Shown: one piece after another, positions 1 to 64,000 of the stretch | Position numbering within the stretch: position 1 is the stretch's first letter | Layout: each line of letters starts with the position of its first letter | Source: a bacterium | GTDB taxonomy: Bacteria > UBP15 > UBA6099 | NCBI GenBank assembly: GCA_029564595.1 | Contig: JAKQPS010000113.1 | Location: forward strand, 96,227-160,226 | Direction: 5' to 3' | DNA length: 64,000 nucleotides | Program-made: the position numbers and the translations under genes | The notes under the pieces: generated by a model | The model's input: only the letters and a program-made list of their open reading frames with translations | The model's database searches: none | What the model was told of the DNA's origin: nothing

Positions 1-657
1 GTCGTTTTCGGACGGCGCGGTTTCGTCTTCACCCGAAGGGGACATGTCTTTGGGCATCCAGCCGACGAAAACAAGGCCCTTTTTCTCAAGTTCCTTGACG
101 GTCTGCATGGTGGCGTCGGCGATGCGGACGAGAGTGCGGGCGGGAAGGCTTCCTCCCTCTCGCAAAAGGGTCTTCATGACTCGGCGCTGCGCGGGGGCGC
201 GTTCCAGTCCGGCGAAGTCGTCCGCGTCAGCCATCGTGAACGCGCCCTTCATGACGGTCACGTTCTTTTCAAGCGAGGTGCGCCTCTGCAACGCTTGGAA
301 CGCCGTGCGGTCTATCCCCTTCCCGCTCATCTTCCGATGGAACGGAAAGGCTGTCTCAAGAACCGCGTTCAGCGGGCAAAGGTACATCCGGGACATCCAG
401 AGGCATAAGGATAGAAGGTCGGACGGCATCGACCTGAAGTCGTCCACGACGCTCTCGACGAATTTTAGTTGCCTTTCCGGTTTAATGTCGGTGATGCGGG
501 CGACGACGCCGAATATGCGGCGTTTGCCGAACGGGACGACCACCATTGAGCCGGCTGTAACGGCATCCGTAAGACGCTCCGGAACGGCATAGTCGAACGA
601 CTTGTCCACAGGAACAAGCAGCGGGGACACCGTTACATATCTCTGCCGGGCAACCAT
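1..657 (-). CDS. priA: Primosomal protein N' (PriA helicase), N-terminal part, cut by window edge
   Basis: The reverse strand is open from an ATG at 657 to base 1 (219 codons), so only the N-terminus is here. It matches the PriA 3'-DNA-binding domain: VDKSFDYAVPERL near residues 16-30, followed by a GSMVVVPFGKR segment. A helical stretch with RAPAQRRVMKTL looks like the winged-helix domain that precedes the helicase core. PriA is known to recognise stalled forks and to load the replicative helicase for replication restart. Walker motifs and zinc-binding cysteines would lie outside the window. The 129 bp upstream (658-786) hold no gene that I can see. Family assignment is firm; integrity of the whole gene cannot be judged. 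Confidence 0.88.
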   Translation of the reverse strand, partial: MVARQRYVTVSPLLVPVDKSFDYAVPERLTDAVTAGSMVVVPFGKRRIFGVVARITDIKPERQLKFVESVVDDFRSMPSDLLSLCLWMSRMYLCPLNAVLETAFPFHRKMSGKGIDRTAFQALQRRTSLEKNVTVMKGAFTMADADDFAGLERAPAQRRVMKTLLREGGSLPARTLVRIADATMQTVKELEKKGLVFVGWMPKDMSPSGEDETAPSEND

Positions 658-786
658 CAGTCTAAAAACGCGGAATGAGGATTTCCGCTCTTGCTCGAAA
701 CGCAGATATTCATCTTGAAATAGCTTTAACCTTTCGCGTTGTAGCGCCGCGGCGCGCCCGTGCGCCGCCGCTCATAAACCTGAAAA

Positions 787-2310
787 CTATGCTTTGATTT
801 TTTCTATCACAAGCTCCATTCCATCTACTTCTACAACTATAGCGCTCTCACCGGCGAGTATCGGGTCGCCTGATTTCGAGCGGGCGTTCCATATTTCGCC
901 CCGGACGGAAAATTTCCCTTCCGTATTGACGTCAGTTAGGGTTTTTCCCTTAATGCCGATCATGCCCCGGCGTCCGGTGGACACCTTTTTTCGGTGGGTC
1001 GCAATCACGGCCGCTATGGCCACCCCGAAGAGGAAAGCGGTCGTGCCAGCAGTTGAAAGAATCAGCCAGATGTTGATTTGAAGCGCGGGGTCCGTGGAGT
1101 CCACAAGCATTAGAGAACCTACGACCATCAAAGCCACACCTCCCAGAGCCAGCAAACCGTGGCTGACTATGAATATTTCCAGCACGAACAGAACGAAAGC
1201 GCCGACGATTAGAGCAAGCCCGACTGTGTTTATCGGGATGACCTGAAAAGCGGTGAACGCGATGACGAGGCAGATAGCGCCAACCACGCCGGGGAATATC
1301 GCTCCGGGATGCGTCACCTCGAATATGAGAGCGTAAACGCCTATCATGAACAATATGTAGGCTATCTGCGGGTGGCCTATCATCTGGAAGAAGAGTTCGC
1401 GGAAAGACATCGGAAGTTTTTCCACCGGAGCGCCGTCCGTGCGCAGAGTGAATCGGCCGGAATCGTCGTCGAGCAGTCCGTGCGTCTTGAAAAGCTCGCG
1501 AATGTCCTCATCCGTTTCGTTTAGGTCGAAAACGATAGTTTCGCCGCCGTCGATATCCTCCATGCCCCGCGCGCGCAACTCGTCGAGCAACTCCGGCTCT
1601 ACCTCGCCGGGAGTAAACTCGACTGTCTTCTGTCCGCTTTTTGAGATCGTCCAGCCGTCGATTTTTGAGAGCAGATCATCGACGTCTTCGGCGATAATCT
1701 CAATCACGCCTTTGTCGAGGGCTTCTTGAGAAGTGACGGAAATGCTGCGCAGAACTGCGTCGCGAGCGACGTCGATGTTTCTGCCGCGCCGCTCGGCGTA
1801 CTGTTCCATGAGTTTGACGGCGTAATTGGCGGCCTTTTCCTTCATAGTTTTATCCATCTGCTGGCCGCCCATCGCCACCGGATGAGCGGAGCCTGCGCTC
1901 GTGTTCGGGGCCATCGCCGCCACGTCCGACGCCATCAGCAGGAAAAAACCAGCCGAGGTCGCGGTGGCTCCCGACGGATAAACATAAACCACGACCGGGA
2001 CTTTCGAGTTTATCATCGCAGTTGCGATGTCCTTCATTGAGTCCATCATGCCGCCGGGGGTGTCAATGGTAATAAGCACGGCGGCCGCATTTGTTTTTTC
2101 GCCGTGTTTGACGCCGCGAGTGACGTAATTCTTCGTCGCGTGGCCGATTACTCCCTTGACTTCAAGCAAGACAACCGGGCCTGCGGCGGCTTCCGGGGTT
2201 TTCTCGGTGGAAAACGCGAGAGAGGCCAGCAGGAGAGCCGCCAGCAGAGCCGTCCGCGCGGCGATTCTTTTTGTCCATGAGCGTTTGAGATCAAATTTGT
2301 TTATTTTCAT
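787..2310 (-). CDS. NfeD-family membrane serine protease (ClpP-like plus NfeD OB domain)
   Basis: The 507-residue protein has an N-terminal signal or membrane segment (about residues 18-35). A ClpP/SppA-fold domain follows, with the TIDTPGG motif near 81-87 and a GATATSAG block. By analogy with archaeal 1510-N proteases, Ser119 and Lys159 are the likely Ser-Lys dyad. Several membrane segments lie around 310-440, and a C-terminal OB-fold NfeD domain includes GIKGKTLTDVN. The long NfeD1b type is known to cut membrane proteins such as stomatins, but no stomatin partner is next door. Its ATG overlaps the stop of the upstream M48 protease by 4 bp, so the two are probably translated together, suggesting a joint role in membrane or envelope protein quality control (inference). 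Confidence 0.88.
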   Translation of the reverse strand: MKINKFDLKRSWTKRIAARTALLAALLLASLAFSTEKTPEAAAGPVVLLEVKGVIGHATKNYVTRGVKHGEKTNAAAVLITIDTPGGMMDSMKDIATAMINSKVPVVVYVYPSGATATSAGFFLLMASDVAAMAPNTSAGSAHPVAMGGQQMDKTMKEKAANYAVKLMEQYAERRGRNIDVARDAVLRSISVTSQEALDKGVIEIIAEDVDDLLSKIDGWTISKSGQKTVEFTPGEVEPELLDELRARGMEDIDGGETIVFDLNETDEDIRELFKTHGLLDDDSGRFTLRTDGAPVEKLPMSFRELFFQMIGHPQIAYILFMIGVYALIFEVTHPGAIFPGVVGAICLVIAFTAFQVIPINTVGLALIVGAFVLFVLEIFIVSHGLLALGGVALMVVGSLMLVDSTDPALQINIWLILSTAGTTAFLFGVAIAAVIATHRKKVSTGRRGMIGIKGKTLTDVNTEGKFSVRGEIWNARSKSGDPILAGESAIVVEVDGMELVIEKIKA

Positions 2311-4925
2311 TTTTTTAGAGCCGCCGCCATTCCGGCCAGAGATTCGTTGGTGGGATCAAGTTCGAGAGCCGACTCGAACATGGCAAGAGCGTCAGCCAAC
2401 TTGCCTTCGCGATAATACACGAGGCCGAGGTTGACAATCGTCTCCGGCCGCGAGTCCCCCAGACTCAGAGCCTTTTTAAAGTTCTCGCTTGCGCTATTCA
2501 GTTCGCCTTTCATTGCGAAAGCTCGCCCCGTCGCGCTGAACGATTCGGGCCTATCAGAAGCCAGCGCCGAGGCGGCTCCGTATTCGTTCAACGCGTCGTC
2601 ATATCTTTCCAAGTCGGCGAACGCGTTGCCGAGGGCGAGCCTCAACTCGAATATGTCCGACCGCTTGTTGAGAGCCCGCTTGAGTTCGACGACGGCGGAA
2701 TCCGAGTCGTCGCGCATTTTGTGCGCCGCCGCCAGCAGAGCGTGGGAGGCCATTGTGGCAGGCAGCTTCTTGCCGCGCTCGCTTATCGCCTCCACGGCTT
2801 TGTCCGGTTCACCCGCTTCGAGCGACGCCGCCGCGCTCTCAAGCGCTTCGTCTCCGCTCTCATTTTCCAAGAACGAACGCGGAGAAGGGTCGGGTTCGGG
2901 ACTTATATGCGCCGAGGGGAACCTGCCCGTTGCCGCTTTGATATCGTCCTCAAGGAGTTTCAGCAGAAGAGCGTTTCCGCTCGCTTTTGTTTCGCCCGAG
3001 AAAAAATCGTCTTCGCGGAGGTCCTTGCCGGGATTGAAGCCGTAAGCGAACTCCACAGGGTCTTGGGCCGCTGAAGCCGCCATATTGTGAATCAGAACGG
3101 CGTCCGCCGCTCCGAACCCTTTGCCAAGCAGCGAGCGCATCGTTTCGGCTTTCATCCCGAACCTGCGCTCAACCTGCCTCAACAGCAATCCCTTTTCCGT
3201 TTCCGACATGAGAGCGGCGTTGAGGTTTGCGCTAGCGCGCCTCATTCCGGCCACGCTCCTGTCAATGGACTCGCTTATCTTCTCTGTGGAGGAAAACGAT
3301 TTATCCAAAGAGTCCAACTGGTCGACTGTGCGATTGAAAAGAATCGAGCCGGTGAAGTTGTCAATCGGCTCCTCTGAAGCGAACAGAGAGAAATCAAGCT
3401 CGCGCATCGTGGCGCTCGTCGTTTCATATCCTTTTTGCGCGATTTCAGCGGTTTCTACCACTCGCGACAAAAGGAAATCCGAGTCCGAAGCCATGCGAAG
3501 AATGGCGCGTTCCAGTTCGCGAGCCGCCTGAGCCGCGTTTGCGCCGGACTCCTCCGCGCGGGACAGTTTATAAGCGGCGATTCTGGCGTTCACTTTCATC
3601 TCATCGGCGGCTTCGAGGAGCCTTCTGCCAGTCTGCTTGTAATAATCAAGAGCGGCGAGATATCCGCCGAAGAAATTCGAAGCCTGTTCGAGAATCGCGG
3701 ACCTGCCCCGGTCGTTGCTTCTGACTTTATCCGCAGTGGTTCGGAAAGAGGAAAGGTCTCTGTAAAACGCCTCTTGCATGTCATCGAGTCTGGATGCCAG
3801 CGCTTTAAAATTATAGGCTGCCGGGCCTGCGGCTTTGTCGAGTTCGTCGGCGGCGCTCGTCAGAGCCGAGGAGAGAGAGTGTCTTTCATCCGCAGGCAAG
3901 GACGCAAACCCGGGTGAACGCCGCGCCGCCGCTGCCGAGCCGCGCAGTTCTTCGATGCGTTCCAGTCCATGCGCCGCTGCGGCGTCTTCGGGGTCGTTCG
4001 CCAAAATGTCCTGATAGCGCCTCTCAGCTTCGTCGAACTCTCCGAGTTCCGTCAGAGCGGAGGCAAGCCCGTTGAGAGCGCGCGCGTCCGATGGAGCCAG
4101 AGACAGCGCGGCCCTGAACTCTCCTGATGCCTCGCGATAGTAATGACGCGCAGCATATCCCATCGCTCGATAAATCCTCTCTTCCGGCGTTTCGGCGAGC
4201 GCCGGGTTTGCCGAGAGACTGTTGATGCGCCCGGTCGTCTTGGGGTGGGAAGATAGCGCCACTTCCAGTTTCGACAGATTTCCGGACGGGTTTTCTTTTT
4301 CGAGTTTGCGGAACATCGACGCTAGCGCTCTGGGGTCGTACCCTGCGTCTCTTGAATAAGCCGCTCCAAGAGCGTCCGCCTCGTACTCGTCCTCCCGGCT
4401 GTAATGAAGCTGGGCAAGAGACAAGGCATACTCCGCGATTCTGGTCGTCCTGTCGTCCGTATTTGACGCGAGAATGCCCATTCCGATAAGGATGAACGGA
4501 AGTTTCTTTATCCTTTTAGCCCCGTGTTTTGCGGAGATATGAGCTACCTCATGTCCGATCACTCCAGCGATTTCGTCTTCTGATTCCGCTTCTTCCAACA
4601 TTCCTCTAGTGATGAAAACGAAGCCTCCGGGGGCGGCGAACGCGTTCACCTCGTCGGTGTCGACGATGAAGAATTCATAGTTGATGTCCGTCCTGTGGCC
4701 GACGCTCGCTATAGAGCGTCCCATCCTATTGACATAGTCCGAGAGCGGAGCGTCCTCTATGTAGCCGTAGTATTGCCCTATCTGCTGAACAGTAGCGTTG
4801 CCGTAATGCTTTTCGGTCTTCCATTGAATTTTGTCGAGCAGCGACGCGCGCGCCGCCGTAGCCGCCGCAAGAGTGAGCGCCGCTATCAACACAACCGCGA
4901 TTCTTTTTATTTGAGCAATATTCAT
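2307..4925 (-). CDS. M48-family zinc metalloprotease with TPR repeats (BepA/YfgC-like, extended)
   Basis: This 872-residue protein carries a signal peptide (about residues 1-27) and an M48 domain. The zinc motif HEVAH is at 125-129, and SREDEYEADALG near 173-184 supplies the third ligand Glu. Tetratricopeptide repeats follow (about 255-330). A long helical middle part and a second block of TPRs (about 700-870, for example NLGLVYYREGKLADALAMF) complete it. BepA-type proteins are periplasmic chaperone-proteases for outer-membrane proteins and are usually near 480 residues, so this one is almost twice as long because of the middle region and extra TPRs. It overlaps the NfeD gene by ATGA. Protease fold is firm; substrate unknown. 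Confidence 0.88.
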   Translation of the reverse strand: MNIAQIKRIAVVLIAALTLAAATAARASLLDKIQWKTEKHYGNATVQQIGQYYGYIEDAPLSDYVNRMGRSIASVGHRTDINYEFFIVDTDEVNAFAAPGGFVFITRGMLEEAESEDEIAGVIGHEVAHISAKHGAKRIKKLPFILIGMGILASNTDDRTTRIAEYALSLAQLHYSREDEYEADALGAAYSRDAGYDPRALASMFRKLEKENPSGNLSKLEVALSSHPKTTGRINSLSANPALAETPEERIYRAMGYAARHYYREASGEFRAALSLAPSDARALNGLASALTELGEFDEAERRYQDILANDPEDAAAAHGLERIEELRGSAAAARRSPGFASLPADERHSLSSALTSAADELDKAAGPAAYNFKALASRLDDMQEAFYRDLSSFRTTADKVRSNDRGRSAILEQASNFFGGYLAALDYYKQTGRRLLEAADEMKVNARIAAYKLSRAEESGANAAQAARELERAILRMASDSDFLLSRVVETAEIAQKGYETTSATMRELDFSLFASEEPIDNFTGSILFNRTVDQLDSLDKSFSSTEKISESIDRSVAGMRRASANLNAALMSETEKGLLLRQVERRFGMKAETMRSLLGKGFGAADAVLIHNMAASAAQDPVEFAYGFNPGKDLREDDFFSGETKASGNALLLKLLEDDIKAATGRFPSAHISPEPDPSPRSFLENESGDEALESAAASLEAGEPDKAVEAISERGKKLPATMASHALLAAAHKMRDDSDSAVVELKRALNKRSDIFELRLALGNAFADLERYDDALNEYGAASALASDRPESFSATGRAFAMKGELNSASENFKKALSLGDSRPETIVNLGLVYYREGKLADALAMFESALELDPTNESLAGMAAALKK

Positions 4926-4967
4926 TTAATTTATTCTAAGAATCGAACGCGACGCGTTCAAGGCATG

Positions 4968-6137
4968 TCAGCCACGCGTTGCCGCAATGAGGCGATAGTC
5001 GGCGAACGGACGCTCTTCGGGACGCAGAGAAGACCAGTATCCGCTCCAGTCTGAATGTGTCATGCGCCAGATGGAGGGAAGCGCCCCGTTTCGGGCATAC
5101 CAGTCGAGCGCGCCTTTTATGCCGACGCGGAAATCAGGATATTTAAAAACGTATCCCGCCTTCTTCAGCGCGGTCGTGTCTAGGGAAAAATCCTTAAAAA
5201 GATCGTTGAACTCTTCAGGGTCGGAATCGAAGAACGGCACGCGTTTTCCTTTAGGCAAGACGCCGCCGAGAAGTTTGAACGCGGCCCGCGGAAGCTTCAG
5301 GCTCGGTGAAGACGCTCTAAGCTCCGACGCGACCGCGGACATGACGGTCTTGACGTCCGCAGGGGAGTCATCCGCAACATTGAATATTTTGCCGGACAGC
5401 TTCTGATGTTCCATTACGTAAACTAGGTGCGTCGCCGCGGCGGTGACATCGTCTATGTGAACGAGATGGGTCACAGCAGAACCGTCGCCGGGCAGAGGAG
5501 CCACGCCCAATGATATCGGCCTCAACATGCGGTACATCCTGTAGAAGTTCCTCGGACCGTAAACGTTCGCCGGGCGTATCACTATGACGGGAAGGCCTTT
5601 GCGCTCGAATTCGAGAGCCACCTGCTCCTCTTCGAGCTTCGATCGGGAATACAGAGTCGTTGGATTTGGAACCGCGTCTTCGGAAATGCGGGAGGCGGAG
5701 GCGTCGCCGTACACCTGAGAAGTGCTCCAGACCGCGGCGCCGAGAAGTTCCGGCGCGTGTTCGGAGGCGGCTTCGAGGAGGTTGCGAGTTCCCTCCACAT
5801 TGACCGCCCAGAGCGCTTCTTTCGCCGCACCCATGCTGAACAGCGCGGCAGGATGCAGCAGATATCTTACTCGCCGTCCCTTGAACAGCGCGGCGGCGTC
5901 AGACGGTTTTGTAAGGTCCGCCGGAACAATCTCCAAAGAAACGCCACGGTACTGATTGGGGTTGTCGCGCATGAAACGCTCATGCTCGCGCGCTGCGCTG
6001 AAATCGCGTCCCCTCATGTCCGTGGCGAGAACTGAATATCCGTTAAGCAAAAGAAAATCGACGGCGGTCGATCCGGCAAATCCGGACGCTCCTGTGACGC
6101 AAACCACGCAGTTGTCGTCTATGCGGTTCGTCGGCAT
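4968..6137 (-). CDS. NAD-dependent epimerase/dehydratase (extended SDR)
   Basis: The product has the Rossmann glycine motif TGASGFAG close to the N-terminus and the SDR catalytic pair in YSRSKLEEE (YxxxK). The extended-SDR substrate region RPANVYGPRNFYRMYRML follows. Such enzymes act on nucleotide sugars, sterols or other alcohols; the substrate cannot be read from the sequence. I chose the ATG at 6137, preceded by GGAG about 10 nt upstream. The frame is open to 6239, but that longer version would overlap the upstream coiled-coil gene by 53 bp and add an unstructured, charged 34-residue tail. About 389 residues, usual for the family. Confidence 0.82.
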   Translation of the reverse strand: MPTNRIDDNCVVCVTGASGFAGSTAVDFLLLNGYSVLATDMRGRDFSAAREHERFMRDNPNQYRGVSLEIVPADLTKPSDAAALFKGRRVRYLLHPAALFSMGAAKEALWAVNVEGTRNLLEAASEHAPELLGAAVWSTSQVYGDASASRISEDAVPNPTTLYSRSKLEEEQVALEFERKGLPVIVIRPANVYGPRNFYRMYRMLRPISLGVAPLPGDGSAVTHLVHIDDVTAAATHLVYVMEHQKLSGKIFNVADDSPADVKTVMSAVASELRASSPSLKLPRAAFKLLGGVLPKGKRVPFFDSDPEEFNDLFKDFSLDTTALKKAGYVFKYPDFRVGIKGALDWYARNGALPSIWRMTHSDWSGYWSSLRPEERPFADYRLIAATRG

Positions 6138-6186
6138 TCTACAAGCGCTCCACGGCGGCCGCGCCGCCTTGAGTTTCCGTCCGGAC

Positions 6187-9100
6187 TCAGGCGTCTTTTG
6201 ACTGTCCTTCTCCGGACTTGAAATCGAGCGAAAGCTCAATAAATTTCCCGTAGTCCCGCGCCCGGCGCAAAACCTCTTCGGTCAGAGCTTCGCCCTTCTG
6301 AACGACGCGCACGTTATCATCCGTGTAAATGTCCCTCGGCGCGCGTTTTCCGAGCATCGCGGAGGCATGTTGCCCGCCGAAGAAATCCGCGACATTCTCC
6401 TCAGTGGCTTTTTCAGGGAACCCTTCCGCCCTGCGCGCGAGCCGGGCCGGGTCGAACGCGAGCTTGATCATTCCGGGACCGCCCGCCGCTTCCATCAAAT
6501 CCTTTGTCACTTTCATCCTCAGCGCGTCTTCGTCAACCGGTTTGGGCCGCGCTTCCGCCACTTTTTTCTCTATTTCCCTCTCCATCTCCTCGCGAAGTTT
6601 CTCCAGCCCTCCCTCAAAAACCCTTTCAGCGGTCTCCGCTATCGCCCCGCTTTCGTCCGCGCTCTTCCTCTCAGCTTCCTCGGCAAGTTTTTCCAACTCC
6701 GCGAAACGGATTCCCATCTCCTTGTTGACGCTTTCCTGCAAATCTTTTTTCCATTTTTCGAATTTCTCTTCCGCAAGCGCGGACACAGAGTCGCTATCGA
6801 TCCGCGCGATTCCCGCGCCCTCCCCTGATTCAATCTTTTTCACAGATTCGGAAAGTTCGCTTATTTGCTTCTTCAGTTCCTCAATTTCCAAAATCTCCGG
6901 AACCGCGGAATTATCTTGGACAGGCTCTGATTCTATCAACCTTTCAATAGTCGTAAGTTTCTCGTCAAGGTCGATTAGTTTGCGGTCAAGCCCGTCCTCG
7001 CCGCCGCCGCTCAAAGAAGAAACCTCTTCCAACACGCTCGAGAAACGCGATTCAAGAGAAGCCACGCTCGCTTTTAAATCCTGAACATCGGCAGCGGCGC
7101 GCGCTCCCTCCGCCACAACCTTCCCTATTTCAGATATTTTTCCTTCGATACTATTCAGCGCCTGCGCCGCGTCTTCCGCTTTAGATATCGAAACGGTCAA
7201 CCCGTCGATTTTTTCCAACATCTCTTCTAGCGCTTCATCCATCTTCTCGGATATTTCAGAGAGAACAGAGCGCCTCGACTCTTCCAACTTGGCGGAATCC
7301 ACATACGGCGCTAGAGAACCCATCAACTCCCCGCGCAATCTCTCCTCTACTCCAGAGACATTCGAAATCGAGTCAGTAATGTTTTCTATCCTTTCGCTAA
7401 CTTCCTTGGCAAACCCTTCTATTTTCTCGGATATTTGAGAGAGAACAGAGCGCCTCGACTCTTCCAACTTGGCTGAGTCCACATACGGCGCGAGAGAACC
7501 CATCAACTCCGCGCGCAATCTCTCCTCGGCCCCGGCGATGCCGGCTTCCATGTCCTCGAAACTTGCAAGTTTTCCTGTCATTTCCTCAAATTCAGTTTTT
7601 ATCCTGTCCAGTTCGCCTTTATCAGCCGTCCTTTTCAACAAGGTTTCCAACTCCTTGACGGCTGATTCCACTTCGTTCTTCTCGGCAAAAGCGCCTAACT
7701 TCGAGCGAATCTCCGACAATGACGATTCGGCGTCTGTTTTTGAAATAAAACTATCCGCGCGGGAACTGATTTCGGCTAGAGCCGACTCCAAAGAATCCTT
7801 TTCAGCGAATGCGGCGAGCCGGCTTTCCAACAAAGTCTCATGCTCGTCCTTCAAGCTCTCAAGTTGCGATTGAATTACGCTCAAAGATTTCTCGAAAACG
7901 CCCTTCAAGGATTCGGAGGCAATCCGGGTTTCTTCCGAAACGCGCTCTGTTTCCCCTGAAAGTTTCTCATAAATCCCAATCCTGTCCGCTTCATAATCGG
8001 CGGTTGTCACGACCGCTTCCATGAAAGATTCGACTTCTTCTTTCGACATCCTGAAAATCTCGAGAGCGTTCTCCAATTCGGATTTGTCCGCCGCGTCCTC
8101 AAGCTTCGTTTCCGCTTCGCGCAGCGCAGATTCCGTCGCCGCCGACTTCTCCGCCATCCCGTCCATCCGGGCTTCCATTTCTGCCATCGCGGACGATAAC
8201 GCTTCTTTTTCGGCGAATATTTCCATAAGAGAAGTCAACCGGGCCGATTCATCTTTTATCGCGGCCTCAAGCTTTGCCGACGCTTTCTCCAACTCGGATT
8301 TGTCCGCCGCGCCCTCAAGTTTCGTTTCCGCTTCGCGCAACGCCGATTCCGTCGCCGCCGACTTCTCCGCCATCCCGTCCATCCGGGCTTCCATTTCCGC
8401 CATTGCGGACGACAGTTCTTCTCTTACATCGGCGGGATCAAGCGCGGGGATTCTCATCTCGACCGATTTGATTTCTTCCTTAACCGCGCGCATTTCATCA
8501 TTCATCCTGCCGAATAATTCATCTTTTAATGACCTTATTAACTCCGCCGTTTCAGCTTTTGCCTCTGTGATCGCCGAACCGATTTTTGAATCGGACTCCT
8601 TGGCCGCGCGAGAGATTTCTTGTTTGGCGGCCTCGGATTCCTGTCTGATTTTTGTGATTTCAGCTTCGATATTCCGCTTGAACGACGCGAAAGCCGAGGA
8701 GGATTCCTTTGCCGCCCTATCGAGAGTTTCCGAGAACTTCGCGCGGGCTTCTTCGAGTTGAGCCGACATTGCGGCCATCGCCTGCGACACTTCATCGGAC
8801 ACAAAAGCGCGGGTTTGTTCTATTGAGGCGCGCAAAGACTTCTCGAAATCGCGAGCGCCCGCGTCGATCTTCAACAATCTCGTGTCGGCCGCTTGGGAAG
8901 CGTCTTCCACTCTGGCCGCTATCTCATCGGACAACGTTCTCAGTTTCCTGTCAGTCGCAGATTCCAACTTCGAGGCCATCGAATCTATGACGGATTCCAG
9001 CGAGCGCCGGGTTGATTCATCCTCAGCCCTGATTGCGTCCGACAAGCCCGCCTTCGCCGCAGCCAACTCATTCCTGAGCGCTTCGACTGAAGATTCCATG

Positions 9101-10008
9101 CGCGACGATAATTCGTCGTTTATTCGCTTTGCGTCGTTCCCGGCGGCGGCCATCCTCGTCTCAAAATTCTCGCCCTTAACCAGCCCGCGCGCGGTTTCCA
9201 TGAGCAATTCCCTGAACGCGCGCGCCGCCTCGTTGAATTTGTTCTCGTATACCGCCTCAATTGAGCCTTTAAGTTGAGCGAGCAGCTCCGATGCCATCGG
9301 TTCCTTGTGCTTTGAAAGAAAATGGCGCTCAAACTCGAAGCCGAGAGCAGAGCGCAGACCGGACATCACCTTCTCCATCTCCTCGCGCACTCGTTCGTTC
9401 ATCGCCTCCGCGAGCTTGTGTTCCTCGATCACGAGAGGAACAAGCGCCGCGCTGTCGGCCCCCGCCGATCCCGCCGCGCTCATCTTCACATATCTAAGTC
9501 TTTCGTCGCTCTTTATCACCACGGTGTCCCTGTCCGCCGAAACAACCGCGCCGTAAGGTATGGATGCGCGGTACGGAGAGGTGAACCCGGCGTCGCTTGT
9601 GATCGTCAGCAGGAGCAACTCCCCGTCCTCCACGCTGACTCCGACGTCTTTGACGAATCCGATCGTCTTGTCCACGTTCTCTACGAACACCTTCGAGCCG
9701 AGAAGCGGAACGTCTTTTTCGAAGAGGGAAAGAAGATACGGGTCTCCGATAAGGTCAACCGCCTCCCCGTCCCTTTTGAGGGTCATGGCGAAACTTCCGA
9801 AACTGCTCACCGCCGAAAGAGGCACCACGCGTACGCCGTGCCCGCCCGGCTTCGACGCCAGCACGAATCCCGCCAGCTTCCCTTGTTCAGTGTCGATCAG
9901 AAAACTGTTCACCGCTCCGAGTTCGTTGCCGTCCGCCACATTAACAACCGGCAGATTGCGGAACTCTGTCAGGCGCTTCATTCTTTTACCGGTTCTTGCC
10001 TCAGACAT
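6187..10008 (-). CDS. Giant PRC-barrel and coiled-coil protein with internal duplications
   Basis: About 1273 residues. The first 170 or so residues look like two PRC-barrel domains in tandem (LPVVNVADGNELGAVNSF and then LGSKVFVENVDKTIGFVKD). Roughly 950 residues of charged, Ala/Glu/Lys/Ser-rich heptad sequence follow, almost certainly a long coiled coil. The C-terminus is short and globular (from about EENVADFFGGQ). Two segments are duplicated: about 43 residues containing MEARMDGMAEKSAATESAL, and about 35 residues containing ELMGSLAPYVDSAKLEE. No signal peptide or membrane span is visible, so it is probably cytoplasmic, perhaps a scaffold or chromosome-structuring protein (inference). The start at 10008 has AAAGGA 10 nt upstream. 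I do not recognise a named family for the full protein. Confidence 0.82.
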   Translation of the reverse strand: MSEARTGKRMKRLTEFRNLPVVNVADGNELGAVNSFLIDTEQGKLAGFVLASKPGGHGVRVVPLSAVSSFGSFAMTLKRDGEAVDLIGDPYLLSLFEKDVPLLGSKVFVENVDKTIGFVKDVGVSVEDGELLLLTITSDAGFTSPYRASIPYGAVVSADRDTVVIKSDERLRYVKMSAAGSAGADSAALVPLVIEEHKLAEAMNERVREEMEKVMSGLRSALGFEFERHFLSKHKEPMASELLAQLKGSIEAVYENKFNEAARAFRELLMETARGLVKGENFETRMAAAGNDAKRINDELSSRMESSVEALRNELAAAKAGLSDAIRAEDESTRRSLESVIDSMASKLESATDRKLRTLSDEIAARVEDASQAADTRLLKIDAGARDFEKSLRASIEQTRAFVSDEVSQAMAAMSAQLEEARAKFSETLDRAAKESSSAFASFKRNIEAEITKIRQESEAAKQEISRAAKESDSKIGSAITEAKAETAELIRSLKDELFGRMNDEMRAVKEEIKSVEMRIPALDPADVREELSSAMAEMEARMDGMAEKSAATESALREAETKLEGAADKSELEKASAKLEAAIKDESARLTSLMEIFAEKEALSSAMAEMEARMDGMAEKSAATESALREAETKLEDAADKSELENALEIFRMSKEEVESFMEAVVTTADYEADRIGIYEKLSGETERVSEETRIASESLKGVFEKSLSVIQSQLESLKDEHETLLESRLAAFAEKDSLESALAEISSRADSFISKTDAESSLSEIRSKLGAFAEKNEVESAVKELETLLKRTADKGELDRIKTEFEEMTGKLASFEDMEAGIAGAEERLRAELMGSLAPYVDSAKLEESRRSVLSQISEKIEGFAKEVSERIENITDSISNVSGVEERLRGELMGSLAPYVDSAKLEESRRSVLSEISEKMDEALEEMLEKIDGLTVSISKAEDAAQALNSIEGKISEIGKVVAEGARAAADVQDLKASVASLESRFSSVLEEVSSLSGGGEDGLDRKLIDLDEKLTTIERLIESEPVQDNSAVPEILEIEELKKQISELSESVKKIESGEGAGIARIDSDSVSALAEEKFEKWKKDLQESVNKEMGIRFAELEKLAEEAERKSADESGAIAETAERVFEGGLEKLREEMEREIEKKVAEARPKPVDEDALRMKVTKDLMEAAGGPGMIKLAFDPARLARRAEGFPEKATEENVADFFGGQHASAMLGKRAPRDIYTDDNVRVVQKGEALTEEVLRRARDYGKFIELSLDFKSGEGQSKDA
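7242..7527. repeat. Direct repeat inside the coiled-coil gene, offset 180 bp
   Basis: Bases about 7242-7347 and 7422-7527 are near-identical over roughly 105 bp and are exactly 180 bp (60 codons) apart. They encode copies containing AELMGSLAPYVDSAKLEE and GELMGSLAPYVDSAKLEE. Conservation at DNA level, not only protein level, points to a recent in-frame duplication or to gene conversion between the copies. Confidence 0.85.
8069..8413. repeat. Second direct repeat inside the coiled-coil gene, offset 216 bp
   Basis: Bases about 8069-8197 and 8285-8413 match over roughly 129 bp with only a handful of differences. They are 216 bp (72 codons) apart. Both encode the segment with MEARMDGMAEKSAATESAL followed by REAETKLE and DKSELE. 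This is independent of the 180-bp-offset repeat about 700 bp away, so the gene has lengthened at least twice by in-frame tandem duplication. Confidence 0.85.
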
Positions 10009-10214
10009 CAGCGCGTTTTCCTTTCGCAAAGCCGCGCGCGAACACACAGCCGCATCTTTTGGAATACGAACATCAAAACTTATATATTATATACTATTTA
10101 GCTGAATTAATATAACTAATCAAGAAGTAGCGTCGAATGAAACTCGCCGCTACGACATGAAAAAAACGGCTTTTTCAACAAACTGTCAATAAAACTCTAA
10201 TCGACGCTTATTTT
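10009..10214. other. AT-rich intergenic region upstream of the coiled-coil gene
   Basis: About 206 bp between the coiled-coil gene start and the end of the UroD-family gene, both minus strand. The stretch 10078-10120 is strikingly AT-rich (tatatattatatactattt) and probably contains the promoter of the coiled-coil gene. Several TATAAT-like hexamers make the exact site ambiguous, and I see no convincing terminator for the UroD-family gene. Confidence 0.35.
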
Positions 10215-11306
10215 TCAGACATTTATCGGATAAGCGCCATATTTTTTCGCCGCCTTCGTCATCGCGATGAAATTCTCCGGTTTGACGTCCGGATGTATGG
10301 AGTTCGAAGATGACAGAATGTATCCACCGCCGGGAGCGGCGACGCGTATGGTCTGTTTGACATATTCATCCACATCGTCAGGCGTTCCGTCGACAAGGAC
10401 GCCAATGCAGTCGATATTGCCGAGCACTGCCGCTCTGCCGGCGCAATGAGCTTTCACTTCCCCAATGTCCATACACTGCGGCTGGATGGGATGAATGCCG
10501 TCGAATCCGGCTTCTATAAGGTCGTCCAGAATCGGCCACAGATTCCCGTCCGAATGCTTTGCTATAAGCCCTCCGGCGGCATGCACGGCGTCGGTTATCT
10601 CCTTGTGATACGGCTTGATAAATTCCCTGTAGTGTTTGGGAGACATCAGAGTGTTGTTATTCATCGCAAGGTCGCCTTCGAGGATAACCGCGTCCGCGCC
10701 GCATTTGAGAGCCAGCGAGAACACTTCAATGCAATAGTCCGTGACCATGCGCGCCAGACTGTGCGCCAGCGTCGGATTCAGCGCAAAATCGGTTAGCAGA
10801 GCTTCCATGCTGCCCCTGAGGCTCCAGCTTACTTTGAAAGTGCCGGGCGAGTGGAGAACCACCGCCCTGCGGCCCGCAAACTGAGCCGACGCAAACCGGA
10901 CGGCCATCATAAACGAATCATCCGGCTTCGGCATCTTGTACCCCGACAGATCGCTCTCGCTCTTTATCGGGCCGTCCACAGGGAACGGCTCCCCGTGCGG
11001 CGTCACGTGAGACACCACGCCAAGCTTGTCCCGCACTTTGTTTCCGCCCAAATCCTCCCTGCCGGTGAGCGTCGGCATCGTCACTCCGTCCATATCCAGA
11101 GTGTCCAGAAGCTTCACCAGAGTGTTGAGCAGGGCCAGTTGCTCCGCCATGTTCATTTCATGGATTAGTTTTCTGGCGGGCAAATCGGTGAAGAAGTGCT
11201 TCGCCGCGTCTATGATGCAAACCTCGTTGATGCCCATCTCCCAGATGGGGACGGCGTCGGGCTGCCCTCCCTTGAGCGCTGTAAGAAACCGTTCTTTTCC
11301 TGTCAT
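10215..11306 (-). CDS. Uroporphyrinogen decarboxylase (URO-D) family protein
   Basis: The 363-residue protein opens with the family-typical MTGKERFLTALKG and PIWEMG segments. It has the TIM-barrel pattern of the URO-D/corrinoid-methyltransferase superfamily, including HSDGNLWPILDDLIEAG, GIHPIQPQ and a late GGYILSSSNSIHPDV block. Members include true HemE and MtaA/MtbA-type methyltransferases that move methyl groups from corrinoid proteins to thiols. HSDGN and the late Ser-Ser-Asn-Ser segment resemble the methyltransferase-like branch more than HemE. No corrinoid protein or haem gene is adjacent, so the exact reaction is open. The start is ATG at 11306. Confidence 0.82.
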   Translation of the reverse strand: MTGKERFLTALKGGQPDAVPIWEMGINEVCIIDAAKHFFTDLPARKLIHEMNMAEQLALLNTLVKLLDTLDMDGVTMPTLTGREDLGGNKVRDKLGVVSHVTPHGEPFPVDGPIKSESDLSGYKMPKPDDSFMMAVRFASAQFAGRRAVVLHSPGTFKVSWSLRGSMEALLTDFALNPTLAHSLARMVTDYCIEVFSLALKCGADAVILEGDLAMNNNTLMSPKHYREFIKPYHKEITDAVHAAGGLIAKHSDGNLWPILDDLIEAGFDGIHPIQPQCMDIGEVKAHCAGRAAVLGNIDCIGVLVDGTPDDVDEYVKQTIRVAAPGGGYILSSSNSIHPDVKPENFIAMTKAAKKYGAYPINV

Positions 11307-11323
11307 GTCCGCCTCCGAATAGT

Positions 11324-12958
11324 TTATCGGCTGATTCGCCGTTTTTTGCTTTCGATAATTCCGAACACCTTTCGTATCGTGGTGTCCGTATAATACTCCA
11401 CCGGAGCAAGGTCGTCGGTGAACGGGTTCCCTGCCCCGTCGGACGAATAGCTGTGAAAGTGCTCCGCGTTATCCTCCGTCAACTCGCGCGGGATAATCTC
11501 CGTTCTCGACAAAAGGTTTCTTTCAAGCTCGTTCATATTCGCTCTCGACTTCGACGCGAACAACACCGTGTTCAGCCGGTTCGGCATCGTCCTGATGAAA
11601 ACCGAAGGAAAAACCGCGTCGAGGGTGTCGGCGCAACGCCTCAGCAAAGCCCAGTCGTCGAAAGAGCGCCACGCGACGTTGAACGCCACCACTCCCCTGT
11701 CGGTCAGCCTGTCCTTTGCGAGATGAAAAAATTCTTTCGTCGTCATGTGAAAAGGAATATAGGTCTGTGAATAAACGTCCAGAACGATGAGATCGAACTT
11801 TTCGCCGGACGATCTGAGAAAAGCTCGCCCGTCGCCTACGACCTTCCTGTCAATGTAATCGTCCAATCCCATGTGGCGGCTGCCCAGTTCAAGCAAACCG
11901 GGGTCGATCTCGACGCCTGTCACGCGCGCATTCGGATAAATATGTTTCAGAACTCTTGCGTCCGCGCCTCCTGCCGCGCCGAGTATGAGTATCTCAGCCG
12001 GGAAATCCTCGTCAGGCGAAAACATCCCCGACAGCGCGAAATAATCCCTGTAGGAATCCGTCAGCGCCTTGCCCTCGATAATCTTCGAGTACATGAACCA
12101 TCCGTTGTCAATAAGCATCCGCACTTCCGGCCCCTCGCGGGTTATCTGCGAATAGTTGTACAGAGTTTCTTTCTCCGCCAGCCTGATTTCCGGGAGAGGC
12201 GGAGGCGATTTCATTGGGACTCCGGCGGTGGCGTATCCCAGAAGAGGGAAAGCCGCCGCGGCAACCGGCAGAAATTTGGCTCCCGCCATGCCGACTATCG
12301 AAACGGCGGCCAGAACGCCCGCGAAAAGGATGAACGTCAATCGCGTCCCGATTGTCGGCAATGTGAAGAGAACTGGAGCGAACACGCCGACCACGCTCCC
12401 GACGGTGGACACGGCGTACAGCCCGCCCGCCACCTGACCTGCGTCGCGGTCGCTCCTGCTGAGTATCCCCGTCGCAAGCGGCAACACGCATCCCAGCGGA
12501 ATAAGAGTCGGCGCAAGAGCCGCCGCCGCCGCGATAATTATCGCCGGAAGAAGGCTGTCGGCAGGCCCCGCGTTAGCCGTAAGAGCCGCCATCACGGGCC
12601 GCGCGGCAAACGGAGCCGCCGCCGCGGCAACCGACGCCGCTAGCGTTATCCCGAACAGAACTTTGCTCCCGAATCCTCTTCGGCTCAACCGGCCTCCCGC
12701 GTAATACCCTATCGCCAGAAACACCAGAAGCGCCCCGATTAGCCCTGACCAAACGAACACTGTGGTTCCGAAATAAGGCGCAAAGAGCCGCGACGCCGCC
12801 AATTCGACCGCCATCACCGTCATACCGGAGAAAAAAACAAGCGCATGGATTAGAACCGAACTTGCGCCGGACGCCGTCCGTTCGGCCTTGAAGCTCTTTG
12901 CGCCGCCGCCGGGATTGCCGCCCCTCGGCATTGTTTTTGTTTTTCCTCTGTTTTTCAT
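11324..12958 (-). CDS. Membrane-fused spermidine-synthase-like protein
   Basis: About 544 residues. Residues about 30-270 form a hydrophobic domain of several membrane segments beginning with IHALVFFSGMTVMAVELAASR, typical of fused spermidine synthases. The C-terminal half is a class I methyltransferase fold related to SpeE. It has ILGAAGGADARVL and TGVEIDPGLLELG (nucleotide-loop positions), then DGRAFLRSS and LIVLDVYSQ. In this fused family polyamine synthesis is often unproven, so the aminopropyl donor and acceptor are uncertain. A second in-frame ATG ten codons in (MPRGG) is an alternative start. It is divergent from pilT and ends 17 bp before the UroD-family gene. Confidence 0.78.
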   Translation of the reverse strand: MKNRGKTKTMPRGGNPGGGAKSFKAERTASGASSVLIHALVFFSGMTVMAVELAASRLFAPYFGTTVFVWSGLIGALLVFLAIGYYAGGRLSRRGFGSKVLFGITLAASVAAAAAPFAARPVMAALTANAGPADSLLPAIIIAAAAALAPTLIPLGCVLPLATGILSRSDRDAGQVAGGLYAVSTVGSVVGVFAPVLFTLPTIGTRLTFILFAGVLAAVSIVGMAGAKFLPVAAAAFPLLGYATAGVPMKSPPPLPEIRLAEKETLYNYSQITREGPEVRMLIDNGWFMYSKIIEGKALTDSYRDYFALSGMFSPDEDFPAEILILGAAGGADARVLKHIYPNARVTGVEIDPGLLELGSRHMGLDDYIDRKVVGDGRAFLRSSGEKFDLIVLDVYSQTYIPFHMTTKEFFHLAKDRLTDRGVVAFNVAWRSFDDWALLRRCADTLDAVFPSVFIRTMPNRLNTVLFASKSRANMNELERNLLSRTEIIPRELTEDNAEHFHSYSSDGAGNPFTDDLAPVEYYTDTTIRKVFGIIESKKRRISR

Positions 12959-13066
12959 CCACGGAAATATTATATGATAAGCGCGCGCGGGGCAACCGCC
13001 GGATATCCGAGAACGGCGACGCAGAAAATCGCCTTTCTCCGGCTCGCGCTTATAAATGTCGGGTTG

Positions 13067-13095
13067 TTCAGTTTTTACGGCGCGATTGCTATAAT
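13067..13095 (+). promoter_or_regulatory. Putative sigma-70-type promoter of pilT
   Basis: TATAAT at 13090-13095 has a TTCAGT -35-like hexamer at 13067-13072 and a 17-bp spacer. It lies about 70 bp before the pilT ATG. The -10 is perfect and the -35 is poor, so confidence is moderate. Confidence 0.45.
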
Positions 13096-13165
13096 AGCTT
13101 AATTATATTTACTTTATTGTCGGCAAGAGCCGGCGCGGAGAACGCGCGGAGAACGTCTTAACATA

Positions 13166-14245
13166 ATGAAGCTGGACGAACTTCTGAAAACCATGGTGGA
13201 TAAGAAGGCTTCCGACCTTCACCTTAAAGTGGGGCGTCCTCCTGTAATCCGCCTGCACGGCGACCTCACTCCTCTCGAAGAGTATCTTAGAATCAAACCG
13301 AACGACATGGACGATTTCATCTTCGACGTGCTCAACGACGAAGACCAGTTGCGGTTGAAAAAGAACAAAGGCATTGACGTGGCGTACAGCCTGCCCGGAG
13401 TATCACGATTCAGAGTGAATATCCTGTATCAGCGCGGCACTCTCGCGATGGTCATCAGAACGATACCGTTCGACATTCCCTCGATAGAAGACCTCGGACT
13501 TCCCGCCACCGTGACCAACCTTGCGAGGATGAACGCAGGGCTGGTAGTTGTCACCGGCCCCGCAGGCAGCGGCAAGTCCACCACGCTGGCCGCGATGATC
13601 GACTACATCAACAAAAATTACCACAAACAGATTATCACCATTGAAGACCCGATCGAATACCTGTTCCGGGACAACCTTTCATCCATAGTGCAGAGAGAGG
13701 TCGGAGCTGACACGCTGACCTTCGCCGAGGGTCTGCGAATGGTGTTCAGGCAGGACCCGGACGTGATTGTAATCGGAGAAATGAGAGACCTTGAAACAGT
13801 CTCGGCGGCAATGAGCGCGGCGGAGACGGGACACCTTGTGCTGTCCACCCTCCACACTCTTGACGCCGCGCAGACGGTCGACCGCATAGTTGACTCATTC
13901 CCCCAGAACCAGCACCGACAGATAAGAATTCAGTTGAGCCAGACGCTCCGGGGCATAGTCGCCCAACGTCTGGTTCCTATGAAAGACAAGAAGGGCCGCG
14001 CGGCGGCTGTGGAAATCATGACCAACTCGCCCGCGATATCAGACCATCTGCTCAACGGCAGAACAGGCGACCTTTACGACAGCATCAGGGCTTCGGTCGA
14101 GAATTTCGGAATGCAGACTCTTGAACAGTCCATTGTCGCCCTCATGGTTCATGATAAGGTAGACTACGAAACCGCGCGCAATTCCTGCCAGCGCATCTCC
14201 GAACTTGACTCGGCTCTGCGCGCCCTCTACCTAGACTACGTCTGA
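13166..14245 (+). CDS. pilT: PilT/PilU-type twitching motility ATPase
   Basis: The 359-residue GspE/PilB-superfamily ATPase has the PilT N-terminal segment LLKTMVDKKASDLHLKVGRPP. Walker A is GPAGSGKST at 131-138, an Asp box is IITIEDPIEYL, Walker B-like DPDVIVIGEMRD is near 195-206, and the His box is STLHTLDAAQTVDRIVDSFP. PilT powers retraction of type IV pili at the inner membrane. The usual PilT C-terminal AIRNLIRE-like signature is replaced by DSIRASVENFGMQ, which resembles the PilU or divergent PilT branch. No pilin or pilus assembly gene lies in the window. A small coiled-coil gene follows after 14 bp. Confidence 0.88.
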   Translation: MKLDELLKTMVDKKASDLHLKVGRPPVIRLHGDLTPLEEYLRIKPNDMDDFIFDVLNDEDQLRLKKNKGIDVAYSLPGVSRFRVNILYQRGTLAMVIRTIPFDIPSIEDLGLPATVTNLARMNAGLVVVTGPAGSGKSTTLAAMIDYINKNYHKQIITIEDPIEYLFRDNLSSIVQREVGADTLTFAEGLRMVFRQDPDVIVIGEMRDLETVSAAMSAAETGHLVLSTLHTLDAAQTVDRIVDSFPQNQHRQIRIQLSQTLRGIVAQRLVPMKDKKGRAAAVEIMTNSPAISDHLLNGRTGDLYDSIRASVENFGMQTLEQSIVALMVHDKVDYETARNSCQRISELDSALRALYLDYV

Positions 14246-14259
14246 CGGAGGAAAATAGA

Positions 14260-14619
14260 ATGGCCGAACAGGAAAAACAAGAATCAGGCGCTCCGAGCGA
14301 CTATTCAGCTCTGCTCAAAAGCGTCAGAAACACTGAAAACCTCAAACTCGAGATTCATCAGTTGCGAAACCAGATCAAGACCGCCCAGACGCGAGTCATC
14401 ACTCTCGAACAGCAAGTAAAAACTTTCGAGGAAAGCATAAAAGAACGAGACACGAAAATCGAGGAGTTGTCATCTCAGGTCGGCGACAAAGGCAAAGGGC
14501 TTGTGTCCATGCTAAAACAGAAAGACGAGACTATAGCGCGCCTTCAGGCCTCGTTGCAGAACAAACACCGGGAACTTGAAGACCTCAAGGCGAAGACGGG
14601 ATTTTTCAAGAAAAAATAG
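14260..14619 (+). CDS. Small coiled-coil protein, co-transcribed with pilT
   Basis: A 119-residue, highly charged protein; residues about 25-110 are predicted by eye to form a continuous coiled coil (LKLEIHQLRNQIKTAQTRV, then LEQQVKTFEESIKERD). The C-terminus is lysine-rich. GGAGG lies just upstream of the ATG, and only 14 bp separate it from pilT, so one operon is likely. It has no signal peptide. I do not recognise a family; a structural or regulatory partner of the pilus ATPase is a reasonable guess but is inference only. Confidence 0.75.
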   Translation: MAEQEKQESGAPSDYSALLKSVRNTENLKLEIHQLRNQIKTAQTRVITLEQQVKTFEESIKERDTKIEELSSQVGDKGKGLVSMLKQKDETIARLQASLQNKHRELEDLKAKTGFFKKK

Positions 14620-14690
14620 CGGCGGGTCCCGGCGCGACAGCCGCGCCTCGGCCCGTCACGCTCATAAAAAAACGAAAGCGGGTGCATCCA

Positions 14691-15833
14691 ATGGATTTTA
14701 ACTTAAGCGACGAACAACGAATGATTCAGGAAATGGCGAAGAATTTCGCCGTCAAAGAAGTCGCCCCGAAAGCCGCCGAGATCGACCAGAACCACAGGTT
14801 CCCGTCAGAACTGGTGGCCAAAATGGGCGAGTTGGGACTTATGGGGATAATGGTCGATCCGGCCAGCGGCGGCGCGGGCATGGACACCGTCTGTTACGTG
14901 CTTGCCCTCGAAGAAATCTCCGCCGCCTGCGCGTCCACCGGCGTCATTATGTCGGTCAACAACTCGCTGGTTTGCGACCCGGTCGAACGCAACTCCACTC
15001 CGGAGCAGAAAGAAAAATTCCTCAAGCCGCTAGCGAGCGGAGCCAAACTAGGCTGCTTCGGCCTCACCGAACCGAACGCCGGCTCGGATGTCATCGGCCA
15101 GCGCACACGCGCCGTCCTTGATGGCAACGAGTGGGTCCTCAACGGCACGAAAAACTTCATCACGAATGGCAAAGAAGCCGACATCGCGGTCGTGTTCGCG
15201 ATGACAGACGCTGAAAAGAAGCACAAGGGAATGTCCACGTTCATAGTCGAAAAAGGCACGCCCGGATTCTCCATTGGAAAAGTTGAAGACAAACTGGGCA
15301 TCTGCGGCTCATCAACCACTGAACTGGTGTTCGAAGACTGCCGCATCCCCGCTGAAAACATCCTCGGCAAAGAAGGCGACGGATTTAAAATCGCCATGCA
15401 AACGCTGGATGGCGGACGCATTGGGATAGCCTCCCAAGCGCTCGGCATTGCGCGCGCCGCTCTCGAAGCCTCCAAGAAACACGCCCGCGAACGCTTCCAG
15501 TTCGGAAAGCCGCTCGCCGACATTCAGGCCATTCAGTGGATGATCGCGGACATGGCCACCAAACTCGACTGCGCCCGGCTGCTCACTCTCAGAGCCGCCT
15601 TCGAGAAAGACCAGAAAGTCCGCTTCTCCCGCTCATCGGCAATGGCGAAACTCGCCGCCGCCGAGGCCGCCATGTGGATAGCCACAAAAGCGATTCAGGT
15701 TCACGGCGGTTACGGCTACACTAAAGAATACCCCGTGGAGCGCAATTTCCGCGACGCCAAAATTACGGAGATTTATGAGGGAACCAATGAAGTGCAGCGC
15801 CTCGTGATTGCAGCCGCCGAACTTAAAGGCTGA
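14691..15833 (+). CDS. Acyl-CoA dehydrogenase (short/medium-chain type)
   Basis: About 380 residues, usual for the FAD-dependent acyl-CoA dehydrogenase family, which oxidises acyl-CoA to enoyl-CoA and passes electrons to ETF. Visible motifs are the N-terminal DEQRMIQEMAKNFA, the FAD/substrate-loop GCFGLTEPNAGSD, and RFQFGKPLADIQAIQW. Near the C-terminus, TEIYEGTNEVQR carries the catalytic glutamate (second Glu of EIYEG, aligned with MCAD Glu376). I prefer ATG 14691 over the GTG at 14682 because GCGGGTG then sits 6 nt upstream. No etfAB or other beta-oxidation gene is adjacent. A strong bidirectional terminator follows. Confidence 0.9.
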   Translation: MDFNLSDEQRMIQEMAKNFAVKEVAPKAAEIDQNHRFPSELVAKMGELGLMGIMVDPASGGAGMDTVCYVLALEEISAACASTGVIMSVNNSLVCDPVERNSTPEQKEKFLKPLASGAKLGCFGLTEPNAGSDVIGQRTRAVLDGNEWVLNGTKNFITNGKEADIAVVFAMTDAEKKHKGMSTFIVEKGTPGFSIGKVEDKLGICGSSTTELVFEDCRIPAENILGKEGDGFKIAMQTLDGGRIGIASQALGIARAALEASKKHARERFQFGKPLADIQAIQWMIADMATKLDCARLLTLRAAFEKDQKVRFSRSSAMAKLAAAEAAMWIATKAIQVHGGYGYTKEYPVERNFRDAKITEIYEGTNEVQRLVIAAAELKG

Positions 15834-15863
15834 TTATCAACGGCATCGTTTTGAAGTCGAAAT

Positions 15864-15892
15864 AAAAGAGCGCCCTTCAAGGGCGCTCTTTT
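15864..15892. terminator. Bidirectional intrinsic terminator between the acyl-CoA dehydrogenase and rmuC
   Basis: A perfect 12-bp stem (AAAAGAGCGCCC at 15864-15875 pairing with 15881-15892) has a 5-nt loop and is flanked by T-runs on both strands. It lies between two convergent genes and can serve both. Confidence 0.88.
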
Positions 15893-15929
15893 TTCTTCTC
15901 TCAAAATATGAATTTATACAAAGTCATAA

Positions 15930-17435
15930 TCAAATGTCTTTTGGCGAATCTTCATGTTCGGCAAGTTCGGGAGCGCTTATCTGACGAGTCATACGCTCTA
16001 TCGGCGCTAATTCCGGAATCTCGTCTTTTGTTGAAACCCCCATGTTTTTAAATCTTCTCGCGCTCGTCAGAACATTTCTTTCGAGAGAGCCGACGGATTT
16101 GTTGTAAGACTCGACGGCCGACTCCAGACTTTTCCCCATCTTCGTCCAGTGTTCGCTCAACACCCTGATTCTATCGTAAAGCTCTATGCCCAGCTTGCTT
16201 ATCTGAACCGCGTTCTCCGCCATTACTTCCTGCTGCCAGCCGTAAGCGACCGCTTTAAGCAGGGCAATGAGAGTGGTGGGAGACGCCGGGATAACTTTTT
16301 GCAGAACGCCCTCTTCAATTATTGACGGATCGTGCTGAACAGCCGCGCTGAAAAGGCTCTCGTACGGAAGGAACATAACGACAAATTCAGGCGCGGGCTG
16401 AAACTGATCCCAGTACGCCTTTTTTCCGAGATCCGACATGTGCGCGCGCACCTGACGGGCATGGTCCCGCAGTTTTTCCGTTTTCACCGTCTCGTCCGTC
16501 GCGCCCTGCGCGTCATGATAGGAATTGAACGGAGCCTTTGCGTCCACGATGATTTTCTTCCCTCCGGGCAAATTCACAATCATGTCCGGCCTAAGCCGTC
16601 CGTCTTCCGTAGTCACGCTCTGCTGCTGCTCGAAATCGCAATGCTCCTGCATCCCGGCAAGCTCCACAACCCGCTTAAGCTGAATCTCGCCCCAGCTTCC
16701 GCGCGCTCCCGGCGACTTCAACGCATGCACCAGCCTCGACGTTTCGCCCTCCAGTTTCAACTGCGTGTCGTTCAGCGATTTCACCTGCTCCATCAATGTC
16801 GAGTACGAGCCTACTCTCTCCTTCTCCAACAGTTTTACTGACGCGTCGAACTTTTCAAGCGCGCTCGCCACAGGCTTAATCATCTCGGAAATGTTCGTCT
16901 GCCGCTGCTCAAGGTCGATCTTGGATGACTCATGAAACTTCAGCATCTCGTTCTTCGCGAGAACAAGAAATGCCTCGTTATTACATTTAAGCGCCTTGTC
17001 AGACAACGCCTCGAACGCCGCCATCAGCTTTTCCTTGGCGTCTTCGAGGGCGGCTAGTTTTTCCTCTGCCGCTTTCCTTTCACCTTCAAGTTTCGTCTCA
17101 AGCTCTTTTTTTGATTCTTTCAGGTCGGTAATAGCGTTCTGGAGCCTAAGCGTTTCATCAGTTTTTTCCGCTATTATGTTTTCGAGCGCCGGAACTCTCA
17201 AAGCGGTCTGCTCCAAAGCGGAGGTCCTTTGCATCTCTGAAGTCAGGGAGTCGCGAATCGATGAGAGTTCTTTTTCGGCCAATCCGGCGCGCTCTTCAGC
17301 TTGAGTCGAGCGCGACCGCTCGTTGTCCAGTCTTTCCTTCGCCACAGCCGCGCCAGACGCCGCCGTCGCCCTGCCCGCCGCCGCTCCGAGCGCCAACCCC
17401 ACTATTAGAAAAATCAAATAAAAAGCGATTTCCAT
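15930..17435 (-). CDS. rmuC: RmuC family protein (DNA recombination-associated nuclease-like)
   Basis: The 501-residue protein has an N-terminal membrane anchor (residues about 3-25) and a long coiled coil (about 30-200). The C-terminal RmuC domain contains GSWGEIQLKRVVELAGM, RLRPDMIVNLPGGKKIIVD and FMPYESLF-like (FLPYESLFSAA) motifs. This domain belongs to the PD-(D/E)XK-like fold. Known RmuC proteins limit inversions between short inverted repeats, but their biochemical activity is poorly defined. The start at 17435 has AGAGG a few bases upstream. It is a single gene, convergent with the acyl-CoA dehydrogenase. Confidence 0.88.
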   Translation of the reverse strand: MEIAFYLIFLIVGLALGAAAGRATAASGAAVAKERLDNERSRSTQAEERAGLAEKELSSIRDSLTSEMQRTSALEQTALRVPALENIIAEKTDETLRLQNAITDLKESKKELETKLEGERKAAEEKLAALEDAKEKLMAAFEALSDKALKCNNEAFLVLAKNEMLKFHESSKIDLEQRQTNISEMIKPVASALEKFDASVKLLEKERVGSYSTLMEQVKSLNDTQLKLEGETSRLVHALKSPGARGSWGEIQLKRVVELAGMQEHCDFEQQQSVTTEDGRLRPDMIVNLPGGKKIIVDAKAPFNSYHDAQGATDETVKTEKLRDHARQVRAHMSDLGKKAYWDQFQPAPEFVVMFLPYESLFSAAVQHDPSIIEEGVLQKVIPASPTTLIALLKAVAYGWQQEVMAENAVQISKLGIELYDRIRVLSEHWTKMGKSLESAVESYNKSVGSLERNVLTSARRFKNMGVSTKDEIPELAPIERMTRQISAPELAEHEDSPKDI

Positions 17436-17452
17436 TATCCTCTCACCTCGCA

Positions 17453-17488
17453 GGCGACATTATATCATACGGATTGCGACATTATAGA
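17453..17488. repeat. Duplicated 11-mer upstream of rmuC
   Basis: GCGACATTATA occurs at 17453-17463 and again at 17478-17488, 25 bp apart. Read on the minus strand each copy is TATAATGTCGC, a perfect -10-like hexamer. The pair sits 18-53 bp upstream of the rmuC ATG. It may be tandem promoters or a duplicated regulator site; no good -35 is visible. Confidence 0.4.
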
Positions 17489-17496
17489 CGGGCATT

Positions 17497-17532
17497 AAAA
17501 AGGCCGCCCCGGACGATTCCGGAGCGGCCTTG
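17497..17532 (-). terminator. Intrinsic terminator after the secreted-protein gene at 17557
   Basis: Read on the minus strand, AAGGCCGCTCCGG pairs with CCGGGGCGGCCTT (one mismatch) around a 6-nt loop, followed by TTTTT. It begins about 25 bp past the stop codon of the 17557-18666 gene. Confidence 0.82.
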
Positions 17533-17556
17533 AAACGCTTCTCTTTGACTTCTAAA

Positions 17557-18666
17557 TTACTTGACCTCGAAATAGGTGTCTTCGGTGAACTGGGCGGCTG
17601 TCCAGCGCGCCACATCCATCGGTCTTCCGTCAAACTTCATCGCGCCCATGTCGAGCAGAGTAACCTGAACTCCCAGCGGTATGAACTGGAGAACGCCGCT
17701 CGGATTCGCTCCTATCGACTCGATTCTGGACCATTTCGTCTTCATTATCAGGTGGTTCGTGTTCCTGCTAATGCAGGTGGTGTTCTTCGTGTCGACCGCC
17801 CACGCGCCAGCCCTCTGGTAGCCGAAGAAGCAGTCGCTGATGTAGCCCGTGCTCTCGAACTGCTTGAGAAGCGGCGAATAAGCGAACAGTCCGCCCGCTT
17901 TCAACATCGCGTCCATGCTGGTGTCTCCGCCCATCACATCGGGATTGACCATCAGCGAACCGTATATCCTGATGTCCGTCGGGGTCATCGAGCCGCCCAC
18001 AATCGTCTCTCCTGCAACCATATCAACATAAACGAACTCTTCGTCGAATCCGATCCTTAGATCGTGCAACCTTCCGAATGCGGGAAGATTCTCATCCGGG
18101 GAATCATTCAGCGCCATCTGCATCATGCAACCCCTCGGCAAGAAACTCTCGCAGCTTTTCAAATCGCCGCTGTTGACGCAGTCTCCCGCGAAATATTCCT
18201 TCGTCATTACTTCATTCTCAGCTTCCACCATGCAGGGAACCTGAATGAATATATTTCCTGAAGAGTCCATAGCGCGAACCGAGTAAACCACCTCGTCGCC
18301 GCTCTGGAAAGCCGGTAGCTGTCCAGTCCATGTCTTTCCGTTGCTTGAAGACAGCTTCACGCTCTTCCAATCCATTTCAAAGTTGGCCATGTATAGCACA
18401 TACACTTCGGATGTTTCATCGCTCGTTTTCTTCGCGTCGTTATAGATTTCGACGGTTATCGAGGTGGGCTGTCCGCCGACCGGAGCCGCCGGGTTCAGTG
18501 TGATGCTTTTCAATTCAGGGGGGAACCTTGTGTCCAGCCTGTCCTGCACGATCTCCTGCGCGTCCGCAGGCAGGATGCTCAGGTCAAGCTCCTGAGCGGG
18601 AGCCGCAACGGCCATAATCATCACTGATGCCGCCGCCGCCGCCAACTGTTTCACTAATTTCTTCAT
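17557..18666 (-). CDS. Secreted protein of unknown function with Ig-like and DOMON/CBM9-like regions
   Basis: 369 residues with a clear Sec signal peptide (VMIMAVAAPAQE, cut near residue 25). After it, residues about 50-145 look like an immunoglobulin or Y_Y_Y-type beta sandwich (LNPAAPVGGQPTSITVEIYN, ending VVYSVRAMDSSGN). A cysteine-containing stretch (residues about 148-185) follows. The C-terminal half contains LRIGFDEEFVYVDM, reminiscent of DOMON/CBM9-like beta sandwiches. No catalytic motif is recognisable. A consensus AGGAGGAGGA ribosome site precedes the ATG, a good promoter is upstream and a strong terminator follows. It therefore looks monocistronic and well expressed. A carbohydrate-binding or surface role is only inferred. 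Confidence 0.72.
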   Translation of the reverse strand: MKKLVKQLAAAAASVMIMAVAAPAQELDLSILPADAQEIVQDRLDTRFPPELKSITLNPAAPVGGQPTSITVEIYNDAKKTSDETSEVYVLYMANFEMDWKSVKLSSSNGKTWTGQLPAFQSGDEVVYSVRAMDSSGNIFIQVPCMVEAENEVMTKEYFAGDCVNSGDLKSCESFLPRGCMMQMALNDSPDENLPAFGRLHDLRIGFDEEFVYVDMVAGETIVGGSMTPTDIRIYGSLMVNPDVMGGDTSMDAMLKAGGLFAYSPLLKQFESTGYISDCFFGYQRAGAWAVDTKNTTCISRNTNHLIMKTKWSRIESIGANPSGVLQFIPLGVQVTLLDMGAMKFDGRPMDVARWTAAQFTEDTYFEVK

Positions 18667-18696
18667 ATCTCCTCCTCCTTTTTAATTTCGTTGTGC

Positions 18697-18726
18697 ATTA
18701 TACATACCATGCTTCAAAATTGTAAA
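18697..18726 (-). promoter_or_regulatory. Putative sigma-70-type promoter of the 17557-18666 gene
   Basis: On the minus strand, TTTACA (18721-18726) is followed by an 18-bp spacer and TATAAT (18697-18702). The -10 lies about 31 bp upstream of the ATG, leaving room for the AGGAGG site. The rest of the 180-bp spacer is AT-rich without other clear signals. Confidence 0.55.
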
Positions 18727-18846
18727 GTCATTTTTGCCCAAAACCTTACACATTTTCCATAAAATCATTTAGCCGCGCGGCAATTTCCTTCCGGATTTCT
18801 TACATTATTATTCGAACCACCCGGAATACTTAGGAGAAAATAATTA

Positions 18847-20583
18847 CTATTTATAAGAACTTTTCGAGAGCTTATATATTTTTATCTCCGGCCCTAGTCC
18901 CGCCTTTGGAGAAGATGAAAATTCCTTTAATAGTTCGGCTTTTTCATCCAGAGACCGATAAAATGCGACAGCTTCGGGATAAAAATCCTCCGCCGCAAAG
19001 AATCTTTCGTAAATATGACCGCTAACGACGATATACTCGAATCCTTCGCGCTCGTAAATTTCAATCGGATACTCCGCCAGTGAAAAAGAAGAAGTCAACC
19101 TGTATTTTGGTTCGATTTTTTCAAGCGCGGCCAGATGGTACTTTTTGGGTGAATTTTTTTCCGCGTCCGACGGACTCCGGGTGTCATACGCAGGAAGCGG
19201 AACCGCGCCTGCCACTCGTTCATTAGCCATCCTGTCCTTCAACTCCTGAGCGCCCAACAGTGATTCGGGAGTCGGGGCAAGCAGAGGCCCTCCATATTCC
19301 ACTGCAACCGCCGCTCCTGTCGGAACGTTCTCTTCAATCCACTCGCGAGCCAGCGTGCGGGTGTCTTTCGCTAAAAACAAAGTGTTTTGTGCGATAACTG
19401 TTTTTAGAGGCAGCGCCATAATAGCGACCGCCGCCAGCGCTGCTAGCTCCCGCCTTCTTGCTTTGAATATTCCCGAAGCCGCATCGAGAGCCGTCGCCGC
19501 AAGAAAACACAAAGCCGGAAGCGCGCCAAGCCAATGTCTTGAGAAGCCGAACTGCGAGAACTGTCCGTTTATCGCGTAAAAAACCGCTATGTAACAAAGG
19601 AAAACGAGTTCATGAGGTCTGCGGCGCATTGCCGCGTATATTATTCCGCAGCCCGACGCGGCCAGCAGCGGAATTCCCATTCCATCTTTTAAATATACGA
19701 CAATCGAATGCAGCCACATGTTTACCGGCGTTTCCATCCCGAACCAGCCGTCGTTCATCAGGGTCTTTTGAATATTGATGTCGCCGATGAAGCTTTTAAA
19801 ATCAAGAACGCTGTACGGCGCGCCTGCCAGATAAGCCGCCCCGAAAGCGAAAAACATCGCAAATGGAGCGATTGAAAACAGCGTTCCCGCCTTCGACCCG
19901 CTCTTTGCGCGCATAGCAAAAATTAAGTGGGCGAAAAGCATCGTCGCAAGAAGTTGGGCGGCGGTGTATTTGGTTGCGGTTCCCAACCCCGCTACAATCC
20001 CGCAAAATACGTAGTTGCGAAGTCCGCCTTCTGTTGCCAGCCGCGCCGCAAGATATAGGGCAAGAGTCATGAAAAACGTAAGCGGAATATCCGTAATCGC
20101 AAAATGAGACTGTTCCACATGCAACGGGGTCAGAGCCAAGAAGAACGCCGCAAGAAGCCCCGCGCGCTTGTTTACAAACCTCGCGCCGGCCGCCGCCGCG
20201 ACATACGCCGCGCCCGCCCCGAACGCTGCTGCCGTCACTCGCGCGATTAAATAAAACATTGTCGGGTCTATAAAATACTGAATCCCGAAATCTGCCGCCG
20301 ACGGAAAAAAACCGAACACATGCCCGACGATATACGCCGCGCCGTATAAACCGAACAGCAGATACATGAAAAATGCCGGATAATAAAAGAAATGCGGGTT
20401 AAAATCCCCCGATCCGAACCTGATCGCGTGTGAAACTACATGTACCTCGTCCAAATGCAACTGGTCGGGAAGGCCATACCTGATTCCGTGAACGCGGACG
20501 ACAAAAGCGATAAGCATTACAAGCGACAACGCCGCGTTTTCCTCGAACCATTTTAAAAAACGCTTCAACCTGTGATTCTCCAT
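18847..20583 (-). CDS. Integral membrane glycosyltransferase (ArnT/PMT, GT-C fold)
   Basis: About 578 residues with many membrane segments. Residues near 40-50 carry LPDQLHLDEVH, the Asp-Glu pair of the first periplasmic loop that is catalytic in GT-C enzymes such as PMT and ArnT. FFYYPAFFMYLLFGLY and ARFVNKRAGLLAAFFLALTPLHVEQSHFA (in part) match the dolichyl-phosphate-mannosyltransferase family. It should transfer a sugar from a polyprenyl-phosphate carrier to a protein or lipid on the outer face of the inner membrane; the acceptor is unknown. I chose ATG 20583; a TTG at 20619 would add 12 residues. It is divergent from a methyltransferase gene. Confidence 0.82.
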   Translation of the reverse strand: MENHRLKRFLKWFEENAALSLVMLIAFVVRVHGIRYGLPDQLHLDEVHVVSHAIRFGSGDFNPHFFYYPAFFMYLLFGLYGAAYIVGHVFGFFPSAADFGIQYFIDPTMFYLIARVTAAAFGAGAAYVAAAAGARFVNKRAGLLAAFFLALTPLHVEQSHFAITDIPLTFFMTLALYLAARLATEGGLRNYVFCGIVAGLGTATKYTAAQLLATMLFAHLIFAMRAKSGSKAGTLFSIAPFAMFFAFGAAYLAGAPYSVLDFKSFIGDINIQKTLMNDGWFGMETPVNMWLHSIVVYLKDGMGIPLLAASGCGIIYAAMRRRPHELVFLCYIAVFYAINGQFSQFGFSRHWLGALPALCFLAATALDAASGIFKARRRELAALAAVAIMALPLKTVIAQNTLFLAKDTRTLAREWIEENVPTGAAVAVEYGGPLLAPTPESLLGAQELKDRMANERVAGAVPLPAYDTRSPSDAEKNSPKKYHLAALEKIEPKYRLTSSFSLAEYPIEIYEREGFEYIVVSGHIYERFFAAEDFYPEAVAFYRSLDEKAELLKEFSSSPKAGLGPEIKIYKLSKSSYK

Positions 20584-20760
20584 AAATGAGCAACGGCTTT
20601 CATCTACCGTCGCAATCAATTCAGCGCCCCGCCACTCTTTCCATTTTATTTTATGCCATTTCTCCGCAAGATGGAAACGGGTTTATTTTCAAACTCGTTA
20701 TTTGAAACAATAATAATCAATATAATCATATTATCGCGGCGACGGACGCGAACCACGAAT

Positions 20761-21765
20761 ATGAACGATAATTGCGAAGACAGAAAACACGGGACTGAAA
20801 ACGGAGTCGAGCTTGTTCACGCCGATTGTGATCTCTGCGGCTCCGCTGAGAGCAGTCCTCTATATAAAAAGGACGGCTTATACATAGTTAGATGCGACGG
20901 GTGCGGATTGTCGCGAGTCAATCCCAGACCCACCGAAAAATACCTGAAAGATGAAGTCTATAATGAGGGATATTTCAACGCCGAGAAAGGCTTCGGCATA
21001 GAGAACGCTTTCGGGAAAGAAGCTGGCGGGGACAATTCTAGAGCGGAAAGAATTTTCAAGCGCATCGAAAAGCTGGTTGCGCCGGGAAGGATGATTGACA
21101 TCGGATGCGCTTCCGGCGTTTTTATGAGAGAAGGGCGTCGCCGCGGCTGGTCAGTCCGGGGCGTTGAGATTTCCGAATACGCCGCCGAGCAGACTCGAAA
21201 AAGATTCGACCTTGATGTGTCATCATGCGATTTCATTCAAGCCGACCTTCCCGCCTGCGAATTCGACCTTGTGCTGATGATGGACCTTATCGAGCATCTT
21301 CCGTCGCCCGGAAAAGGCGTCCGTAAAGCCTATGAAATACTGAAGCCCGGCGGACTTCTGGTCGTTGAGACGCCTAATCTTGATGGAGCGGCGGCCAGAG
21401 TCCTCGGAGTCGAGTGGGGGCTTATCGCCCCTCTGCACCACCTTTATTATTTCACGCCCGCCACCCTGAAAAGACTAGTTTCGGAATGCGGATTCAACAT
21501 CGCGTCCGTCGAATTTCCGTTCTGGGGGCTTTCCGATCTTATCTTTTCAGCCGGCTCTTTCAAAAAAGCCGGTCTGCCGATAGGCGAAAAACAAAAGCAT
21601 ATCGCTAGAACCAAACTTCGGTTTGCAAGAGACGCCGCGCGCTTAGCGGCCAACGCCGTCGATCGCGCCCTGCTCTCTCCTTTCACCCGCTCTTCAAACG
21701 GAAACTCCATCAGCATGATTTGCGTCAAGCCGATGAATCATTCATCCGGAGAGAATCACAAATGA
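20761..21765 (+). CDS. Class I SAM-dependent methyltransferase with N-terminal zinc-ribbon
   Basis: About 334 residues. A cysteine-rich head (CDLCGSAES, then CDGCGLSRVNPRP) resembles the zinc-binding segment common in sugar and small-molecule C-methyltransferases. The SAM-binding motif is MIDIGCASGVFM, and LVLMMDLIEHLPSPGKG plus LKPGGLLVVETPN follow, as in Methyltransf_23 proteins. These often modify glycans or lipids of the envelope, which would fit the adjacent glycosyltransferase. ATG 20761 is used because upstream codons are hydrophobic, Arg-rich and probably not translated. It overlaps the next gene by the ATGA at 21762. Confidence 0.82.
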   Translation: MNDNCEDRKHGTENGVELVHADCDLCGSAESSPLYKKDGLYIVRCDGCGLSRVNPRPTEKYLKDEVYNEGYFNAEKGFGIENAFGKEAGGDNSRAERIFKRIEKLVAPGRMIDIGCASGVFMREGRRRGWSVRGVEISEYAAEQTRKRFDLDVSSCDFIQADLPACEFDLVLMMDLIEHLPSPGKGVRKAYEILKPGGLLVVETPNLDGAAARVLGVEWGLIAPLHHLYYFTPATLKRLVSECGFNIASVEFPFWGLSDLIFSAGSFKKAGLPIGEKQKHIARTKLRFARDAARLAANAVDRALLSPFTRSSNGNSISMICVKPMNHSSGENHK

Positions 21766-22571
21766 GCAAAAAAAACTTCAAACCTTATGTTTTCTTTTCC
21801 GATCTTCACATCGACAGATGGGACAGATTGAAAAAAGAGCGTTTTTTCGAGTTCATTGAGCGGGTCGAAGAAACGGCGGCGGGGGTTTACATATTGGGAG
21901 ATATTTTTGATTTCCCGGCGCTGAAAGGCGATTCCATCTGGCCGAGGCATAAAGACACCGTAAATCGCATTCTCGGCCTATCCCGCGCCGGTTTGCCGGT
22001 CAACTACCTTATCGGCAATCACGACATTTCCCTCAGGGGCATTGAAATCGAAGAGGTTAACTTCAGGCTGACATATCCGGACAACAAGCATCCTTTCGAG
22101 GTCGAACTGTTCGGAAAAAAGGTTTATATGGAGCACGGGCATTATTACGACCCGCTCTTTCTGGAACATATATACGACGCGGTGGACTTTTTGAGAGCAG
22201 TGACGGGGAAAGCGGTTGACCAGAGCGCGACCGACTTTCTGCGAGACGTGGTAAGAATTTTTCAGAGGAAACCGAAACACGACGCCGAAAAAGCGGCTAC
22301 GAAAGAAAAAACAGAGGTCGGAGTGCCGGAAAGATTCCTCAAGCTGTGGGAGGAAGCGGCCGAACAACTTCTCAAAAAACGCAGATGCGACATAGCAATG
22401 TTCGGCCACACGCACGGCCCCGCCCTGTCACGAATGCTCGGCGGGCCTCAGTTCTATGTCAACACCGGAGACTGGGTGACGCATTCCACATACGTCGAGA
22501 TGACGGAAACCTCAATCTCTCTTATGGACTGGATAGAAGGCGCGACAATAAGACAAGAGAAACTTGATTGA
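21762..22571 (+). CDS. Calcineurin-like metallophosphoesterase, LpxH-like
   Basis: 269 residues with the five metallophosphoesterase blocks: FSDLHIDRW, LGDIFDFPA, IGNHDISL, MEHGHYYDP and FGHTHGPAL. The HGH block and the spacing resemble UDP-2,3-diacylglucosamine pyrophosphatases (LpxH), which make lipid X in lipid A synthesis. Because kdsA and lpxK are elsewhere in this window, an LpxH role is plausible, but other cytosolic phosphoesterases share the pattern. It has no signal peptide. It is translationally coupled to the methyltransferase (4-bp overlap). It ends 6 bp from the convergent SpoIIE-type gene, with no terminator between them. Confidence 0.82.
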   Translation: MSKKNFKPYVFFSDLHIDRWDRLKKERFFEFIERVEETAAGVYILGDIFDFPALKGDSIWPRHKDTVNRILGLSRAGLPVNYLIGNHDISLRGIEIEEVNFRLTYPDNKHPFEVELFGKKVYMEHGHYYDPLFLEHIYDAVDFLRAVTGKAVDQSATDFLRDVVRIFQRKPKHDAEKAATKEKTEVGVPERFLKLWEEAAEQLLKKRRCDIAMFGHTHGPALSRMLGGPQFYVNTGDWVTHSTYVEMTETSISLMDWIEGATIRQEKLD

Positions 22572-22577
22572 CAGGAA

Positions 22578-23825
22578 TCATTTTTTTAGAGACGCGCCTG
22601 AACTGCGCGACGTCTTTTTATCCGCGTAATCGCAACGCGAGAACTCGCATAAAAGAATCGCGATATCGTCCGTAATAGGCTGTCTGCCCGCGAATTTTTT
22701 CACGTTTCTGTGCAGTGTTCCGACGATATCCTTCTCGCCGCGCGCGCTTAGAGCCTTGAAGTTATCAACAAACCTTCTGTCTCCGTACATCCTTTTCTTT
22801 GAGTCTTTCTGCTCGCTGCAACCGTCCGTGAAAAGCAACAGCTTGTCGCCCGGCCTAACCTGCGTCTTGCCTTCGACGTACTCCGTGCCAACGCGGATGC
22901 CGATCGGCATGTTTCCCGGCTGCAGAGGGCTTGCGCGGAATTTGTCGCACCTCAAAAGAACAGGTCTGGGAAGCCCGAACTGGGTGTAGTTCATCTCCAG
23001 CGTCGATATGTCAACTATCCCGTAAAAACCCGCGACGAAGAAGCCTTCCGGCATCAGCGGGATGAGTTCCTTGTTCATCTTGCCTATGACTTCCGAGGTG
23101 GAAAGCCGGCCCTCGGCGATGAAGTTAAGGTTCATTTTCACTTCTAAGGCTATCATCGCGGAAGTGATCCCGTGACCCATAACGTCTGCGACGAATATCC
23201 CCACATGGCCTTTCCCTATTCTGCTTACGGAGAAGAAATCGCCGCCAAGATGCAGAGATTGCTCGTACACGTGCGAGAATCTCATTCCGGGTATTCTGGG
23301 ATATTTCTTCTCGACCAGATGCTTCTGGAATTTGCCGGCATGATACATTTCCCGCTCTATAGTATTGAGGGACTTCATCAACTGCTTGCTGGTTTCCATC
23401 AACTCGGATGTTTTCTCGTTCACTTTCTTCTCTAGGGCGCGTTCCCTGTGCCTGATCAAATCCTTGACGGATATGATTCCTTTCATGCTTCCGTTTTCGT
23501 CCGTGACGATAAGGTGTCTGAAATCGCCGCTCATCATAATCTCATGGGCGTCGTCGAGGCTGCTTCCTGAGCCGACTGACACAATGTCGCGCGTAACAAC
23601 CTCGCCCACCGGCAGAGAGGCCGGATCAAGATTCTTAAGAACTATCTTGCTGAACAAATCTCTGTCGGTGAATATGCCCAACGGTCTGTCGTCGCCGTTG
23701 GTCACGACGATAGAGCCGACGCCGCGCACGGCCATCATCCTCATCGCTTCGAGCGTGGATACGTCAGGCCGAGCGGTTAGAACATCCGCGCTCATAACTT
23801 CGTCCACAAGTATCGCTCCGGGCAT
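22578..23825 (-). CDS. CBS-domain PP2C/SpoIIE-type serine phosphatase
   Basis: 415 residues. Two CBS motifs fill about residues 8-130 (VGSIVVTNGDDRPLGIFTDRD and FRHLIVTDENGSMKGIISVKD). A helical linker (RERALEKKVNEKTSELMET) leads to a SpoIIE/RsbU phosphatase domain with LGGDFFSV, VGIFVADVMGHGITSA and LLLFTDGCSE, which hold the metal-binding aspartates. RsbU-type phosphatases dephosphorylate STAS antagonists in partner-switching systems. The CBS pair suggests control by adenine nucleotides or another ligand (inference). GGGAGG precedes the ATG by 11 nt. Several STAS substrates are encoded in this window, the nearest at 24099. Confidence 0.9.
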   Translation of the reverse strand: MPGAILVDEVMSADVLTARPDVSTLEAMRMMAVRGVGSIVVTNGDDRPLGIFTDRDLFSKIVLKNLDPASLPVGEVVTRDIVSVGSGSSLDDAHEIMMSGDFRHLIVTDENGSMKGIISVKDLIRHRERALEKKVNEKTSELMETSKQLMKSLNTIEREMYHAGKFQKHLVEKKYPRIPGMRFSHVYEQSLHLGGDFFSVSRIGKGHVGIFVADVMGHGITSAMIALEVKMNLNFIAEGRLSTSEVIGKMNKELIPLMPEGFFVAGFYGIVDISTLEMNYTQFGLPRPVLLRCDKFRASPLQPGNMPIGIRVGTEYVEGKTQVRPGDKLLLFTDGCSEQKDSKKRMYGDRRFVDNFKALSARGEKDIVGTLHRNVKKFAGRQPITDDIAILLCEFSRCDYADKKTSRSSGASLKK

Positions 23826-23956
23826 ATATCAGACGGCCTCCCGCCGCGCGACTAGTTTACCACAGATTCAAAAACAGAGGCAACGCTGAAACTAAACCGT
23901 AGCTTGAATATCAATATTACCGCTTGCTGCAATGAGCGCTTTTATTTAAAATGGGT

Positions 23957-24003
23957 TCCCGCTTTCGCGGGAATGACGGCAAATAAGAGGAATGACGGCA
24001 AAA
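23957..24003. repeat. Small hairpin plus tandem GAATGACGGCAAA
   Basis: TCCCGCTTTCGCGGGA (6-bp stem) at 23957-23972 runs into GAATGACGGCAAA at 23971-23983, repeated at 23991-24003. This is the look of the short palindromic repeats scattered in many bacterial genomes. It lies in the 270-bp gap between the phosphatase and the STAS gene; no gene is visible there. Confidence 0.6.
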
Positions 24004-24098
24004 GCAATGACTAAAAAGTAGGAATAACAGAAGTTATGGGAATTATGGTTATAGGATTTTTGCGCTTTTGGAATTAATCAACAAGATAGTTTCGCGGA

Positions 24099-24473
24099 TT
24101 AATGCACTGTCGAATCGTCGCTATGGAAACTTCCGACAGCCGCTTCTTCGGTTTTCATGATTGAAAAAACATCGGTCAGGTTCATAACTGAAAAGACGTT
24201 AAGATTCCTAGGCGTTATGCCAATAATACGAAGGCCGCCCTTGATGGGATTGATTATCTTCTGGGCGTATATGAGAGAGCCGACCCCGGTGCTGTCTATG
24301 AATCCGACATCCGACAGGTTCAGGACGATCTTCTGATGTCCGAAGTTTACAAGAGAGTCCAGCCTGACTTTCAAAGTCGGAGCGGACTGTGTGTCGAGAT
24401 TGCCTCGAACGTCGAGCACTACCACGTCGCCTTGGCTTCTCTCCTCCAGTTTGAATTCCATGCTATTATCCAC
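24099..24473 (-). CDS. STAS-domain anti-sigma factor antagonist
   Basis: About 124 residues, the size of SpoIIAA/RsbV proteins. It has VVVLDVRGNLDTQSAP and the phosphorylation loop VGFIDSTGVGSL, where the Ser after Asp is the expected switch residue. Antagonists of this family, when dephosphorylated, bind an anti-sigma kinase and free its partner. The GTG at 24473 has GGGAG 6 nt upstream; an ATG four codons later is the alternative. It is probably a substrate of the CBS-SpoIIE phosphatase just downstream (inference from proximity and family). Confidence 0.88.
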   Translation of the reverse strand: MDNSMEFKLEERSQGDVVVLDVRGNLDTQSAPTLKVRLDSLVNFGHQKIVLNLSDVGFIDSTGVGSLIYAQKIINPIKGGLRIIGITPRNLNVFSVMNLTDVFSIMKTEEAAVGSFHSDDSTVH

Positions 24474-24615
24474 GTTCCGCTCCCATTGCCTCGCAAAGCT
24501 ATTATACCTTCAACGCCAGTTTGTCCACAACACGCAGGATGATTTTGAGATTCCTGCCTGAAGTTATGCGTTGCTGATTCGTATGGTAGAATATCCGCTG
24601 GACGGAAACACGGAC

Positions 24616-26187
24616 ATGGGAAAAAACAAAAAGAAGAAAAAACCCGTCGTGGCGGTCAAAACAGAGCCGCGCGCGTTGTGGAAGAAAGCGGTTGAACTTG
24701 CCGCAATGCCGATTTCCGGAGCGGCGCTGGTATTGGCTTTCGCGCCTTACAATCAGTTCTATCTGGCATGGGCGGCGCTAGTCCCGCTTTTGTGGACGTT
24801 GGGTCGCGCAAATTTCGCGGGAGCCGCCCTGCGCGGATATCTCTTCGGCATGGGGTATCTTGCCGCTCTTTTCTGGTGGCTTATGGTGGTGCGCTGGCCC
24901 GCCCCGCTCGGTTACGCGGCTTTTGTCGTCCTTGTGCCGGCAATATTTATCCCGTGGGCCTGTCTGACGGCTTTCTTCATAAAAAAAACGAGCGCCGCTC
25001 TCCGAATCTTGACTCCTGCATGCCTGTGGGCGTTGCTTGAATTCGCCATGTCTCACGGGACTTTCGCTCTCCCATGGTGGTCTCTCGCATACACCCAGAC
25101 ATCCAACCTTGTGACGGCGCAGCTCGCTGCCATCGGCGGGATTTATCTCGTTTCATTCATGGTTGTGCTTGCGAACATGTTCGTTCTGGCGCTCGCAAAG
25201 AAAAACGTCGCAACAGATAAAAAAACATGGGCGGGGATAGGCGTTCTTGCCGTGGCGCAGATAGTTTACGGAATCTACGGCATGACGGCCTCGCACACAA
25301 CAGCCGAGCCTGTCTCCGTCGCCCTCATTCAAGCCAACTTCGAGGAGCAGGAGGAAAAAGAGGACCAAAGTATTTTCACCGACATGTACTCGACTCATTT
25401 CGAGATGACCGACGAAGCCGTCCGCGAGAAAGAGCCGGATATAGTGGTTTGGAGCGAGAGCATCACATTCTTGTCATGGCTCGCCGGAGAACGGAATCTT
25501 GAAAGCGTGAAAAATGCGCTCTCCGCGCTTGGAATAACGCTCGTCGCGGGGGTTTACGACTGGAAAGACGACACCGAAAACTACAATTCAGTTATCGCCA
25601 TAGACCCTGAAAAAGGATTGATAGGAAAATACGACAAGATTCAGATAGTGCCGTTCGGAGAGATGTTCCCCTATCGGAAAACTATCGAGAAGATAAGCCC
25701 GGCGGCCGGCGCGTGGATAACAGATCAGGCCCTCTCATACGACACCACGCCGGGAAAGAGCTATACCGTCTTCGATTCCCGCAGCGGCAAGTTCGGCGCG
25801 ATGGTGTGTTTCGAGTCGGTGTTTCCGGGGCTTACGAGAAAACTTGCCAACGATGGGGCCGAATTTTTATTCGTCCTAACGAACGACGCGTGGTTTCTGA
25901 ACACGGCGGCGATACACCAGCACGCTTCGATGTCCGCGCTCCGGGCTATCGAGACGAGAAGATATGTGGCGCAGGCGTCCAACACGGGAGTATCGGCAAT
26001 ATACGACCCGTCGGGACGCCTCTCGGCGACCGTTCGGCCTCTAACAAAGAGCATCCTTTACGGAGAGATGCGCCCGAACCGGGCAAAGACTTTCTACATG
26101 ATGTTCGGCGATTTGTTCGCATGGCTCTGCGCCGCCTTCTCGGCCACGGCTCTGGCGCTTGCTTTCCCTCGGAAAAAGAGAAGTTGA
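24616..26187 (+). CDS. lnt: Apolipoprotein N-acyltransferase
   Basis: About 523 residues. The N-terminal half has membrane segments starting after a Lys-rich head, and the C-terminal half is a nitrilase-type domain. Catalytic residues can be placed in VVWSESITF (Glu), GKYDKIQIVPFGE (Lys) and MVCFESVFPG (Cys). NDAWFLNTAAIHQHASMSALRAIE (in part) is the family's conserved end region. Lnt adds the third acyl chain to lipoproteins at the inner membrane and is typical of diderms. I chose ATG 24616, with GGA 9 nt upstream; ATG 24583 would add 11 residues. Confidence 0.9.
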   Translation: MGKNKKKKKPVVAVKTEPRALWKKAVELAAMPISGAALVLAFAPYNQFYLAWAALVPLLWTLGRANFAGAALRGYLFGMGYLAALFWWLMVVRWPAPLGYAAFVVLVPAIFIPWACLTAFFIKKTSAALRILTPACLWALLEFAMSHGTFALPWWSLAYTQTSNLVTAQLAAIGGIYLVSFMVVLANMFVLALAKKNVATDKKTWAGIGVLAVAQIVYGIYGMTASHTTAEPVSVALIQANFEEQEEKEDQSIFTDMYSTHFEMTDEAVREKEPDIVVWSESITFLSWLAGERNLESVKNALSALGITLVAGVYDWKDDTENYNSVIAIDPEKGLIGKYDKIQIVPFGEMFPYRKTIEKISPAAGAWITDQALSYDTTPGKSYTVFDSRSGKFGAMVCFESVFPGLTRKLANDGAEFLFVLTNDAWFLNTAAIHQHASMSALRAIETRRYVAQASNTGVSAIYDPSGRLSATVRPLTKSILYGEMRPNRAKTFYMMFGDLFAWLCAAFSATALALAFPRKKRS

Positions 26188-26243
26188 CACTTTTTCTTTC
26201 AATACTTATTATCTGATTGAGAAACGAATGAGAGGCTTGGGAC

Positions 26244-26486
26244 ATGGACTGCAAAGAAGCCGAGTTGCTGTTGCATGAGTATCTTGATTGCGACATGTGC
26301 GAGGACGGCAGGCTGAAGATACAGGCTCATCTGAACACATGTCCCAAGTGCAACGGCAAATTCAGTTTCGAGCAGGGCCTTCGCGAAATGGTGAAGAAAT
26401 GTTGCAAAGCCGAGTTGCCCTCAGACCTTTGCTCTCGAATATCAAAAATGCTGGATTGTGAAAAGAACTCCGACCTGCGCGCCTGA
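26244..26486 (+). CDS. Small zinc-finger (zf-HC2) anti-sigma-like protein
   Basis: 80 residues. The motif HLNTCPKC near residues 29-37, with cysteines at positions 3 and 13-16 upstream, fits the zf-HC2/RsrA-type zinc anti-sigma domain (His-x3-Cys-x2-Cys). The C-terminal part is helical and basic (LREMVKKCCKAELPSDLCSRI). Members bind ECF sigma factors, often in a redox-sensitive way. No sigma factor gene is adjacent, and the protein has no membrane segment, so its partner is unknown. It follows lnt after 56 bp, with AGAGG upstream of the ATG. Confidence 0.72.
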   Translation: MDCKEAELLLHEYLDCDMCEDGRLKIQAHLNTCPKCNGKFSFEQGLREMVKKCCKAELPSDLCSRISKMLDCEKNSDLRA

Positions 26487-26571
26487 TTTTATTCTTATTA
26501 TCACAGTCTTCAAACTTCTGATATAAATGAACAAATCATTTTTTATCTTAATTTTTTCGTCTGTTCAATTA

Positions 26572-26815
26572 AACCCGGGTTCGCCGATATAGCAGGCGAC
26601 CCGGTGCGATTTTCATAGCGGCGAACTGCTTTTCACGCACAAATTAAGTTTGCGAGCGCCACCCGTCATTTTGCCGTAGGGGCGGGGCTTGCCCCCGCCC
26701 TGCCTCTGTTATCGGGCGGGGGCAAGCCCCGCCCCTACAAAAAATATTCGCCTTGCGTCTCGCATTTCATCCGCTCTGAACAATCGCTACCGAATCCTAT
26801 TTATGGATTCGGGTT
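26572..26815 (+). repeat. Dispersed 244-bp noncoding element, copy 1 (MITE-like, several hairpins)
   Basis: The segment matches the reverse complement of 53918-54158 almost end to end. Shared blocks include GCGATTTTCATAGCGGCGAA, GCCACCC, a large hairpin (GTAGGGGCGGGGCTTGCC at 26677 and onward, pairing with bases up to 26738), TCCGCTCTGAACAATCGCT, and a terminal hairpin CGAATCC/GGATTCG. The ends are AACCCG and CGGGTT, a 6-bp inverted terminal repeat. No open frame is shared between the copies. It fills most of the 420-bp gap between 26487 and 26907. A nonautonomous transposable element or a structured RNA repeat are the two readings. Confidence 0.8.
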
Positions 26816-26827
26816 GAAAGGTTTTTT

Positions 26828-26855
26828 ATGACAAAATCTACTAGATTGTTATAAA
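26828..26855 (+). promoter_or_regulatory. Putative promoter of the SRPBCC-aldolase-phosphoesterase operon
   Basis: ATGACA (26828-26833) is followed by a 16-bp spacer and TATAAA (26850-26855), just outside repeat copy 1. A short hairpin, ATCGGCC/GGCCGAT at 26870-26885, followed by ATTTTTT, sits in the would-be leader and could attenuate transcription. The ribosome site GGAGG follows at 26896-26900. Confidence 0.45.
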
Positions 26856-26907
26856 ATATGTAAGCTCTCATCGGCCAAGGCCGATATTTTTTAATGGAGG
26901 AAGCTCG

Positions 26908-27420
26908 ATGAAGTTTAAAATGACCCATGATTTCAACTGGCCGCTCGAAAAACTTATCCCGGTTCTCGCGGGAGACGAAGAAGTCCTCAACATGGAAGAC
27001 ATGCCGAACGTCAGTTCGAGAAAAGAGATAGAGCGCCGATGGGAGGGAAAAAAGCTTTTTAAGAAATTTGCATGGAATGTGCATGGTCAGATACCGCAGG
27101 TCGCGCAGAAAATCATCAGGCCGGAAATGCTGAACTTCATAGAACACAGCGTGTGGGACAACGAGAAATACATGTTCGACACGAAGATCGAGCCGCACTT
27201 CCTCAAAAAACAAATTACTTGCTCAACCACGAGCAGGTGGGCGAAACTGACCGAAGGGAAATCCAGAAGGCAGTTCGAAGGAACGCTTGAAATAAAGATT
27301 CCGCTCATCGGCCAGTTGGTCGAAGGGGCAATCATAGACCATTTGAAGAAAAACGTTGAAAAAGGAGCCGTTGACCTAAAAAACGTTTTTGTCACAAAAG
27401 TCGGGCCGCCGACTGAATGA
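26908..27420 (+). CDS. SRPBCC-like (DUF2505-type) protein
   Basis: 170 residues, no signal peptide. It has MKFKMTHDFNWPLEKLIPVL, then RRWEGKKLFKKFAWNVHGQI and a C-terminal helix (IDHLKKNVEKGAVDLKNV). This order of beta strands with a long closing helix is that of small SRPBCC/START-fold proteins of the DUF2505 kind, which bind hydrophobic ligands in a cavity. I recognise the fold pattern only, not a function. GGAGGAAGC precedes the ATG by a good distance. It is first in an operon with the aldolase 30 bp downstream. Confidence 0.72.
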   Translation: MKFKMTHDFNWPLEKLIPVLAGDEEVLNMEDMPNVSSRKEIERRWEGKKLFKKFAWNVHGQIPQVAQKIIRPEMLNFIEHSVWDNEKYMFDTKIEPHFLKKQITCSTTSRWAKLTEGKSRRQFEGTLEIKIPLIGQLVEGAIIDHLKKNVEKGAVDLKNVFVTKVGPPTE

Positions 27421-27450
27421 ACCGCAGCCGCTTGTCGAAAGGAAAACATC

Positions 27451-28314
27451 ATGTCGCTGAAAACCAACAAAGAGCTTCTTGACAGGGCCAAAGCTGAAGG
27501 ATACGCGGTGGGCGCGTTCAATGTGAACAATATCGAGCAGACCATCGCCGCGCTCGAAGCCGCCGAAGAGGAGAAATCGCCGATAATCATCGCTGTCACT
27601 GAAGGCGCGATAAAGTACGCGGGGGAGCCGTTTTTTTTCGACGCCGTCCCGAAGATGCTCAAGGCCGCCGGCGTCCCCGCCTCGCTTCATCTGGATCACG
27701 GCAAGAAAATGGAAATGATAATGAAGTGCGTCGGAAAAGGTTTCACTTCTGTGATGTACGACGGCTCGTCGCTGAGTTTCGAGGCGAACGTCGCCGAAAC
27801 GCGCAAAGTTGCGGAGGCGGCGAAAGCAAGGCGCGTTAGCGTTGAGGGAGAAATAGGGCGCGTCGGCGGAGTCGAGAGCGGCGTTTCCTCCGCTCCGGGA
27901 GGCGACGAAGAACTGCTGACGGACCCTGAAGAAGCAAAGAGATTCGTCGAACTGACGGGGATCGACTCCGTCGCAGTGGCTGTGGGCACAGTGCATGGAA
28001 TGAGGAAGCAGACGGCGAAAATCGATCTCGACAGGATTTCCGCAATAGCCGCTCTCGTGACGGTTCCGTTGGTTCTTCACGGGGCGTCGGGCGCTCCTGA
28101 CGAGACCTGCGTCGAGGTCGTCAAGAGAGGCATACATAAGATAAATATCGGGACGGAACTTCAAAAGAGTTTCGCGCGCGGCGTGGCGGATTTCATAGCG
28201 TCGAATCCGGACGTCATCGATCCGAGGAAAATTCTAAGGCCGGGCATGAACACGATGAAGGAAGCTGTAAGAAATAAAATCAGATTGTTTGGAAGCGCGG
28301 GCCGGGCATGGTAA
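27451..28314 (+). CDS. Class II fructose-bisphosphate / ketose-bisphosphate aldolase
   Basis: 287 residues, typical of the zinc-dependent class II family (FbaA/GatY/KbaY). Key blocks are AVGAFNVNNIEQT, SLHLDHGKKME (zinc His and catalytic Asp region), VSVEGEIGRVGG (Glu ligand), VAVGTVHGM (zinc His) and VLHGASGAPDE (zinc His and phosphate-binding Gly). These cleave fructose-1,6-bisphosphate or tagatose-1,6-bisphosphate to triose phosphates in the cytosol. It is placed between an SRPBCC-like gene and two exported phosphoesterases, an uncommon setting. AAAGGAAAACATC precedes the ATG. Confidence 0.9.
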   Translation: MSLKTNKELLDRAKAEGYAVGAFNVNNIEQTIAALEAAEEEKSPIIIAVTEGAIKYAGEPFFFDAVPKMLKAAGVPASLHLDHGKKMEMIMKCVGKGFTSVMYDGSSLSFEANVAETRKVAEAAKARRVSVEGEIGRVGGVESGVSSAPGGDEELLTDPEEAKRFVELTGIDSVAVAVGTVHGMRKQTAKIDLDRISAIAALVTVPLVLHGASGAPDETCVEVVKRGIHKINIGTELQKSFARGVADFIASNPDVIDPRKILRPGMNTMKEAVRNKIRLFGSAGRAW

Positions 28315-28328
28315 AGGGGGATTTCAAT

Positions 28329-29561
28329 ATGATCGACATAAAGCGCAGCCGAGTATGGGCGACGGCGTTTATTGCGACGATAGTTCTGGCATCGACGGTC
28401 GCGATGGCCGCTCCTGTCCAGAGAATCAAAGAGATTCAGATGCCGTTGATGAGCTTTCCGGCAATAGTTAAAGCCGGAGAGAGTTTCAAGCTGGACGCGG
28501 CGCTAGGCGGCAAGGAGGTCGTGAAAGCCTTCCTCATCCTTTCAAACGCCAAAGACGCTTCTTCCACGCTTGAACTGCTCAACCCTTCAGATTATGAAGG
28601 CCTCCGGACATGGCGCGCCGTCGTCCCGGAACCGACGCCGGAATCTCTTTATGATCTCGTTCTCACTTTTGAGGACGGCACATTCGACAGGCAGCCTAAT
28701 TCGGTCAAGGTTATAAAGGAGTTCAAGAAGAAATACATTTTCGTGCACATGACGGATATACATTTCAATCTCGGATTGGGCAATCCCGCCGACAAAAGAC
28801 ATCTCATCCGAGAAAGAATCCTCAATGAAATAACCGCGCTGAATCCGGAATTTGTCCTTTTCGGAGGAGACCTCGGCCTTTATCCTGAGACATACGACAG
28901 GGATTATATTACCGGTTATGAGAATTTCAGGGACAAGTTGAAGGTTCCGGTTTTTATGACGCCGGGCAACCACGAGATGTACATCGACCGCAGAGGCCCC
29001 TCCGTCATCGACGGAATAGACTATTGGAAAGCCGCCTACGGGCCGCTTTATCATTCATTCAATTACGGCAAACTCCATGTTCTGTCAATAAACACGTTCG
29101 ACTGGCCGGCGAGGTGGAGGGACAGATACGACAAAGACGTGATGGCCACAGGATCAGTCGGCTTCGCTCTCATCGATGACGCGCAGTGGGAATGGATAAG
29201 AAAAGACGTCGCGAAAGCTTCTGCTCAGGGCGACAACATAATCGCGTTTACCCATATACCCGTCGAGCTGCTTCAGGGCGGAAACCGGTTCGGGATAGAG
29301 AAACCTGAAAAACTTGGAGGGCCGTCCTCGTCGTTGTTTATCAAATTCCTCGACAAATACAAGATTTCGCACGTGTTCGTGGGACACATCCACATGGATT
29401 CGCTGCGCCAACTGACGGACAATGTGATAGAGGCGGTGACGCTTGGCGCGGGGCATAACAGCAAACTCGAAGAAGAGTTGTGGGGATACCGCATAGTTTA
29501 TGTTGAAGACGGCAAGATTGTTGACATGAAAACCATATCAATAGGAAAAGACGACATTTGA
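28329..29561 (+). CDS. Exported calcineurin-like metallophosphoesterase (Sec signal)
   Basis: About 410 residues. A signal peptide (ATAFIATIVLASTVAMAAP) precedes a beta-sandwich domain of about 100 residues. The phosphoesterase domain then has HMTDIHFNLG, FGGDLGLYPE, TPGNHEMY, AFTHIPVEL and VGHIHMD, the metal-binding set. I place the start at ATG 28329, because AAGGGGG lies 8 nt upstream; the in-frame ATG at 28308 overlaps the aldolase end and lacks a site. It is a paralogue of the next gene (same domain order, shared DRQPNSVKVIKEFK/DRQPNAVKAIREFK junction). Substrate unknown. Confidence 0.88.
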   Translation: MIDIKRSRVWATAFIATIVLASTVAMAAPVQRIKEIQMPLMSFPAIVKAGESFKLDAALGGKEVVKAFLILSNAKDASSTLELLNPSDYEGLRTWRAVVPEPTPESLYDLVLTFEDGTFDRQPNSVKVIKEFKKKYIFVHMTDIHFNLGLGNPADKRHLIRERILNEITALNPEFVLFGGDLGLYPETYDRDYITGYENFRDKLKVPVFMTPGNHEMYIDRRGPSVIDGIDYWKAAYGPLYHSFNYGKLHVLSINTFDWPARWRDRYDKDVMATGSVGFALIDDAQWEWIRKDVAKASAQGDNIIAFTHIPVELLQGGNRFGIEKPEKLGGPSSSLFIKFLDKYKISHVFVGHIHMDSLRQLTDNVIEAVTLGAGHNSKLEEELWGYRIVYVEDGKIVDMKTISIGKDDI

Positions 29562-29607
29562 AGCCGTAAGAAAAGAAGCAGACAACTGAGAAAAGGCGGA
29601 TTGAACA

Positions 29608-30900
29608 ATGAGCATATCAAGAAGAGAGTTTCTGAAAACGACGGGGGCCGCAGTAGCGGGGCTGCCGCTTGGAATCGCAGCGTTCGCGCCAAGAGAGGCT
29701 GCCGCGTTCGGAGCGCCTCTGGCTCCGGTTCCGGGCGCGCCGGTTCTGCGAGTAAACCAAATCAAGGCTCCCCTATTCAGCATCCCGGCCATAGCGAAAA
29801 TCGGAGATTCGTTCAGACTGACAGTCGCGCCTCCGGAAGACAAGGAGCTGACAGGCGTATATATCGAGCAGGCGGCATATCCCAATAAGACTTTCTCGCT
29901 TGAATTCAAACCCGCAGGCTCGACTGGCGACCTTAAAACCTACGACGCGCTTATCCCCTCCGCCGCGCCCGAAGCTCTATTCAACCTCACAGCCGTTTTC
30001 GGAGGAGACATCTGGGACAGGCAGCCGAACGCCGTCAAAGCAATCAGGGAATTCAAGCGCAAATTCGAATTCATCCATCTCACCGACATTCACTTCAACG
30101 TTCAACACCTGAAGGAAGGCGACATGGAGAGGATAAGAAGGAGGGTTTTGCAGGAATTGACGAAACGCAACCCGGAATTCATAGTCCTTTCCGGCGACCT
30201 GATGCTGAACCCGGAAACCTACCCGAAGGACTACGTGACTGGCTACGAGGCTTTGACGAAATGGCTGGACGTCCCTGTTTTCATAGTCCCCGGCAACCAC
30301 GAGCTGTACTACCTGAAACTGGAAGACGGGACTATCATAGATGGATTGGAATACTGGAAAGCCAACTACGGGCCGACATATCATTCGTTCGACTACGGCA
30401 ACCTGAGGATGCTCGGGATGAATTCGTTCGACTGGCCCGCGCAACTTCGCGACAGGAGGAACACGGACGCTGCCTTCGCCGGAACGCTCATAAATTCGAT
30501 GATCGGCCCTACTCAGTGGAACTGGGCGCAGGCGGACATGAAAGAAGCGAAATCCAGAGGAATGAACATCATCGCATACACCCATATACCCATTGAAATG
30601 CTGATGGGGGGCAAAAGGATAAGCTCATCCGGCTCGACGATGAAGATTCCGGGGCCTGACACCGACGCTTTTGCGGCCATCCTTGCTGAAGGCGGATGCT
30701 CTAACATCCTCGTGGGGCACATGCACTACAATGAAATCAAGCAGTTCGGCGGCCTCAGGCAAATAATGACCAAGGCGGCAGGGATAGCAGGCGGGAACCC
30801 TTCCTCGTGGGGATTCAGATCAATAAAAATTGAAGACGGACAGATAGCGGACTTCGATGAGATATTCGACGTGACATTCGACGATGTGGGACGGGTGTGA
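29608..30900 (+). CDS. Exported calcineurin-like metallophosphoesterase (Tat signal)
   Basis: 430 residues. The N-terminus MSISRREFLKTTGAAVAG is a twin-arginine signal, so the protein is probably folded, with metals loaded, before export. The N-terminal beta domain and the catalytic domain parallel the previous gene. Metal blocks are HLTDIHFNVQ, LSGDLMLNPE, VPGNHELYY, AYTHIPIEM and VGHMHYNE. The paired Sec and Tat paralogues imply gene duplication followed by a switch of export route. The spacing to the preceding gene is 46 bp; AAAAGG lies upstream of the ATG. It converges on the HDOD gene without a visible terminator. Confidence 0.88.
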   Translation: MSISRREFLKTTGAAVAGLPLGIAAFAPREAAAFGAPLAPVPGAPVLRVNQIKAPLFSIPAIAKIGDSFRLTVAPPEDKELTGVYIEQAAYPNKTFSLEFKPAGSTGDLKTYDALIPSAAPEALFNLTAVFGGDIWDRQPNAVKAIREFKRKFEFIHLTDIHFNVQHLKEGDMERIRRRVLQELTKRNPEFIVLSGDLMLNPETYPKDYVTGYEALTKWLDVPVFIVPGNHELYYLKLEDGTIIDGLEYWKANYGPTYHSFDYGNLRMLGMNSFDWPAQLRDRRNTDAAFAGTLINSMIGPTQWNWAQADMKEAKSRGMNIIAYTHIPIEMLMGGKRISSSGSTMKIPGPDTDAFAAILAEGGCSNILVGHMHYNEIKQFGGLRQIMTKAAGIAGGNPSSWGFRSIKIEDGQIADFDEIFDVTFDDVGRV

Positions 30901-30953
30901 CGCGAAAACCGACAATGAAGAATAATTGCCGTCAATAAAACTGACACATAACG

Positions 30954-31820
30954 TTAGTCAAACAATTTCACGAAACCTTCGGCTTCTTTGAGGTCTTCGG
31001 CAAGAATTTTTTTCAGGTTGCCCGAAGGGCCTTCGGGAGTTATTTCGAACATCTTCGCCGCAGGCTTATATATCGAATCCAGCGAGAACGGGGCGTTGTC
31101 TCCGTAATCTCCGAAAGCCATCGTCTTGCAGATGATGTCCGCCGTGTGAATGGCGTAAACGATTTTATCGTTGTCGTTCGCTTCGTGAGGTCTGTGGTGA
31201 AGGCCTATAGCGGTGGAAAGCGTGGATGGAAGAAGCCACCTGTCCGCCACGAACTGGCTAACGTCGGCGTGGTCGAACTCGAATCTCTCCACCTCCACCT
31301 CGAACAACGGGCGTTTTTGCTTAATCGCCGAGTTGTAGCAGTTGATGAAGTCGTCAGGGAAACACTGATTCATGGCGACAAGGCCGATATCATGGAGCAG
31401 TCCGGCCACGAAATACTGCTCTGTCTGCCTCGGATTGAAGACTCTGGCGATTGAGCGGGCGCAATGGGCCACTCCCACCGCGTGCGCCCACAACTGGTTA
31501 TAGCTGAATGAGTTCGGGCTTTTCATCGGGAACAGTTCCATGATAGACACGGAAAGAGCTATCGAGCGGACATTGTTGAATCCGAGGATGACTATGGCTT
31601 TTGAGAGAGTGTCTACCTGCCTAGGAAAGCCGTAATAAGCGGAATTGACGGCGCGAAGGATGCGCCCCGCCACCACCTGATCGGCCTCGATTATTTTCTT
31701 CAAATCCTCTACGCTCGCCTCAGGGTCGTTCGTGACGCTGATAATCTGCGCGACGGTCGACGGAAGAGTCGGGAGGTCGCGGATTTTATCGACAATTCTA
31801 TTTCTTGTAGTTTCGTTCAA
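30954..31820 (-). CDS. HDOD domain protein
   Basis: 288 residues. It has the HDOD opening KIRDLPTLPSTVAQI, VVAGRILRAVNSAYYG, KAIVILGFNNVRSIALS and the HD-like GLLHDIGLVAMNQ. HDOD domains are degenerate HD phosphohydrolases found in signalling and motility proteins; many lack catalytic activity, although here His-Asp is kept. TTG is used as start (31820) with GGAG 8 nt upstream. No other domain is attached. It lies alone between convergent and same-strand genes, so its pathway is not shown. Confidence 0.85.
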   Translation of the reverse strand: MNETTRNRIVDKIRDLPTLPSTVAQIISVTNDPEASVEDLKKIIEADQVVAGRILRAVNSAYYGFPRQVDTLSKAIVILGFNNVRSIALSVSIMELFPMKSPNSFSYNQLWAHAVGVAHCARSIARVFNPRQTEQYFVAGLLHDIGLVAMNQCFPDDFINCYNSAIKQKRPLFEVEVERFEFDHADVSQFVADRWLLPSTLSTAIGLHHRPHEANDNDKIVYAIHTADIICKTMAFGDYGDNAPFSLDSIYKPAAKMFEITPEGPSGNLKKILAEDLKEAEGFVKLFD

Positions 31821-31896
31821 GACACGTTCTCCACAAATCCGGTTCGACTAGATAAGTTGTAATATAATAAGCGCCATCAATATTGTTGTCAATTGG

Positions 31897-32793
31897 TTAA
31901 GCTGGCCGGACAAGGTCTTTTTTGGACAAAATCTCTGGAATCAGCCTTTTTATCCAGTTTACGCCTTCCTCGTAGATAATATTTTCTTCCGGAATTCCAT
32001 ATCTCATCTCGAAATTCACCGCGCAATCCGGGTTCGCGGCGAGGACTTTTCTTAAAAGAGCCTCGATGTCGCGCCACCCGTCCTCCACCTTGTGAGACGG
32101 ATGAATCGGAATCTTCCACTGCTGGCGGCCTCCGACAGGATAATCGGGGTTTGAATTCTGAAGATGAATCGCCTTCATGAAAGGCAGCGCGGCATCGACA
32201 AACTCGTCGAAATCGAAATCATACAAACGGCAGTCCACGTCCAGATGACCTACGTCGAGGCAGAATCCGAGATCGGGAAATGAGTCGAAAATCGTCCTGA
32301 AAGACTTCGCTGAGAAAAAAGAACTATTCCTGAAAACATTCTCCACTAGGACAGGGACGCTGTGTTGAGCGGAAAGCCGGACGAGCCTTTCGCAGCTTCT
32401 CAGAGCCGAATCCAGCGCCGCGCGTTCGTCAAATCCGGGAGGGTTGTCGCCGCCGAAGTTTTCGGGTTTCTGCGCGTGAACCACGACATATTCTGCGCCC
32501 ATATCGCCCGCCACAGAGATCGTGCGCTCCATCAAGGCAAGAGATTTCAGCCTCCGGTCTTCATCCGAGTCCACGATGCTTGCGAGAAGTCCGGTCCTTG
32601 TCGGAGGAATGTCCTCGGCGAAAAAAGGGCAATGCGCGCTGAATTTCATGTTTCTTTCATTCACGAAATTCTTCACGATTTCTTGTGTGTCGGCTTCCAT
32701 GAGGACGAATTCGGCGCGTTGAAGTCCGAACCTGTCGAGCCTGCAAAGAGAGACGGCGCGTGAAACCACCATCCCAATATTGCCGCAGGTCAT
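31897..32793 (-). CDS. Sugar phosphate isomerase/epimerase-like TIM barrel (AP endonuclease 2 family)
   Basis: 298 residues. NMKFSAHCPFF, GAEYVVVHAQKPE, VPVLVENVF, LGFCLDVGHLDVD and NFEMRYGIPEENI follow the xylose-isomerase-like TIM-barrel pattern, with His and Glu metal ligands in HCP, VHA, ENV, DVGH and EMR. Families with this fold include endonuclease IV, hexose isomerases and inosose enzymes; it is shorter on DNA-binding features, so a sugar or polyol substrate is more likely. GGGAGG precedes the ATG by 5 nt, which overlaps the zinc-ribbon membrane gene by 4 bp. Confidence 0.78.
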   Translation of the reverse strand: MTCGNIGMVVSRAVSLCRLDRFGLQRAEFVLMEADTQEIVKNFVNERNMKFSAHCPFFAEDIPPTRTGLLASIVDSDEDRRLKSLALMERTISVAGDMGAEYVVVHAQKPENFGGDNPPGFDERAALDSALRSCERLVRLSAQHSVPVLVENVFRNSSFFSAKSFRTIFDSFPDLGFCLDVGHLDVDCRLYDFDFDEFVDAALPFMKAIHLQNSNPDYPVGGRQQWKIPIHPSHKVEDGWRDIEALLRKVLAANPDCAVNFEMRYGIPEENIIYEEGVNWIKRLIPEILSKKDLVRPA

Positions 32794-33125
32794 AAAAGCC
32801 TCCCGCAGTTCGGGCAGATGCGGGTTCCCGGCTCAAGGCCGGAACCGCAATAGGAGCATTTTTTTTCTTCCTTCGGGGGATTGGGAGGAGAATTCGTCTT
32901 TCGTATCTGAATGACCGGCCTCATCCTGAATAACAGATAAAAGATAGCGACGGGAGCGAATATGACAATCGCAAAGAACCAGAGGATGGCGGCTTCTTTG
33001 CGCGCGCCTCGTTCTCTGGCGTCGAGGGCGGTCATAACCGCCGCCAGCAATATCAGGAGGGCCATGCCTATCTGAAGGGCTACCGCGGATGGAGCCATTC
33101 CCTGAAGAAGCGTTTCCGGGTTCAT
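32790..33125 (-). CDS. Small membrane protein with C-terminal zinc ribbon
   Basis: 111 residues. Two membrane segments (about residues 15-33 and 46-65: AILWFFAIVIFAPVAIFYLL) resemble the PLDc_N-type hairpin. A Pro/Lys linker and a zinc ribbon CSYCGSGLEPGTRICPNCG follow. Such proteins are common but uncharacterised in many phyla. It sits 5 bp after argB and overlaps the next gene by ATGA, so it is co-translated with them. The zinc-ribbon and ATGA coupling support a real gene despite the weak ribosome site. Confidence 0.75.
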   Translation of the reverse strand: MNPETLLQGMAPSAVALQIGMALLILLAAVMTALDARERGARKEAAILWFFAIVIFAPVAIFYLLFRMRPVIQIRKTNSPPNPPKEEKKCSYCGSGLEPGTRICPNCGRLL

Positions 33126-33130
33126 GTTTT

Positions 33131-34006
33131 TCAGTCCGGTTTGATCTCGGTTCCCACGCCGTGGTCGGTGAAGATTTCGAGCAGGAGACTGTGGGAAACC
33201 CTGCCGTTAATCATGTGGATTTTCCTGAGACCGCTTTCGATCGCTCTTGTGGCGGACTCAATTTTAGGAATCATCCCGCTGCCTATGGAGCCGTCCGAGA
33301 TAAGTTCCCTTGCGCGGCTGACGGTGAGACTCGATATCAACGTTGAAGGGTCTTTAGGATCGAGCATCACGCCGGCGACGTCCGTCATTAGTATAAGCTT
33401 GTCTGCCCCGATTTCTAGGGCAAGCTTCGTTGCCACATAGTCAGCGTTGATGTTGAGAGTCAGGCCTTGAGGACTCACGCCGAGCGAGGACACGACGGGA
33501 AGCTGGTTGTTTAGTATGGAATCCCATAGCGGGCGGTTCAGTCCGGTCATATCTCCGACAAGCCCGATGTCCACGCCGTCCGGGCGGATGATATCGGCTT
33601 CAATGAGACCGCCGCCCGAAGCGCCGGAAAACCCGGCGGCGTCCGCGCCCCTTGATTTGAGTTCTTCCACTATCCTTGAGTTGAGCGCGCCGAAACACCT
33701 GTCTAAAATCTCGATAGTGCGCTCGCACGTGTGACGAAGCCCCTTGTACCTTTTCGGCTGAATCCCGGCGGCCTCCATTTCTCTGTCGGCCTGAACCGAT
33801 CCGCCGTGAACGAGAACGGGATTTATGCCCTCCTTTTTCAGAAGAGCGACATCGTCGAGAATGGCCAAGCCGGTTGACGGGTCCTCCATCAGGCTGCCGC
33901 CGCATTTTACGACAAAAGAGCGACCGCGAAACTCATAAAGGTATTTGTCCGGATATCTGATATCCAGCGATTCGAGCAGTTTTATCGTTTCTCTTCCAAC
34001 CTTCAT
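33131..34006 (-). CDS. argB: Acetylglutamate kinase
   Basis: 291 residues of the amino acid kinase fold. It has FVVKCGGSLMED, PVLVHGGSV, GADAAGFSGASGG, LNINADYVATKLA, KLILMTDVAGVM and a late GSGMIPKIESATRAI, the ArgB pattern. The enzyme phosphorylates N-acetylglutamate in the second step of the acetyl-cycle arginine pathway. HGGSV replaces the more usual HGGG at the substrate loop, a point to check for specificity (other acetyl-amino-acid kinases exist). No other arg gene is nearby. GAGG precedes the ATG at 34006. Confidence 0.86.
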   Translation of the reverse strand: MKVGRETIKLLESLDIRYPDKYLYEFRGRSFVVKCGGSLMEDPSTGLAILDDVALLKKEGINPVLVHGGSVQADREMEAAGIQPKRYKGLRHTCERTIEILDRCFGALNSRIVEELKSRGADAAGFSGASGGGLIEADIIRPDGVDIGLVGDMTGLNRPLWDSILNNQLPVVSSLGVSPQGLTLNINADYVATKLALEIGADKLILMTDVAGVMLDPKDPSTLISSLTVSRARELISDGSIGSGMIPKIESATRAIESGLRKIHMINGRVSHSLLLEIFTDHGVGTEIKPD

Positions 34007-34073
34007 TTCGACCTCGCAATAATTAATCGAACTAATATTATTGTACTAACATTCCGGAATATCAAACCGAGAT

Positions 34074-34102
34074 TGACATTACCGATAAATGAATTCTATA
34101 CT
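34074..34102 (+). promoter_or_regulatory. Strong sigma-70-type promoter of the zinc-ribbon-STAS gene
   Basis: A perfect TTGACA (34074-34079) is separated by 17 bp from TATACT (34097-34102). Transcription would begin near 34109, which excludes the upstream TTG at 34073 as a start and leaves a leader of about 18-21 nt. Confidence 0.78.
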
Positions 34103-34126
34103 AGAAAAAAGAGTCTGGCAAAAAAC

Positions 34127-34672
34127 ATGATGGAACAGGGTTATCGTTTTTGCAGTGAATGCGGCGCGCAGAATCCGGCCAAGAATAAATTCTGCGCGAA
34201 GTGCGGAGCGTGCTCGGTAAAACCGCAAAAGAAAGCGGCGGCGGAAGAGCAGTCCGCGCAGTGTCCCAACTGCGGCAACCTGAATTCGACCGGAGCCAGA
34301 TTCTGCCCGGCATGCAGCGCCCCTCTCAATCCCGATTACGACGTGAGCAACGATGGGGATTACGTTCATATAAGAATTCATCTAAAACAGATCGACTTCG
34401 AGAACAGCAGGGAGTTGAGCACTCTCACGAAAAAAATAGACGACCCGTACGTGATAGTGGATATGTCGGAAATCGAATGGATGGACAGCAGCGGCATAGG
34501 AGCCATAGTGACCGTCGTTCACAGGTTCACTCGCAATCAGCAACAGGTGAAATTCGTCGGTATTCAAAACAAAGTGATGACGTCGATAAAAGCGCTTCGC
34601 GCGGATAACATAATAGATTATTACGAGACGCTGAATGAAGCGTTGGTCAGTTGGGGACTGCCGCCGATTTGA
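34127..34672 (+). CDS. Double zinc-ribbon STAS-domain protein
   Basis: About 181 residues. Two zinc ribbons come first (CSECGAQNPAKNKFCAKCG and CPNCGNLNSTGARFCPACS). A STAS domain follows with YVIVDMSEIEWMDSSGIGAI, where the Ser after Asp is the expected phosphosite. Ribbons fused to an antagonist domain are unusual; they may mediate docking or redox/zinc sensing (inference). The start is fixed by the promoter to the double ATG at 34127/34130. The last 26 bp overlap the 3' end of holA on the other strand. Confidence 0.85.
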   Translation: MMEQGYRFCSECGAQNPAKNKFCAKCGACSVKPQKKAAAEEQSAQCPNCGNLNSTGARFCPACSAPLNPDYDVSNDGDYVHIRIHLKQIDFENSRELSTLTKKIDDPYVIVDMSEIEWMDSSGIGAIVTVVHRFTRNQQQVKFVGIQNKVMTSIKALRADNIIDYYETLNEALVSWGLPPI

Positions 34673-35879
34673 CGTCGCGGGAAATATCCACAATAAGATT
34701 CTGAATCATCATAACATCGGAACCCAGTTTCGGTCTGTCAATGCCTTTCATGCGCCTTTCGATGTCCACGATGCGGGTCATCGCGCCTTCAATTTGCCGC
34801 AGGGTCATGCGCCGTGCCGGAATCAGCATGTTATATGCCGCGAACTCTGTCTTGCCGAGTATGGACGATTTCGGGTCGGAGCAAAGCGTCGATCTGTCGG
34901 CTTGCGTGACAGCAGCCATCCCCTCGCCCACTGTTTTCTTTCCGCCGAACTTGAACTCTTTGGGCAGATACGAAAAATATCCTTTGTCCAAAAGGTATCT
35001 TGCCTGCCACAACTGACGGAAACGGGAGGCAAGAAAGCCGATAATCTGCGCGGGCGCGCCTCCGGCTTCCATAGACCTGTCAAGCAGCACAAGCGCGGAC
35101 CTGCCCTTCCCGCTCATCATATTATCAATCATCAGATACAAATAAATATCGTCGCTTGAAGTGACGATCATTCTCATGTCGTCGTCGCTGATTTGCCTTG
35201 AGTCGCCCGCCCTGACCGCCAGTTTTTCCACTTCGTTGGCTAGATGGCGCACGTCTTTGCCGGCCATGTCCAGAAGTCTGTCGGCTTGATCGATGGTAAG
35301 GCGCAACCCCTCCCGTCTCGCTCTGTTCACTATCCATTCAGTATAAGCTTCGTCGTACATCCGCGCGAACCTGACGATGACTCCGGTCTTGGCGACGTCC
35401 TCGTAGACGCGCTGCATGATTTTCTCCGTCCTCATGGCGCCGCCTTTGCCGGACGGTTTTCTCAACTCCTCGCCGCATACGAAAATCATGCGCGCGCTTT
35501 CAGGCGGTTTCCTCATCATCGCGCTGAAGGCTTCAAACTGCTTCCAGTTCGTGTATTTCTCCTCAGGCGGCAGCTTCTTCCCCTCTTCCGCGCGGTCGCT
35601 CTTTAAAAGCTTTAAATTCTCGGCGTTGTCCACGTAAATGACGCGGTTGTCCGAGAACAGGGACCGCGACCCCGCCTCGCTAAGCAGCGTTTCAAGGGCG
35701 TTCGGCTCAGACGCGTTTATCTTCACAAGCGACACGTCGATCTCGTCAGGCTTCAGGAGATATTTCACTATCTTGTCGGCAAGCTCCTTCTGGAGAAACT
35801 CGTATTCTCCGTGGCACACATAGACGGGCTTGGCGACCGTTTTAAATATCTTGGATTCGTTTTCAGAGCCGATATCCAT
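34647..35879 (-). CDS. holA: DNA polymerase III delta subunit
   Basis: About 410 residues. PVYVCHGEYEFLQKELADKI is the HolA N-terminal segment. DNRVIYVDNAENLK, RREGLRLTIDQADRLLDMAGKD (in part), LANEVEKLAV and the C-terminal collar region with GFLASRFRQLWQARYLL all match delta. The delta subunit opens the beta clamp in the clamp-loader complex. Relative to the usual 330-340 residues it is longer, mainly by inserts around residues 75-130 and 290-340. ATG 35879 follows GGAGG by 11 nt. It lies about 95 bp downstream of tmk on the same strand. Confidence 0.88.
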   Translation of the reverse strand: MDIGSENESKIFKTVAKPVYVCHGEYEFLQKELADKIVKYLLKPDEIDVSLVKINASEPNALETLLSEAGSRSLFSDNRVIYVDNAENLKLLKSDRAEEGKKLPPEEKYTNWKQFEAFSAMMRKPPESARMIFVCGEELRKPSGKGGAMRTEKIMQRVYEDVAKTGVIVRFARMYDEAYTEWIVNRARREGLRLTIDQADRLLDMAGKDVRHLANEVEKLAVRAGDSRQISDDDMRMIVTSSDDIYLYLMIDNMMSGKGRSALVLLDRSMEAGGAPAQIIGFLASRFRQLWQARYLLDKGYFSYLPKEFKFGGKKTVGEGMAAVTQADRSTLCSDPKSSILGKTEFAAYNMLIPARRMTLRQIEGAMTRIVDIERRMKGIDRPKLGSDVMMIQNLIVDISRDVKSAAVPN

Positions 35880-35973
35880 TATCCATGAAACCTCCGCATT
35901 ATAGTATAGCACACGCGCGCCGGGTCATGGAGCGCAGAAACAAAGGTTGTATCGATTATTAATTTTGAGTTTG

Positions 35974-36642
35974 CTAGTCGAGTCCGATAACCCGCGATGT
36001 CTCGACAATCATTTCGGAATGTATCGCATCAATAGAGCGGCGTCCGTTGATGACGACGATGCGATGCCCGCGCGCCGACAGTTCCCTTATGGCCAGCTTG
36101 TAAGCGGCCCTTATGCGGCGCAACTGTTCGGATGTTTCGAACAAATCCTTCCTGCCGCGAGATTCCATTCTTTCGAGAGCCGCCGCTTGCGGAAGGTCTA
36201 TGAAAAACGTCAGGTCGGGAGTCCGGGCCGCGGAATTCATTTCCACCAGCCATTTGAGATGGGACGCGCTTTTCATCTGGTATGCGAACGTGGAATGATA
36301 ATAACGGTCGGAAACGACATGACGACCGATAGCTAGCGCAGGCTCTATTTCTCTCTGTAGATGGTCCAGCCTGTCGGCGGTAAAAAGCAGCGAAAGAACG
36401 TCTCTCTCCGCCTTCTCGTCGCAGTACACGTCGCGAAGCGGATCAATTTTCTTTTCCAAGAAATTCCGTATAAGTTTGCCGATTGGGCCGCCGGTAGGCT
36501 CGCGGGTGAGAGAACATTCCGCGCCTGCCCGCTCCAATGCGTCCCTTAAAAGCGCCGACTGGGTGGTCGTGCCCGCCCCGTCTATTCCCTCCACGACGAT
36601 GAACTTGCCGCTCGCCGGAGAGGTTCTCTTTCGCGGCGTCAT
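35974..36642 (-). CDS. tmk: Thymidylate kinase
   Basis: 222 residues, usual length. FIVVEGIDGAGTTTQ is the P-loop (with Thr in place of the common Lys-Ser-Thr pattern, as in part of the family). LTREPTGGPIG is the DR(x)E-type loop, and VVSDRYYHSTFAYQ the substrate loop. It converts dTMP to dTDP in the cytosol. One base separates it from the stop of the upstream membrane-protein gene, so translation is probably coupled. Pairing with holA rather than holB differs from the common tmk-holB order. Confidence 0.9.
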   Translation of the reverse strand: MTPRKRTSPASGKFIVVEGIDGAGTTTQSALLRDALERAGAECSLTREPTGGPIGKLIRNFLEKKIDPLRDVYCDEKAERDVLSLLFTADRLDHLQREIEPALAIGRHVVSDRYYHSTFAYQMKSASHLKWLVEMNSAARTPDLTFFIDLPQAAALERMESRGRKDLFETSEQLRRIRAAYKLAIRELSARGHRIVVINGRRSIDAIHSEMIVETSRVIGLD

Positions 36643-36643
36643 A

Positions 36644-38026
36644 TCAGAATATCTTCTCTTTCCATCTTTTCCTGAATTCAGCGCCGCTTATTTTTTTGTC
36701 TCTGTATTCCATATAGTCGGCATATTCGATATTCCAATGGGCGCGCGAAGAGCCGTCCGCGTCCTTCAGATGTATCACCATCGTCTTGAGCGGAATCCTG
36801 TTGTCTACCGTTATTCTCTCATGCACCGATTTGAAAACATTCTTCAGTTCGTCCGCAAGCTTTCTGTCGCCGATATTGGCGGACGAGAAAGTGACATAGA
36901 CCACCTCTCCGTCGCCGGAGAAGTAAACCGTTTCCGGTCTTACGCCGTGAACCGCGATTACGCTAATGATTCCCTCCGCGGCCAGTTTGGTTTCTTTCGC
37001 GATATCGAACGCGCCCTTTTCCGCGGGCTTATTCGGTTGCGGCTTTGCTATTTTTGCGTCTTTTGCGGAGGGACTCTCTTTTTTGTTCCCTCTTTTGAAC
37101 AGCCCGGTTATCTTTGACAATGCGTTTTGAACGGGCTTCAAAGCTTTGGATAGCGCCGAGCCGGACTGCGTTTTTTCATCCTGCCCGGATGTTTCCATAA
37201 TCAAATCGGGAGATATCCGAGGAACGGCGCCGCCGTCCTTCTGTTCCTGCGCTGCGGGCTGAGCCGTCGCGGGCGCGGCGGCAGGTTTTTCTGACGGGGC
37301 CGGAGCGGATGGCTGTTTCGCATCTGAGGCGGGCGGAGCTTTTTCCGGCTTCTGTTCGGCGGCGGGCGGCTGAATCTTTCCTTCCGCTTTTGGCGGCTGA
37401 GGCTGAGCCGGCGCTGACGGCTCAGGCGCTGGAGCGGGCGCGGCTGCCGCTTTCTCAGCCGTCGCTATCGGCTGCCCTTCATACGCTTTCCTCATCCAGT
37501 CGGCTTCGATGAACTTGTCGCCGGACTTCGTCCTGTAGTAGTCGAGAAGCCGTTTGAACTGATTGAGATTTCTCTCCTCGACCTCGCACTCTCCGCCCCA
37601 AAGAGCGGCGAGATAAAGTCCCTGACGGACATCGTCGAATTCAGACTTCTTGGCGGCGTCTATAGCCAGCGCCACGAACCCCTGATACATCAGCGCTCTT
37701 CGAAGGCATTCCACCTCGATGTCGTTGACCTGAAAGAATTCCACTATCTTGTGCGACTCCATAGGATTGGTGTCCACCGCGGCAAAAAGCGTGTTTCTTA
37801 TTCTGTCGTTAATCTCGATAGGCAGGATTTTAGTTTTCTTGATGAGATTTAAAGCGTGCTGGTAATCCGACAACCCTCCGGCTAGATCGCCCGACGCAAT
37901 TTTTAATTCCGCCGACTCCACCGAATCTTTCGACTGGAGCATCGCCGTGAGAGGCGGATAAATCACCGTCGAAAACAGTATGAGGAGCATGGCGAGAATG
38001 AACCCGGCCACATGAATCTTTTTCAA
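36644..38026 (-). CDS. Single-span membrane protein with Pro/Ala-rich linker, unknown function
   Basis: 460 residues. One N-terminal membrane segment (FILAMLLILFSTVIYPPL) is followed by a helical, TPR-like region (about residues 35-180). A low-complexity Pro/Ala/Lys/Glu linker covers about 190-280. A C-terminal domain of about 110 residues starts near IAKETKLAAEGIISVIAV. It has ETVYFSGDGEVVYVTFSSA and ends with RAHWNIEYADYMEYRDKK. The linker would let the C-terminal domain reach across the periplasm. I do not recognise either domain. It precedes tmk by one base, so it may be an operon mate for expression reasons only. Confidence 0.75.
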   Translation of the reverse strand: MKKIHVAGFILAMLLILFSTVIYPPLTAMLQSKDSVESAELKIASGDLAGGLSDYQHALNLIKKTKILPIEINDRIRNTLFAAVDTNPMESHKIVEFFQVNDIEVECLRRALMYQGFVALAIDAAKKSEFDDVRQGLYLAALWGGECEVEERNLNQFKRLLDYYRTKSGDKFIEADWMRKAYEGQPIATAEKAAAAPAPAPEPSAPAQPQPPKAEGKIQPPAAEQKPEKAPPASDAKQPSAPAPSEKPAAAPATAQPAAQEQKDGGAVPRISPDLIMETSGQDEKTQSGSALSKALKPVQNALSKITGLFKRGNKKESPSAKDAKIAKPQPNKPAEKGAFDIAKETKLAAEGIISVIAVHGVRPETVYFSGDGEVVYVTFSSANIGDRKLADELKNVFKSVHERITVDNRIPLKTMVIHLKDADGSSRAHWNIEYADYMEYRDKKISGAEFRKRWKEKIF

Positions 38027-38160
38027 AATGTCACCCCGATTTGTTCATGCGCCCCCGCCCTATCGAGCGGAAGTCGCGTATTCATATCGCGAATAGCATC
38101 AAATTATATTGCAGGCCGCGATTTCGCGCAACCGGAGACGGCGCGCCGCCGCCCTCCTGC

Positions 38161-38820
38161 TCATACGTCCGTCTCTTTCGTTTTTTCGTAGAATGCCTTC
38201 ACCGGACACACCTCGACGCAGCGCATACATGAAATGCAGGAGGATTCCGCGAGCGGGCCGCCGCCGAAAACGCCTACCGTCATCTTCAGGCCCCTGTGGA
38301 TGAAATCAATCGCGCGCGCGTCAACTTCCTCGTTGCAAACATACACGCACCTTCCGCACATCACGCACCTGTCGGAATCATAGCCTATCCTCGGATGGCT
38401 CAGATCGAGCGGAGCGTCGCGGAGAATCTCAGGCAGCCTGCCCGATTTGAGCTTGAATTTCATCTTCTTGGCGATTTCCTGAAGAGCGCATCTTTTGTTG
38501 CCGGGACACGCCGCGCAATCAACGGGATGCGTTGTCATTAGAAGCTCAAAAGCCGCAGACACAAGCTCCCTGACTCGCCATGAGTCAGTCCGCGCGACCA
38601 TCCCCTCTTCCACTACCGTCGAACAGCTCGTCACTGGCTCCGGGACGCCTTCCAACTCGACGAAGCAAAGCCGGCAAGACGCTTCGGGAGTCTCTCTTTC
38701 CCGAAGGTCGCAGAGATTCGGGATATAAACGCCGTTGTCCAGAGCCGCGCGCAACAGGCTTTGCCCGGCTTTGGCTTTTATCTCGCGCCCGTCTATGTAA
38801 ATCGTGACATCTTCCGTCAT
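38161..38820 (-). CDS. HoxU/NuoG-like iron-sulfur subunit of an NAD(P)H-linked complex
   Basis: About 219 residues. A plant-type 2Fe-2S domain (CDLRERETPEASCRLC) is followed by a His-Cys3 cluster segment (THPVDCAACPGNKRCALQ) and two 4Fe-4S motifs (CVMCGRCVYVC and CISCMRCVEVCP). This is the electron-transfer head of NuoG, also found alone as HoxU or in bifurcating hydrogenases and formate dehydrogenases. ATG 38820 lies directly after the stop of the NuoF-like gene. The catalytic part that normally follows (HydA, FdhA or the rest of NuoG) is absent here. Confidence 0.88.
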   Translation of the reverse strand: MTEDVTIYIDGREIKAKAGQSLLRAALDNGVYIPNLCDLRERETPEASCRLCFVELEGVPEPVTSCSTVVEEGMVARTDSWRVRELVSAAFELLMTTHPVDCAACPGNKRCALQEIAKKMKFKLKSGRLPEILRDAPLDLSHPRIGYDSDRCVMCGRCVYVCNEEVDARAIDFIHRGLKMTVGVFGGGPLAESSCISCMRCVEVCPVKAFYEKTKETDV

Positions 38821-38821
38821 G

Positions 38822-40825
38822 TTATTCTTTCCGTTTTTCAGGGCCGCCGCCGTCTCGCGCTCCGTCCGATTTCTTATCCGGCTTCTGTTCCGGTATCGCG
38901 TTCGCCGGGGACACAAGGAACACCGCGTCGTACGACGCCGGACAGGCCTCCAGACAACTATGGCATTTGACGCATTTCTCCTGATCTATAGCCTTAAGCC
39001 TGTCGCTTCTCGTGTAAATGGCTTCAGTGGGACAACTTCCAACGCAGGCGTCGCACGCCCTTCTGCACTTTTCCAAATCTATATAATATGCGATTAACTT
39101 CTCGCATTCGCACGCTGGACAGACCTTTTCCTCAATATGAGATTCATATTCGTTTCTAAAATACCTCAATGTGGTCAACACAGGGTTCGGGGCTGTCTTG
39201 CCGAGGTTGCACAACGAGCCTCTCTTCACCTTGTCCGCAAGCTCTTCCAGAGTCGCAAGGTCTTCTTCTGCCCCTTCGCCTCTCGTTATGCGGGACAGGA
39301 TGTCGAGCATGTGTTTGACGCCGACCCGGCAGAAAACGCATTTGCCGCAAGACTCCTTCACAGTGAAATCCAGAAAATACTCTGCGGCGGCCACCATGCA
39401 GTTGTCCTCGTCCATCACAACCATGCCGCCGGAACCCATTATGGCGCCCGCCTCCCGCAATGAATCGAAATCCACAGGAGTGTCGAGCAGAGACTCCGGC
39501 AGACATCCGCCGGACGGCCCGCCTATCTGCACGGCCTTGAACGCGCGGGCCTTCATCACTGGTTTCTCTCCGGGAAGCTGGGACGGTTTTATCACCGGAG
39601 GAATTCCTCCTCCGATTTCAAAAATAACATCTCTGAGAGTCGTCCCCATTGGGACTTCAACCAAGCCGGGGTTCCTTATCTTTCCGGCCAGCGCAAAAAC
39701 GACCGTCCCCTTGCTGTCCTTCGTTCCAACCGAAGCAAACTCCTCGGCGCCCCGCGCCATTATCCAAGAGACGTATGAGAGCGTCTTCACATTGTTGACA
39801 AGAGTCGGGCAGCCTTTGTATCCGCGTTCGGCGGGAAAAGGAGGCCTCAACCGGGGAGTCCCCCGCCTGCCTTCAAGAGAGTTGATAAGCGCCGTCTCTT
39901 CTCCGCAGACGAAAGCTCCCGCGCCCTGAACAACCTCGATGTCGAAATCCAGCCCGCTTCCGAGGATGTCCGTTCCTAGCAATCCTTCCCGCCTCGCCGA
40001 CGCCACAGCCGACGAAATCCTCTCCACCGCCAGAGGATACTCGTTTCTTACGTAGATAAAACCCTTTTTCGCGCCCACCGCGTATCCGGCTATCGTCATG
40101 CCTTCAATGAGCGCGAACGGATCGCTTTCGATGAGCGTCCGGTCCATGAACGCGCCGGGGTCCCCCTCGTCGGCGTTGCAAATCACGAATTTCTTTTCCG
40201 CCGCAGATGCTTCCACCGCCGACCATTTTCTCCATGTCGGAAACCCCGCGCCGCCCAGACCTCGAAGCCCCGACTTCTTTATCTCGTCTATCGCCGCCAC
40301 CGGAGATGCCTTCAAGATCTTGACCAGTCCTGAATACCCGTCCTCGGCGATGTAATGAAAAATATTCTCCGGGTCAATCCTGCCGCACCGGGCAAGCAGG
40401 CGGCGAAGCTCGCCGCCGAACCGGGGCGAATAATACACGGACGGCACGATTTCGTTTTCTTCCACCGCGCCAAGCGCCCATTCCAGAGCCGGGTCTTCGT
40501 TCACAAGAAAATTCTTTATCAGAAAAGGAGCAAGTCCCTCGGTGATGTTGCCGTAGTATATCTCAGGCCATCCGGGCTTCGATATTGAAACAAGCGGCTC
40601 GGCGTAGCAGTGGCCGTGACATCCGACTTCCATCACGCGAGCGTTTATTGAATTTTCTTTGACCGCCGCTTTTATCGCCGCAAGCGTTTCAAGCGCGCCC
40701 GCAGACCGTCCGCAGGTTGCGGTCCCGACCGTTATCAAGACCTCCGCACCGCCTTTAAGCCCTGCGCTCTCGGATGCGGCCTTTTCTTTCAACGTCTCGA
40801 ATATGTCGGATATCGTGTCAGTCAT
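38822..40825 (-). CDS. NuoF/HydB/HoxF-like NADH-binding flavoprotein with ferredoxin tail
   Basis: About 667 residues. An N-terminal thioredoxin-like 2Fe-2S domain (VGTATCGRSAGA, then VGCHGHCYAEP) is followed by the NuoF core. FMN/NAD motifs are GLRGLGGAGFPTWRKW and CNADEGDPGAFMDR, and the 4Fe-4S site is ESCGKCVFCRVG. The C-terminal extension has two 4Fe-4S motifs (CRRACDACVGSCP and CVKCHSCLEACP). This architecture is that of HydB/HndC in electron-bifurcating or NADP-reducing hydrogenases. It overlaps the NuoE-like gene by 8 bp (start ATG 40825), so the set is one operon. Confidence 0.9.
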   Translation of the reverse strand: MTDTISDIFETLKEKAASESAGLKGGAEVLITVGTATCGRSAGALETLAAIKAAVKENSINARVMEVGCHGHCYAEPLVSISKPGWPEIYYGNITEGLAPFLIKNFLVNEDPALEWALGAVEENEIVPSVYYSPRFGGELRRLLARCGRIDPENIFHYIAEDGYSGLVKILKASPVAAIDEIKKSGLRGLGGAGFPTWRKWSAVEASAAEKKFVICNADEGDPGAFMDRTLIESDPFALIEGMTIAGYAVGAKKGFIYVRNEYPLAVERISSAVASARREGLLGTDILGSGLDFDIEVVQGAGAFVCGEETALINSLEGRRGTPRLRPPFPAERGYKGCPTLVNNVKTLSYVSWIMARGAEEFASVGTKDSKGTVVFALAGKIRNPGLVEVPMGTTLRDVIFEIGGGIPPVIKPSQLPGEKPVMKARAFKAVQIGGPSGGCLPESLLDTPVDFDSLREAGAIMGSGGMVVMDEDNCMVAAAEYFLDFTVKESCGKCVFCRVGVKHMLDILSRITRGEGAEEDLATLEELADKVKRGSLCNLGKTAPNPVLTTLRYFRNEYESHIEEKVCPACECEKLIAYYIDLEKCRRACDACVGSCPTEAIYTRSDRLKAIDQEKCVKCHSCLEACPASYDAVFLVSPANAIPEQKPDKKSDGARDGGGPEKRKE

Positions 40826-41378
40826 CCTTATTACCGCGCTCCGGGCCGCCGTTTTCCGTTGCAGCCGGGCCGCGCCCGTCTTCAAGTCCGTGTTGAACAA
40901 GAAGACCGTCCACTGACGCGGGAGTCATCTTGCCTTTAGCCTCGCCGTCGACGACCGTAACCGGAGCCATCGCGCAGCATCCTACGCAGTCCACCCTGTC
41001 TAGACTGTACTCCCTGTCCGGCGTTGTCTCCCCCTCGTTTATTCCGAGACGTCTTTTCCATGAATCAAGAATAATATTGCCGCGTTTCACATGGCAGGCC
41101 GTTCCCATGCAGACGCTTATCTGCCTGCGCCCCGGCGGCACGAACCTGAACCTGTTATAGAAAGTAGCCACGCTGTAAACTGTAGTTTCGGAAACGCCAA
41201 GCTTGGCGGCGATTATTTTCATGCCCTCCGCAGGCAGCCATCCGACCTCCTGCTGCACTGCGATGAGAGCGGCGGTCAGGTTTCCGCCCTCGGCGAACGC
41301 GGCCATCGTTTTGCCGACAGCCTCAAGCTCTTCAGGCGCGCAACTCCACGCGTTTGTTCTTTCTCCCTGTTCTGTCAA
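40818..41378 (-). CDS. NuoE/HydC-like thioredoxin-fold 2Fe-2S subunit
   Basis: 186 residues. GWLPAEGMKIIAAKLGVSE and VYSVATFYNRFRF are the NuoE helical part. CMGTACHVKRG and DCVGCCAMAPV carry the four cysteines of the 2Fe-2S cluster. It passes electrons between the flavoprotein and the 2Fe-2S relay. The start is TTG 41378 (AAGGA about 11 nt upstream); no internal ATG fits the fold better. It is the first gene of the operon, directly behind the promoter and inverted repeat at 41415-41457. Confidence 0.88.
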   Translation of the reverse strand: MTEQGERTNAWSCAPEELEAVGKTMAAFAEGGNLTAALIAVQQEVGWLPAEGMKIIAAKLGVSETTVYSVATFYNRFRFVPPGRRQISVCMGTACHVKRGNIILDSWKRRLGINEGETTPDREYSLDRVDCVGCCAMAPVTVVDGEAKGKMTPASVDGLLVQHGLEDGRGPAATENGGPERGNKDD

Positions 41379-41414
41379 ACTTTTACTTTTCCTTCTCGCC
41401 GCTGCCGGACGTCT

Positions 41415-41450
41415 CTAGTCCGGACTTTTTTTATAAGAAATCCGGACTAG
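41415..41450. promoter_or_regulatory. Inverted repeat, likely operator of the diaphorase operon
   Basis: CTAGTCCGGA (41415-41424) is repeated in inverse as TCCGGACTAG (41441-41450) with a 16-nt AT-rich centre. The left arm also contains the perfect palindrome AGTCCGGACT. The repeat spans the predicted -10 and spacer, a position suited to a repressor. I cannot match it to a known regulator. Confidence 0.6.
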
Positions 41451-41457
41451 TATGCAA
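41430..41457 (-). promoter_or_regulatory. Putative promoter of the diaphorase operon
   Basis: On the minus strand TTGCAT (41452-41457), a 16-bp spacer and TATAAA (41430-41435) precede the TTG start at 41378 by about 50 bp. The rest of the 328-bp gap up to 41706 is AT-rich with further TATAAT-like boxes (for example near 41551) and holds no gene that I can see. Confidence 0.5.
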
Positions 41458-41706
41458 TTATAGAATAGCGCCGCGACTTAATGCGGGCAACGCTAGAAAA
41501 AACCGCTCCTTTTAATTCGATGTTAAAAGTTAGCTCTTACTCTGTCTCTTTATAATACGCAACAATTACAAATTAACACTCTTCCAAAAACCAAACAGGC
41601 AATTAAACAAACTTGTCGCAAAAAACCTCATGGAAATCATGTTAATCTGGCATAAATCCGGATATGGCTATAAAATGGAAAAGCTATTGTGTCAAAGGAG
41701 AGGATT

Positions 41707-43599
41707 ATGAACTTAAAGAGAATCATCATTGTCATTATGGCGGTTGCCGTCGCGAGATTTAATGCGGCAAGTCTGAAATGCTTTGCGGAGCCTCCCGCCG
41801 ACCTCGTGAGAATGAAACCTTATGTCAGCACGGCCAAGATGGGCATAGCCGCTAAGAATGATGTCGTCATGGCGAGGAACGCTCAAGCGACGGCTCAAGG
41901 ATTCCGGGATGTGGCACGCCGGGACATCGGCGGCTGGATGCTCGACTCTAAACCGGGCGCGAAACCTATTAAACCCGGCGAGGCAACTGACGGCTTGCTC
42001 GCGGTAAACCTGCCCCGCTCTTGGGGAGAAGAGCCGTCGGGCGTTTTCTCCACAGACTTCACCATGCCCTCTGAAATCAACGGCTATCCCGTCGGGGACA
42101 GCCCTGTTTTCCTCGAATTCGACGGAAAGACCTCGTTGGAAATCTATATCAACGGCAAAAGGATTAAGACATTCACGGCCGCAGGCTCGCTCGACGTCAC
42201 AGGTAAAATCAAACCCGGCGAAAGTGTGACGCTCGGAGTAAAAATCACGGACATGACGCAAAAAGGGAAATTCAATTACGCGCGCGTTCGCGCGTCCCGA
42301 TTGGAATCCGTCAGACAACCCGCCGAGGATGTCGCCTCTCTCCTCGAAAGCGCCGGGTCTCTATTCGACCAGTTGCCCGCTAGACACAAACCCCTTGCTG
42401 ACGCAGTATCAGCAGCTATTAAAGAGATGGAAGCGCTGAAGAATGAAAAAGACATAGACGCGGTTGTCGCCGGGTTGGAGCGCGTAAAAAGCATTCTTGC
42501 GCCGACGCAAGACCTTCTGGCGCTCTATCCGGTGTTCAACGCCGGCCCTTACCTTCAAAACGTCAAACCGGATGAGATAACTGTGGCGTGGGAAACAAAA
42601 GCTCCCGCTCCGTCAGTAGTGTACTATGGCCGGGACGGACTGACCGATGTCGTCTCCGACCCCTCCCCGACAACTTTTCATAAAGTAGTCATAAAGGGAC
42701 TCGAACGAGAAACAGAATATAAGTATCTGGCTGTTTCCAACAAGCTCGCCGCTCCAGAATCCACTTTTAAAACCTCGATCAATCGGGACACTCCTTTCAA
42801 ATTCGCCGTGTGGGGCGACAACCAGTCCAACCCTATGATATTCGAACCGACAGTTGACCTGATGATTAAGGAGAAGCCCGACATCATCATAAACGTCGGG
42901 GATGAAGTGGGCTGCGGCAGCGATTACTCCCAATGGGCGCGGGAACTGTTCTATCCCCTTCGCAGATTGGCAATCAATACTCCTTATTTCACGGCTATCG
43001 GAAATCATGAATACTGCAGATACGATTGCGGCAAACCGGTCGTTTGGTTTGAGAAATACATGGCTCTGCCCCCCAACGAAGGCTATTATTACGCTGTCAC
43101 TTACGGTAACAGCCGGTTCATAATGCTCAACCAGCAGGCGCAGGCCGGTTGCGCTGGCGTAGTTCCCGGAACCGAGCAGTACGATTGGCTCCTCAAAGAA
43201 CTGGAGTCGCCGGAGTTCAAAGCGGCCGACTTCCATTTCATGTTCATGCACAAACCTCCGTACTCTAACTGCTGGGCCGGCGGGTATTATGACGGAGAAG
43301 CCTCCGCCCGCGTTCATCTGGTTCCTCTCATCGAGAAATACGGCATCGACATAGTGTTCTCCGGACACACTCACGATTACGAGCGCGGCCAGTGGCCACG
43401 CCCCGGCGGCCCATATTACATCATCACAGGCGGCGGTGGCGGCAGCCTCGACGACACTCAATACAAAGAGTGGCCGCAGATGCAAATGCATAAGTTCGTC
43501 TATCACTTCAGCCTTATTTCGATTGACGGAAAGAAACTCGGTTTCTCGGCCATCGATCAAGGCGGCAACAAGATAGATTCTTTCGAAATAGTGAAATAA
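41707..43599 (+). CDS. Exported purple-acid-phosphatase-like metallophosphoesterase
   Basis: About 630 residues. A signal peptide is followed by an approximately 200-residue region with a beta-sandwich (FLEFDGKTSLEIYINGKRI). A purple-acid-phosphatase-type FN3 domain (LQNVKPDEITVAWETK) and the phosphoesterase domain come next. Metal blocks are AVWGDNQSN, INVGDEVG, IGNHEYCR, MFMHKPPYS and FSGHTHDYERG. The first block has Asp-Asn (GDNQ) as in PAP-like enzymes. ATG 41707 has AAAGGAGAGG just upstream, better than GTG 41689. The probable role is phosphate-ester hydrolysis in the periplasm or outside. It is followed at 45 bp by an acyltransferase gene. Confidence 0.86.
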   Translation: MNLKRIIIVIMAVAVARFNAASLKCFAEPPADLVRMKPYVSTAKMGIAAKNDVVMARNAQATAQGFRDVARRDIGGWMLDSKPGAKPIKPGEATDGLLAVNLPRSWGEEPSGVFSTDFTMPSEINGYPVGDSPVFLEFDGKTSLEIYINGKRIKTFTAAGSLDVTGKIKPGESVTLGVKITDMTQKGKFNYARVRASRLESVRQPAEDVASLLESAGSLFDQLPARHKPLADAVSAAIKEMEALKNEKDIDAVVAGLERVKSILAPTQDLLALYPVFNAGPYLQNVKPDEITVAWETKAPAPSVVYYGRDGLTDVVSDPSPTTFHKVVIKGLERETEYKYLAVSNKLAAPESTFKTSINRDTPFKFAVWGDNQSNPMIFEPTVDLMIKEKPDIIINVGDEVGCGSDYSQWARELFYPLRRLAINTPYFTAIGNHEYCRYDCGKPVVWFEKYMALPPNEGYYYAVTYGNSRFIMLNQQAQAGCAGVVPGTEQYDWLLKELESPEFKAADFHFMFMHKPPYSNCWAGGYYDGEASARVHLVPLIEKYGIDIVFSGHTHDYERGQWPRPGGPYYIITGGGGGSLDDTQYKEWPQMQMHKFVYHFSLISIDGKKLGFSAIDQGGNKIDSFEIVK

Positions 43600-43644
43600 T
43601 TACGGAGATTCGCCGCTGAAATTGAAGACGGTCAAACGCCGATT

Positions 43645-44733
43645 ATGATAGACAGCGACATATCACGAAGAATCGAGATTCTGCGATATCCTCTGATGCT
43701 CGCGATAGTATTGTTCCACATTCCGGCGGGCCTTATTTACAACGACATAGCCGCTTCCAACGATTTTACTAAGCTGCTCATAGTCTTTTTCTCTTGGCTG
43801 GTCGGAGGCATGGGCGTTCCATTTTTCTTTCTCATTTCCGGTTTTCTTCTTTTCAAGGACTTCGACGCAACGCTTGAATCCTACAAAGGAAAAGTTTTCA
43901 GCAGAGTCAGAACTCTTCTGATTCCATTTATTCTTTGGAGCTTGATTGCTCTCGCCCTGAAGACTGCTATTCTTTCCGTGCCCATGTTCTCAGGTTTGGA
44001 CACAGTCACAGACACAACAATCAACGAATATACCGGAGCGGCTCTAATACTGCGCCGCGCTTTCGAGTTGTTAATGCTGCCCACAATCGGGCCATTGTGG
44101 TTCATCAGGGACCTGTTCATAATGACGCTGCTCTCTCCGCTGGTCTGGTTCGCCGCGAAGAAGGCTCCATTGCCGGGTATGGCCGCGATGTGCGGCGTCT
44201 GGTTTTTTAGAATCGACACGGACGCCATGCTGTTGTCGGACCTCCATGAAACGCTTCCAGTGTTTTTCTTCTCCGCATGCGTCTGGGCGGGAAAATGGGA
44301 CATTAAAAAACTAGACCGCTTCACGGCATTCATCGGCGTCGTTTACGCGCTCTGCGCCGCTTTCACTCTTTGGGCCATCAGCGCGGACGCGATATCCTCT
44401 TTTCATTCCGTTATGCACAAACTTGCCGTCCTCTTCGGAATACTCTTCTTTTGGACATGTTCAGCCGTTCCCCGCGGAAGTCTTGATCTCGTCTTGGGAA
44501 AACTCTCGCAATACAGCTTCTTCGTTTACGCTGTTCATGTTCCTTTCCTCGACTTGCTCCAGAAACTCTATATGAAGTTTAATTTCCCTCGAAGCGACTC
44601 TGAAATAATGGCGTTTTACTCTATCACATGGGTCATTACCGCAGGGGCGACTACTTTAATCGCCGTCGCGGCGAAACGCCTGACCCCGCGCGCTTACAAC
44701 CTGCTCATCGGCGGACGCAGCGCAGACGAATAA
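43645..44733 (+). CDS. Acyltransferase 3 family membrane protein
   Basis: 362 residues with about ten membrane segments. RIEILRYPLMLAIVLFHIP carries the family His in helix 1. GGMGVPFFFLISGFLLFKD and GPLWFIRDLFIMTLLSP are the typical conserved blocks. These proteins acylate (often O-acetylate) extracellular glycans or lipids at the inner membrane. The next gene is a methyltransferase, so both may decorate a surface polymer (inference). The ribosome site is weak. Confidence 0.85.
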   Translation: MIDSDISRRIEILRYPLMLAIVLFHIPAGLIYNDIAASNDFTKLLIVFFSWLVGGMGVPFFFLISGFLLFKDFDATLESYKGKVFSRVRTLLIPFILWSLIALALKTAILSVPMFSGLDTVTDTTINEYTGAALILRRAFELLMLPTIGPLWFIRDLFIMTLLSPLVWFAAKKAPLPGMAAMCGVWFFRIDTDAMLLSDLHETLPVFFFSACVWAGKWDIKKLDRFTAFIGVVYALCAAFTLWAISADAISSFHSVMHKLAVLFGILFFWTCSAVPRGSLDLVLGKLSQYSFFVYAVHVPFLDLLQKLYMKFNFPRSDSEIMAFYSITWVITAGATTLIAVAAKRLTPRAYNLLIGGRSADE

Positions 44734-44766
44734 CGCGCTCTTAATGAAAAGGAATTGAAGGATTAT

Positions 44767-45450
44767 ATGAAAAACCTCAAACTGGACGGAAGAGCGGACA
44801 TCATCAAATTCATAAGAGACGAACTCGGGAAACTCCCGAAAGGCTCTCTCGTGCTTGACGCCGCCGCCGGCGACCCCGACTACCAAGTGCGCGTCGACGG
44901 CCATCATTACTACACCGTCGACTTGTGCGTTGGAGACATTAACTGGAGATATAATCTTATCGACGTTATAGGAAACCTAGAACAGTTGCCTTTCAGAGAC
45001 GGCTCTTTCGACGCGGTCATCTGCACCGAAGTTCTCGAACACATGAGAGACCCGCAGACAGTGCTAAGCGAGATATGCAGAGCGACGAAAAAAGGCGGCA
45101 AAGTTTTCGTCTCCGCGCCGATGGAGAAATTCGTGCATCAGGCTCCTTACGACTTTTTCAGATACACCCCTTACGGATTTGCGCGGCTGTTCGAAGTCGC
45201 CGGTTTCTCATCGTGGGAAATCATGCCTATCGGCGGCTATTTTCGTTTAATGGCAGCCCAGACTGCTTATGTAAAAACTTTCCTGCTTCCGAAATCGGAC
45301 AACCTCTTTATCAAAGTTCTCCGTTATCCGATAAAAATACTGTTCATCGTTTTTATAGAGTTCATCCTCGCGCATATTCTCTATCTTATGGACGGACTGG
45401 ACAAAAAACGCCTCTCAACTATTGGTCATAAAGCGGTCGCGGTTAAATAG
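44767..45450 (+). CDS. Class I SAM-dependent methyltransferase
   Basis: About 227 residues. LVLDAAAGDPDYQVR is the SAM loop, and FDAVICTEVLEHMRDPQTV and AGFSSWEIMPIGGYF follow the Methyltransf_11/Ubie-like pattern. A hydrophobic stretch near the C-terminus (IKILFIVFIEFILAHILYL) suggests membrane association, seen in lipid- or glycan-modifying members. I chose ATG 44767, with AAGGA just upstream, over TTG 44755. It is 33 bp after the acyltransferase gene, so the two are probably one transcript. Confidence 0.82.
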   Translation: MKNLKLDGRADIIKFIRDELGKLPKGSLVLDAAAGDPDYQVRVDGHHYYTVDLCVGDINWRYNLIDVIGNLEQLPFRDGSFDAVICTEVLEHMRDPQTVLSEICRATKKGGKVFVSAPMEKFVHQAPYDFFRYTPYGFARLFEVAGFSSWEIMPIGGYFRLMAAQTAYVKTFLLPKSDNLFIKVLRYPIKILFIVFIEFILAHILYLMDGLDKKRLSTIGHKAVAVK

Positions 45451-45517
45451 ATATATTTGTGTTGTTTTGTCATTTCTTGAAGACTCGACACATGAATTAT
45501 CCTTGATTGCGCAGATG

Positions 45518-46834
45518 TTATTTTCGCGAAGGAGCGTCGTCACAGCATCTGAATCCTACGCCGGTAAACCCCAAATCCATTGTTGAGTAAACGCCCGGTC
45601 GCGCGCAAGCTGACTGTTCAGGCCCCGTTAGCCACGAACCGCCCCTTCTTTCTTTAAGCCCGCTGTTTTCAAGATAATGCTTTTGGTCTTCCGATGTGTA
45701 TTCCCACAGGTTTCCTGACATATCGAAAGCGCCGTATTCATTTGTGCAGAGAGGATGAGCGCCCGAAGGCTGAAGCTTAGTTCCTGCTGCGTTGCAGGCG
45801 GACACATCGTAATAATCACCGTAGGGATACAGCGATTTTTGAGGCCCGCGGCATGCGCGGTTCCACTCCGGGCCGGAACACAACCGCTTTCCGGCTTCCG
45901 CGCATTTCTCTTCCGCCTCTTTTGGGGAAAGCGTTTCCATCGGCATCCGCCCTTCTTCGTTCGGAAACTCGTAAATGTCCACACAGAATGAATCCACGAA
46001 CACCGCGTCGGCTTTCCCGCCCTTGGGTCTTTCCACCACCACATATCCGGCGGGTATTTCAACAGTTTTATCTCTACATCGGCCAGCTCCGATTTTTGCC
46101 GCCTCGTCCGCAAGGCCTCCGGCGTCAAGAACATCGTTCCATGCCGACAGATATTTCATCATTTTTGCTATGTCAAATCCATCCGGCCCGCTTCTGGCTC
46201 CGCTTATTCCGAAAAACGCCGCCTTGTCTTGCTTGAGAAGAATCGACTGCTCGTCAACATCAGTTATGTCGGCTTCCCCTGCCATGCAGTAGAATTCCGA
46301 GCCTTTCTGCGCGGCGCTTACTTCAATTCCGCCCTCTCTTACAAACAGCCTCGCCTTTCCCATCCTTGCAACCGCTGAGAAAGTTTCTACCTCGAAAGGC
46401 TTGGTTCTTCGCTCCGACCACCGCGTTTTTGCGACAATATACGCCTCGCCTCGGTAGAGGGATATGCCCCTCGCCGGGACTTTTCCTTCCTCATACTTTG
46501 TTTCCAGACGAATTCCCAATATCAAAGCTTCGGAGCCGCCTGCCAATCTTGCGTCCCCTCCGTCTCTGAAAACTATCATCGCGGCAGCTTTTTCTCCGGT
46601 TCTTATCCTGTCTCCGGCATTCAGAGAATCGCCCTCGGACGCCGGCTTCCACTCGACTTCCTCGGCAGCGAGTTTCCACGCTTCGCCTGAAACAGCGGAG
46701 ACGACCGCAAACGGCATAGCCCTGTCGCCGGCGCATCCCGAACAAAACGCGGCGATGAAGAACAGAGACATAGTCCATGCCGCCCTGTGAAATCCGCGTT
46801 TTCTGTTTTTTTTATCTGACATTTGCGCGACCAT
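45518..46834 (-). CDS. Lipoprotein with FecR and SUMF1/formylglycine-enzyme-like domains
   Basis: About 438 residues. SLFFIAAFCSGCAG looks like a lipoprotein signal. A FecR domain follows with AGDRIRTGEKAAAMIVFRDG and LAGGSEALI. The C-terminal third is a SUMF1-like domain (FVDSFCVDIYEFPN, GKRLCSGPEWNRACRG, GAFDMSGNLWEYT, RRGGSW, TGVGFRCC). SUMF1 relatives include sulfatase-activating enzymes and non-catalytic binding domains; the copper-site cysteines of true FGE are not clearly present, so catalysis is doubtful. FecR proteins are usually signal transducers. The start at 46834 (AGG 8 nt upstream) avoids the overlap with mtaB. Confidence 0.78.
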   Translation of the reverse strand: MVAQMSDKKNRKRGFHRAAWTMSLFFIAAFCSGCAGDRAMPFAVVSAVSGEAWKLAAEEVEWKPASEGDSLNAGDRIRTGEKAAAMIVFRDGGDARLAGGSEALILGIRLETKYEEGKVPARGISLYRGEAYIVAKTRWSERRTKPFEVETFSAVARMGKARLFVREGGIEVSAAQKGSEFYCMAGEADITDVDEQSILLKQDKAAFFGISGARSGPDGFDIAKMMKYLSAWNDVLDAGGLADEAAKIGAGRCRDKTVEIPAGYVVVERPKGGKADAVFVDSFCVDIYEFPNEEGRMPMETLSPKEAEEKCAEAGKRLCSGPEWNRACRGPQKSLYPYGDYYDVSACNAAGTKLQPSGAHPLCTNEYGAFDMSGNLWEYTSEDQKHYLENSGLKERRGGSWLTGPEQSACARPGVYSTMDLGFTGVGFRCCDDAPSRK

Positions 46835-46923
46835 TTGCTGAACCTGCCATGTCGTTTGATGAATTATATCAAACAATCCTGCCGCAGACCTTGTTTCGTG
46901 AAACGAACGTCTGGGCAAACTCG

Positions 46924-48267
46924 TCAGCAATCAATCCTGATATCATCAGCCGTCATTCCGTCCGAAAAAAGACCGCGCAGAGAGCCGTATGCGATCCGGC
47001 CTTTCAGTTCATCCGCTGCTTCGGCAAACACGCGGATATAGTTGCGCGTCAGGCCCGTCAGCCTCCCAGTCGCAGGATCGCGGCGCGACTCGAATAGAAT
47101 CTCCGCGCGTTCACCCACATGCCGGAGCCTGAATTCCTCGCCTAACCGCTTTTTTATCGCTGACAGGTCTCTCGCCCGCCGCTTTTTTATCTCATCAGAA
47201 ACTTGCCCCGGCATCTCCGATGCCGGCGTTCCTTCGCGCGGCGAATATCTGAATATATGCAGATGAGACGGCCTTGTCGATTCGAGCAACGCTTTCGTTC
47301 GCAGATGATTTTCTTCGCTCTCGCCGGGAAATCCCACAATCACGTCCGCTCCTATCGCGGCTTCAGGAAAAATATCTCTCAATGAGTCAACCGAGCGGCG
47401 GTATTCGTCCGAAGCATAGCCTCTTCTCATCATCCTCAGTATAGAGTCGTCCCCGCTCTGAAGGGAAACATGGAAATGGCCGCATATTTTATCCTTGCCG
47501 TTTTTTAGCGCGGCAAGAAAACCGGGCGAAATCTCTCCGGGGTCGATTGATCCCAGCCTTATTCTGCGAATTCCGTTCACATCAAGCAAAGCGCGCAGCA
47601 AGTCGGCCAGCGTTTTGTTTTCTTCGGAACCTCTTCCATATCTACCTATGTGAACGCCAGTGAGAACAATTTCCTCGTAACCGTTCGCCGCCAGCCGGGC
47701 CGCCATGCCGACAGCCGATTCCATTGGAGCGCTTCGCTCTTTTCCTCTGGCGATAGGCACTATGCAATATGAACACCGTCTGTCGCATCCTTCCTGAATC
47801 CTAAGGAACGCCCTGTCTCGCCCTGCCATCCCTTCAATTTCCATAATGCGGAACTTCTTCTGTCTGGACACATCGCCAATAGCCCTGCGCGGCGCGCCCT
47901 CCCCTGCCTTCAATGCTTCATCGACAAGCTCAGGGATGCGGTCTTTTTCAAGCGTTCCGGAAATGATGTCTATGCCGGAAACCATCGATTCGATCTCGCC
48001 GGGATTGACTTGAGAATAGCAGCCTGTCGCCACCACGACCGAGCCGGGATTGGCGTTTTTCATGGCGACGGCTCGCCGCAAAATCTGACGGCATTGGTGG
48101 TCCGTCGAGCCTGTCACCGAACATGTGTTTACCACATATACATCGGCCGCGACATCCTTCGAGAACGGGACGGACTCATACCCCGCTCGCTCGAACGCGA
48201 ACCTAATCGCTTCGGTATCGGCCTGATTCAGTTTGCAGCCAAGAGTAGCAAACGCGACGCGTTTCAT
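46924..48267 (-). CDS. mtaB: tRNA t6A37 methylthiotransferase MtaB
   Basis: About 447 residues. The UPF0004 domain has FATLGCKLNQAD, VVNTCSVTGSTDHQCR and ATGCYSQVNP (three cysteines for the auxiliary 4Fe-4S). The radical SAM core has EGCDRRCSYCIVP. HVSLQSGDDSILRMMRRGY and IGADVIVGFPGESEE are family blocks, and a TRAM-like end (RAEILFESRRD) completes it. MtaB converts t6A to ms2t6A at position 37 of tRNAs reading ANN codons. ATG 48267 has GGGAGG about 8 nt upstream. Confidence 0.92.
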   Translation of the reverse strand: MKRVAFATLGCKLNQADTEAIRFAFERAGYESVPFSKDVAADVYVVNTCSVTGSTDHQCRQILRRAVAMKNANPGSVVVATGCYSQVNPGEIESMVSGIDIISGTLEKDRIPELVDEALKAGEGAPRRAIGDVSRQKKFRIMEIEGMAGRDRAFLRIQEGCDRRCSYCIVPIARGKERSAPMESAVGMAARLAANGYEEIVLTGVHIGRYGRGSEENKTLADLLRALLDVNGIRRIRLGSIDPGEISPGFLAALKNGKDKICGHFHVSLQSGDDSILRMMRRGYASDEYRRSVDSLRDIFPEAAIGADVIVGFPGESEENHLRTKALLESTRPSHLHIFRYSPREGTPASEMPGQVSDEIKKRRARDLSAIKKRLGEEFRLRHVGERAEILFESRRDPATGRLTGLTRNYIRVFAEAADELKGRIAYGSLRGLFSDGMTADDIRIDC

Positions 48268-48339
48268 CCGTCCGCCTCCCAGAAATATTGTACACGCGAG
48301 GGCGTGGCGGCGCATTCATCGGCATATTTTTGTGCGATT

Positions 48340-48657
48340 TCAGAGTTCTTCTTCTGAGCGAACAAAGCGTATCACTTGGTTCATGCGAGTTCGGAGCATC
48401 GATTCGAGGGCTACATTTCTGGCGTTCAAAACCACGAATTCGCCGCCTTCGGCGACGGCTTTCTCGTGGAACCTCAGAAGCGTTCCGATCACGCTTGAGT
48501 TGATAACAGGGGATTCCATGAGGTCCACGCATATCGCATGGTCGCCGGAATCGAACAGTATGGCCAACTGTTCGGACAAACGGGAGGAGTCCTCTATCAT
48601 CGACAGGTCTCCGCCCGGACACACAACACAGAATTTTCCTTTTCTGCGAATCCTCAC
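48340..48657 (-). CDS. STAS-domain protein with altered phosphosite context (STAS operon, last gene)
   Basis: About 105 residues. It has FCVVCPGGDLSMIEDSSRL, HAICVDLMESPVINSSVIGTLLRF and GGEFVVLNARNVA, a SpoIIAA-like order of strands and helices. The usual Asp before the switch serine is Asn here (INSS), so the phosphorylation equilibrium may differ. GTG at 48657 with GGAGG 9 nt upstream is the best start; longer frames upstream include Cys-rich, unlikely sequence. It follows the next STAS gene by 110 bp, with a possible weak promoter between them. Confidence 0.75.
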   Translation of the reverse strand: MRIRRKGKFCVVCPGGDLSMIEDSSRLSEQLAILFDSGDHAICVDLMESPVINSSVIGTLLRFHEKAVAEGGEFVVLNARNVALESMLRTRMNQVIRFVRSEEEL

Positions 48658-48767
48658 ATCCGGCTCCCTCCGCCGACAGCGGCCTACGCAATAAATTCTA
48701 TCACAATCAGCATCCGCGTGAACCGCTAATTTTAATAATGTCAATTTCGAAAAACAGAATGATTATT

Positions 48768-49115
48768 TCAGGGGATATTTTCGACATTGTCATAAATCTT
48801 GAAAATGCTTCTAAAATTCAGCATGTCGAATAGTTGAAGAATAGCGGGAGCGGCCCCGGCAATAAACATCTCCCCGCCTCGCGATCTCACATATTTCAAT
48901 GCCGCTACAAGAGAACCGAGGCTTACGCTGTCGATGATCTGAATGTTGGACATATCTATCACCACGTCGCCGGAGCGGTCGGTCAAAGAATCCTTCACGG
49001 AGTTAAGGAAGCCTCTGTTGTTGTTGTGGGTTATCTCGTTGACTAGCGGGGTGATGACGATAGCGCCGCCGCTGAGGCGCGTCTCAACATCCATGTTGTC
49101 TTGTTTCTCGATCAT
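48768..49115 (-). CDS. STAS-domain anti-sigma factor antagonist-like protein (STAS operon)
   Basis: About 115 residues. GGAIVITPLVNEITHNNNRGF opens the fold. The switch loop is IQIIDSVSLGSLV (Ser after Asp), and GGEMFIAGAAPAILQLFDMLNFRSIFKIYDN (in part) is the C-terminal half. ATG 49115 has GAGGAG 4-9 nt upstream. The upstream 67-residue gene ends 8 bp before this ATG, so the ribosome site of one lies at the stop of the other. Confidence 0.85.
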   Translation of the reverse strand: MIEKQDNMDVETRLSGGAIVITPLVNEITHNNNRGFLNSVKDSLTDRSGDVVIDMSNIQIIDSVSLGSLVAALKYVRSRGGEMFIAGAAPAILQLFDMLNFRSIFKIYDNVENIP

Positions 49116-49123
49116 GCGGCTCC

Positions 49124-49327
49124 TCAAGCATACGAGTCGAATCTGGCAAAACGCTGAATGCTGTCCGTGCGCGCAGTCCACGGCCCCTGCTCGATGAGCG
49201 GCCGCCTGTTTTCATCAATCGATTTGAATGCCTCGGCCATGACCCTGAGCCATGTCGCGCTCTTATAAAGCCCGCCAGCCATCCATGTTATCTGCGCCGC
49301 GCTTCCTCCGCCTTCAATCGCTGACAT
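49124..49327 (-). CDS. 67-residue protein between two STAS genes, unknown function
   Basis: The sequence has IEGGGSAAQITWMAGGLYKS at its N-terminus, then WLRVMAEAFKSIDENRRPLIE. The start has GGGAGG 6 nt upstream and overlaps the end of the upstream STAS gene by 14 bp. Its stop lies 8 bp before the next STAS ATG. Tight packing on both sides argues that it is translated. No membrane segment or known motif. A small partner of the STAS proteins, or a helical adaptor, is only a guess. Confidence 0.7.
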   Translation of the reverse strand: MSAIEGGGSAAQITWMAGGLYKSATWLRVMAEAFKSIDENRRPLIEQGPWTARTDSIQRFARFDSYA

Positions 49328-49682
49328 CGGCTTCCTCCCTTTCTCTGAACCATGCGACAGCGCTTTCCACGCTGTTAAACACCTTTATCACTTTATTCAG
49401 ATGCAACGCGCCGAACAACTCGTTGATTTTCGGGTCTTTTATCACCACTACCATGTCGCCGCCCAAACGGCGCGCGAACAACAGCAGCGGCGCGAGCATC
49501 CCGAGCGCCAAACTGTCCATGAACTTCACTCTTGAAAGGTCTAAACAAATATTGCAGTTGTAATCGCTGAATGAGCTTCTAACCTTGGCAAAGGTTTCCT
49601 CGTAATTCGTAAACTGTATGACCTCCACCAGAACGGTGACGACACGCGTTTCCTCTATGTCTTTAACAAGAGTGTATATCAT
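49314..49682 (-). CDS. STAS-domain protein, first gene of the STAS operon
   Basis: 122 residues. It has VVTVLVEVIQFTNYEETFAK, the switch loop LSRVKFMDSLALGMLAPLLL (Ser after Asp but no following Ser/Thr-Gly) and HLNKVIKVFNSVESAVAWF. AGAGG precedes the ATG by 8 nt, and a TATAAT (minus strand, 49733-49738) lies 51 bp upstream of the start. It shares a divergent promoter region of about 240 bp with glgC. Confidence 0.83.
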   Translation of the reverse strand: MIYTLVKDIEETRVVTVLVEVIQFTNYEETFAKVRSSFSDYNCNICLDLSRVKFMDSLALGMLAPLLLFARRLGGDMVVVIKDPKINELFGALHLNKVIKVFNSVESAVAWFREREEADVSD

Positions 49683-49864
49683 TGACTGGCCTCTCGGTCA
49701 TGACGCAAACACGCATAACGTTACTGTACTACATTATAACGACAGTTTTTAAAATAACTTTACAATGAAAACCGAGACGCGGCGCCAAAACCGTCAAATA
49801 TCGATTATTCAGGACTTTATTTGCGAAATAAAGCATTCTCTCAACCGAATAAATTCCCAACGGC

Positions 49865-49893
49865 TTATGCCGGAATGCCCGGTGTGTTATAAT
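49865..49893 (+). promoter_or_regulatory. Putative promoter of glgC
   Basis: TATAAT at 49888-49893, 17-bp spacer, TTATGC at 49865-49870. It lies about 30 bp before the ATG, which is preceded by GGAGG at 49910-49914. The -35 is weak. Confidence 0.45.
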
Positions 49894-49924
49894 TTCCGAG
49901 ACAATACATGGAGGCGACGGGATA

Positions 49925-51220
49925 ATGGTTCAGGTTTTGAGCATGGTGCTTGCCGGAGGCGAAGGGGAAAGGCTTTCCATACTGACACAAAGGCGCGCAA
50001 AACCCGTCGTCCTTTTCGGAGGCATGTACCGTGTCATCGATTTCGTGCTCTCCAACATAATAAACTCAGGTTTCAGAGACATCGGCATGCTTCTGCAGTA
50101 CGAGCCTGACTCCGTTCTCAAACACCTATCCTTCGCATGGACGATGGACAGAGGAATCGCGAGAATAGACACGCTTTTCCCGAAAAGAAAAAATGAAAGC
50201 TACGAAAGCCCCGCAGACGCTGTTTTTAAAAGGCTCGATTACATTCTGGATAAAAATCCGGTGTACGTCCTCATCGTCCCCGGAGATTACGTGTCTCTCA
50301 TAGATTACAGAAAAATCGTCCGGTATCACGAAGAAATGGAAGCGGACCTGACAATAGCCGGAACGATGGTGGATTCTTCAAAAGCGAACCGGTTCGGAAT
50401 GATGAAGGTGAACCCGAGCGGAGAAGTGACCGGATACGTCGAAAAACCCAAGGGGAAAATCGACACGAACTTCGCCTCAATGGGCATTTATGTTTTTACA
50501 TTGGATGTGCTTGTCAGAAGGCTCATCGAAGAGGACCGCACAAGCGGAGGCAGCCCGATAAGTTTCACATACGGGATGCTGCCGAAAATGCTGGGAGAGG
50601 ACCGCGTTTTCGCGTACAACTTCGAGGGATACTGGCGAGACATAGGAACAATCGATTCATATTTCGAGTCCAATCTGGAACTGATAAAGATAATGCCGGA
50701 ACTGAACCTGTACGACGTGAGGAACCCGTTGCGCTCTCGGCTGCGGTTCGAGCCTCCCGCTAAGATATGCGAATACGGGAGCGTGAAAAACTCGATAATA
50801 ACCCAAGCGAGCTTGATTGACGGTCACGTCGAGCGCTCAATAATATTCCCTCACGTGCGAATCGACAAAGGGGCGGAAGTGTACGACTCTCTCATCATGC
50901 CAAACAACCACATCGGCGCCGGAACGATAATACGCCGCTCAATACTGGACACGGTATCCCGCCAGCAGCATAACGACATGAAGCCCAACATCGGGCGAGA
51001 CAGCGTGATAGGCGGTTACGGAGACGCGCGCCCGAATATCGAGCAGCCCGACGCGCTCAATTCCAGCATCACTCTCGTCGGCATGGAATCGGAGATTCCC
51101 GACAACACTATCATAGGAAGAAACTGCATAGTGTATCCGGATGTTCGTTCTGTGGATTTTCAGGGACGCAGAACAATATCAGACGGGGAATGCGTGCATC
51201 CGACTTTGCACAGGCTGTGA
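49925..51220 (+). CDS. glgC: Glucose-1-phosphate adenylyltransferase (GlgC type)
   Basis: 431 residues. VLAGGEGERLSILTQRRAKPVV is the nucleotide-binding signature (in part). YRVIDFVLSNIINSG, VLIVPGDYVSLIDY, GYVEKPK and YWRDIGTIDSYFESNLEL follow GlgC. The C-terminal left-handed beta-helix with INDxH-like ring motifs (NNHIGAGTIIRRSILD) is present. It makes ADP-glucose for glycogen from glucose-1-phosphate and ATP. One change from the standard motif is GERLSILT in place of GTRLxPLT, with Glu instead of Thr. No glycogen synthase is adjacent. Confidence 0.88.
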   Translation: MVQVLSMVLAGGEGERLSILTQRRAKPVVLFGGMYRVIDFVLSNIINSGFRDIGMLLQYEPDSVLKHLSFAWTMDRGIARIDTLFPKRKNESYESPADAVFKRLDYILDKNPVYVLIVPGDYVSLIDYRKIVRYHEEMEADLTIAGTMVDSSKANRFGMMKVNPSGEVTGYVEKPKGKIDTNFASMGIYVFTLDVLVRRLIEEDRTSGGSPISFTYGMLPKMLGEDRVFAYNFEGYWRDIGTIDSYFESNLELIKIMPELNLYDVRNPLRSRLRFEPPAKICEYGSVKNSIITQASLIDGHVERSIIFPHVRIDKGAEVYDSLIMPNNHIGAGTIIRRSILDTVSRQQHNDMKPNIGRDSVIGGYGDARPNIEQPDALNSSITLVGMESEIPDNTIIGRNCIVYPDVRSVDFQGRRTISDGECVHPTLHRL

Positions 51221-51236
51221 GCTAGGCTCTGTTCGA

Positions 51237-51971
51237 TCACCAGAAGAAGACCACATTGTCAATGTATATCTCGCCTTCCGGCATTATCGTAATCTTCACC
51301 TTGCCGGAGCCTTTTGATTCGTCCTTTATCAAATAATTGAAAACAACTCCCTCGCGTCTGAAATCCAATGCGGCTTTTCCTCTCATCAGTTTTATGGCCG
51401 GCCCGTCTTTCGCGCTGAACCTCGGCTCGGCATAGATTCCTGCAAAAGTGTGGAACGGAGAGGCGAGAATCAGGTCTAATTCGTTCAAGTTTACGGCGAA
51501 CCTCGGATTGAAAGCTTTCCAGTTGGGGACTTCTTCAGAGCGGGCTTTTGTCGCGGAAATCGAATCCGGTTTTGACAATGAATGAGAATATTTCCTGACG
51601 GCTTTCTTTAAGAACTTCTGCGAAAATGAAGGCGACCGCAGTATTCTCGTTTCGCTGAAAGTCGCTCTGACCACAGGGTCTATGTAACACTTTTCCGGCT
51701 CGTTCGAGAATACGCAAACAAACACGAGCGCGCGCCTGTCTTTCGCGTTTTCAGAGAACCTCACGCCGAAGCTCTGCGAGAAAGACTTGGTCAGCAAAGC
51801 CGTTATCTCTCTTGCCTCCAACAAATCTCCATCGCCCTGCCTCGGAATGGTTCCGGCCTTAACCGAATAGTTCTTTGCCAGCCTTTCCGCGTAAATATCC
51901 CAGAACTCAGCCGCGCAAGCTGACCCAGCCAGCAATATGATTACCGCCGCGAACGCCGCCGTCTTTTTCAT
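51237..51971 (-). CDS. Exported protein of unknown function
   Basis: About 244 residues with a signal peptide (FAAVIILLAGSACAAEF). The rest is a mostly beta/alpha, basic protein with no motif that I know: DLLEAREITALLTKSFSQSF, KCYIDPVVRATFSE and a beta-rich C-terminus (KVKITIMPEGEIYIDNVVFFW). ATG 51971 has GGAGGGGAGG upstream, among the best sites in the window. It converges on glgC with a 16-bp gap. Location is probably periplasmic; function unknown. Confidence 0.75.
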   Translation of the reverse strand: MKKTAAFAAVIILLAGSACAAEFWDIYAERLAKNYSVKAGTIPRQGDGDLLEAREITALLTKSFSQSFGVRFSENAKDRRALVFVCVFSNEPEKCYIDPVVRATFSETRILRSPSFSQKFLKKAVRKYSHSLSKPDSISATKARSEEVPNWKAFNPRFAVNLNELDLILASPFHTFAGIYAEPRFSAKDGPAIKLMRGKAALDFRREGVVFNYLIKDESKGSGKVKITIMPEGEIYIDNVVFFW

Positions 51972-52115
51972 TGTCCACACCTCCCCTCCACTATTAATAT
52001 ACCCGCCCAAGCGCGCGTCTAATCACAATTATCGGCTTTGTTATTGGCATTATTATTGACAATGGATTCTCAGACTGCCTGTCGGAGCGCTGTTAAGCAA
52101 CAACATTGCGGGTCT

Positions 52116-52448
52116 TTATATTCTCATCAGAGCCTCTTCCTTATTCGAAAATATCCTGTACTGTTCATCTATATGCAATCGGGCGAGAGTGTTTCTCACA
52201 TCCGCAGGCACGGCGGCCAACGCGATTTTTCTGTCGTTAAACTTCTGTTTCACATTTAATAAAAAAGCTGCTCCTTTGCTGTCAATGAACGTCAATCCGG
52301 CCATGTCTATTATCACAGGCAGGTTGTTTCCGCTTCTGACCTCGTCTATGGCGAATATAAGGGCTTCGAGGTATTCGCCGACCATCTCCCCTGTCAATTT
52401 TATCATGTTGTTGTTCTCGATCATCGCCGAATCAACCGTCAATTTCAT
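52116..52448 (-). CDS. STAS-domain anti-sigma factor antagonist-like protein
   Basis: About 110 residues. MIKLTGEMVGEYLEALIFAI, PVIIDMAGLTFIDSKGAAFL (in part; Ser after Asp, then Lys-Gly) and LARLHIDEQYRIFSNKEEAL follow the SpoIIAA fold. ATG 52448 has AAAGGGG 8 nt upstream; GTG 52457 is the alternative. Single gene between the exported protein and the flagellin terminator. Confidence 0.83.
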   Translation of the reverse strand: MKLTVDSAMIENNNMIKLTGEMVGEYLEALIFAIDEVRSGNNLPVIIDMAGLTFIDSKGAAFLLNVKQKFNDRKIALAAVPADVRNTLARLHIDEQYRIFSNKEEALMRI

Positions 52449-52566
52449 AAGCGCCACCCCTTTCCGTCATATATATCCCTAGTTTTTATTTACCCTGTTT
52501 TCATATAGATCAATCCGTTTTTCAGGATAATGCCGGGTTACGGTGGTCGCTTGAATGAACTCAAAC

Positions 52567-52596
52567 CAAAAACCCGGCCTTTCGGGCCGGGCTTTT
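52567..52596 (-). terminator. Intrinsic terminator of the flagellin gene
   Basis: CCCGGCC (52573-52579) pairs with GGCCGGG (52585-52591) around a 5-nt loop; on the minus strand it is followed by TTTTT. It lies 60 bp past the flagellin stop. Confidence 0.82.
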
Positions 52597-52654
52597 GTGT
52601 TTTCGTTTGTAATATATTCGCCGGATCTCTGCTTTCGCGGTCCGGATGCTTGCT

Positions 52655-53665
52655 TTATCTGTCCGAGGCGACTCCCGAATAACCGACCATCTTCTGTCCA
52701 TCCAATCCATCATATATGGCGTCAAGCAAGGGGACGGCTATCAAGGGCTGAGCGTTGGCTTGGCTGGCGATCATCGTAGCGCCCTGCTGCTTTATCATGT
52801 TCTTGGTATACTCGAATATCTCGTCGGCGAAATCCGCGTCTTCAATGCGCGAATTCGAAGCCGAGACGTTGATGTACTGAGTGTTCAGGTCGTTAATGGT
52901 TTTGTCCAGCCGTTCGTGCAGGATGCCGACTTGAACTCGAACTTCGTTCATCTTCTCCATCATGCTGTCGACTCTATCGAGCATGTCATGAGCATATCCG
53001 AGATAGTAGTTGTAGCCAGCATTGCTGAAGGCAGGCGGCGGGGTGAAAGGAGTTGTGAATCCGGCAAATTCTGATTTCAGGTTGTCGATTACGATATCAA
53101 TCTGGTTTGATGTGGAATTGTCTGGTCCGACCTGCGCCGCAAGCCCGAATTCGAAACTGTTGCCCATAGAATCAGCGCCGAAAATAGTTTTCTGATTAAA
53201 ATTAAACCTCGCGGTGTGGAAAGGAGCGCCAAGATCAAGTTTGTTATGAAACGCTCTGTAAACATGATCCTGCATGATCTCAATTTCTTTAGTGAGGGAC
53301 CAACAGTCGCTCATGTTCGGAACAGACCCGGGAACAGCGGTGGGGTTTGCGTTATTTACCGCTATGTTGGCGAGCTTCAAACAAAGGTTTCGCATCTCGT
53401 ACAGAACGTCCCATTGATCCGAAACATAGTGGTCGGTCAGGTCCAACAGATATTGGGTTTCCTGAGCGTTGCCGATAGCGACGCTTACGCCTCGCATCTG
53501 CGCCTTCATGCCTGATGAAATCGCCATGCCGGACGGATCGTCCGAAGCGTAGTTGATTTTCAGTCCGGATGAGAGCCGAGTGGTTTTTTCGGTGAATTCC
53601 AGTTGATTGAGCCTGGAGTAATTCTGTGACGTGAGCGCATAGATATTGGTGTTTACCGATATCAT
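52655..53665 (-). CDS. Flagellin
   Basis: About 336 residues. The conserved D0/D1 N-terminus is MISVNTNIYALTSQNYSRLN, with EKTTRLSSGLKINYASDDPSG and QETQYLLDLTDHYVSDQWDVL (in part). The C-terminal D1/D0 part has GILHERLDKTINDLNTQYIN, NSRIEDADFADEI and KNMIKQQGATMIASQANAQP. Unusually, the terminal helix goes on as LIAVPLLDAIYDGLDGQKM, about 20 residues beyond the normal SLL ending. Two cysteines occur in the middle region, which is rare in flagellins. It carries its own sigma-28 promoter and terminator; no other flagellar gene is in the window. GGAGG precedes the ATG. Confidence 0.9.
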   Translation of the reverse strand: MISVNTNIYALTSQNYSRLNQLEFTEKTTRLSSGLKINYASDDPSGMAISSGMKAQMRGVSVAIGNAQETQYLLDLTDHYVSDQWDVLYEMRNLCLKLANIAVNNANPTAVPGSVPNMSDCWSLTKEIEIMQDHVYRAFHNKLDLGAPFHTARFNFNQKTIFGADSMGNSFEFGLAAQVGPDNSTSNQIDIVIDNLKSEFAGFTTPFTPPPAFSNAGYNYYLGYAHDMLDRVDSMMEKMNEVRVQVGILHERLDKTINDLNTQYINVSASNSRIEDADFADEIFEYTKNMIKQQGATMIASQANAQPLIAVPLLDAIYDGLDGQKMVGYSGVASDR

Positions 53666-53820
53666 TTCGCTACCTCCATGTATTTTACTGCCGCTACGGG
53701 AAAAATCCTTTTTTCCCGCTTGCCCCGGAACCACCGTCTAACTTTACCCGCCCCGTGATGCCCTGAAAGCGCCTTGAGATATACTTCGCCAACGTGTCCG
53801 GCGCTTTCGCTACTGTTAAT

Positions 53821-53847
53821 AAATCGGCCATGCGGCGAAAAACTTTA
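53821..53847 (-). promoter_or_regulatory. Sigma-28 (FliA) promoter of the flagellin gene
   Basis: On the minus strand TAAAGTTT (53840-53847) is separated by exactly 11 bp from GCCGATTT (53821-53828), against the consensus TAAAGTTT-N11-GCCGATAA. It lies 155 bp upstream of the flagellin ATG, leaving a leader of about 145 nt. Confidence 0.85.
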
Positions 53848-53917
53848 GCTTTACTGGAAATATTTCGTTATGGAGCGAATCCTACGGCCCTGAAATCCGT
53901 CGCTGGCTCAAATTTGA

Positions 53918-54158
53918 AACCCGAATCCTTCATTAGGATTCGGGAGCGATTGTTCAGAGCGGATTAAATGCTAGGCGCAAGGAGCATTTTTGAAGTAGGG
54001 GCGGGATTGCCCCGCCCCGAATTGTCGCAGTTATTGGGCGCGGAAACCGCGCCCCTACTGGAAAAAAAGGGTGGCACACCTAACGCGGCTTGGGGGGAGA
54101 AGCAGTTCGCCGCCATGAAAATCGCCCGGTTCGCCGGCTCTTTTAACTAATCCGGGTT
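53918..54158 (-). repeat. Dispersed 241-bp noncoding element, copy 2 (inverted relative to copy 1)
   Basis: This segment is the reverse complement of 26572-26815 with scattered changes: AACCCG/CGGGTT ends, a terminal CCGAATCC/GGATTCGG hairpin at 53921-53943, AGCGATTGTTCAGAGCGGAT, a GC-rich hairpin GTAGGGGCGG... at 53996-54057, GGGTGGC, and TTCGCCGCCATGAAAATCGC. It ends two bases before the stop codon of the alcohol dehydrogenase gene. No obvious target-site duplication. Open frames inside it are not shared with copy 1. Confidence 0.8.
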
Positions 54159-54159
54159 G

Positions 54160-55290
54160 CTAAATCTTCTTTTTGAGAATATCTATCACATTCGCTTTAG
54201 TGAAGTCGCAAAGTGTGTTGTCGAGGTTGCGTTGAGCCGTGAGCGCGGGTATGGACTCCAAATCTTCCGGTTTGACCCCGATGTCGGATAGTTTCTGAGG
54301 CGTTCCGAGCGAAGCGCAGAAATCGCGGAGTTTGGCGACCGCCGACGCGCCGTCCGGAGCTTCCATCGCGGCAAGCAGGGCGTTTTGTTTTTCTTCGCCC
54401 ATTGCCTCCCAGTTCCATTCCAGAATCTCAGGCATAGTGAAAGCGCAGGCGAAACCGTGATCTAGGCCGTATCTTGCGGTGAGAGGATAGGAAATGGAGT
54501 GGCACGCGCAAGTGCCTGTCGAAGAGAAAGCGAGGCTGGCGAGCAGGGATGCCAGCATGGTTTTCTCGCGGGCGGCGATGTTTGAGCCGTCCTCAAACGC
54601 CGTCGGCAGCCATCTGAAAGACAGCCTGACCGATTCGAGCGCGTTAATATCTGAAACCGGTTGAGCGCGCTTTGCCCAGTAAGCTTCCAAGGCGTGGGAA
54701 AGCGCGTCTACGCCTGTCGAAGCCGTCTGCCTTTTTGGCAGAGTCAACAGCAGTTCTGGGTCGAGAACAGCGGCGCGCGGGAAAGCCTGCTCAGGCGCGA
54801 ATGCCAGTTTGAGGTCCTTCTGAGAGTCCGTTGCGACCATGAACGGATTGACCTCAGAGCCTGTCCCGGCAGTGGTTGGGATTGCTATCACGGGCATGGC
54901 GGGTTTCGACACGGCGCGTCCGCCGACGAGATATTCCATAACAGGGCCGCCGTTGGAGGCTATCACTGAGGACGCTTTAGCCACGTCGAGAGTGGAACCG
55001 CCTCCGATTCCGACGATGGTTTTACACCCCGCGCTCAAGGCGAGAGCCGCGCATTCGTCCATCTGCGTGTGTTCGGGATTGGGAGAGACGCTGTCGTAGA
55101 CGGCGGCTACGCCGACGCCGCTTAGCAGAGCCTCGACGCGGCCCAGAGCGCCTATCGCGCGCATGGCAGGGTCGGCGACTATGAGCGCTGGCCCTCCCCC
55201 GGCGGCTCCGACCTCGTCCGGAAGCTTCTCCAACGCTCCCGCTCCGAATGTTATTTTCGTCTTGTGCTGATATGTCCATATTTTCGACAT
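54160..55290 (-). CDS. Iron-containing alcohol dehydrogenase family protein
   Basis: 376 residues. GIGGGSTLDVAKA binds NAD(P), and IPTTAGTGSEVNPF is the second family block. Metal ligands can be placed at Asp195, His199 (GVDALSHALEAY), His264 (CHSISYPL) and His278 (LDHGFACAFTMPE). Members reduce aldehydes or oxidise alcohols; some act on phosphonates or glycerol. The substrate is not shown by neighbours. The CxCHSISYP block has Cys-Ala-Cys before His264, less common. The 3' end abuts repeat copy 2. Confidence 0.86.
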   Translation of the reverse strand: MSKIWTYQHKTKITFGAGALEKLPDEVGAAGGGPALIVADPAMRAIGALGRVEALLSGVGVAAVYDSVSPNPEHTQMDECAALALSAGCKTIVGIGGGSTLDVAKASSVIASNGGPVMEYLVGGRAVSKPAMPVIAIPTTAGTGSEVNPFMVATDSQKDLKLAFAPEQAFPRAAVLDPELLLTLPKRQTASTGVDALSHALEAYWAKRAQPVSDINALESVRLSFRWLPTAFEDGSNIAAREKTMLASLLASLAFSSTGTCACHSISYPLTARYGLDHGFACAFTMPEILEWNWEAMGEEKQNALLAAMEAPDGASAVAKLRDFCASLGTPQKLSDIGVKPEDLESIPALTAQRNLDNTLCDFTKANVIDILKKKI

Positions 55291-55332
55291 TGCCGCGCCT
55301 CCCTGTTTGTTCTTTCCTGTATCAATAGAGAA

Positions 55333-56643
55333 TTAAGTCGTTTCATATATATCATTGACGAATTTCCTTAATAAATGCCCTCCGCCGGGTTGCATCTTAG
55401 AGCGTTCCGCTTTTATGAACTCGCGTTTGAACGAGCGGCGCAGGGCTGCGTCCGACGGATTGTCTTTCAGTTCCAATAGTAGAAGCGCGGCTCTCGAATA
55501 TAACGATAAGCCTTTCAGAAAAGGAGCCGCGTCGGAATAGATGAATTTTAATTCGGGCGTTGATTTAAACGTGTCTTGAAGCGACTCCAGCCGTTTAAGG
55601 ATGAGAATAAGATCGGCGGAATTCCCGGCGCGCGAGCGCTCGACGGCTTTTTGCAGTTCTGTTTTCGGTTCGCCGGGAAAGAAACCTGCCGGCCATGCGT
55701 CGCAGAAATCGGCAAGCTCCGCCCTGCCCTTCTTGCCTGCCGTGTTTTCTATCGCGATTCTTTCTGATTCGTCAGGGTCGTAACCGGCAGGATCGTAAAG
55801 ATAGTCGGCGATTGTCAGCATCGGAACCATTGATGCGGAAGCTTCATTCATAGGATTCGTGAAATATCCTGCCACCATGGAAGGCAATTCAGGATCGCGG
55901 CCCCGCAGAGGCCCCATGTTCAATTTGTGGCGGTTATAGTCGTTCACAGGGTAGTTGTCCCAAAGCAGCGGTTTTCTCCGTACTATTTTTGCGAACGTCT
56001 TGGCGTCATCAACTGTGATGCTGGGAGAAACAACCTTAGGCCCTGTCCAGAAAACTCCGATTTCGGGTCGAAGCAGCTTGCCGATTGTCACAAGATATGG
56101 CGTCGGAGACACCGTCGCATAGTCGGTCGGACACATCCAGAGTCTCGCGCCCTCGACTTTTGCCGACAATCTCTCAAAAAGGCGGTTGCACACATGCGCG
56201 TGCGCTTCTCCCAATGAGGAAAAAGCATTGCGGTCGTCTTCATGCACTAGCTCCGGCGGGATATCGTCTAGGAAAAGGCAGAAGGAACTGACGCCGTCGG
56301 GGACCGGCCTTTCAAACTTTTCGGCGAGAAGCTCGAAGTCGGCGTCTCTGCAATAGTGCATGGTCATTCCGGGGCTGACGGCCCAGATGAATTTCACGCC
56401 GTTTTTTTTGCAGGCGCGGATGACTTCGGACACGCGCCGCCACTCAGCGGGCGGATATGGCGTCGTCCAGTTCATCCGGTGATAGATGTCGTCTTTAGGC
56501 GCGTAGATGTAGGATTGCAGTCCCGCCGCGCCCATGAATTCGATTGTCCTGAGCCGCGCCGCGCGCGACCACGGTTTGCCGAAAAAACCTTCCACTACTC
56601 CCGTTTCGCAGAGCGGGACGGTTTTACGATTTATTTTTTTCAT
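55333..56643 (-). CDS. GH84-type beta-N-acetylglucosaminidase-domain protein
   Basis: About 436 residues. GVVEGFFGKPWSRAAR is the GH84 N-terminal block. YIYAPKDDIYHRMNW and FIWAVSPGM follow, and FCLFLDDIPPEL carries the two catalytic aspartates (about 126 and 127). VFWTGPKVVS and LLWDNYPVNDYNR are substrate-site blocks. GH84 enzymes remove GlcNAc, for example from O-GlcNAc proteins or hyaluronan-type glycans. No signal peptide is visible, so it may be cytosolic, unlike most bacterial GH84. Its start overlaps the upstream helical gene by 20 bp. The C-terminal 160 residues are helical, without a known domain. Confidence 0.85.
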   Translation of the reverse strand: MKKINRKTVPLCETGVVEGFFGKPWSRAARLRTIEFMGAAGLQSYIYAPKDDIYHRMNWTTPYPPAEWRRVSEVIRACKKNGVKFIWAVSPGMTMHYCRDADFELLAEKFERPVPDGVSSFCLFLDDIPPELVHEDDRNAFSSLGEAHAHVCNRLFERLSAKVEGARLWMCPTDYATVSPTPYLVTIGKLLRPEIGVFWTGPKVVSPSITVDDAKTFAKIVRRKPLLWDNYPVNDYNRHKLNMGPLRGRDPELPSMVAGYFTNPMNEASASMVPMLTIADYLYDPAGYDPDESERIAIENTAGKKGRAELADFCDAWPAGFFPGEPKTELQKAVERSRAGNSADLILILKRLESLQDTFKSTPELKFIYSDAAPFLKGLSLYSRAALLLLELKDNPSDAALRRSFKREFIKAERSKMQPGGGHLLRKFVNDIYETT

Positions 56644-57439
56644 TTCCTGAAATGTCTCCCGCAAGTTTAGCGCTTTCAGGCATCGGCCCCAGCATGGACT
56701 CGACGTATGCGATTTCGCGCGACCGTATGGTGTCGCGTATGTAATCGAGATGCTCCCTAGACGCTTTAAAAGTTCTGTATGCCGCTTTAATCATCTTAAT
56801 AGCTTCGTTCAACGCCCGAACGAACCGGTTGCGGGACATCAGCGGAATCTGGGGTATCCTTTCAATCACAAAATCCACCAACCCGCCCTTTTCAATTATG
56901 GATTTCGCGTATTCTCCGCTTTCAACCAGAGATTCAATCTGAAGAAGCCGCTGCTCCCATGTCGAGCAGTTCTCATAAGCCCGCCTGTAGCTTTCGCGGT
57001 TAAGGTCGTCCATGCTCCGCGCTCGTTCATGAAGGAAGTCGATCATACATTCGTCTATCTTTACAGCTAGGTCGTATGTCTCGACCACGTTGTTTAAATA
57101 TTTGGAAAGGTCTTTCTCGCCTTTGAGGATATCGAGATATCTGTGGACGAAGAACTGCGCGGCGCCAAGAAGCCTGTCGAGTTTGCCGCTTTTCTGAGCC
57201 GCAGCCACCCATCTGAACATTTCGTTGCGCGACTCGTACGCCCCCCGGTTTGCGTAGCTCGGATACATATAATCGGTGAACAGTTCTCTGAAACGGTCTC
57301 CGTGCTCAAGGTCTTCGTACCGCTTCATTACCTCGGCGTGCTGGAAGTTGATAAGCCATTCCCGCACGGCTTCCCGCGACAACATAGACGCTCCGGTCTC
57401 TTCCAACGCGCCCGGCGTTTCTTTTATGTCAGTTTTCAA
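56624..57439 (-). CDS. Helical protein of unknown function upstream of the GH84 gene
   Basis: 271 residues, almost entirely charged helix. Notable blocks are AVREWLINFQHAEVMKRYED, MFRWVAAAQKSGKLDRLLGA and MDDLNRESYRRAYENCSTWEQ (in part). No signal peptide or membrane segment. The start is TTG 57439 with GGAG 8 nt upstream. A later ATG (MLSREA) is possible. The overlap with the glycosidase gene suggests co-translation. I do not recognise the family; it does not resemble a kinase or regulator. Confidence 0.72.
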   Translation of the reverse strand: MKTDIKETPGALEETGASMLSREAVREWLINFQHAEVMKRYEDLEHGDRFRELFTDYMYPSYANRGAYESRNEMFRWVAAAQKSGKLDRLLGAAQFFVHRYLDILKGEKDLSKYLNNVVETYDLAVKIDECMIDFLHERARSMDDLNRESYRRAYENCSTWEQRLLQIESLVESGEYAKSIIEKGGLVDFVIERIPQIPLMSRNRFVRALNEAIKMIKAAYRTFKASREHLDYIRDTIRSREIAYVESMLGPMPESAKLAGDISGNEKNKS

Positions 57440-57716
57440 CGCTGTGTCTCCGAAACGGTTAAGAAGATTCCTCTCAGCCGCTGTTCATTTTCACGTTTCA
57501 GCGCGGACGTTTTATCATGAATGCCGTCTTCCGCGTTTTCAGCAGTATAACCGAATTGTGAGCGTCGTTTAAAGACTCGCTCAAAAAGGCCGACTACGCA
57601 TTCGTCGCGAAACAAAGCCGTATAGAGCAAGCATTAAAGCTTCCTTGATTTGACTCGCATAAAGTGGAGGGTTATTATGAATCAGAAACAGTATCCTCTA
57701 TGTTACGGAGGATGTC

Positions 57717-58568
57717 GTGCCGGACAACCGAAGAGACATAAGCAGACGGGAATTCATCAGGCTGGGGATAGCGGGCGGGGCGTTCCTTTTCCTGCCGCAA
57801 TTTCCCTCAAGCGCCTTTGCGCAGGAATACAAAGGAAAACCGATTAATGGGATGATGCTTGCCCGGCTACTCGGCTCGGACGCTCTGCCGGATCCGTTCG
57901 ATTTCATTTTCTGCGCGGATGTGCATATACCGTTTGACGACAGAGGCGTGTTCAAGAAAATCATTTCAGCCGCTAACGATCTCAAAGTCAAATTCGTTCT
58001 TATCGGCGGAGATACCGTTCAGGTTGGAAACCCGGCGAACTTCACTCTTTTGCAGCGCGAACTGAAGAAGTTCAACATGCCTGTAATCTGCGCGATGGGA
58101 AATCACGACACCGCTTTTGAAGATTACGCGGACCAGCGCGAATGGACGGCGAGATTCGGCGCGTCCTGTTTTAAGTTCGATCTTCCCGGAGTAAGGTTCA
58201 TCGCGCTTAACAACGCCAACTTTATTCTTTCAGACGCAGACTACGATCTGCTCGAAAAATCGCTCGAAACTGATTTGAAAAAGGTAGTATTCATGCACAG
58301 GCCCGCAAATTTCCTCAATGTCAGATATGACACGCCGATGCGAGACGACGCGGGCCGATTCCGCTCTCTCATTGAGAAAGGCGGAGCGACCGCCGTTCTG
58401 ACCGGACACGAACACCACCACGCGGTGTATGAAATCAACGGAGTGACGCATATAGTTTCCGGCGGAGCCGGGGGCAGGCTGACTCCCGATATTGAAAACA
58501 ATTTCCACCACTTCATGCTGATTTCGGCGGGCAAGGATACCTTCGACTACAGAGTGGAAAAGATTTGA
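57717..58568 (+). CDS. Tat-exported calcineurin-like metallophosphoesterase
   Basis: 283 residues. The N-terminus RRDISRREFIRLGIAGG is a twin-arginine signal. Metal-site blocks are FIFCADVHIPF, LIGGDTVQVG, CAMGNHDTAFE, VVFMHRPAN and VLTGHEHHHAVY. It is shorter than the two phosphoesterases at 28-31 kb and lacks their N-terminal beta domain. GTG 57717 has GGAGG 5 nt upstream. A short overlapping frame with a good ribosome site starts at ATG 57677. It ends 41 bp before the GH5 gene, so the two exported enzymes may be one operon. Confidence 0.85.
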   Translation: MPDNRRDISRREFIRLGIAGGAFLFLPQFPSSAFAQEYKGKPINGMMLARLLGSDALPDPFDFIFCADVHIPFDDRGVFKKIISAANDLKVKFVLIGGDTVQVGNPANFTLLQRELKKFNMPVICAMGNHDTAFEDYADQREWTARFGASCFKFDLPGVRFIALNNANFILSDADYDLLEKSLETDLKKVVFMHRPANFLNVRYDTPMRDDAGRFRSLIEKGGATAVLTGHEHHHAVYEINGVTHIVSGGAGGRLTPDIENNFHHFMLISAGKDTFDYRVEKI

Positions 58569-58609
58569 GTTTCACATTTCCAACTATAAACTCATTCCGG
58601 CGAGGCGCG

Positions 58610-60004
58610 ATGAATAATAAACTGTTTGCGTTTTTTTTAACGATAATCGCCGCGGCGTTTTTAATATCGCAATGCGCGGCGGCGGAAAACGGTTGTGATT
58701 ACCGTCCCGGCACAACTCTGCGTTTCCGGGCAGGTTCAGATTTCATTCGCGACCAGTTCGGGAGAGTTGCGATAATGAGAGGCGTGAACATGCCAGCTGC
58801 TTACCGCGACCCTTTCCCTTACGGAGAAGCGGACCTCGACGCGATAGAGCCGTTCGGGTATAACCTCATCCGCCTGCCAATGTCGTGGCGCTCGCTGGAA
58901 CCCGAAGAGGGCGATTTCCGGCATGAGAAACTGGATGACTACAAGAATTTCATCCGCATGGCGCATAGCCGCGGTTACTATGTGATGCCGGATGTCCATC
59001 AGGTTCAATGGTGCGCTTCGGGCATGATCCCGGACTGGATGTGCAAAGAGAAATCCGGGCACGGCATACTCGTGGACGCGATAAAGCGGGAGACCGACAG
59101 ATTCTGGGGCAGCGAGGAACTTCAATCGAAATTCGCGGGATTGTGGAAGACTCTGGCTTCCGAACTGAAGGGGACTCCGGGGCTTTTCGCGTATGACGTC
59201 ATAAACGAGCCGTTCTCATACGGCGCGTTGTCTTACGGGAATTTTGAGAAATGCTGTCTATATCCGTTTTACAGAGTCGTCGTCGCGACGATACGCGAGA
59301 TCGACCCGGACACTCCGGTGGCGCTTGAACCGCCTCCTGTGAACGTGCTTCTTCCTGCTTACACGGAGAAGATGCCTTTCGACAATCTTATCTGGGCTCC
59401 GCATTCATACTACGCGCACTCATACGGCGAAAAAGGCTATTCCGTGGACGGGAAAGAGACTCCGGCGGACGCGCGGATGAAATACAGGCGATTCGCGAAG
59501 GAGGCCGCGGGCATCGAAGCGCCTTTGCTTATAGGCGAATTCGGAATGTGCGGATGGCAGGATTATAATTTCATGCCTCCATGGCTTGAAGAAAACATGC
59601 TGATGCAGGAGCGGCTGTTCGCGTCGTCCGCCGTGTGGGATTATGGAAGAAGCAACTACGGCTGGGGGATTTTGGACGATTCAGGGAATCCTAACCCGGA
59701 CAAAATGCCCATCCTGCACCGCCCCTACCCCCGCTACACGGCAGGCGCGCCTGAAAGAATGCAATATAATTCGACGGCAAAAACATTCAGATACAGATAC
59801 TCCGCGGACGATAAGATACGCGCTCCGACGGAAATATACGTTCCGCCGGAACTTTTCGGCGGCTCGCCACAGATTGCCGTAGAATCCGAATGCGGCGCCG
59901 AATGGGATTATTCCGCTGAGAGGAAAACCCTGATTATACCGTCCGACTGTTCGGGCGTTGTCGATGTGGCTGTCACGGCGGCAGCGCGGATGGAATCCGA
60001 TTAA
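58610..60004 (+). CDS. Exported GH5 glycosidase, endoglycoceramidase-like
   Basis: About 464 residues with a signal peptide (FFLTIIAAAFLISQCAAAE). MRGVNMPAAYRD and NLIRLPMSWRSLEPEEG are GH5 blocks. YDVINEPF holds the acid/base Glu200, and PLLIGEFGM the nucleophile Glu310. The C-terminal about 85 residues after PYPRYTAGAP form a beta domain as in endoglycoceramidases, which cut glycan from ceramide. Endoglucanase or beta-glucosylceramidase activity are the alternatives. ATG 58610 has GAGG 4 nt upstream. Cysteines are unusually many in the catalytic domain (CASGM, WMCKE, KCCLY), compatible with disulfides outside the cytosol. Confidence 0.82.
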   Translation: MNNKLFAFFLTIIAAAFLISQCAAAENGCDYRPGTTLRFRAGSDFIRDQFGRVAIMRGVNMPAAYRDPFPYGEADLDAIEPFGYNLIRLPMSWRSLEPEEGDFRHEKLDDYKNFIRMAHSRGYYVMPDVHQVQWCASGMIPDWMCKEKSGHGILVDAIKRETDRFWGSEELQSKFAGLWKTLASELKGTPGLFAYDVINEPFSYGALSYGNFEKCCLYPFYRVVVATIREIDPDTPVALEPPPVNVLLPAYTEKMPFDNLIWAPHSYYAHSYGEKGYSVDGKETPADARMKYRRFAKEAAGIEAPLLIGEFGMCGWQDYNFMPPWLEENMLMQERLFASSAVWDYGRSNYGWGILDDSGNPNPDKMPILHRPYPRYTAGAPERMQYNSTAKTFRYRYSADDKIRAPTEIYVPPELFGGSPQIAVESECGAEWDYSAERKTLIIPSDCSGVVDVAVTAAARMESD

Positions 60005-60057
60005 GACGCCGGCAGTTTTCTTGCATTGTCTGCTGAATTCTTATTGGACGGTATTTG

Positions 60058-60085
60058 TTCAACTGATAACATTTGAGGTTATAAT
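60058..60085 (+). promoter_or_regulatory. Putative promoter of the radical SAM gene
   Basis: TTCAAC (60058-60063), 16-bp spacer, TATAAT (60080-60085), 34 bp before the ATG at 60119. Confidence 0.42.
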
Positions 60086-60118
60086 CAACATGCGCAAATT
60101 CATGCGCGGCGGGCGGAT

Positions 60119-61006
60119 ATGATACGGCCACAAAACGCTTTCATCGTCCTTAACACTGATTGCGACAAACGAGATGAGTGTTCCTATTGCTTTTACAACA
60201 CCCAGCCGGAAAGAGCGGTCCAGTCCAAACTTGACACTGAAAAGATAGTGTCGATATTAAGGCGGCTGATGTTGCTCAATGTCGGCAACGTGTACCTTAC
60301 GGGCGGAGAGCCTTTGTTGAGAGACGATCTTGAGAGAATAGTCTCCGCGGCTACCGCGATGAGGCTCAACACTTATCTGCTGTCTAACGGGAGGCTGCTT
60401 GATTCGAGCAGAGTAGCGAGGCTGGACCGCGCGGGGCTGGATGTTTTCGTCCTTTCGCTGAACGATCTGTCGCTCGAAGACAAGAAGACGATTTCGCTGG
60501 CGGCGAGATTCAAAAACGCGGCTCTTTCTTTCATATTCGTGCTGACGAGCAAAAACACGGCTTTGGTCCGGCATGTGACGGAGCTTGCGCGCGCGTTGGA
60601 CGCCGGGCTGGTTTTCCAGCCCGCATGGATACCCGCGGAGAACCCGTTGCGCGCCACTATCAGCCCGGCTTCGCTCAGCCAGTTCGAGTGGTCGGAGTTG
60701 TATTCGGAGCTGCGCCCTTGGGCGGTTCAACTTGGTTACGAGGATTATCTGGAGTTGACGCACGACATATATCGCGACGGGAAACTGAAACCTAAACGGT
60801 GCGGGATGGGAACTGACTCGTTCGTCATTGACGCGGACGGGGCAGTGTATCCTTGTTTTCACAGGCGGGATTTGCCTTGCGGGAATGTCCGCCGCGACGA
60901 CATTGCGGAGGTTCTGGACCGCGTCTCCAAGCATTCAGCGGAACTGTCCACCGCCCCTTGCTTCGGCGAACACTGCGTCTCGCTTCACACTTCTTTCAAG
61001 AAGTAA
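60119..61006 (+). CDS. Radical SAM protein with SPASM-like C-terminus
   Basis: 295 residues. The cluster motif is C15-x5-C21-x2-C24 (DCDKRDECSYCFYN), wider than the canonical C-x3-C-x2-C. NVYLTGGEPLLRDDLE and LLSNGRLLDSSRV follow the radical SAM barrel. The C-terminus has CGMGTDSFVIDADGAVYPCF, LPCGNV and CFGEHC, a SPASM/twitch-like set for an auxiliary Fe-S cluster. SPASM enzymes mature peptides or modify proteins and sugars. No obvious small precursor gene is visible nearby. It is a single gene that converges on a lipoprotein gene. Confidence 0.82.
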   Translation: MIRPQNAFIVLNTDCDKRDECSYCFYNTQPERAVQSKLDTEKIVSILRRLMLLNVGNVYLTGGEPLLRDDLERIVSAATAMRLNTYLLSNGRLLDSSRVARLDRAGLDVFVLSLNDLSLEDKKTISLAARFKNAALSFIFVLTSKNTALVRHVTELARALDAGLVFQPAWIPAENPLRATISPASLSQFEWSELYSELRPWAVQLGYEDYLELTHDIYRDGKLKPKRCGMGTDSFVIDADGAVYPCFHRRDLPCGNVRRDDIAEVLDRVSKHSAELSTAPCFGEHCVSLHTSFKK

Positions 61007-61024
61007 AAACAGTTGTGAAATGGC

Positions 61025-61050
61025 ACCACCCCGTCAGTGGTCGGGGTGGT
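61025..61050 (-). terminator. Hairpin overlapping the stop codon of the PD40 lipoprotein gene
   Basis: ACCACCCCG (61042-61050 on the minus strand) pairs perfectly with CGGGGTGGT (61025-61033) around an 8-nt loop that contains the TGA stop. No T-run follows, so this may be an RNA-stabilising or factor-assisted terminator structure. Confidence 0.45.
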
Positions 61051-62347
61051 AGCCCGTTACGCCCGTTGAAGACACTACTCCGGGAACGGAGCCTGTAAAG
61101 TTAATCTTCTTGATCAAAGGCGACAAACCTGAGTTGTCCGCGAAAACAATCGAATTCCCCGCCGCGTTCCATTTAGGCGCAAGATAAATCTGGTCTGACG
61201 AAACGACTGCCGGGTCTGAAGAAACGGAACTCATCACAAAAAGGTCGGAGCAAGTGTCGCCGACGGGAGGGACCTGCCCGCCGCCGGGGGCCGCGCATTC
61301 GTGGTCGAACTGAAAAATGACTTTGCCGTTCGGCTCGATGTCGGGATTGCTCGCCGAGCATTCGCCGTCGCCGGCAGCGCAAGCGGGAGAGCCTGCGCCG
61401 GACGGATCGTAAAGAAGCGAGGCCGCGCCTAGAGGATTCACCGTGATTTTCCAGAGGTTCGAGTTCGACGCCGAGCCTGTTCCGCCGTCAACCGCGCGGT
61501 AAGACGAATATACGAGAGCGTTGTTTCCGGGCTGCCAAGCGGGGGCCTCGTCTCTGGCGGAGTGAGTCGTTATTCTTGTGACGCTTCCGCCGGTCGAAGT
61601 CATAGTGTAGATGTCATACTGACCCGGAGCGTCGGATGAGTAAGCGATTTTCGATGCGTCGTGGCTCCATGAAAGACCGCTGTATCTGACGTCTGTTCCG
61701 GAAGCCAGCGTGGTCAGGGTTTCAACATTTGAAACGCAGGCGGCCTTGGCGATGCTTTGATTGCCGGAGCCGTCGTCGCGGACGAAAATCACCTGTTTGC
61801 CGATAGGAGAGAGCGCGGCGTACGAGTGCGCTCTTCCGGGAAGGTCTTCGCAAATCCTGCGGGCTGTCGCGGAACTGGACGGGTCGGCTGCGAATACTCT
61901 GTTGTACCCCGACACCGGGTCAGGCGCTATGTACACCATTTCACCTGAAGCGATGCCGCATATATCGCAATTTAAGGGGTTCTGATAGTTCACGGTGCGA
62001 GCTACGGTTTTCGTGTTTCCGGAGCGAGTTGCGACCACTGTAATGGTTGAAATAGACGAGATGTCCACATTCGCTCTGCTGAAAGTTCCGTTGGCCGCGA
62101 CTGTGACGGCGACGTTGTTCACTTTTACCGTTGCGTTTGAGTTCGTGCTGCCTGAGACAGTTATTTTATCAACATAGTATGTCTGTCCGTCGTACAGAGG
62201 GCTGTCGACAGTGAGAAAAAAAGTCGGGTCTGTGGGGGTGGAAGCCCCGCCTCCGCCGCCCCCGCCGCCGCAGCCTGAAACGGCCCATGCGGAGACAATC
62301 ATCATAAGAGCGAGGACAACCCGCGATGCCGCTGTTTTATTTTTCAT
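61034..62347 (-). CDS. Lipoprotein with WD40/PD40 (TolB-like) beta-propeller repeats
   Basis: 437 residues. MMIVSAWAVSGCGGGGGG is a lipobox with a poly-Gly tether after Cys. An Ig-like bacterial domain (about residues 45-120) follows, then a TolB-type propeller with SPIGKQVIFVRDDGSG, WSHDASKIAYSSDAPGQYDI (in part), TTHSARDEAPAWQPGNNALV and PKWNAAGNSIVFADNS blades. Cysteine pairs inside the propeller suggest disulfides. The start ATG overlaps the stop of kdsA by 4 bp, so it is expressed with kdsA. Surface or periplasmic binding protein is likely; ligand unknown. Confidence 0.82.
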   Translation of the reverse strand: MKNKTAASRVVLALMMIVSAWAVSGCGGGGGGGGASTPTDPTFFLTVDSPLYDGQTYYVDKITVSGSTNSNATVKVNNVAVTVAANGTFSRANVDISSISTITVVATRSGNTKTVARTVNYQNPLNCDICGIASGEMVYIAPDPVSGYNRVFAADPSSSATARRICEDLPGRAHSYAALSPIGKQVIFVRDDGSGNQSIAKAACVSNVETLTTLASGTDVRYSGLSWSHDASKIAYSSDAPGQYDIYTMTSTGGSVTRITTHSARDEAPAWQPGNNALVYSSYRAVDGGTGSASNSNLWKITVNPLGAASLLYDPSGAGSPACAAGDGECSASNPDIEPNGKVIFQFDHECAAPGGGQVPPVGDTCSDLFVMSSVSSDPAVVSSDQIYLAPKWNAAGNSIVFADNSGLSPLIKKINFTGSVPGVVSSTGVTGYHPDH

Positions 62348-63174
62348 ATCATGTCCTGCTTTTTCACCATCGCGTCCAGCGCTTTCGCGTGAAGCAACAG
62401 GTTTTTAAGATTTTTCAACGGAACCATATTCTGGCCGTCCGAAAGAGCCTCGTCAGGCTCGTGGTGAGTTTCGAGGAAAAGCGCGTCCACGCCGACCGCC
62501 ATGCAAGCGCGGACCAGAGGATCGACGAACTCGCGTTGTCCGCCGCTGGAAGTGCCGGCCCCGCCGGGCAACTGCACGCTGTGCGTGGCGTCGAAACAGA
62601 CCGGATATCCGAACCGTCTGATTATCGGCAGCGACTTGAAGTCCACCACCAGATTGTTGTAGCCGAATGTGGAGCCGCGCTCTGTAATAATGATTTTATC
62701 GTTTCCGGCGCCGAGGCATTTGTCGATTATGTTGCGAACGTCCCATGGAGCGAGGAACTGGCCTTTCTTGATGTTGACCGGTTTGCCTGTCTTGGCGGAG
62801 CCGACGACAAGGTCGGTCTGTCTGCAAAGAAAAGCGGGTATCTGGATGATATCGATGAAAGGAGCAATCTCGTCGACTTCCTCCATTGAATGGGCGTCCG
62901 TGGTCACAGGCAGTCCAAGCTCGCGTTTGACTTTTGCGAATAGTTTTTTGCCCGATTTGATGCCGAGTCCCCTGAAGGAGGAGCCGGACGACCTGTTTGC
63001 CTTGTCGTATGACACCTTGAATACGAGCGGCACGCCGATTTCGCCGCAGATGCTCTTCAGTTCCTTCGCGATGGAGAAACAGCTATCCTCGCTTTCGAGA
63101 ACGCAAGGCCCGGCGATTAGAACAAAAGGCGCGCCCCCGCCTATGGGGATGCCGCTTATGTCGAATCCAGTCAT
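62344..63174 (-). CDS. kdsA: 3-deoxy-8-phosphooctulonate (Kdo-8-P) synthase
   Basis: 276 residues, normal length. FVLIAGPCVLESED, VFKVSYDKANRSSG, FRGLGIKSGKKLFAKVK, LPVTTDAHS, IIITERGSTFGYNNLV and VCFDATHSVQLPGG are the KdsA signature blocks. The enzyme joins PEP and arabinose-5-phosphate to make Kdo-8-P for LPS inner core. The ATERG-like block reads TERGSTFGYNNL, as in non-metal or metal KdsA; the metal type cannot be told with certainty. It is followed by the lipoprotein (ATGA overlap) and preceded by lpxK at 46 bp. Confidence 0.93.
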   Translation of the reverse strand: MTGFDISGIPIGGGAPFVLIAGPCVLESEDSCFSIAKELKSICGEIGVPLVFKVSYDKANRSSGSSFRGLGIKSGKKLFAKVKRELGLPVTTDAHSMEEVDEIAPFIDIIQIPAFLCRQTDLVVGSAKTGKPVNIKKGQFLAPWDVRNIIDKCLGAGNDKIIITERGSTFGYNNLVVDFKSLPIIRRFGYPVCFDATHSVQLPGGAGTSSGGQREFVDPLVRACMAVGVDALFLETHHEPDEALSDGQNMVPLKNLKNLLLHAKALDAMVKKQDMI

Positions 63175-63220
63175 CAGATGTTATCCCCGCCCGCCGCTGT
63201 AACCGCGACGATAGTAAATA

Positions 63221-64000
63221 TTATAGCGCTCCGGCCCCGCCCGCAGTATCCCGTCGCAAATTCAGAATGTCCTCGACATGCCGCGAGCCGGACGCGATAT
63301 CGACGTCGATAAGCAATTTGATCCATGCGCGTCTCGGTTTGAAATGGCCGGGCAGGCGCACGGCGTCTTTTTCGGTGGTCACGATCCAGTCGGCCCCGGC
63401 ACGAGCCGCAGCGTCTTCCACCCGCTCCAAATCCGCGTCTCCATAGGGATGATGGTCCGTGAATCTATATGCGATGACCGCCTCGCCGGTGACGTTAGCC
63501 ACCGTTCTTTCGAACTGTTCGGGATTTCCAAGCCCGCTCACCGCCAGAGCGCTCGCCCCTCTAATACTGTCGAGGCCGGGAGATTCTCCCTCCCCTATCC
63601 TTTTCGCTCCGGATATTTTATAGACGGATTCGACGATAGGCGTTCCGGGAAACATGCTGGAGAGAGCGTCGCGGGTCTGCGCTGTTTTTTCCGCGCCCGC
63701 CGCGTCTATTCGGGTCATCCAGAACAATGTTGCCCGTTTTAACTCGGTCAGAGGCTCTCTGAGCAAACCGGCTGGGAAAAGTTTTCCGAACCCGAAAGGG
63801 TTGCAGGCGTCGATCACGGCGATGTCGGCGTCTCTGGCCAGCGTAACAAACTGAAAGCCGTCGTCGAGAACAATCGAGCCGCAAGAAAAACGGTCGATAA
63901 GAGAGCGCGCGCCGCGCGCGCGGTCAATGTCAACCGCGACCGGCCTGCTGTCCTCGAGGTATAAAATCGGCTCGTCTCCGCAACTGTGCCATGAAAGCGC
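63221..64000 (-). CDS. lpxK: Tetraacyldisaccharide 4'-kinase, C-terminal part, cut by window edge
   Basis: The frame is open from the stop at 63221 to the window end (260 codons visible). It contains SIVLDDGFQFVTLARDADI (the LpxK DDGFQ motif) and IDACNPFGFGKLFPAGLLRE, with FTDHHPYGDADLERVED and WIVTTEKDAVRLP further on, all typical of LpxK. LpxK phosphorylates the 4' position of the lipid A disaccharide at the inner membrane. The N-terminal P-loop lies beyond the window. It is upstream of kdsA on the same strand, a sensible LPS pair. Confidence 0.9.
   Translation of the reverse strand, partial: ALSWHSCGDEPILYLEDSRPVAVDIDRARGARSLIDRFSCGSIVLDDGFQFVTLARDADIAVIDACNPFGFGKLFPAGLLREPLTELKRATLFWMTRIDAAGAEKTAQTRDALSSMFPGTPIVESVYKISGAKRIGEGESPGLDSIRGASALAVSGLGNPEQFERTVANVTGEAVIAYRFTDHHPYGDADLERVEDAAARAGADWIVTTEKDAVRLPGHFKPRRAWIKLLIDVDIASGSRHVEDILNLRRDTAGGAGAL

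Follow-up and report, generated by a model that had tools for sequence, protein, structure and literature searches.

A recurrent trio of two STAS genes and a small, apparently undescribed gene in a little-known bacterial phylum

Introduction

The antagonists TM1442, SpoIIAA and RsbV consist of a single STAS domain with a conserved switch serine. More than one STAS protein is encoded together in the stressosome system of RsbR, RsbS and RsbT, and in the SigF system of Mycobacterium smegmatis, as described in the accessible portion of PMC10950880, there are three antagonists and one anti-sigma factor, one of the antagonists being the RsbW homologue RsbW3.

Here, we analyse a group of small genes in a stretch of bacterial DNA of 64,000 nucleotides (the window), carried by the genome designated G000. 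The genes encode three STAS proteins, named A, B and C, and a protein of 67 amino acids, named S. All four minus-strand ORFs are present at 48340-49682:

49314..49682, minus strand: A (STAS protein, 122 aa), which opens the core; switch loop MDSLALG; Pfam STAS score 43.9 bits
49124..49327, minus strand: protein S, 67 aa, of an undescribed family; similarly placed in G005 and G006, incomplete in G001
48768..49115, minus strand: B (STAS protein, 115 aa); switch loop IDSVSLG; Pfam STAS score 64.1 bits, obtained with the longer ORF
48340..48657, minus strand: C (STAS protein, 105 aa); switch loop INSSVIG; Pfam STAS score 27.6 bits, obtained with the longer ORF

Like TM1442, SpoIIAA and RsbV, A and B have a single STAS domain with a conserved switch serine, and the model of B has the same fold. 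Unlike in these systems, two sister copies here flank a small gene, their loops lack the glycine at the second position after the serine, and no kinase or sigma factor gene lies alongside. The locus shares with the stressosome the joint encoding of more than one STAS protein, and RsbS is a structural match of B (Z 14.4); however, A, B and C (122, 115 and 105 aa) have only STAS matches, with no RsbR-type sensor domain, and the cluster holds no RsbT. The M. smegmatis SigF system likewise has more than one antagonist, although no counterpart of S was found in the accessible portion of PMC10950880. Outside the phylum, genome G015 also carries consecutive single-domain STAS genes, four in number (L035:4629-6835), but there a gene identified by eye as a HATPase follows, the loops keep the second-position glycine and S was not found in the genome. 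Given these two multi-antagonist examples, the premise of a first-pass annotation of the window, that a module normally has one antagonist, is too strict. No trio of the A-S-B type was found in the accessible portions of the literature on multi-STAS systems and small partners (including PMC8256260, PMC10950880 and PMC11418112).

Results

Each of the three STAS proteins scored above the curated Pfam STAS cut-off, although over-long starts were used for B and C in that scan. Together, the ORFs and the Pfam matches confirmed the annotated content of the locus, namely three STAS genes with the loops DSLALG, DSVSLG and NSSVIG and a gene of 67 codons. On the basis of a ribosome-binding-like stretch and alignment, the start of B was corrected to 49115 (115 aa rather than 137) and that of C to a GTG at 48657 (105 aa rather than 134). 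The genes for A and S share 14 nt; B begins 8 nt beyond the end of S, and a gap of 110 nt separates B from C. Against TIGR00377, the NCBIfam model for anti-sigma factor antagonists (cut-off 53.45), B scored above the cut-off with 57.8 bits, while A (42.1) and C (20.5) scored below it. Comparison with G001, a genome of the same genus, gave dN/dS values of 0.039 for B and 0.035 for C, against 0.148 for MtaB, and both genes are under strong purifying selection in this comparison. Scans for regulatory signals returned nine promoter-like sites (7.6 +/- 3.0 in shuffles) and 13 terminator-like sites (8.0 +/- 2.9 in shuffles); neither count entered the interpretation.

The relationship between the STAS proteins was investigated with a tree of 59 rows, which does not take in all of the 118 STAS matches recorded and comprises the STAS matches of G000, the orthologues of A, B and C, a few other members of the phylum, and at least one relative from each of 20-odd other genomes. 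Many of the deeper forks of this tree are unresolved. A (three rows), B (four) and C (five) each formed one clade, with support of 100/99 for A and 100/100 for C, and A and B were joined in one clade with support of 99/96 (99/95 in a tree of 55 rows). By this phylogeny, A and B are sister paralogues. A serine occupies the switch position in all 59 rows, including all 12 rows of A, B and C. The glycine two residues after the serine, characteristic of loops of the D-S-[ST]-G type, is present in 41 of the 47 other rows and in none of the 12 A, B and C rows, seven of which are A or B. Among the six other glycine-less rows are the STAS protein of C157 (YSMTLG) and a HEAT-STAS protein of C143 (VDSLALG). 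At L069:2408-3379, HEAT repeats are joined to a STAS domain that has the same DSLALG loop as A.

Fold comparison was made for B only. The AlphaFold2 model of B has a mean pLDDT of 90.8, and S63 opens a helix spanning residues 63-78. Its nearest fold by VIA is TM1442 (1vc1; Z 18.4, with 109 residues superposed at 1.9 A); SpoIIAA (1th8) follows at Z 15.9, amid other STAS proteins at 16.1 to 15.3, and RsbV (6m36; Z 14.9) and Bacillus subtilis RsbS (Z 14.4) are tied. Foldseek placed TM1442, SpoIIAA and RsbV well above RsbS. In a profile search of PDB sequences, TM1442 ranked first for both A and B; the profile of B matched RsbV (5e-5) slightly ahead of RsbS (2.9e-4), and that of A matched neither at 0.01. 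Thus, A and B by their profiles, and B by its model, are nearest to TM1442 and SpoIIAA.

The small protein S is very probably the product of a real gene, since it recurs with 36-43% identity in two other families (43% in G005 and 36% in G006), in the same place and order, with a purine-rich ribosome-binding-like stretch in all three. A chance ORF was rejected on these grounds of conserved place, sequence and ribosome-binding-like stretch. Comparison with G001 says little about selection on S, because the protein is identical over the 46 codons present there, with a single synonymous difference. S is present in four of the seven genomes of the phylum, and among 386 sampled genomes the same four, all of this phylum, were recovered. 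A 60-genome search gave a match in G025 (E 0.07, within an 846-aa frame) that was absent at E 0.001 when an alignment was used, and this match was taken as chance. S was not found in viral contigs or plasmids.

The window's S belongs to no family in Pfam, NCBIfam or PHROGs, and single members of the family gave only weak matches (phrog_7044, E 0.19; DUF1155, 0.056; ETF_alpha, 0.22). By sequence, S had one match in the PDB (E 1.5). A single-sequence model (mean pLDDT 76) predicts S to be helical; Foldseek found no match for it, which says little at this mean pLDDT and a pTM of 0.40. By these sequence comparisons, S represents an undescribed protein family.

The A-S-B arrangement, with all three genes on a single strand, recurs in G005 and G006, which represent two other families of the same taxonomic order. 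The orthologues of A share 54% identity in G005 and 50% in G006, and the overlap between A and S is 11 nt in G005 and 4 nt in G006. In G001 the contig ends within S, so that S-B-C is visible and A is not assembled. The flanks differ: GlgC (Pfam) lies opposite A in G000, while in G005 and G006 the genes opposite A encode a protein of 102 or 116 aa and, as named by eye, a putative homoserine dehydrogenase. Because the order of the trio is kept in three families with different flanks, and S occurs in four of the seven phylum genomes, we interpret A-S-B from its sequence and gene order as an old unit of the phylum with changed neighbours. A search of genome contigs with B returned one locus, the G001 contig, and viral contigs returned none.

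The presence of GlgC in G000, G001, G005 and G006, and its apparent absence from G002, G003 and G004, follows the same pattern as S. A link of the trio to GlgC or glycogen was considered weak and not adopted, as G005 and G006 have GlgC on another contig than A-S-B. The shared pattern may reflect the general gene content of these lineages.

Two genomes, G002 (67% complete) and G004 (80%), are uninformative on absence. In the close relative G003, C7 is collinear with window positions 27451-45450, its sense genes showing approximately 90-99% amino acid identity, and other genes follow beyond. The synteny break falls at about 45450. The A-S-B-C cluster is missing at the collinear place in G003, orthologues of S, A and C were not found in that genome, and the DNA of 46924-53800 gave only short matches of 69-79% to it. 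Its absence from G003 thus belongs to a variable region spanning several genes and does not represent a loss targeted at the cluster.

Matches to C were found in five of the seven phylum genomes (G000, G001, G004, G005 and G006), with a second, weak match in G006, but C lies beside B only in G000 and G001. A single four-gene operon A-S-B-C was rejected, as C is on other contigs than A-S-B in G005 and G006, stands alone in G004, and is 110 nt from B in G000. The annotation had read the three STAS genes as one operon and called for gene order to be compared in relatives: A-S-B stands as a conserved unit, whereas the position of C is not conserved.

On C182 of G004, the orthologue of C is divergent from two genes, one for a receiver-domain protein and one for a HATPase of 137 aa; for this HATPase, SpoIIAB and RsbW gave the best NCBIfam matches, both below their cut-offs. 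The six phylum genomes other than G004 have a protein of the type found on C131 of G000, in which receiver and HATPase are fused (domains were checked with Pfam for the G000 protein, and four of the six were aligned end to end). The two G004 proteins share approximately 31% identity with the two halves of the C131 fusion. Since the G004 protein was weakly placed in the kinase tree, with a long-branch warning, any assignment of a kinase to C in G000 is a guess. A tie of C to a receiver-controlled kinase is suggested by this gene context as a lead only.

The annotation had observed several antagonists with no adjacent kinase, and this was right: no HATPase_c_2 match at E 0.001 or better was found in the window. 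Among the neighbours of A-S-B, no kinase, phosphatase or sigma factor gene was recognized by eye in G000, within approximately 11 kb around the trio in G005, or along the G006 contig, which is 4.8 kb long. The genome of G000 has 19 STAS matches and ten HATPase_c_2 matches, five of them above the cut-off. An antagonist, a kinase and a sigma factor in one locus, not seen at A-S-B-C, are present on C79 of G000, where RsbV, RsbW and a sigma factor of the SigB/F/G family are encoded in a row. The search for HATPase_c kinases and a sigma factor elsewhere in the genome, which the annotation had proposed as a check, therefore found both, in the form of this RsbW with its sigma factor and the receiver-HATPases. 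The NCBIfam scores of the C79 RsbW are below the equivalog cut-offs. The rsbV-rsbW-sigB/F order recurs in G001 and G005, G004 and G006 also have these genes grouped, and the RsbW proteins of this locus share 46-54% identity among the four compared. A short RsbW of the C79 type was found in all four genomes with S and in one of the three without it (G004), and was not among the hits in G002 and G003. This co-occurrence carries almost no weight, as it concerns seven genomes, several of them incomplete assemblies.

Two receiver-HATPase fusions were found in G000, on C131 and C157; one of the genome's receiver-HATPase fusions lies 73 kb away, on the contig of the window. On C157, the STAS gene with the loop YSMTLG is directly upstream of the receiver-HATPase gene, on the same strand. 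RsbT was not named among the NCBIfam matches listed for five of the ten HATPase_c_2 proteins of G000. Two small HATPase proteins were also seen in an iron-sulfur/hydrogenase-like cluster, named by eye, at L043:7617-18404 of G000.

There are three SpoIIE matches in G000, one of them in the window at approximately 22.6-23.2 kb. At 22578-23825, a phosphatase gene that combines a SpoIIE domain with two CBS domains adjoins a STAS gene at 24099-24473 with the canonical loop IDSTGVG, with no kinase between them. Two further STAS genes of the window were recorded. At 34073-34672, a gene encodes a fusion of a double zinc-ribbon with a STAS domain; its orthologues in G003, G004 and G005 adjoin some of the same genes. 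On the minus strand, a flagellin gene (52655-53734) is closely followed by a fourth STAS gene (52116-52457; loop IDSKGAA), a pair also found in G001.

Discussion

As the likeliest reading, put forward tentatively and with somewhat less than an even chance, we speculate that A and B act in trans as serine-switch antagonists of an unlinked kinase, and that S is their dedicated adaptor or target. A and B would be a duplicated pair of the RsbV/SpoIIAA-like type, each with a serine at the switch position, and A, S and B may be made together from one coupled message. A HATPase_c kinase from another locus would phosphorylate both antagonists, and a SpoIIE-type phosphatase of the genome would free them again. 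The best candidate kinase is the putative RsbW on C79, in the rsbV-rsbW-sigB/F locus, in which case A and B would be extra inputs to its sigma factor; the second candidate is the receiver-HATPase fusion that shares a contig with the trio at a distance of 73 kb. As a small, predicted helical protein, S could bind A, B or both, either as an adaptor or as a target released by the switch. C would serve a receiver-HATPase system as an independent antagonist, its position beside B having arisen in this genus. Because the second-position glycine is missing from all seven A and B rows, recognition of A and B by a kinase may differ or be lost.

The missing glycine also features in an alternative that needs no kinase, in which A and B form a STAS heterodimer that acts with S to clamp a target other than a sigma factor, for instance a subunit of an enzyme or transporter, in the way that MlaB clamps MlaF, and the serine is structural or otherwise regulated. 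The lack of a recognized kinase beside A-S-B in the loci that were read is consistent with such a clamp, as are the metabolic neighbours, namely GlgC in G000 and, at the G005 and G006 loci, the putative homoserine dehydrogenase identified by eye. However, the serine is kept in all seven A and B rows, glycine-less loops do occur beside kinases, as shown by the C157 STAS protein (YSMTLG) and its receiver-HATPase, and the metabolic neighbour differs between families. We regard the clamp as unlikely. An output role for S can also be imagined within a new kind of STAS switch, in which the duplicated, glycine-less A and B hold S, their dedicated helical partner of 67 residues, and S is what the switch actually delivers. 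S could, for instance, be a small peptide of anti-sigma-like or enzyme-binding type that one STAS protein passes to the other, so that the partner switched is a third small protein and not the kinase; this we consider improbable.

The annotation had offered two explanations for the grouping of STAS genes, a stressosome-like scaffold and a competitive antagonist set. In a small version of the former, A, B and S would co-assemble into a large complex and sequester a kinase encoded elsewhere. Two unequal STAS proteins of the same clade are encoded together, RsbS is among the matches of B (tied with RsbV by VIA and close to it in the profile search), and the glycine-less loops presumably resemble the loop of RsbS and RsbR. 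Fold alone does not decide here, given the tie, but A and B have no N-terminal sensor domain of the RsbR type, RsbT is absent from the cluster, and TM1442 and SpoIIAA match better than RsbS; the scaffold is thus not supported, and we judge it very unlikely. A competitive or combinatorial antagonist set is possible. In its graded form, A, B and C would compete for one kinase and S would be an unrelated passenger gene, in keeping with the existence of multi-antagonist systems (in the accessible portion of PMC10950880) and with the array of four STAS genes and an adjacent HATPase gene that G015 carries. This form is quite unlikely, as it sits poorly with the retention of S between A and B in three families, the location of C on other contigs than A-S-B in G005 and G006, and the G004 orthologue of C with its own neighbouring kinase gene.

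Returning to the preferred reading of A and B as antagonists acting in trans, the 19 STAS matches of G000, set against five HATPase_c_2 matches above the cut-off, raise the question of how orphan antagonists are wired. The A-S-B trio, with its putative dedicated small partner, represents a compact and testable case. The host bacterium belongs to a little-known phylum, in which the trio recurs in distant relatives, and through the S family serine-switch signalling may prove to have an output or adaptor of a new kind.
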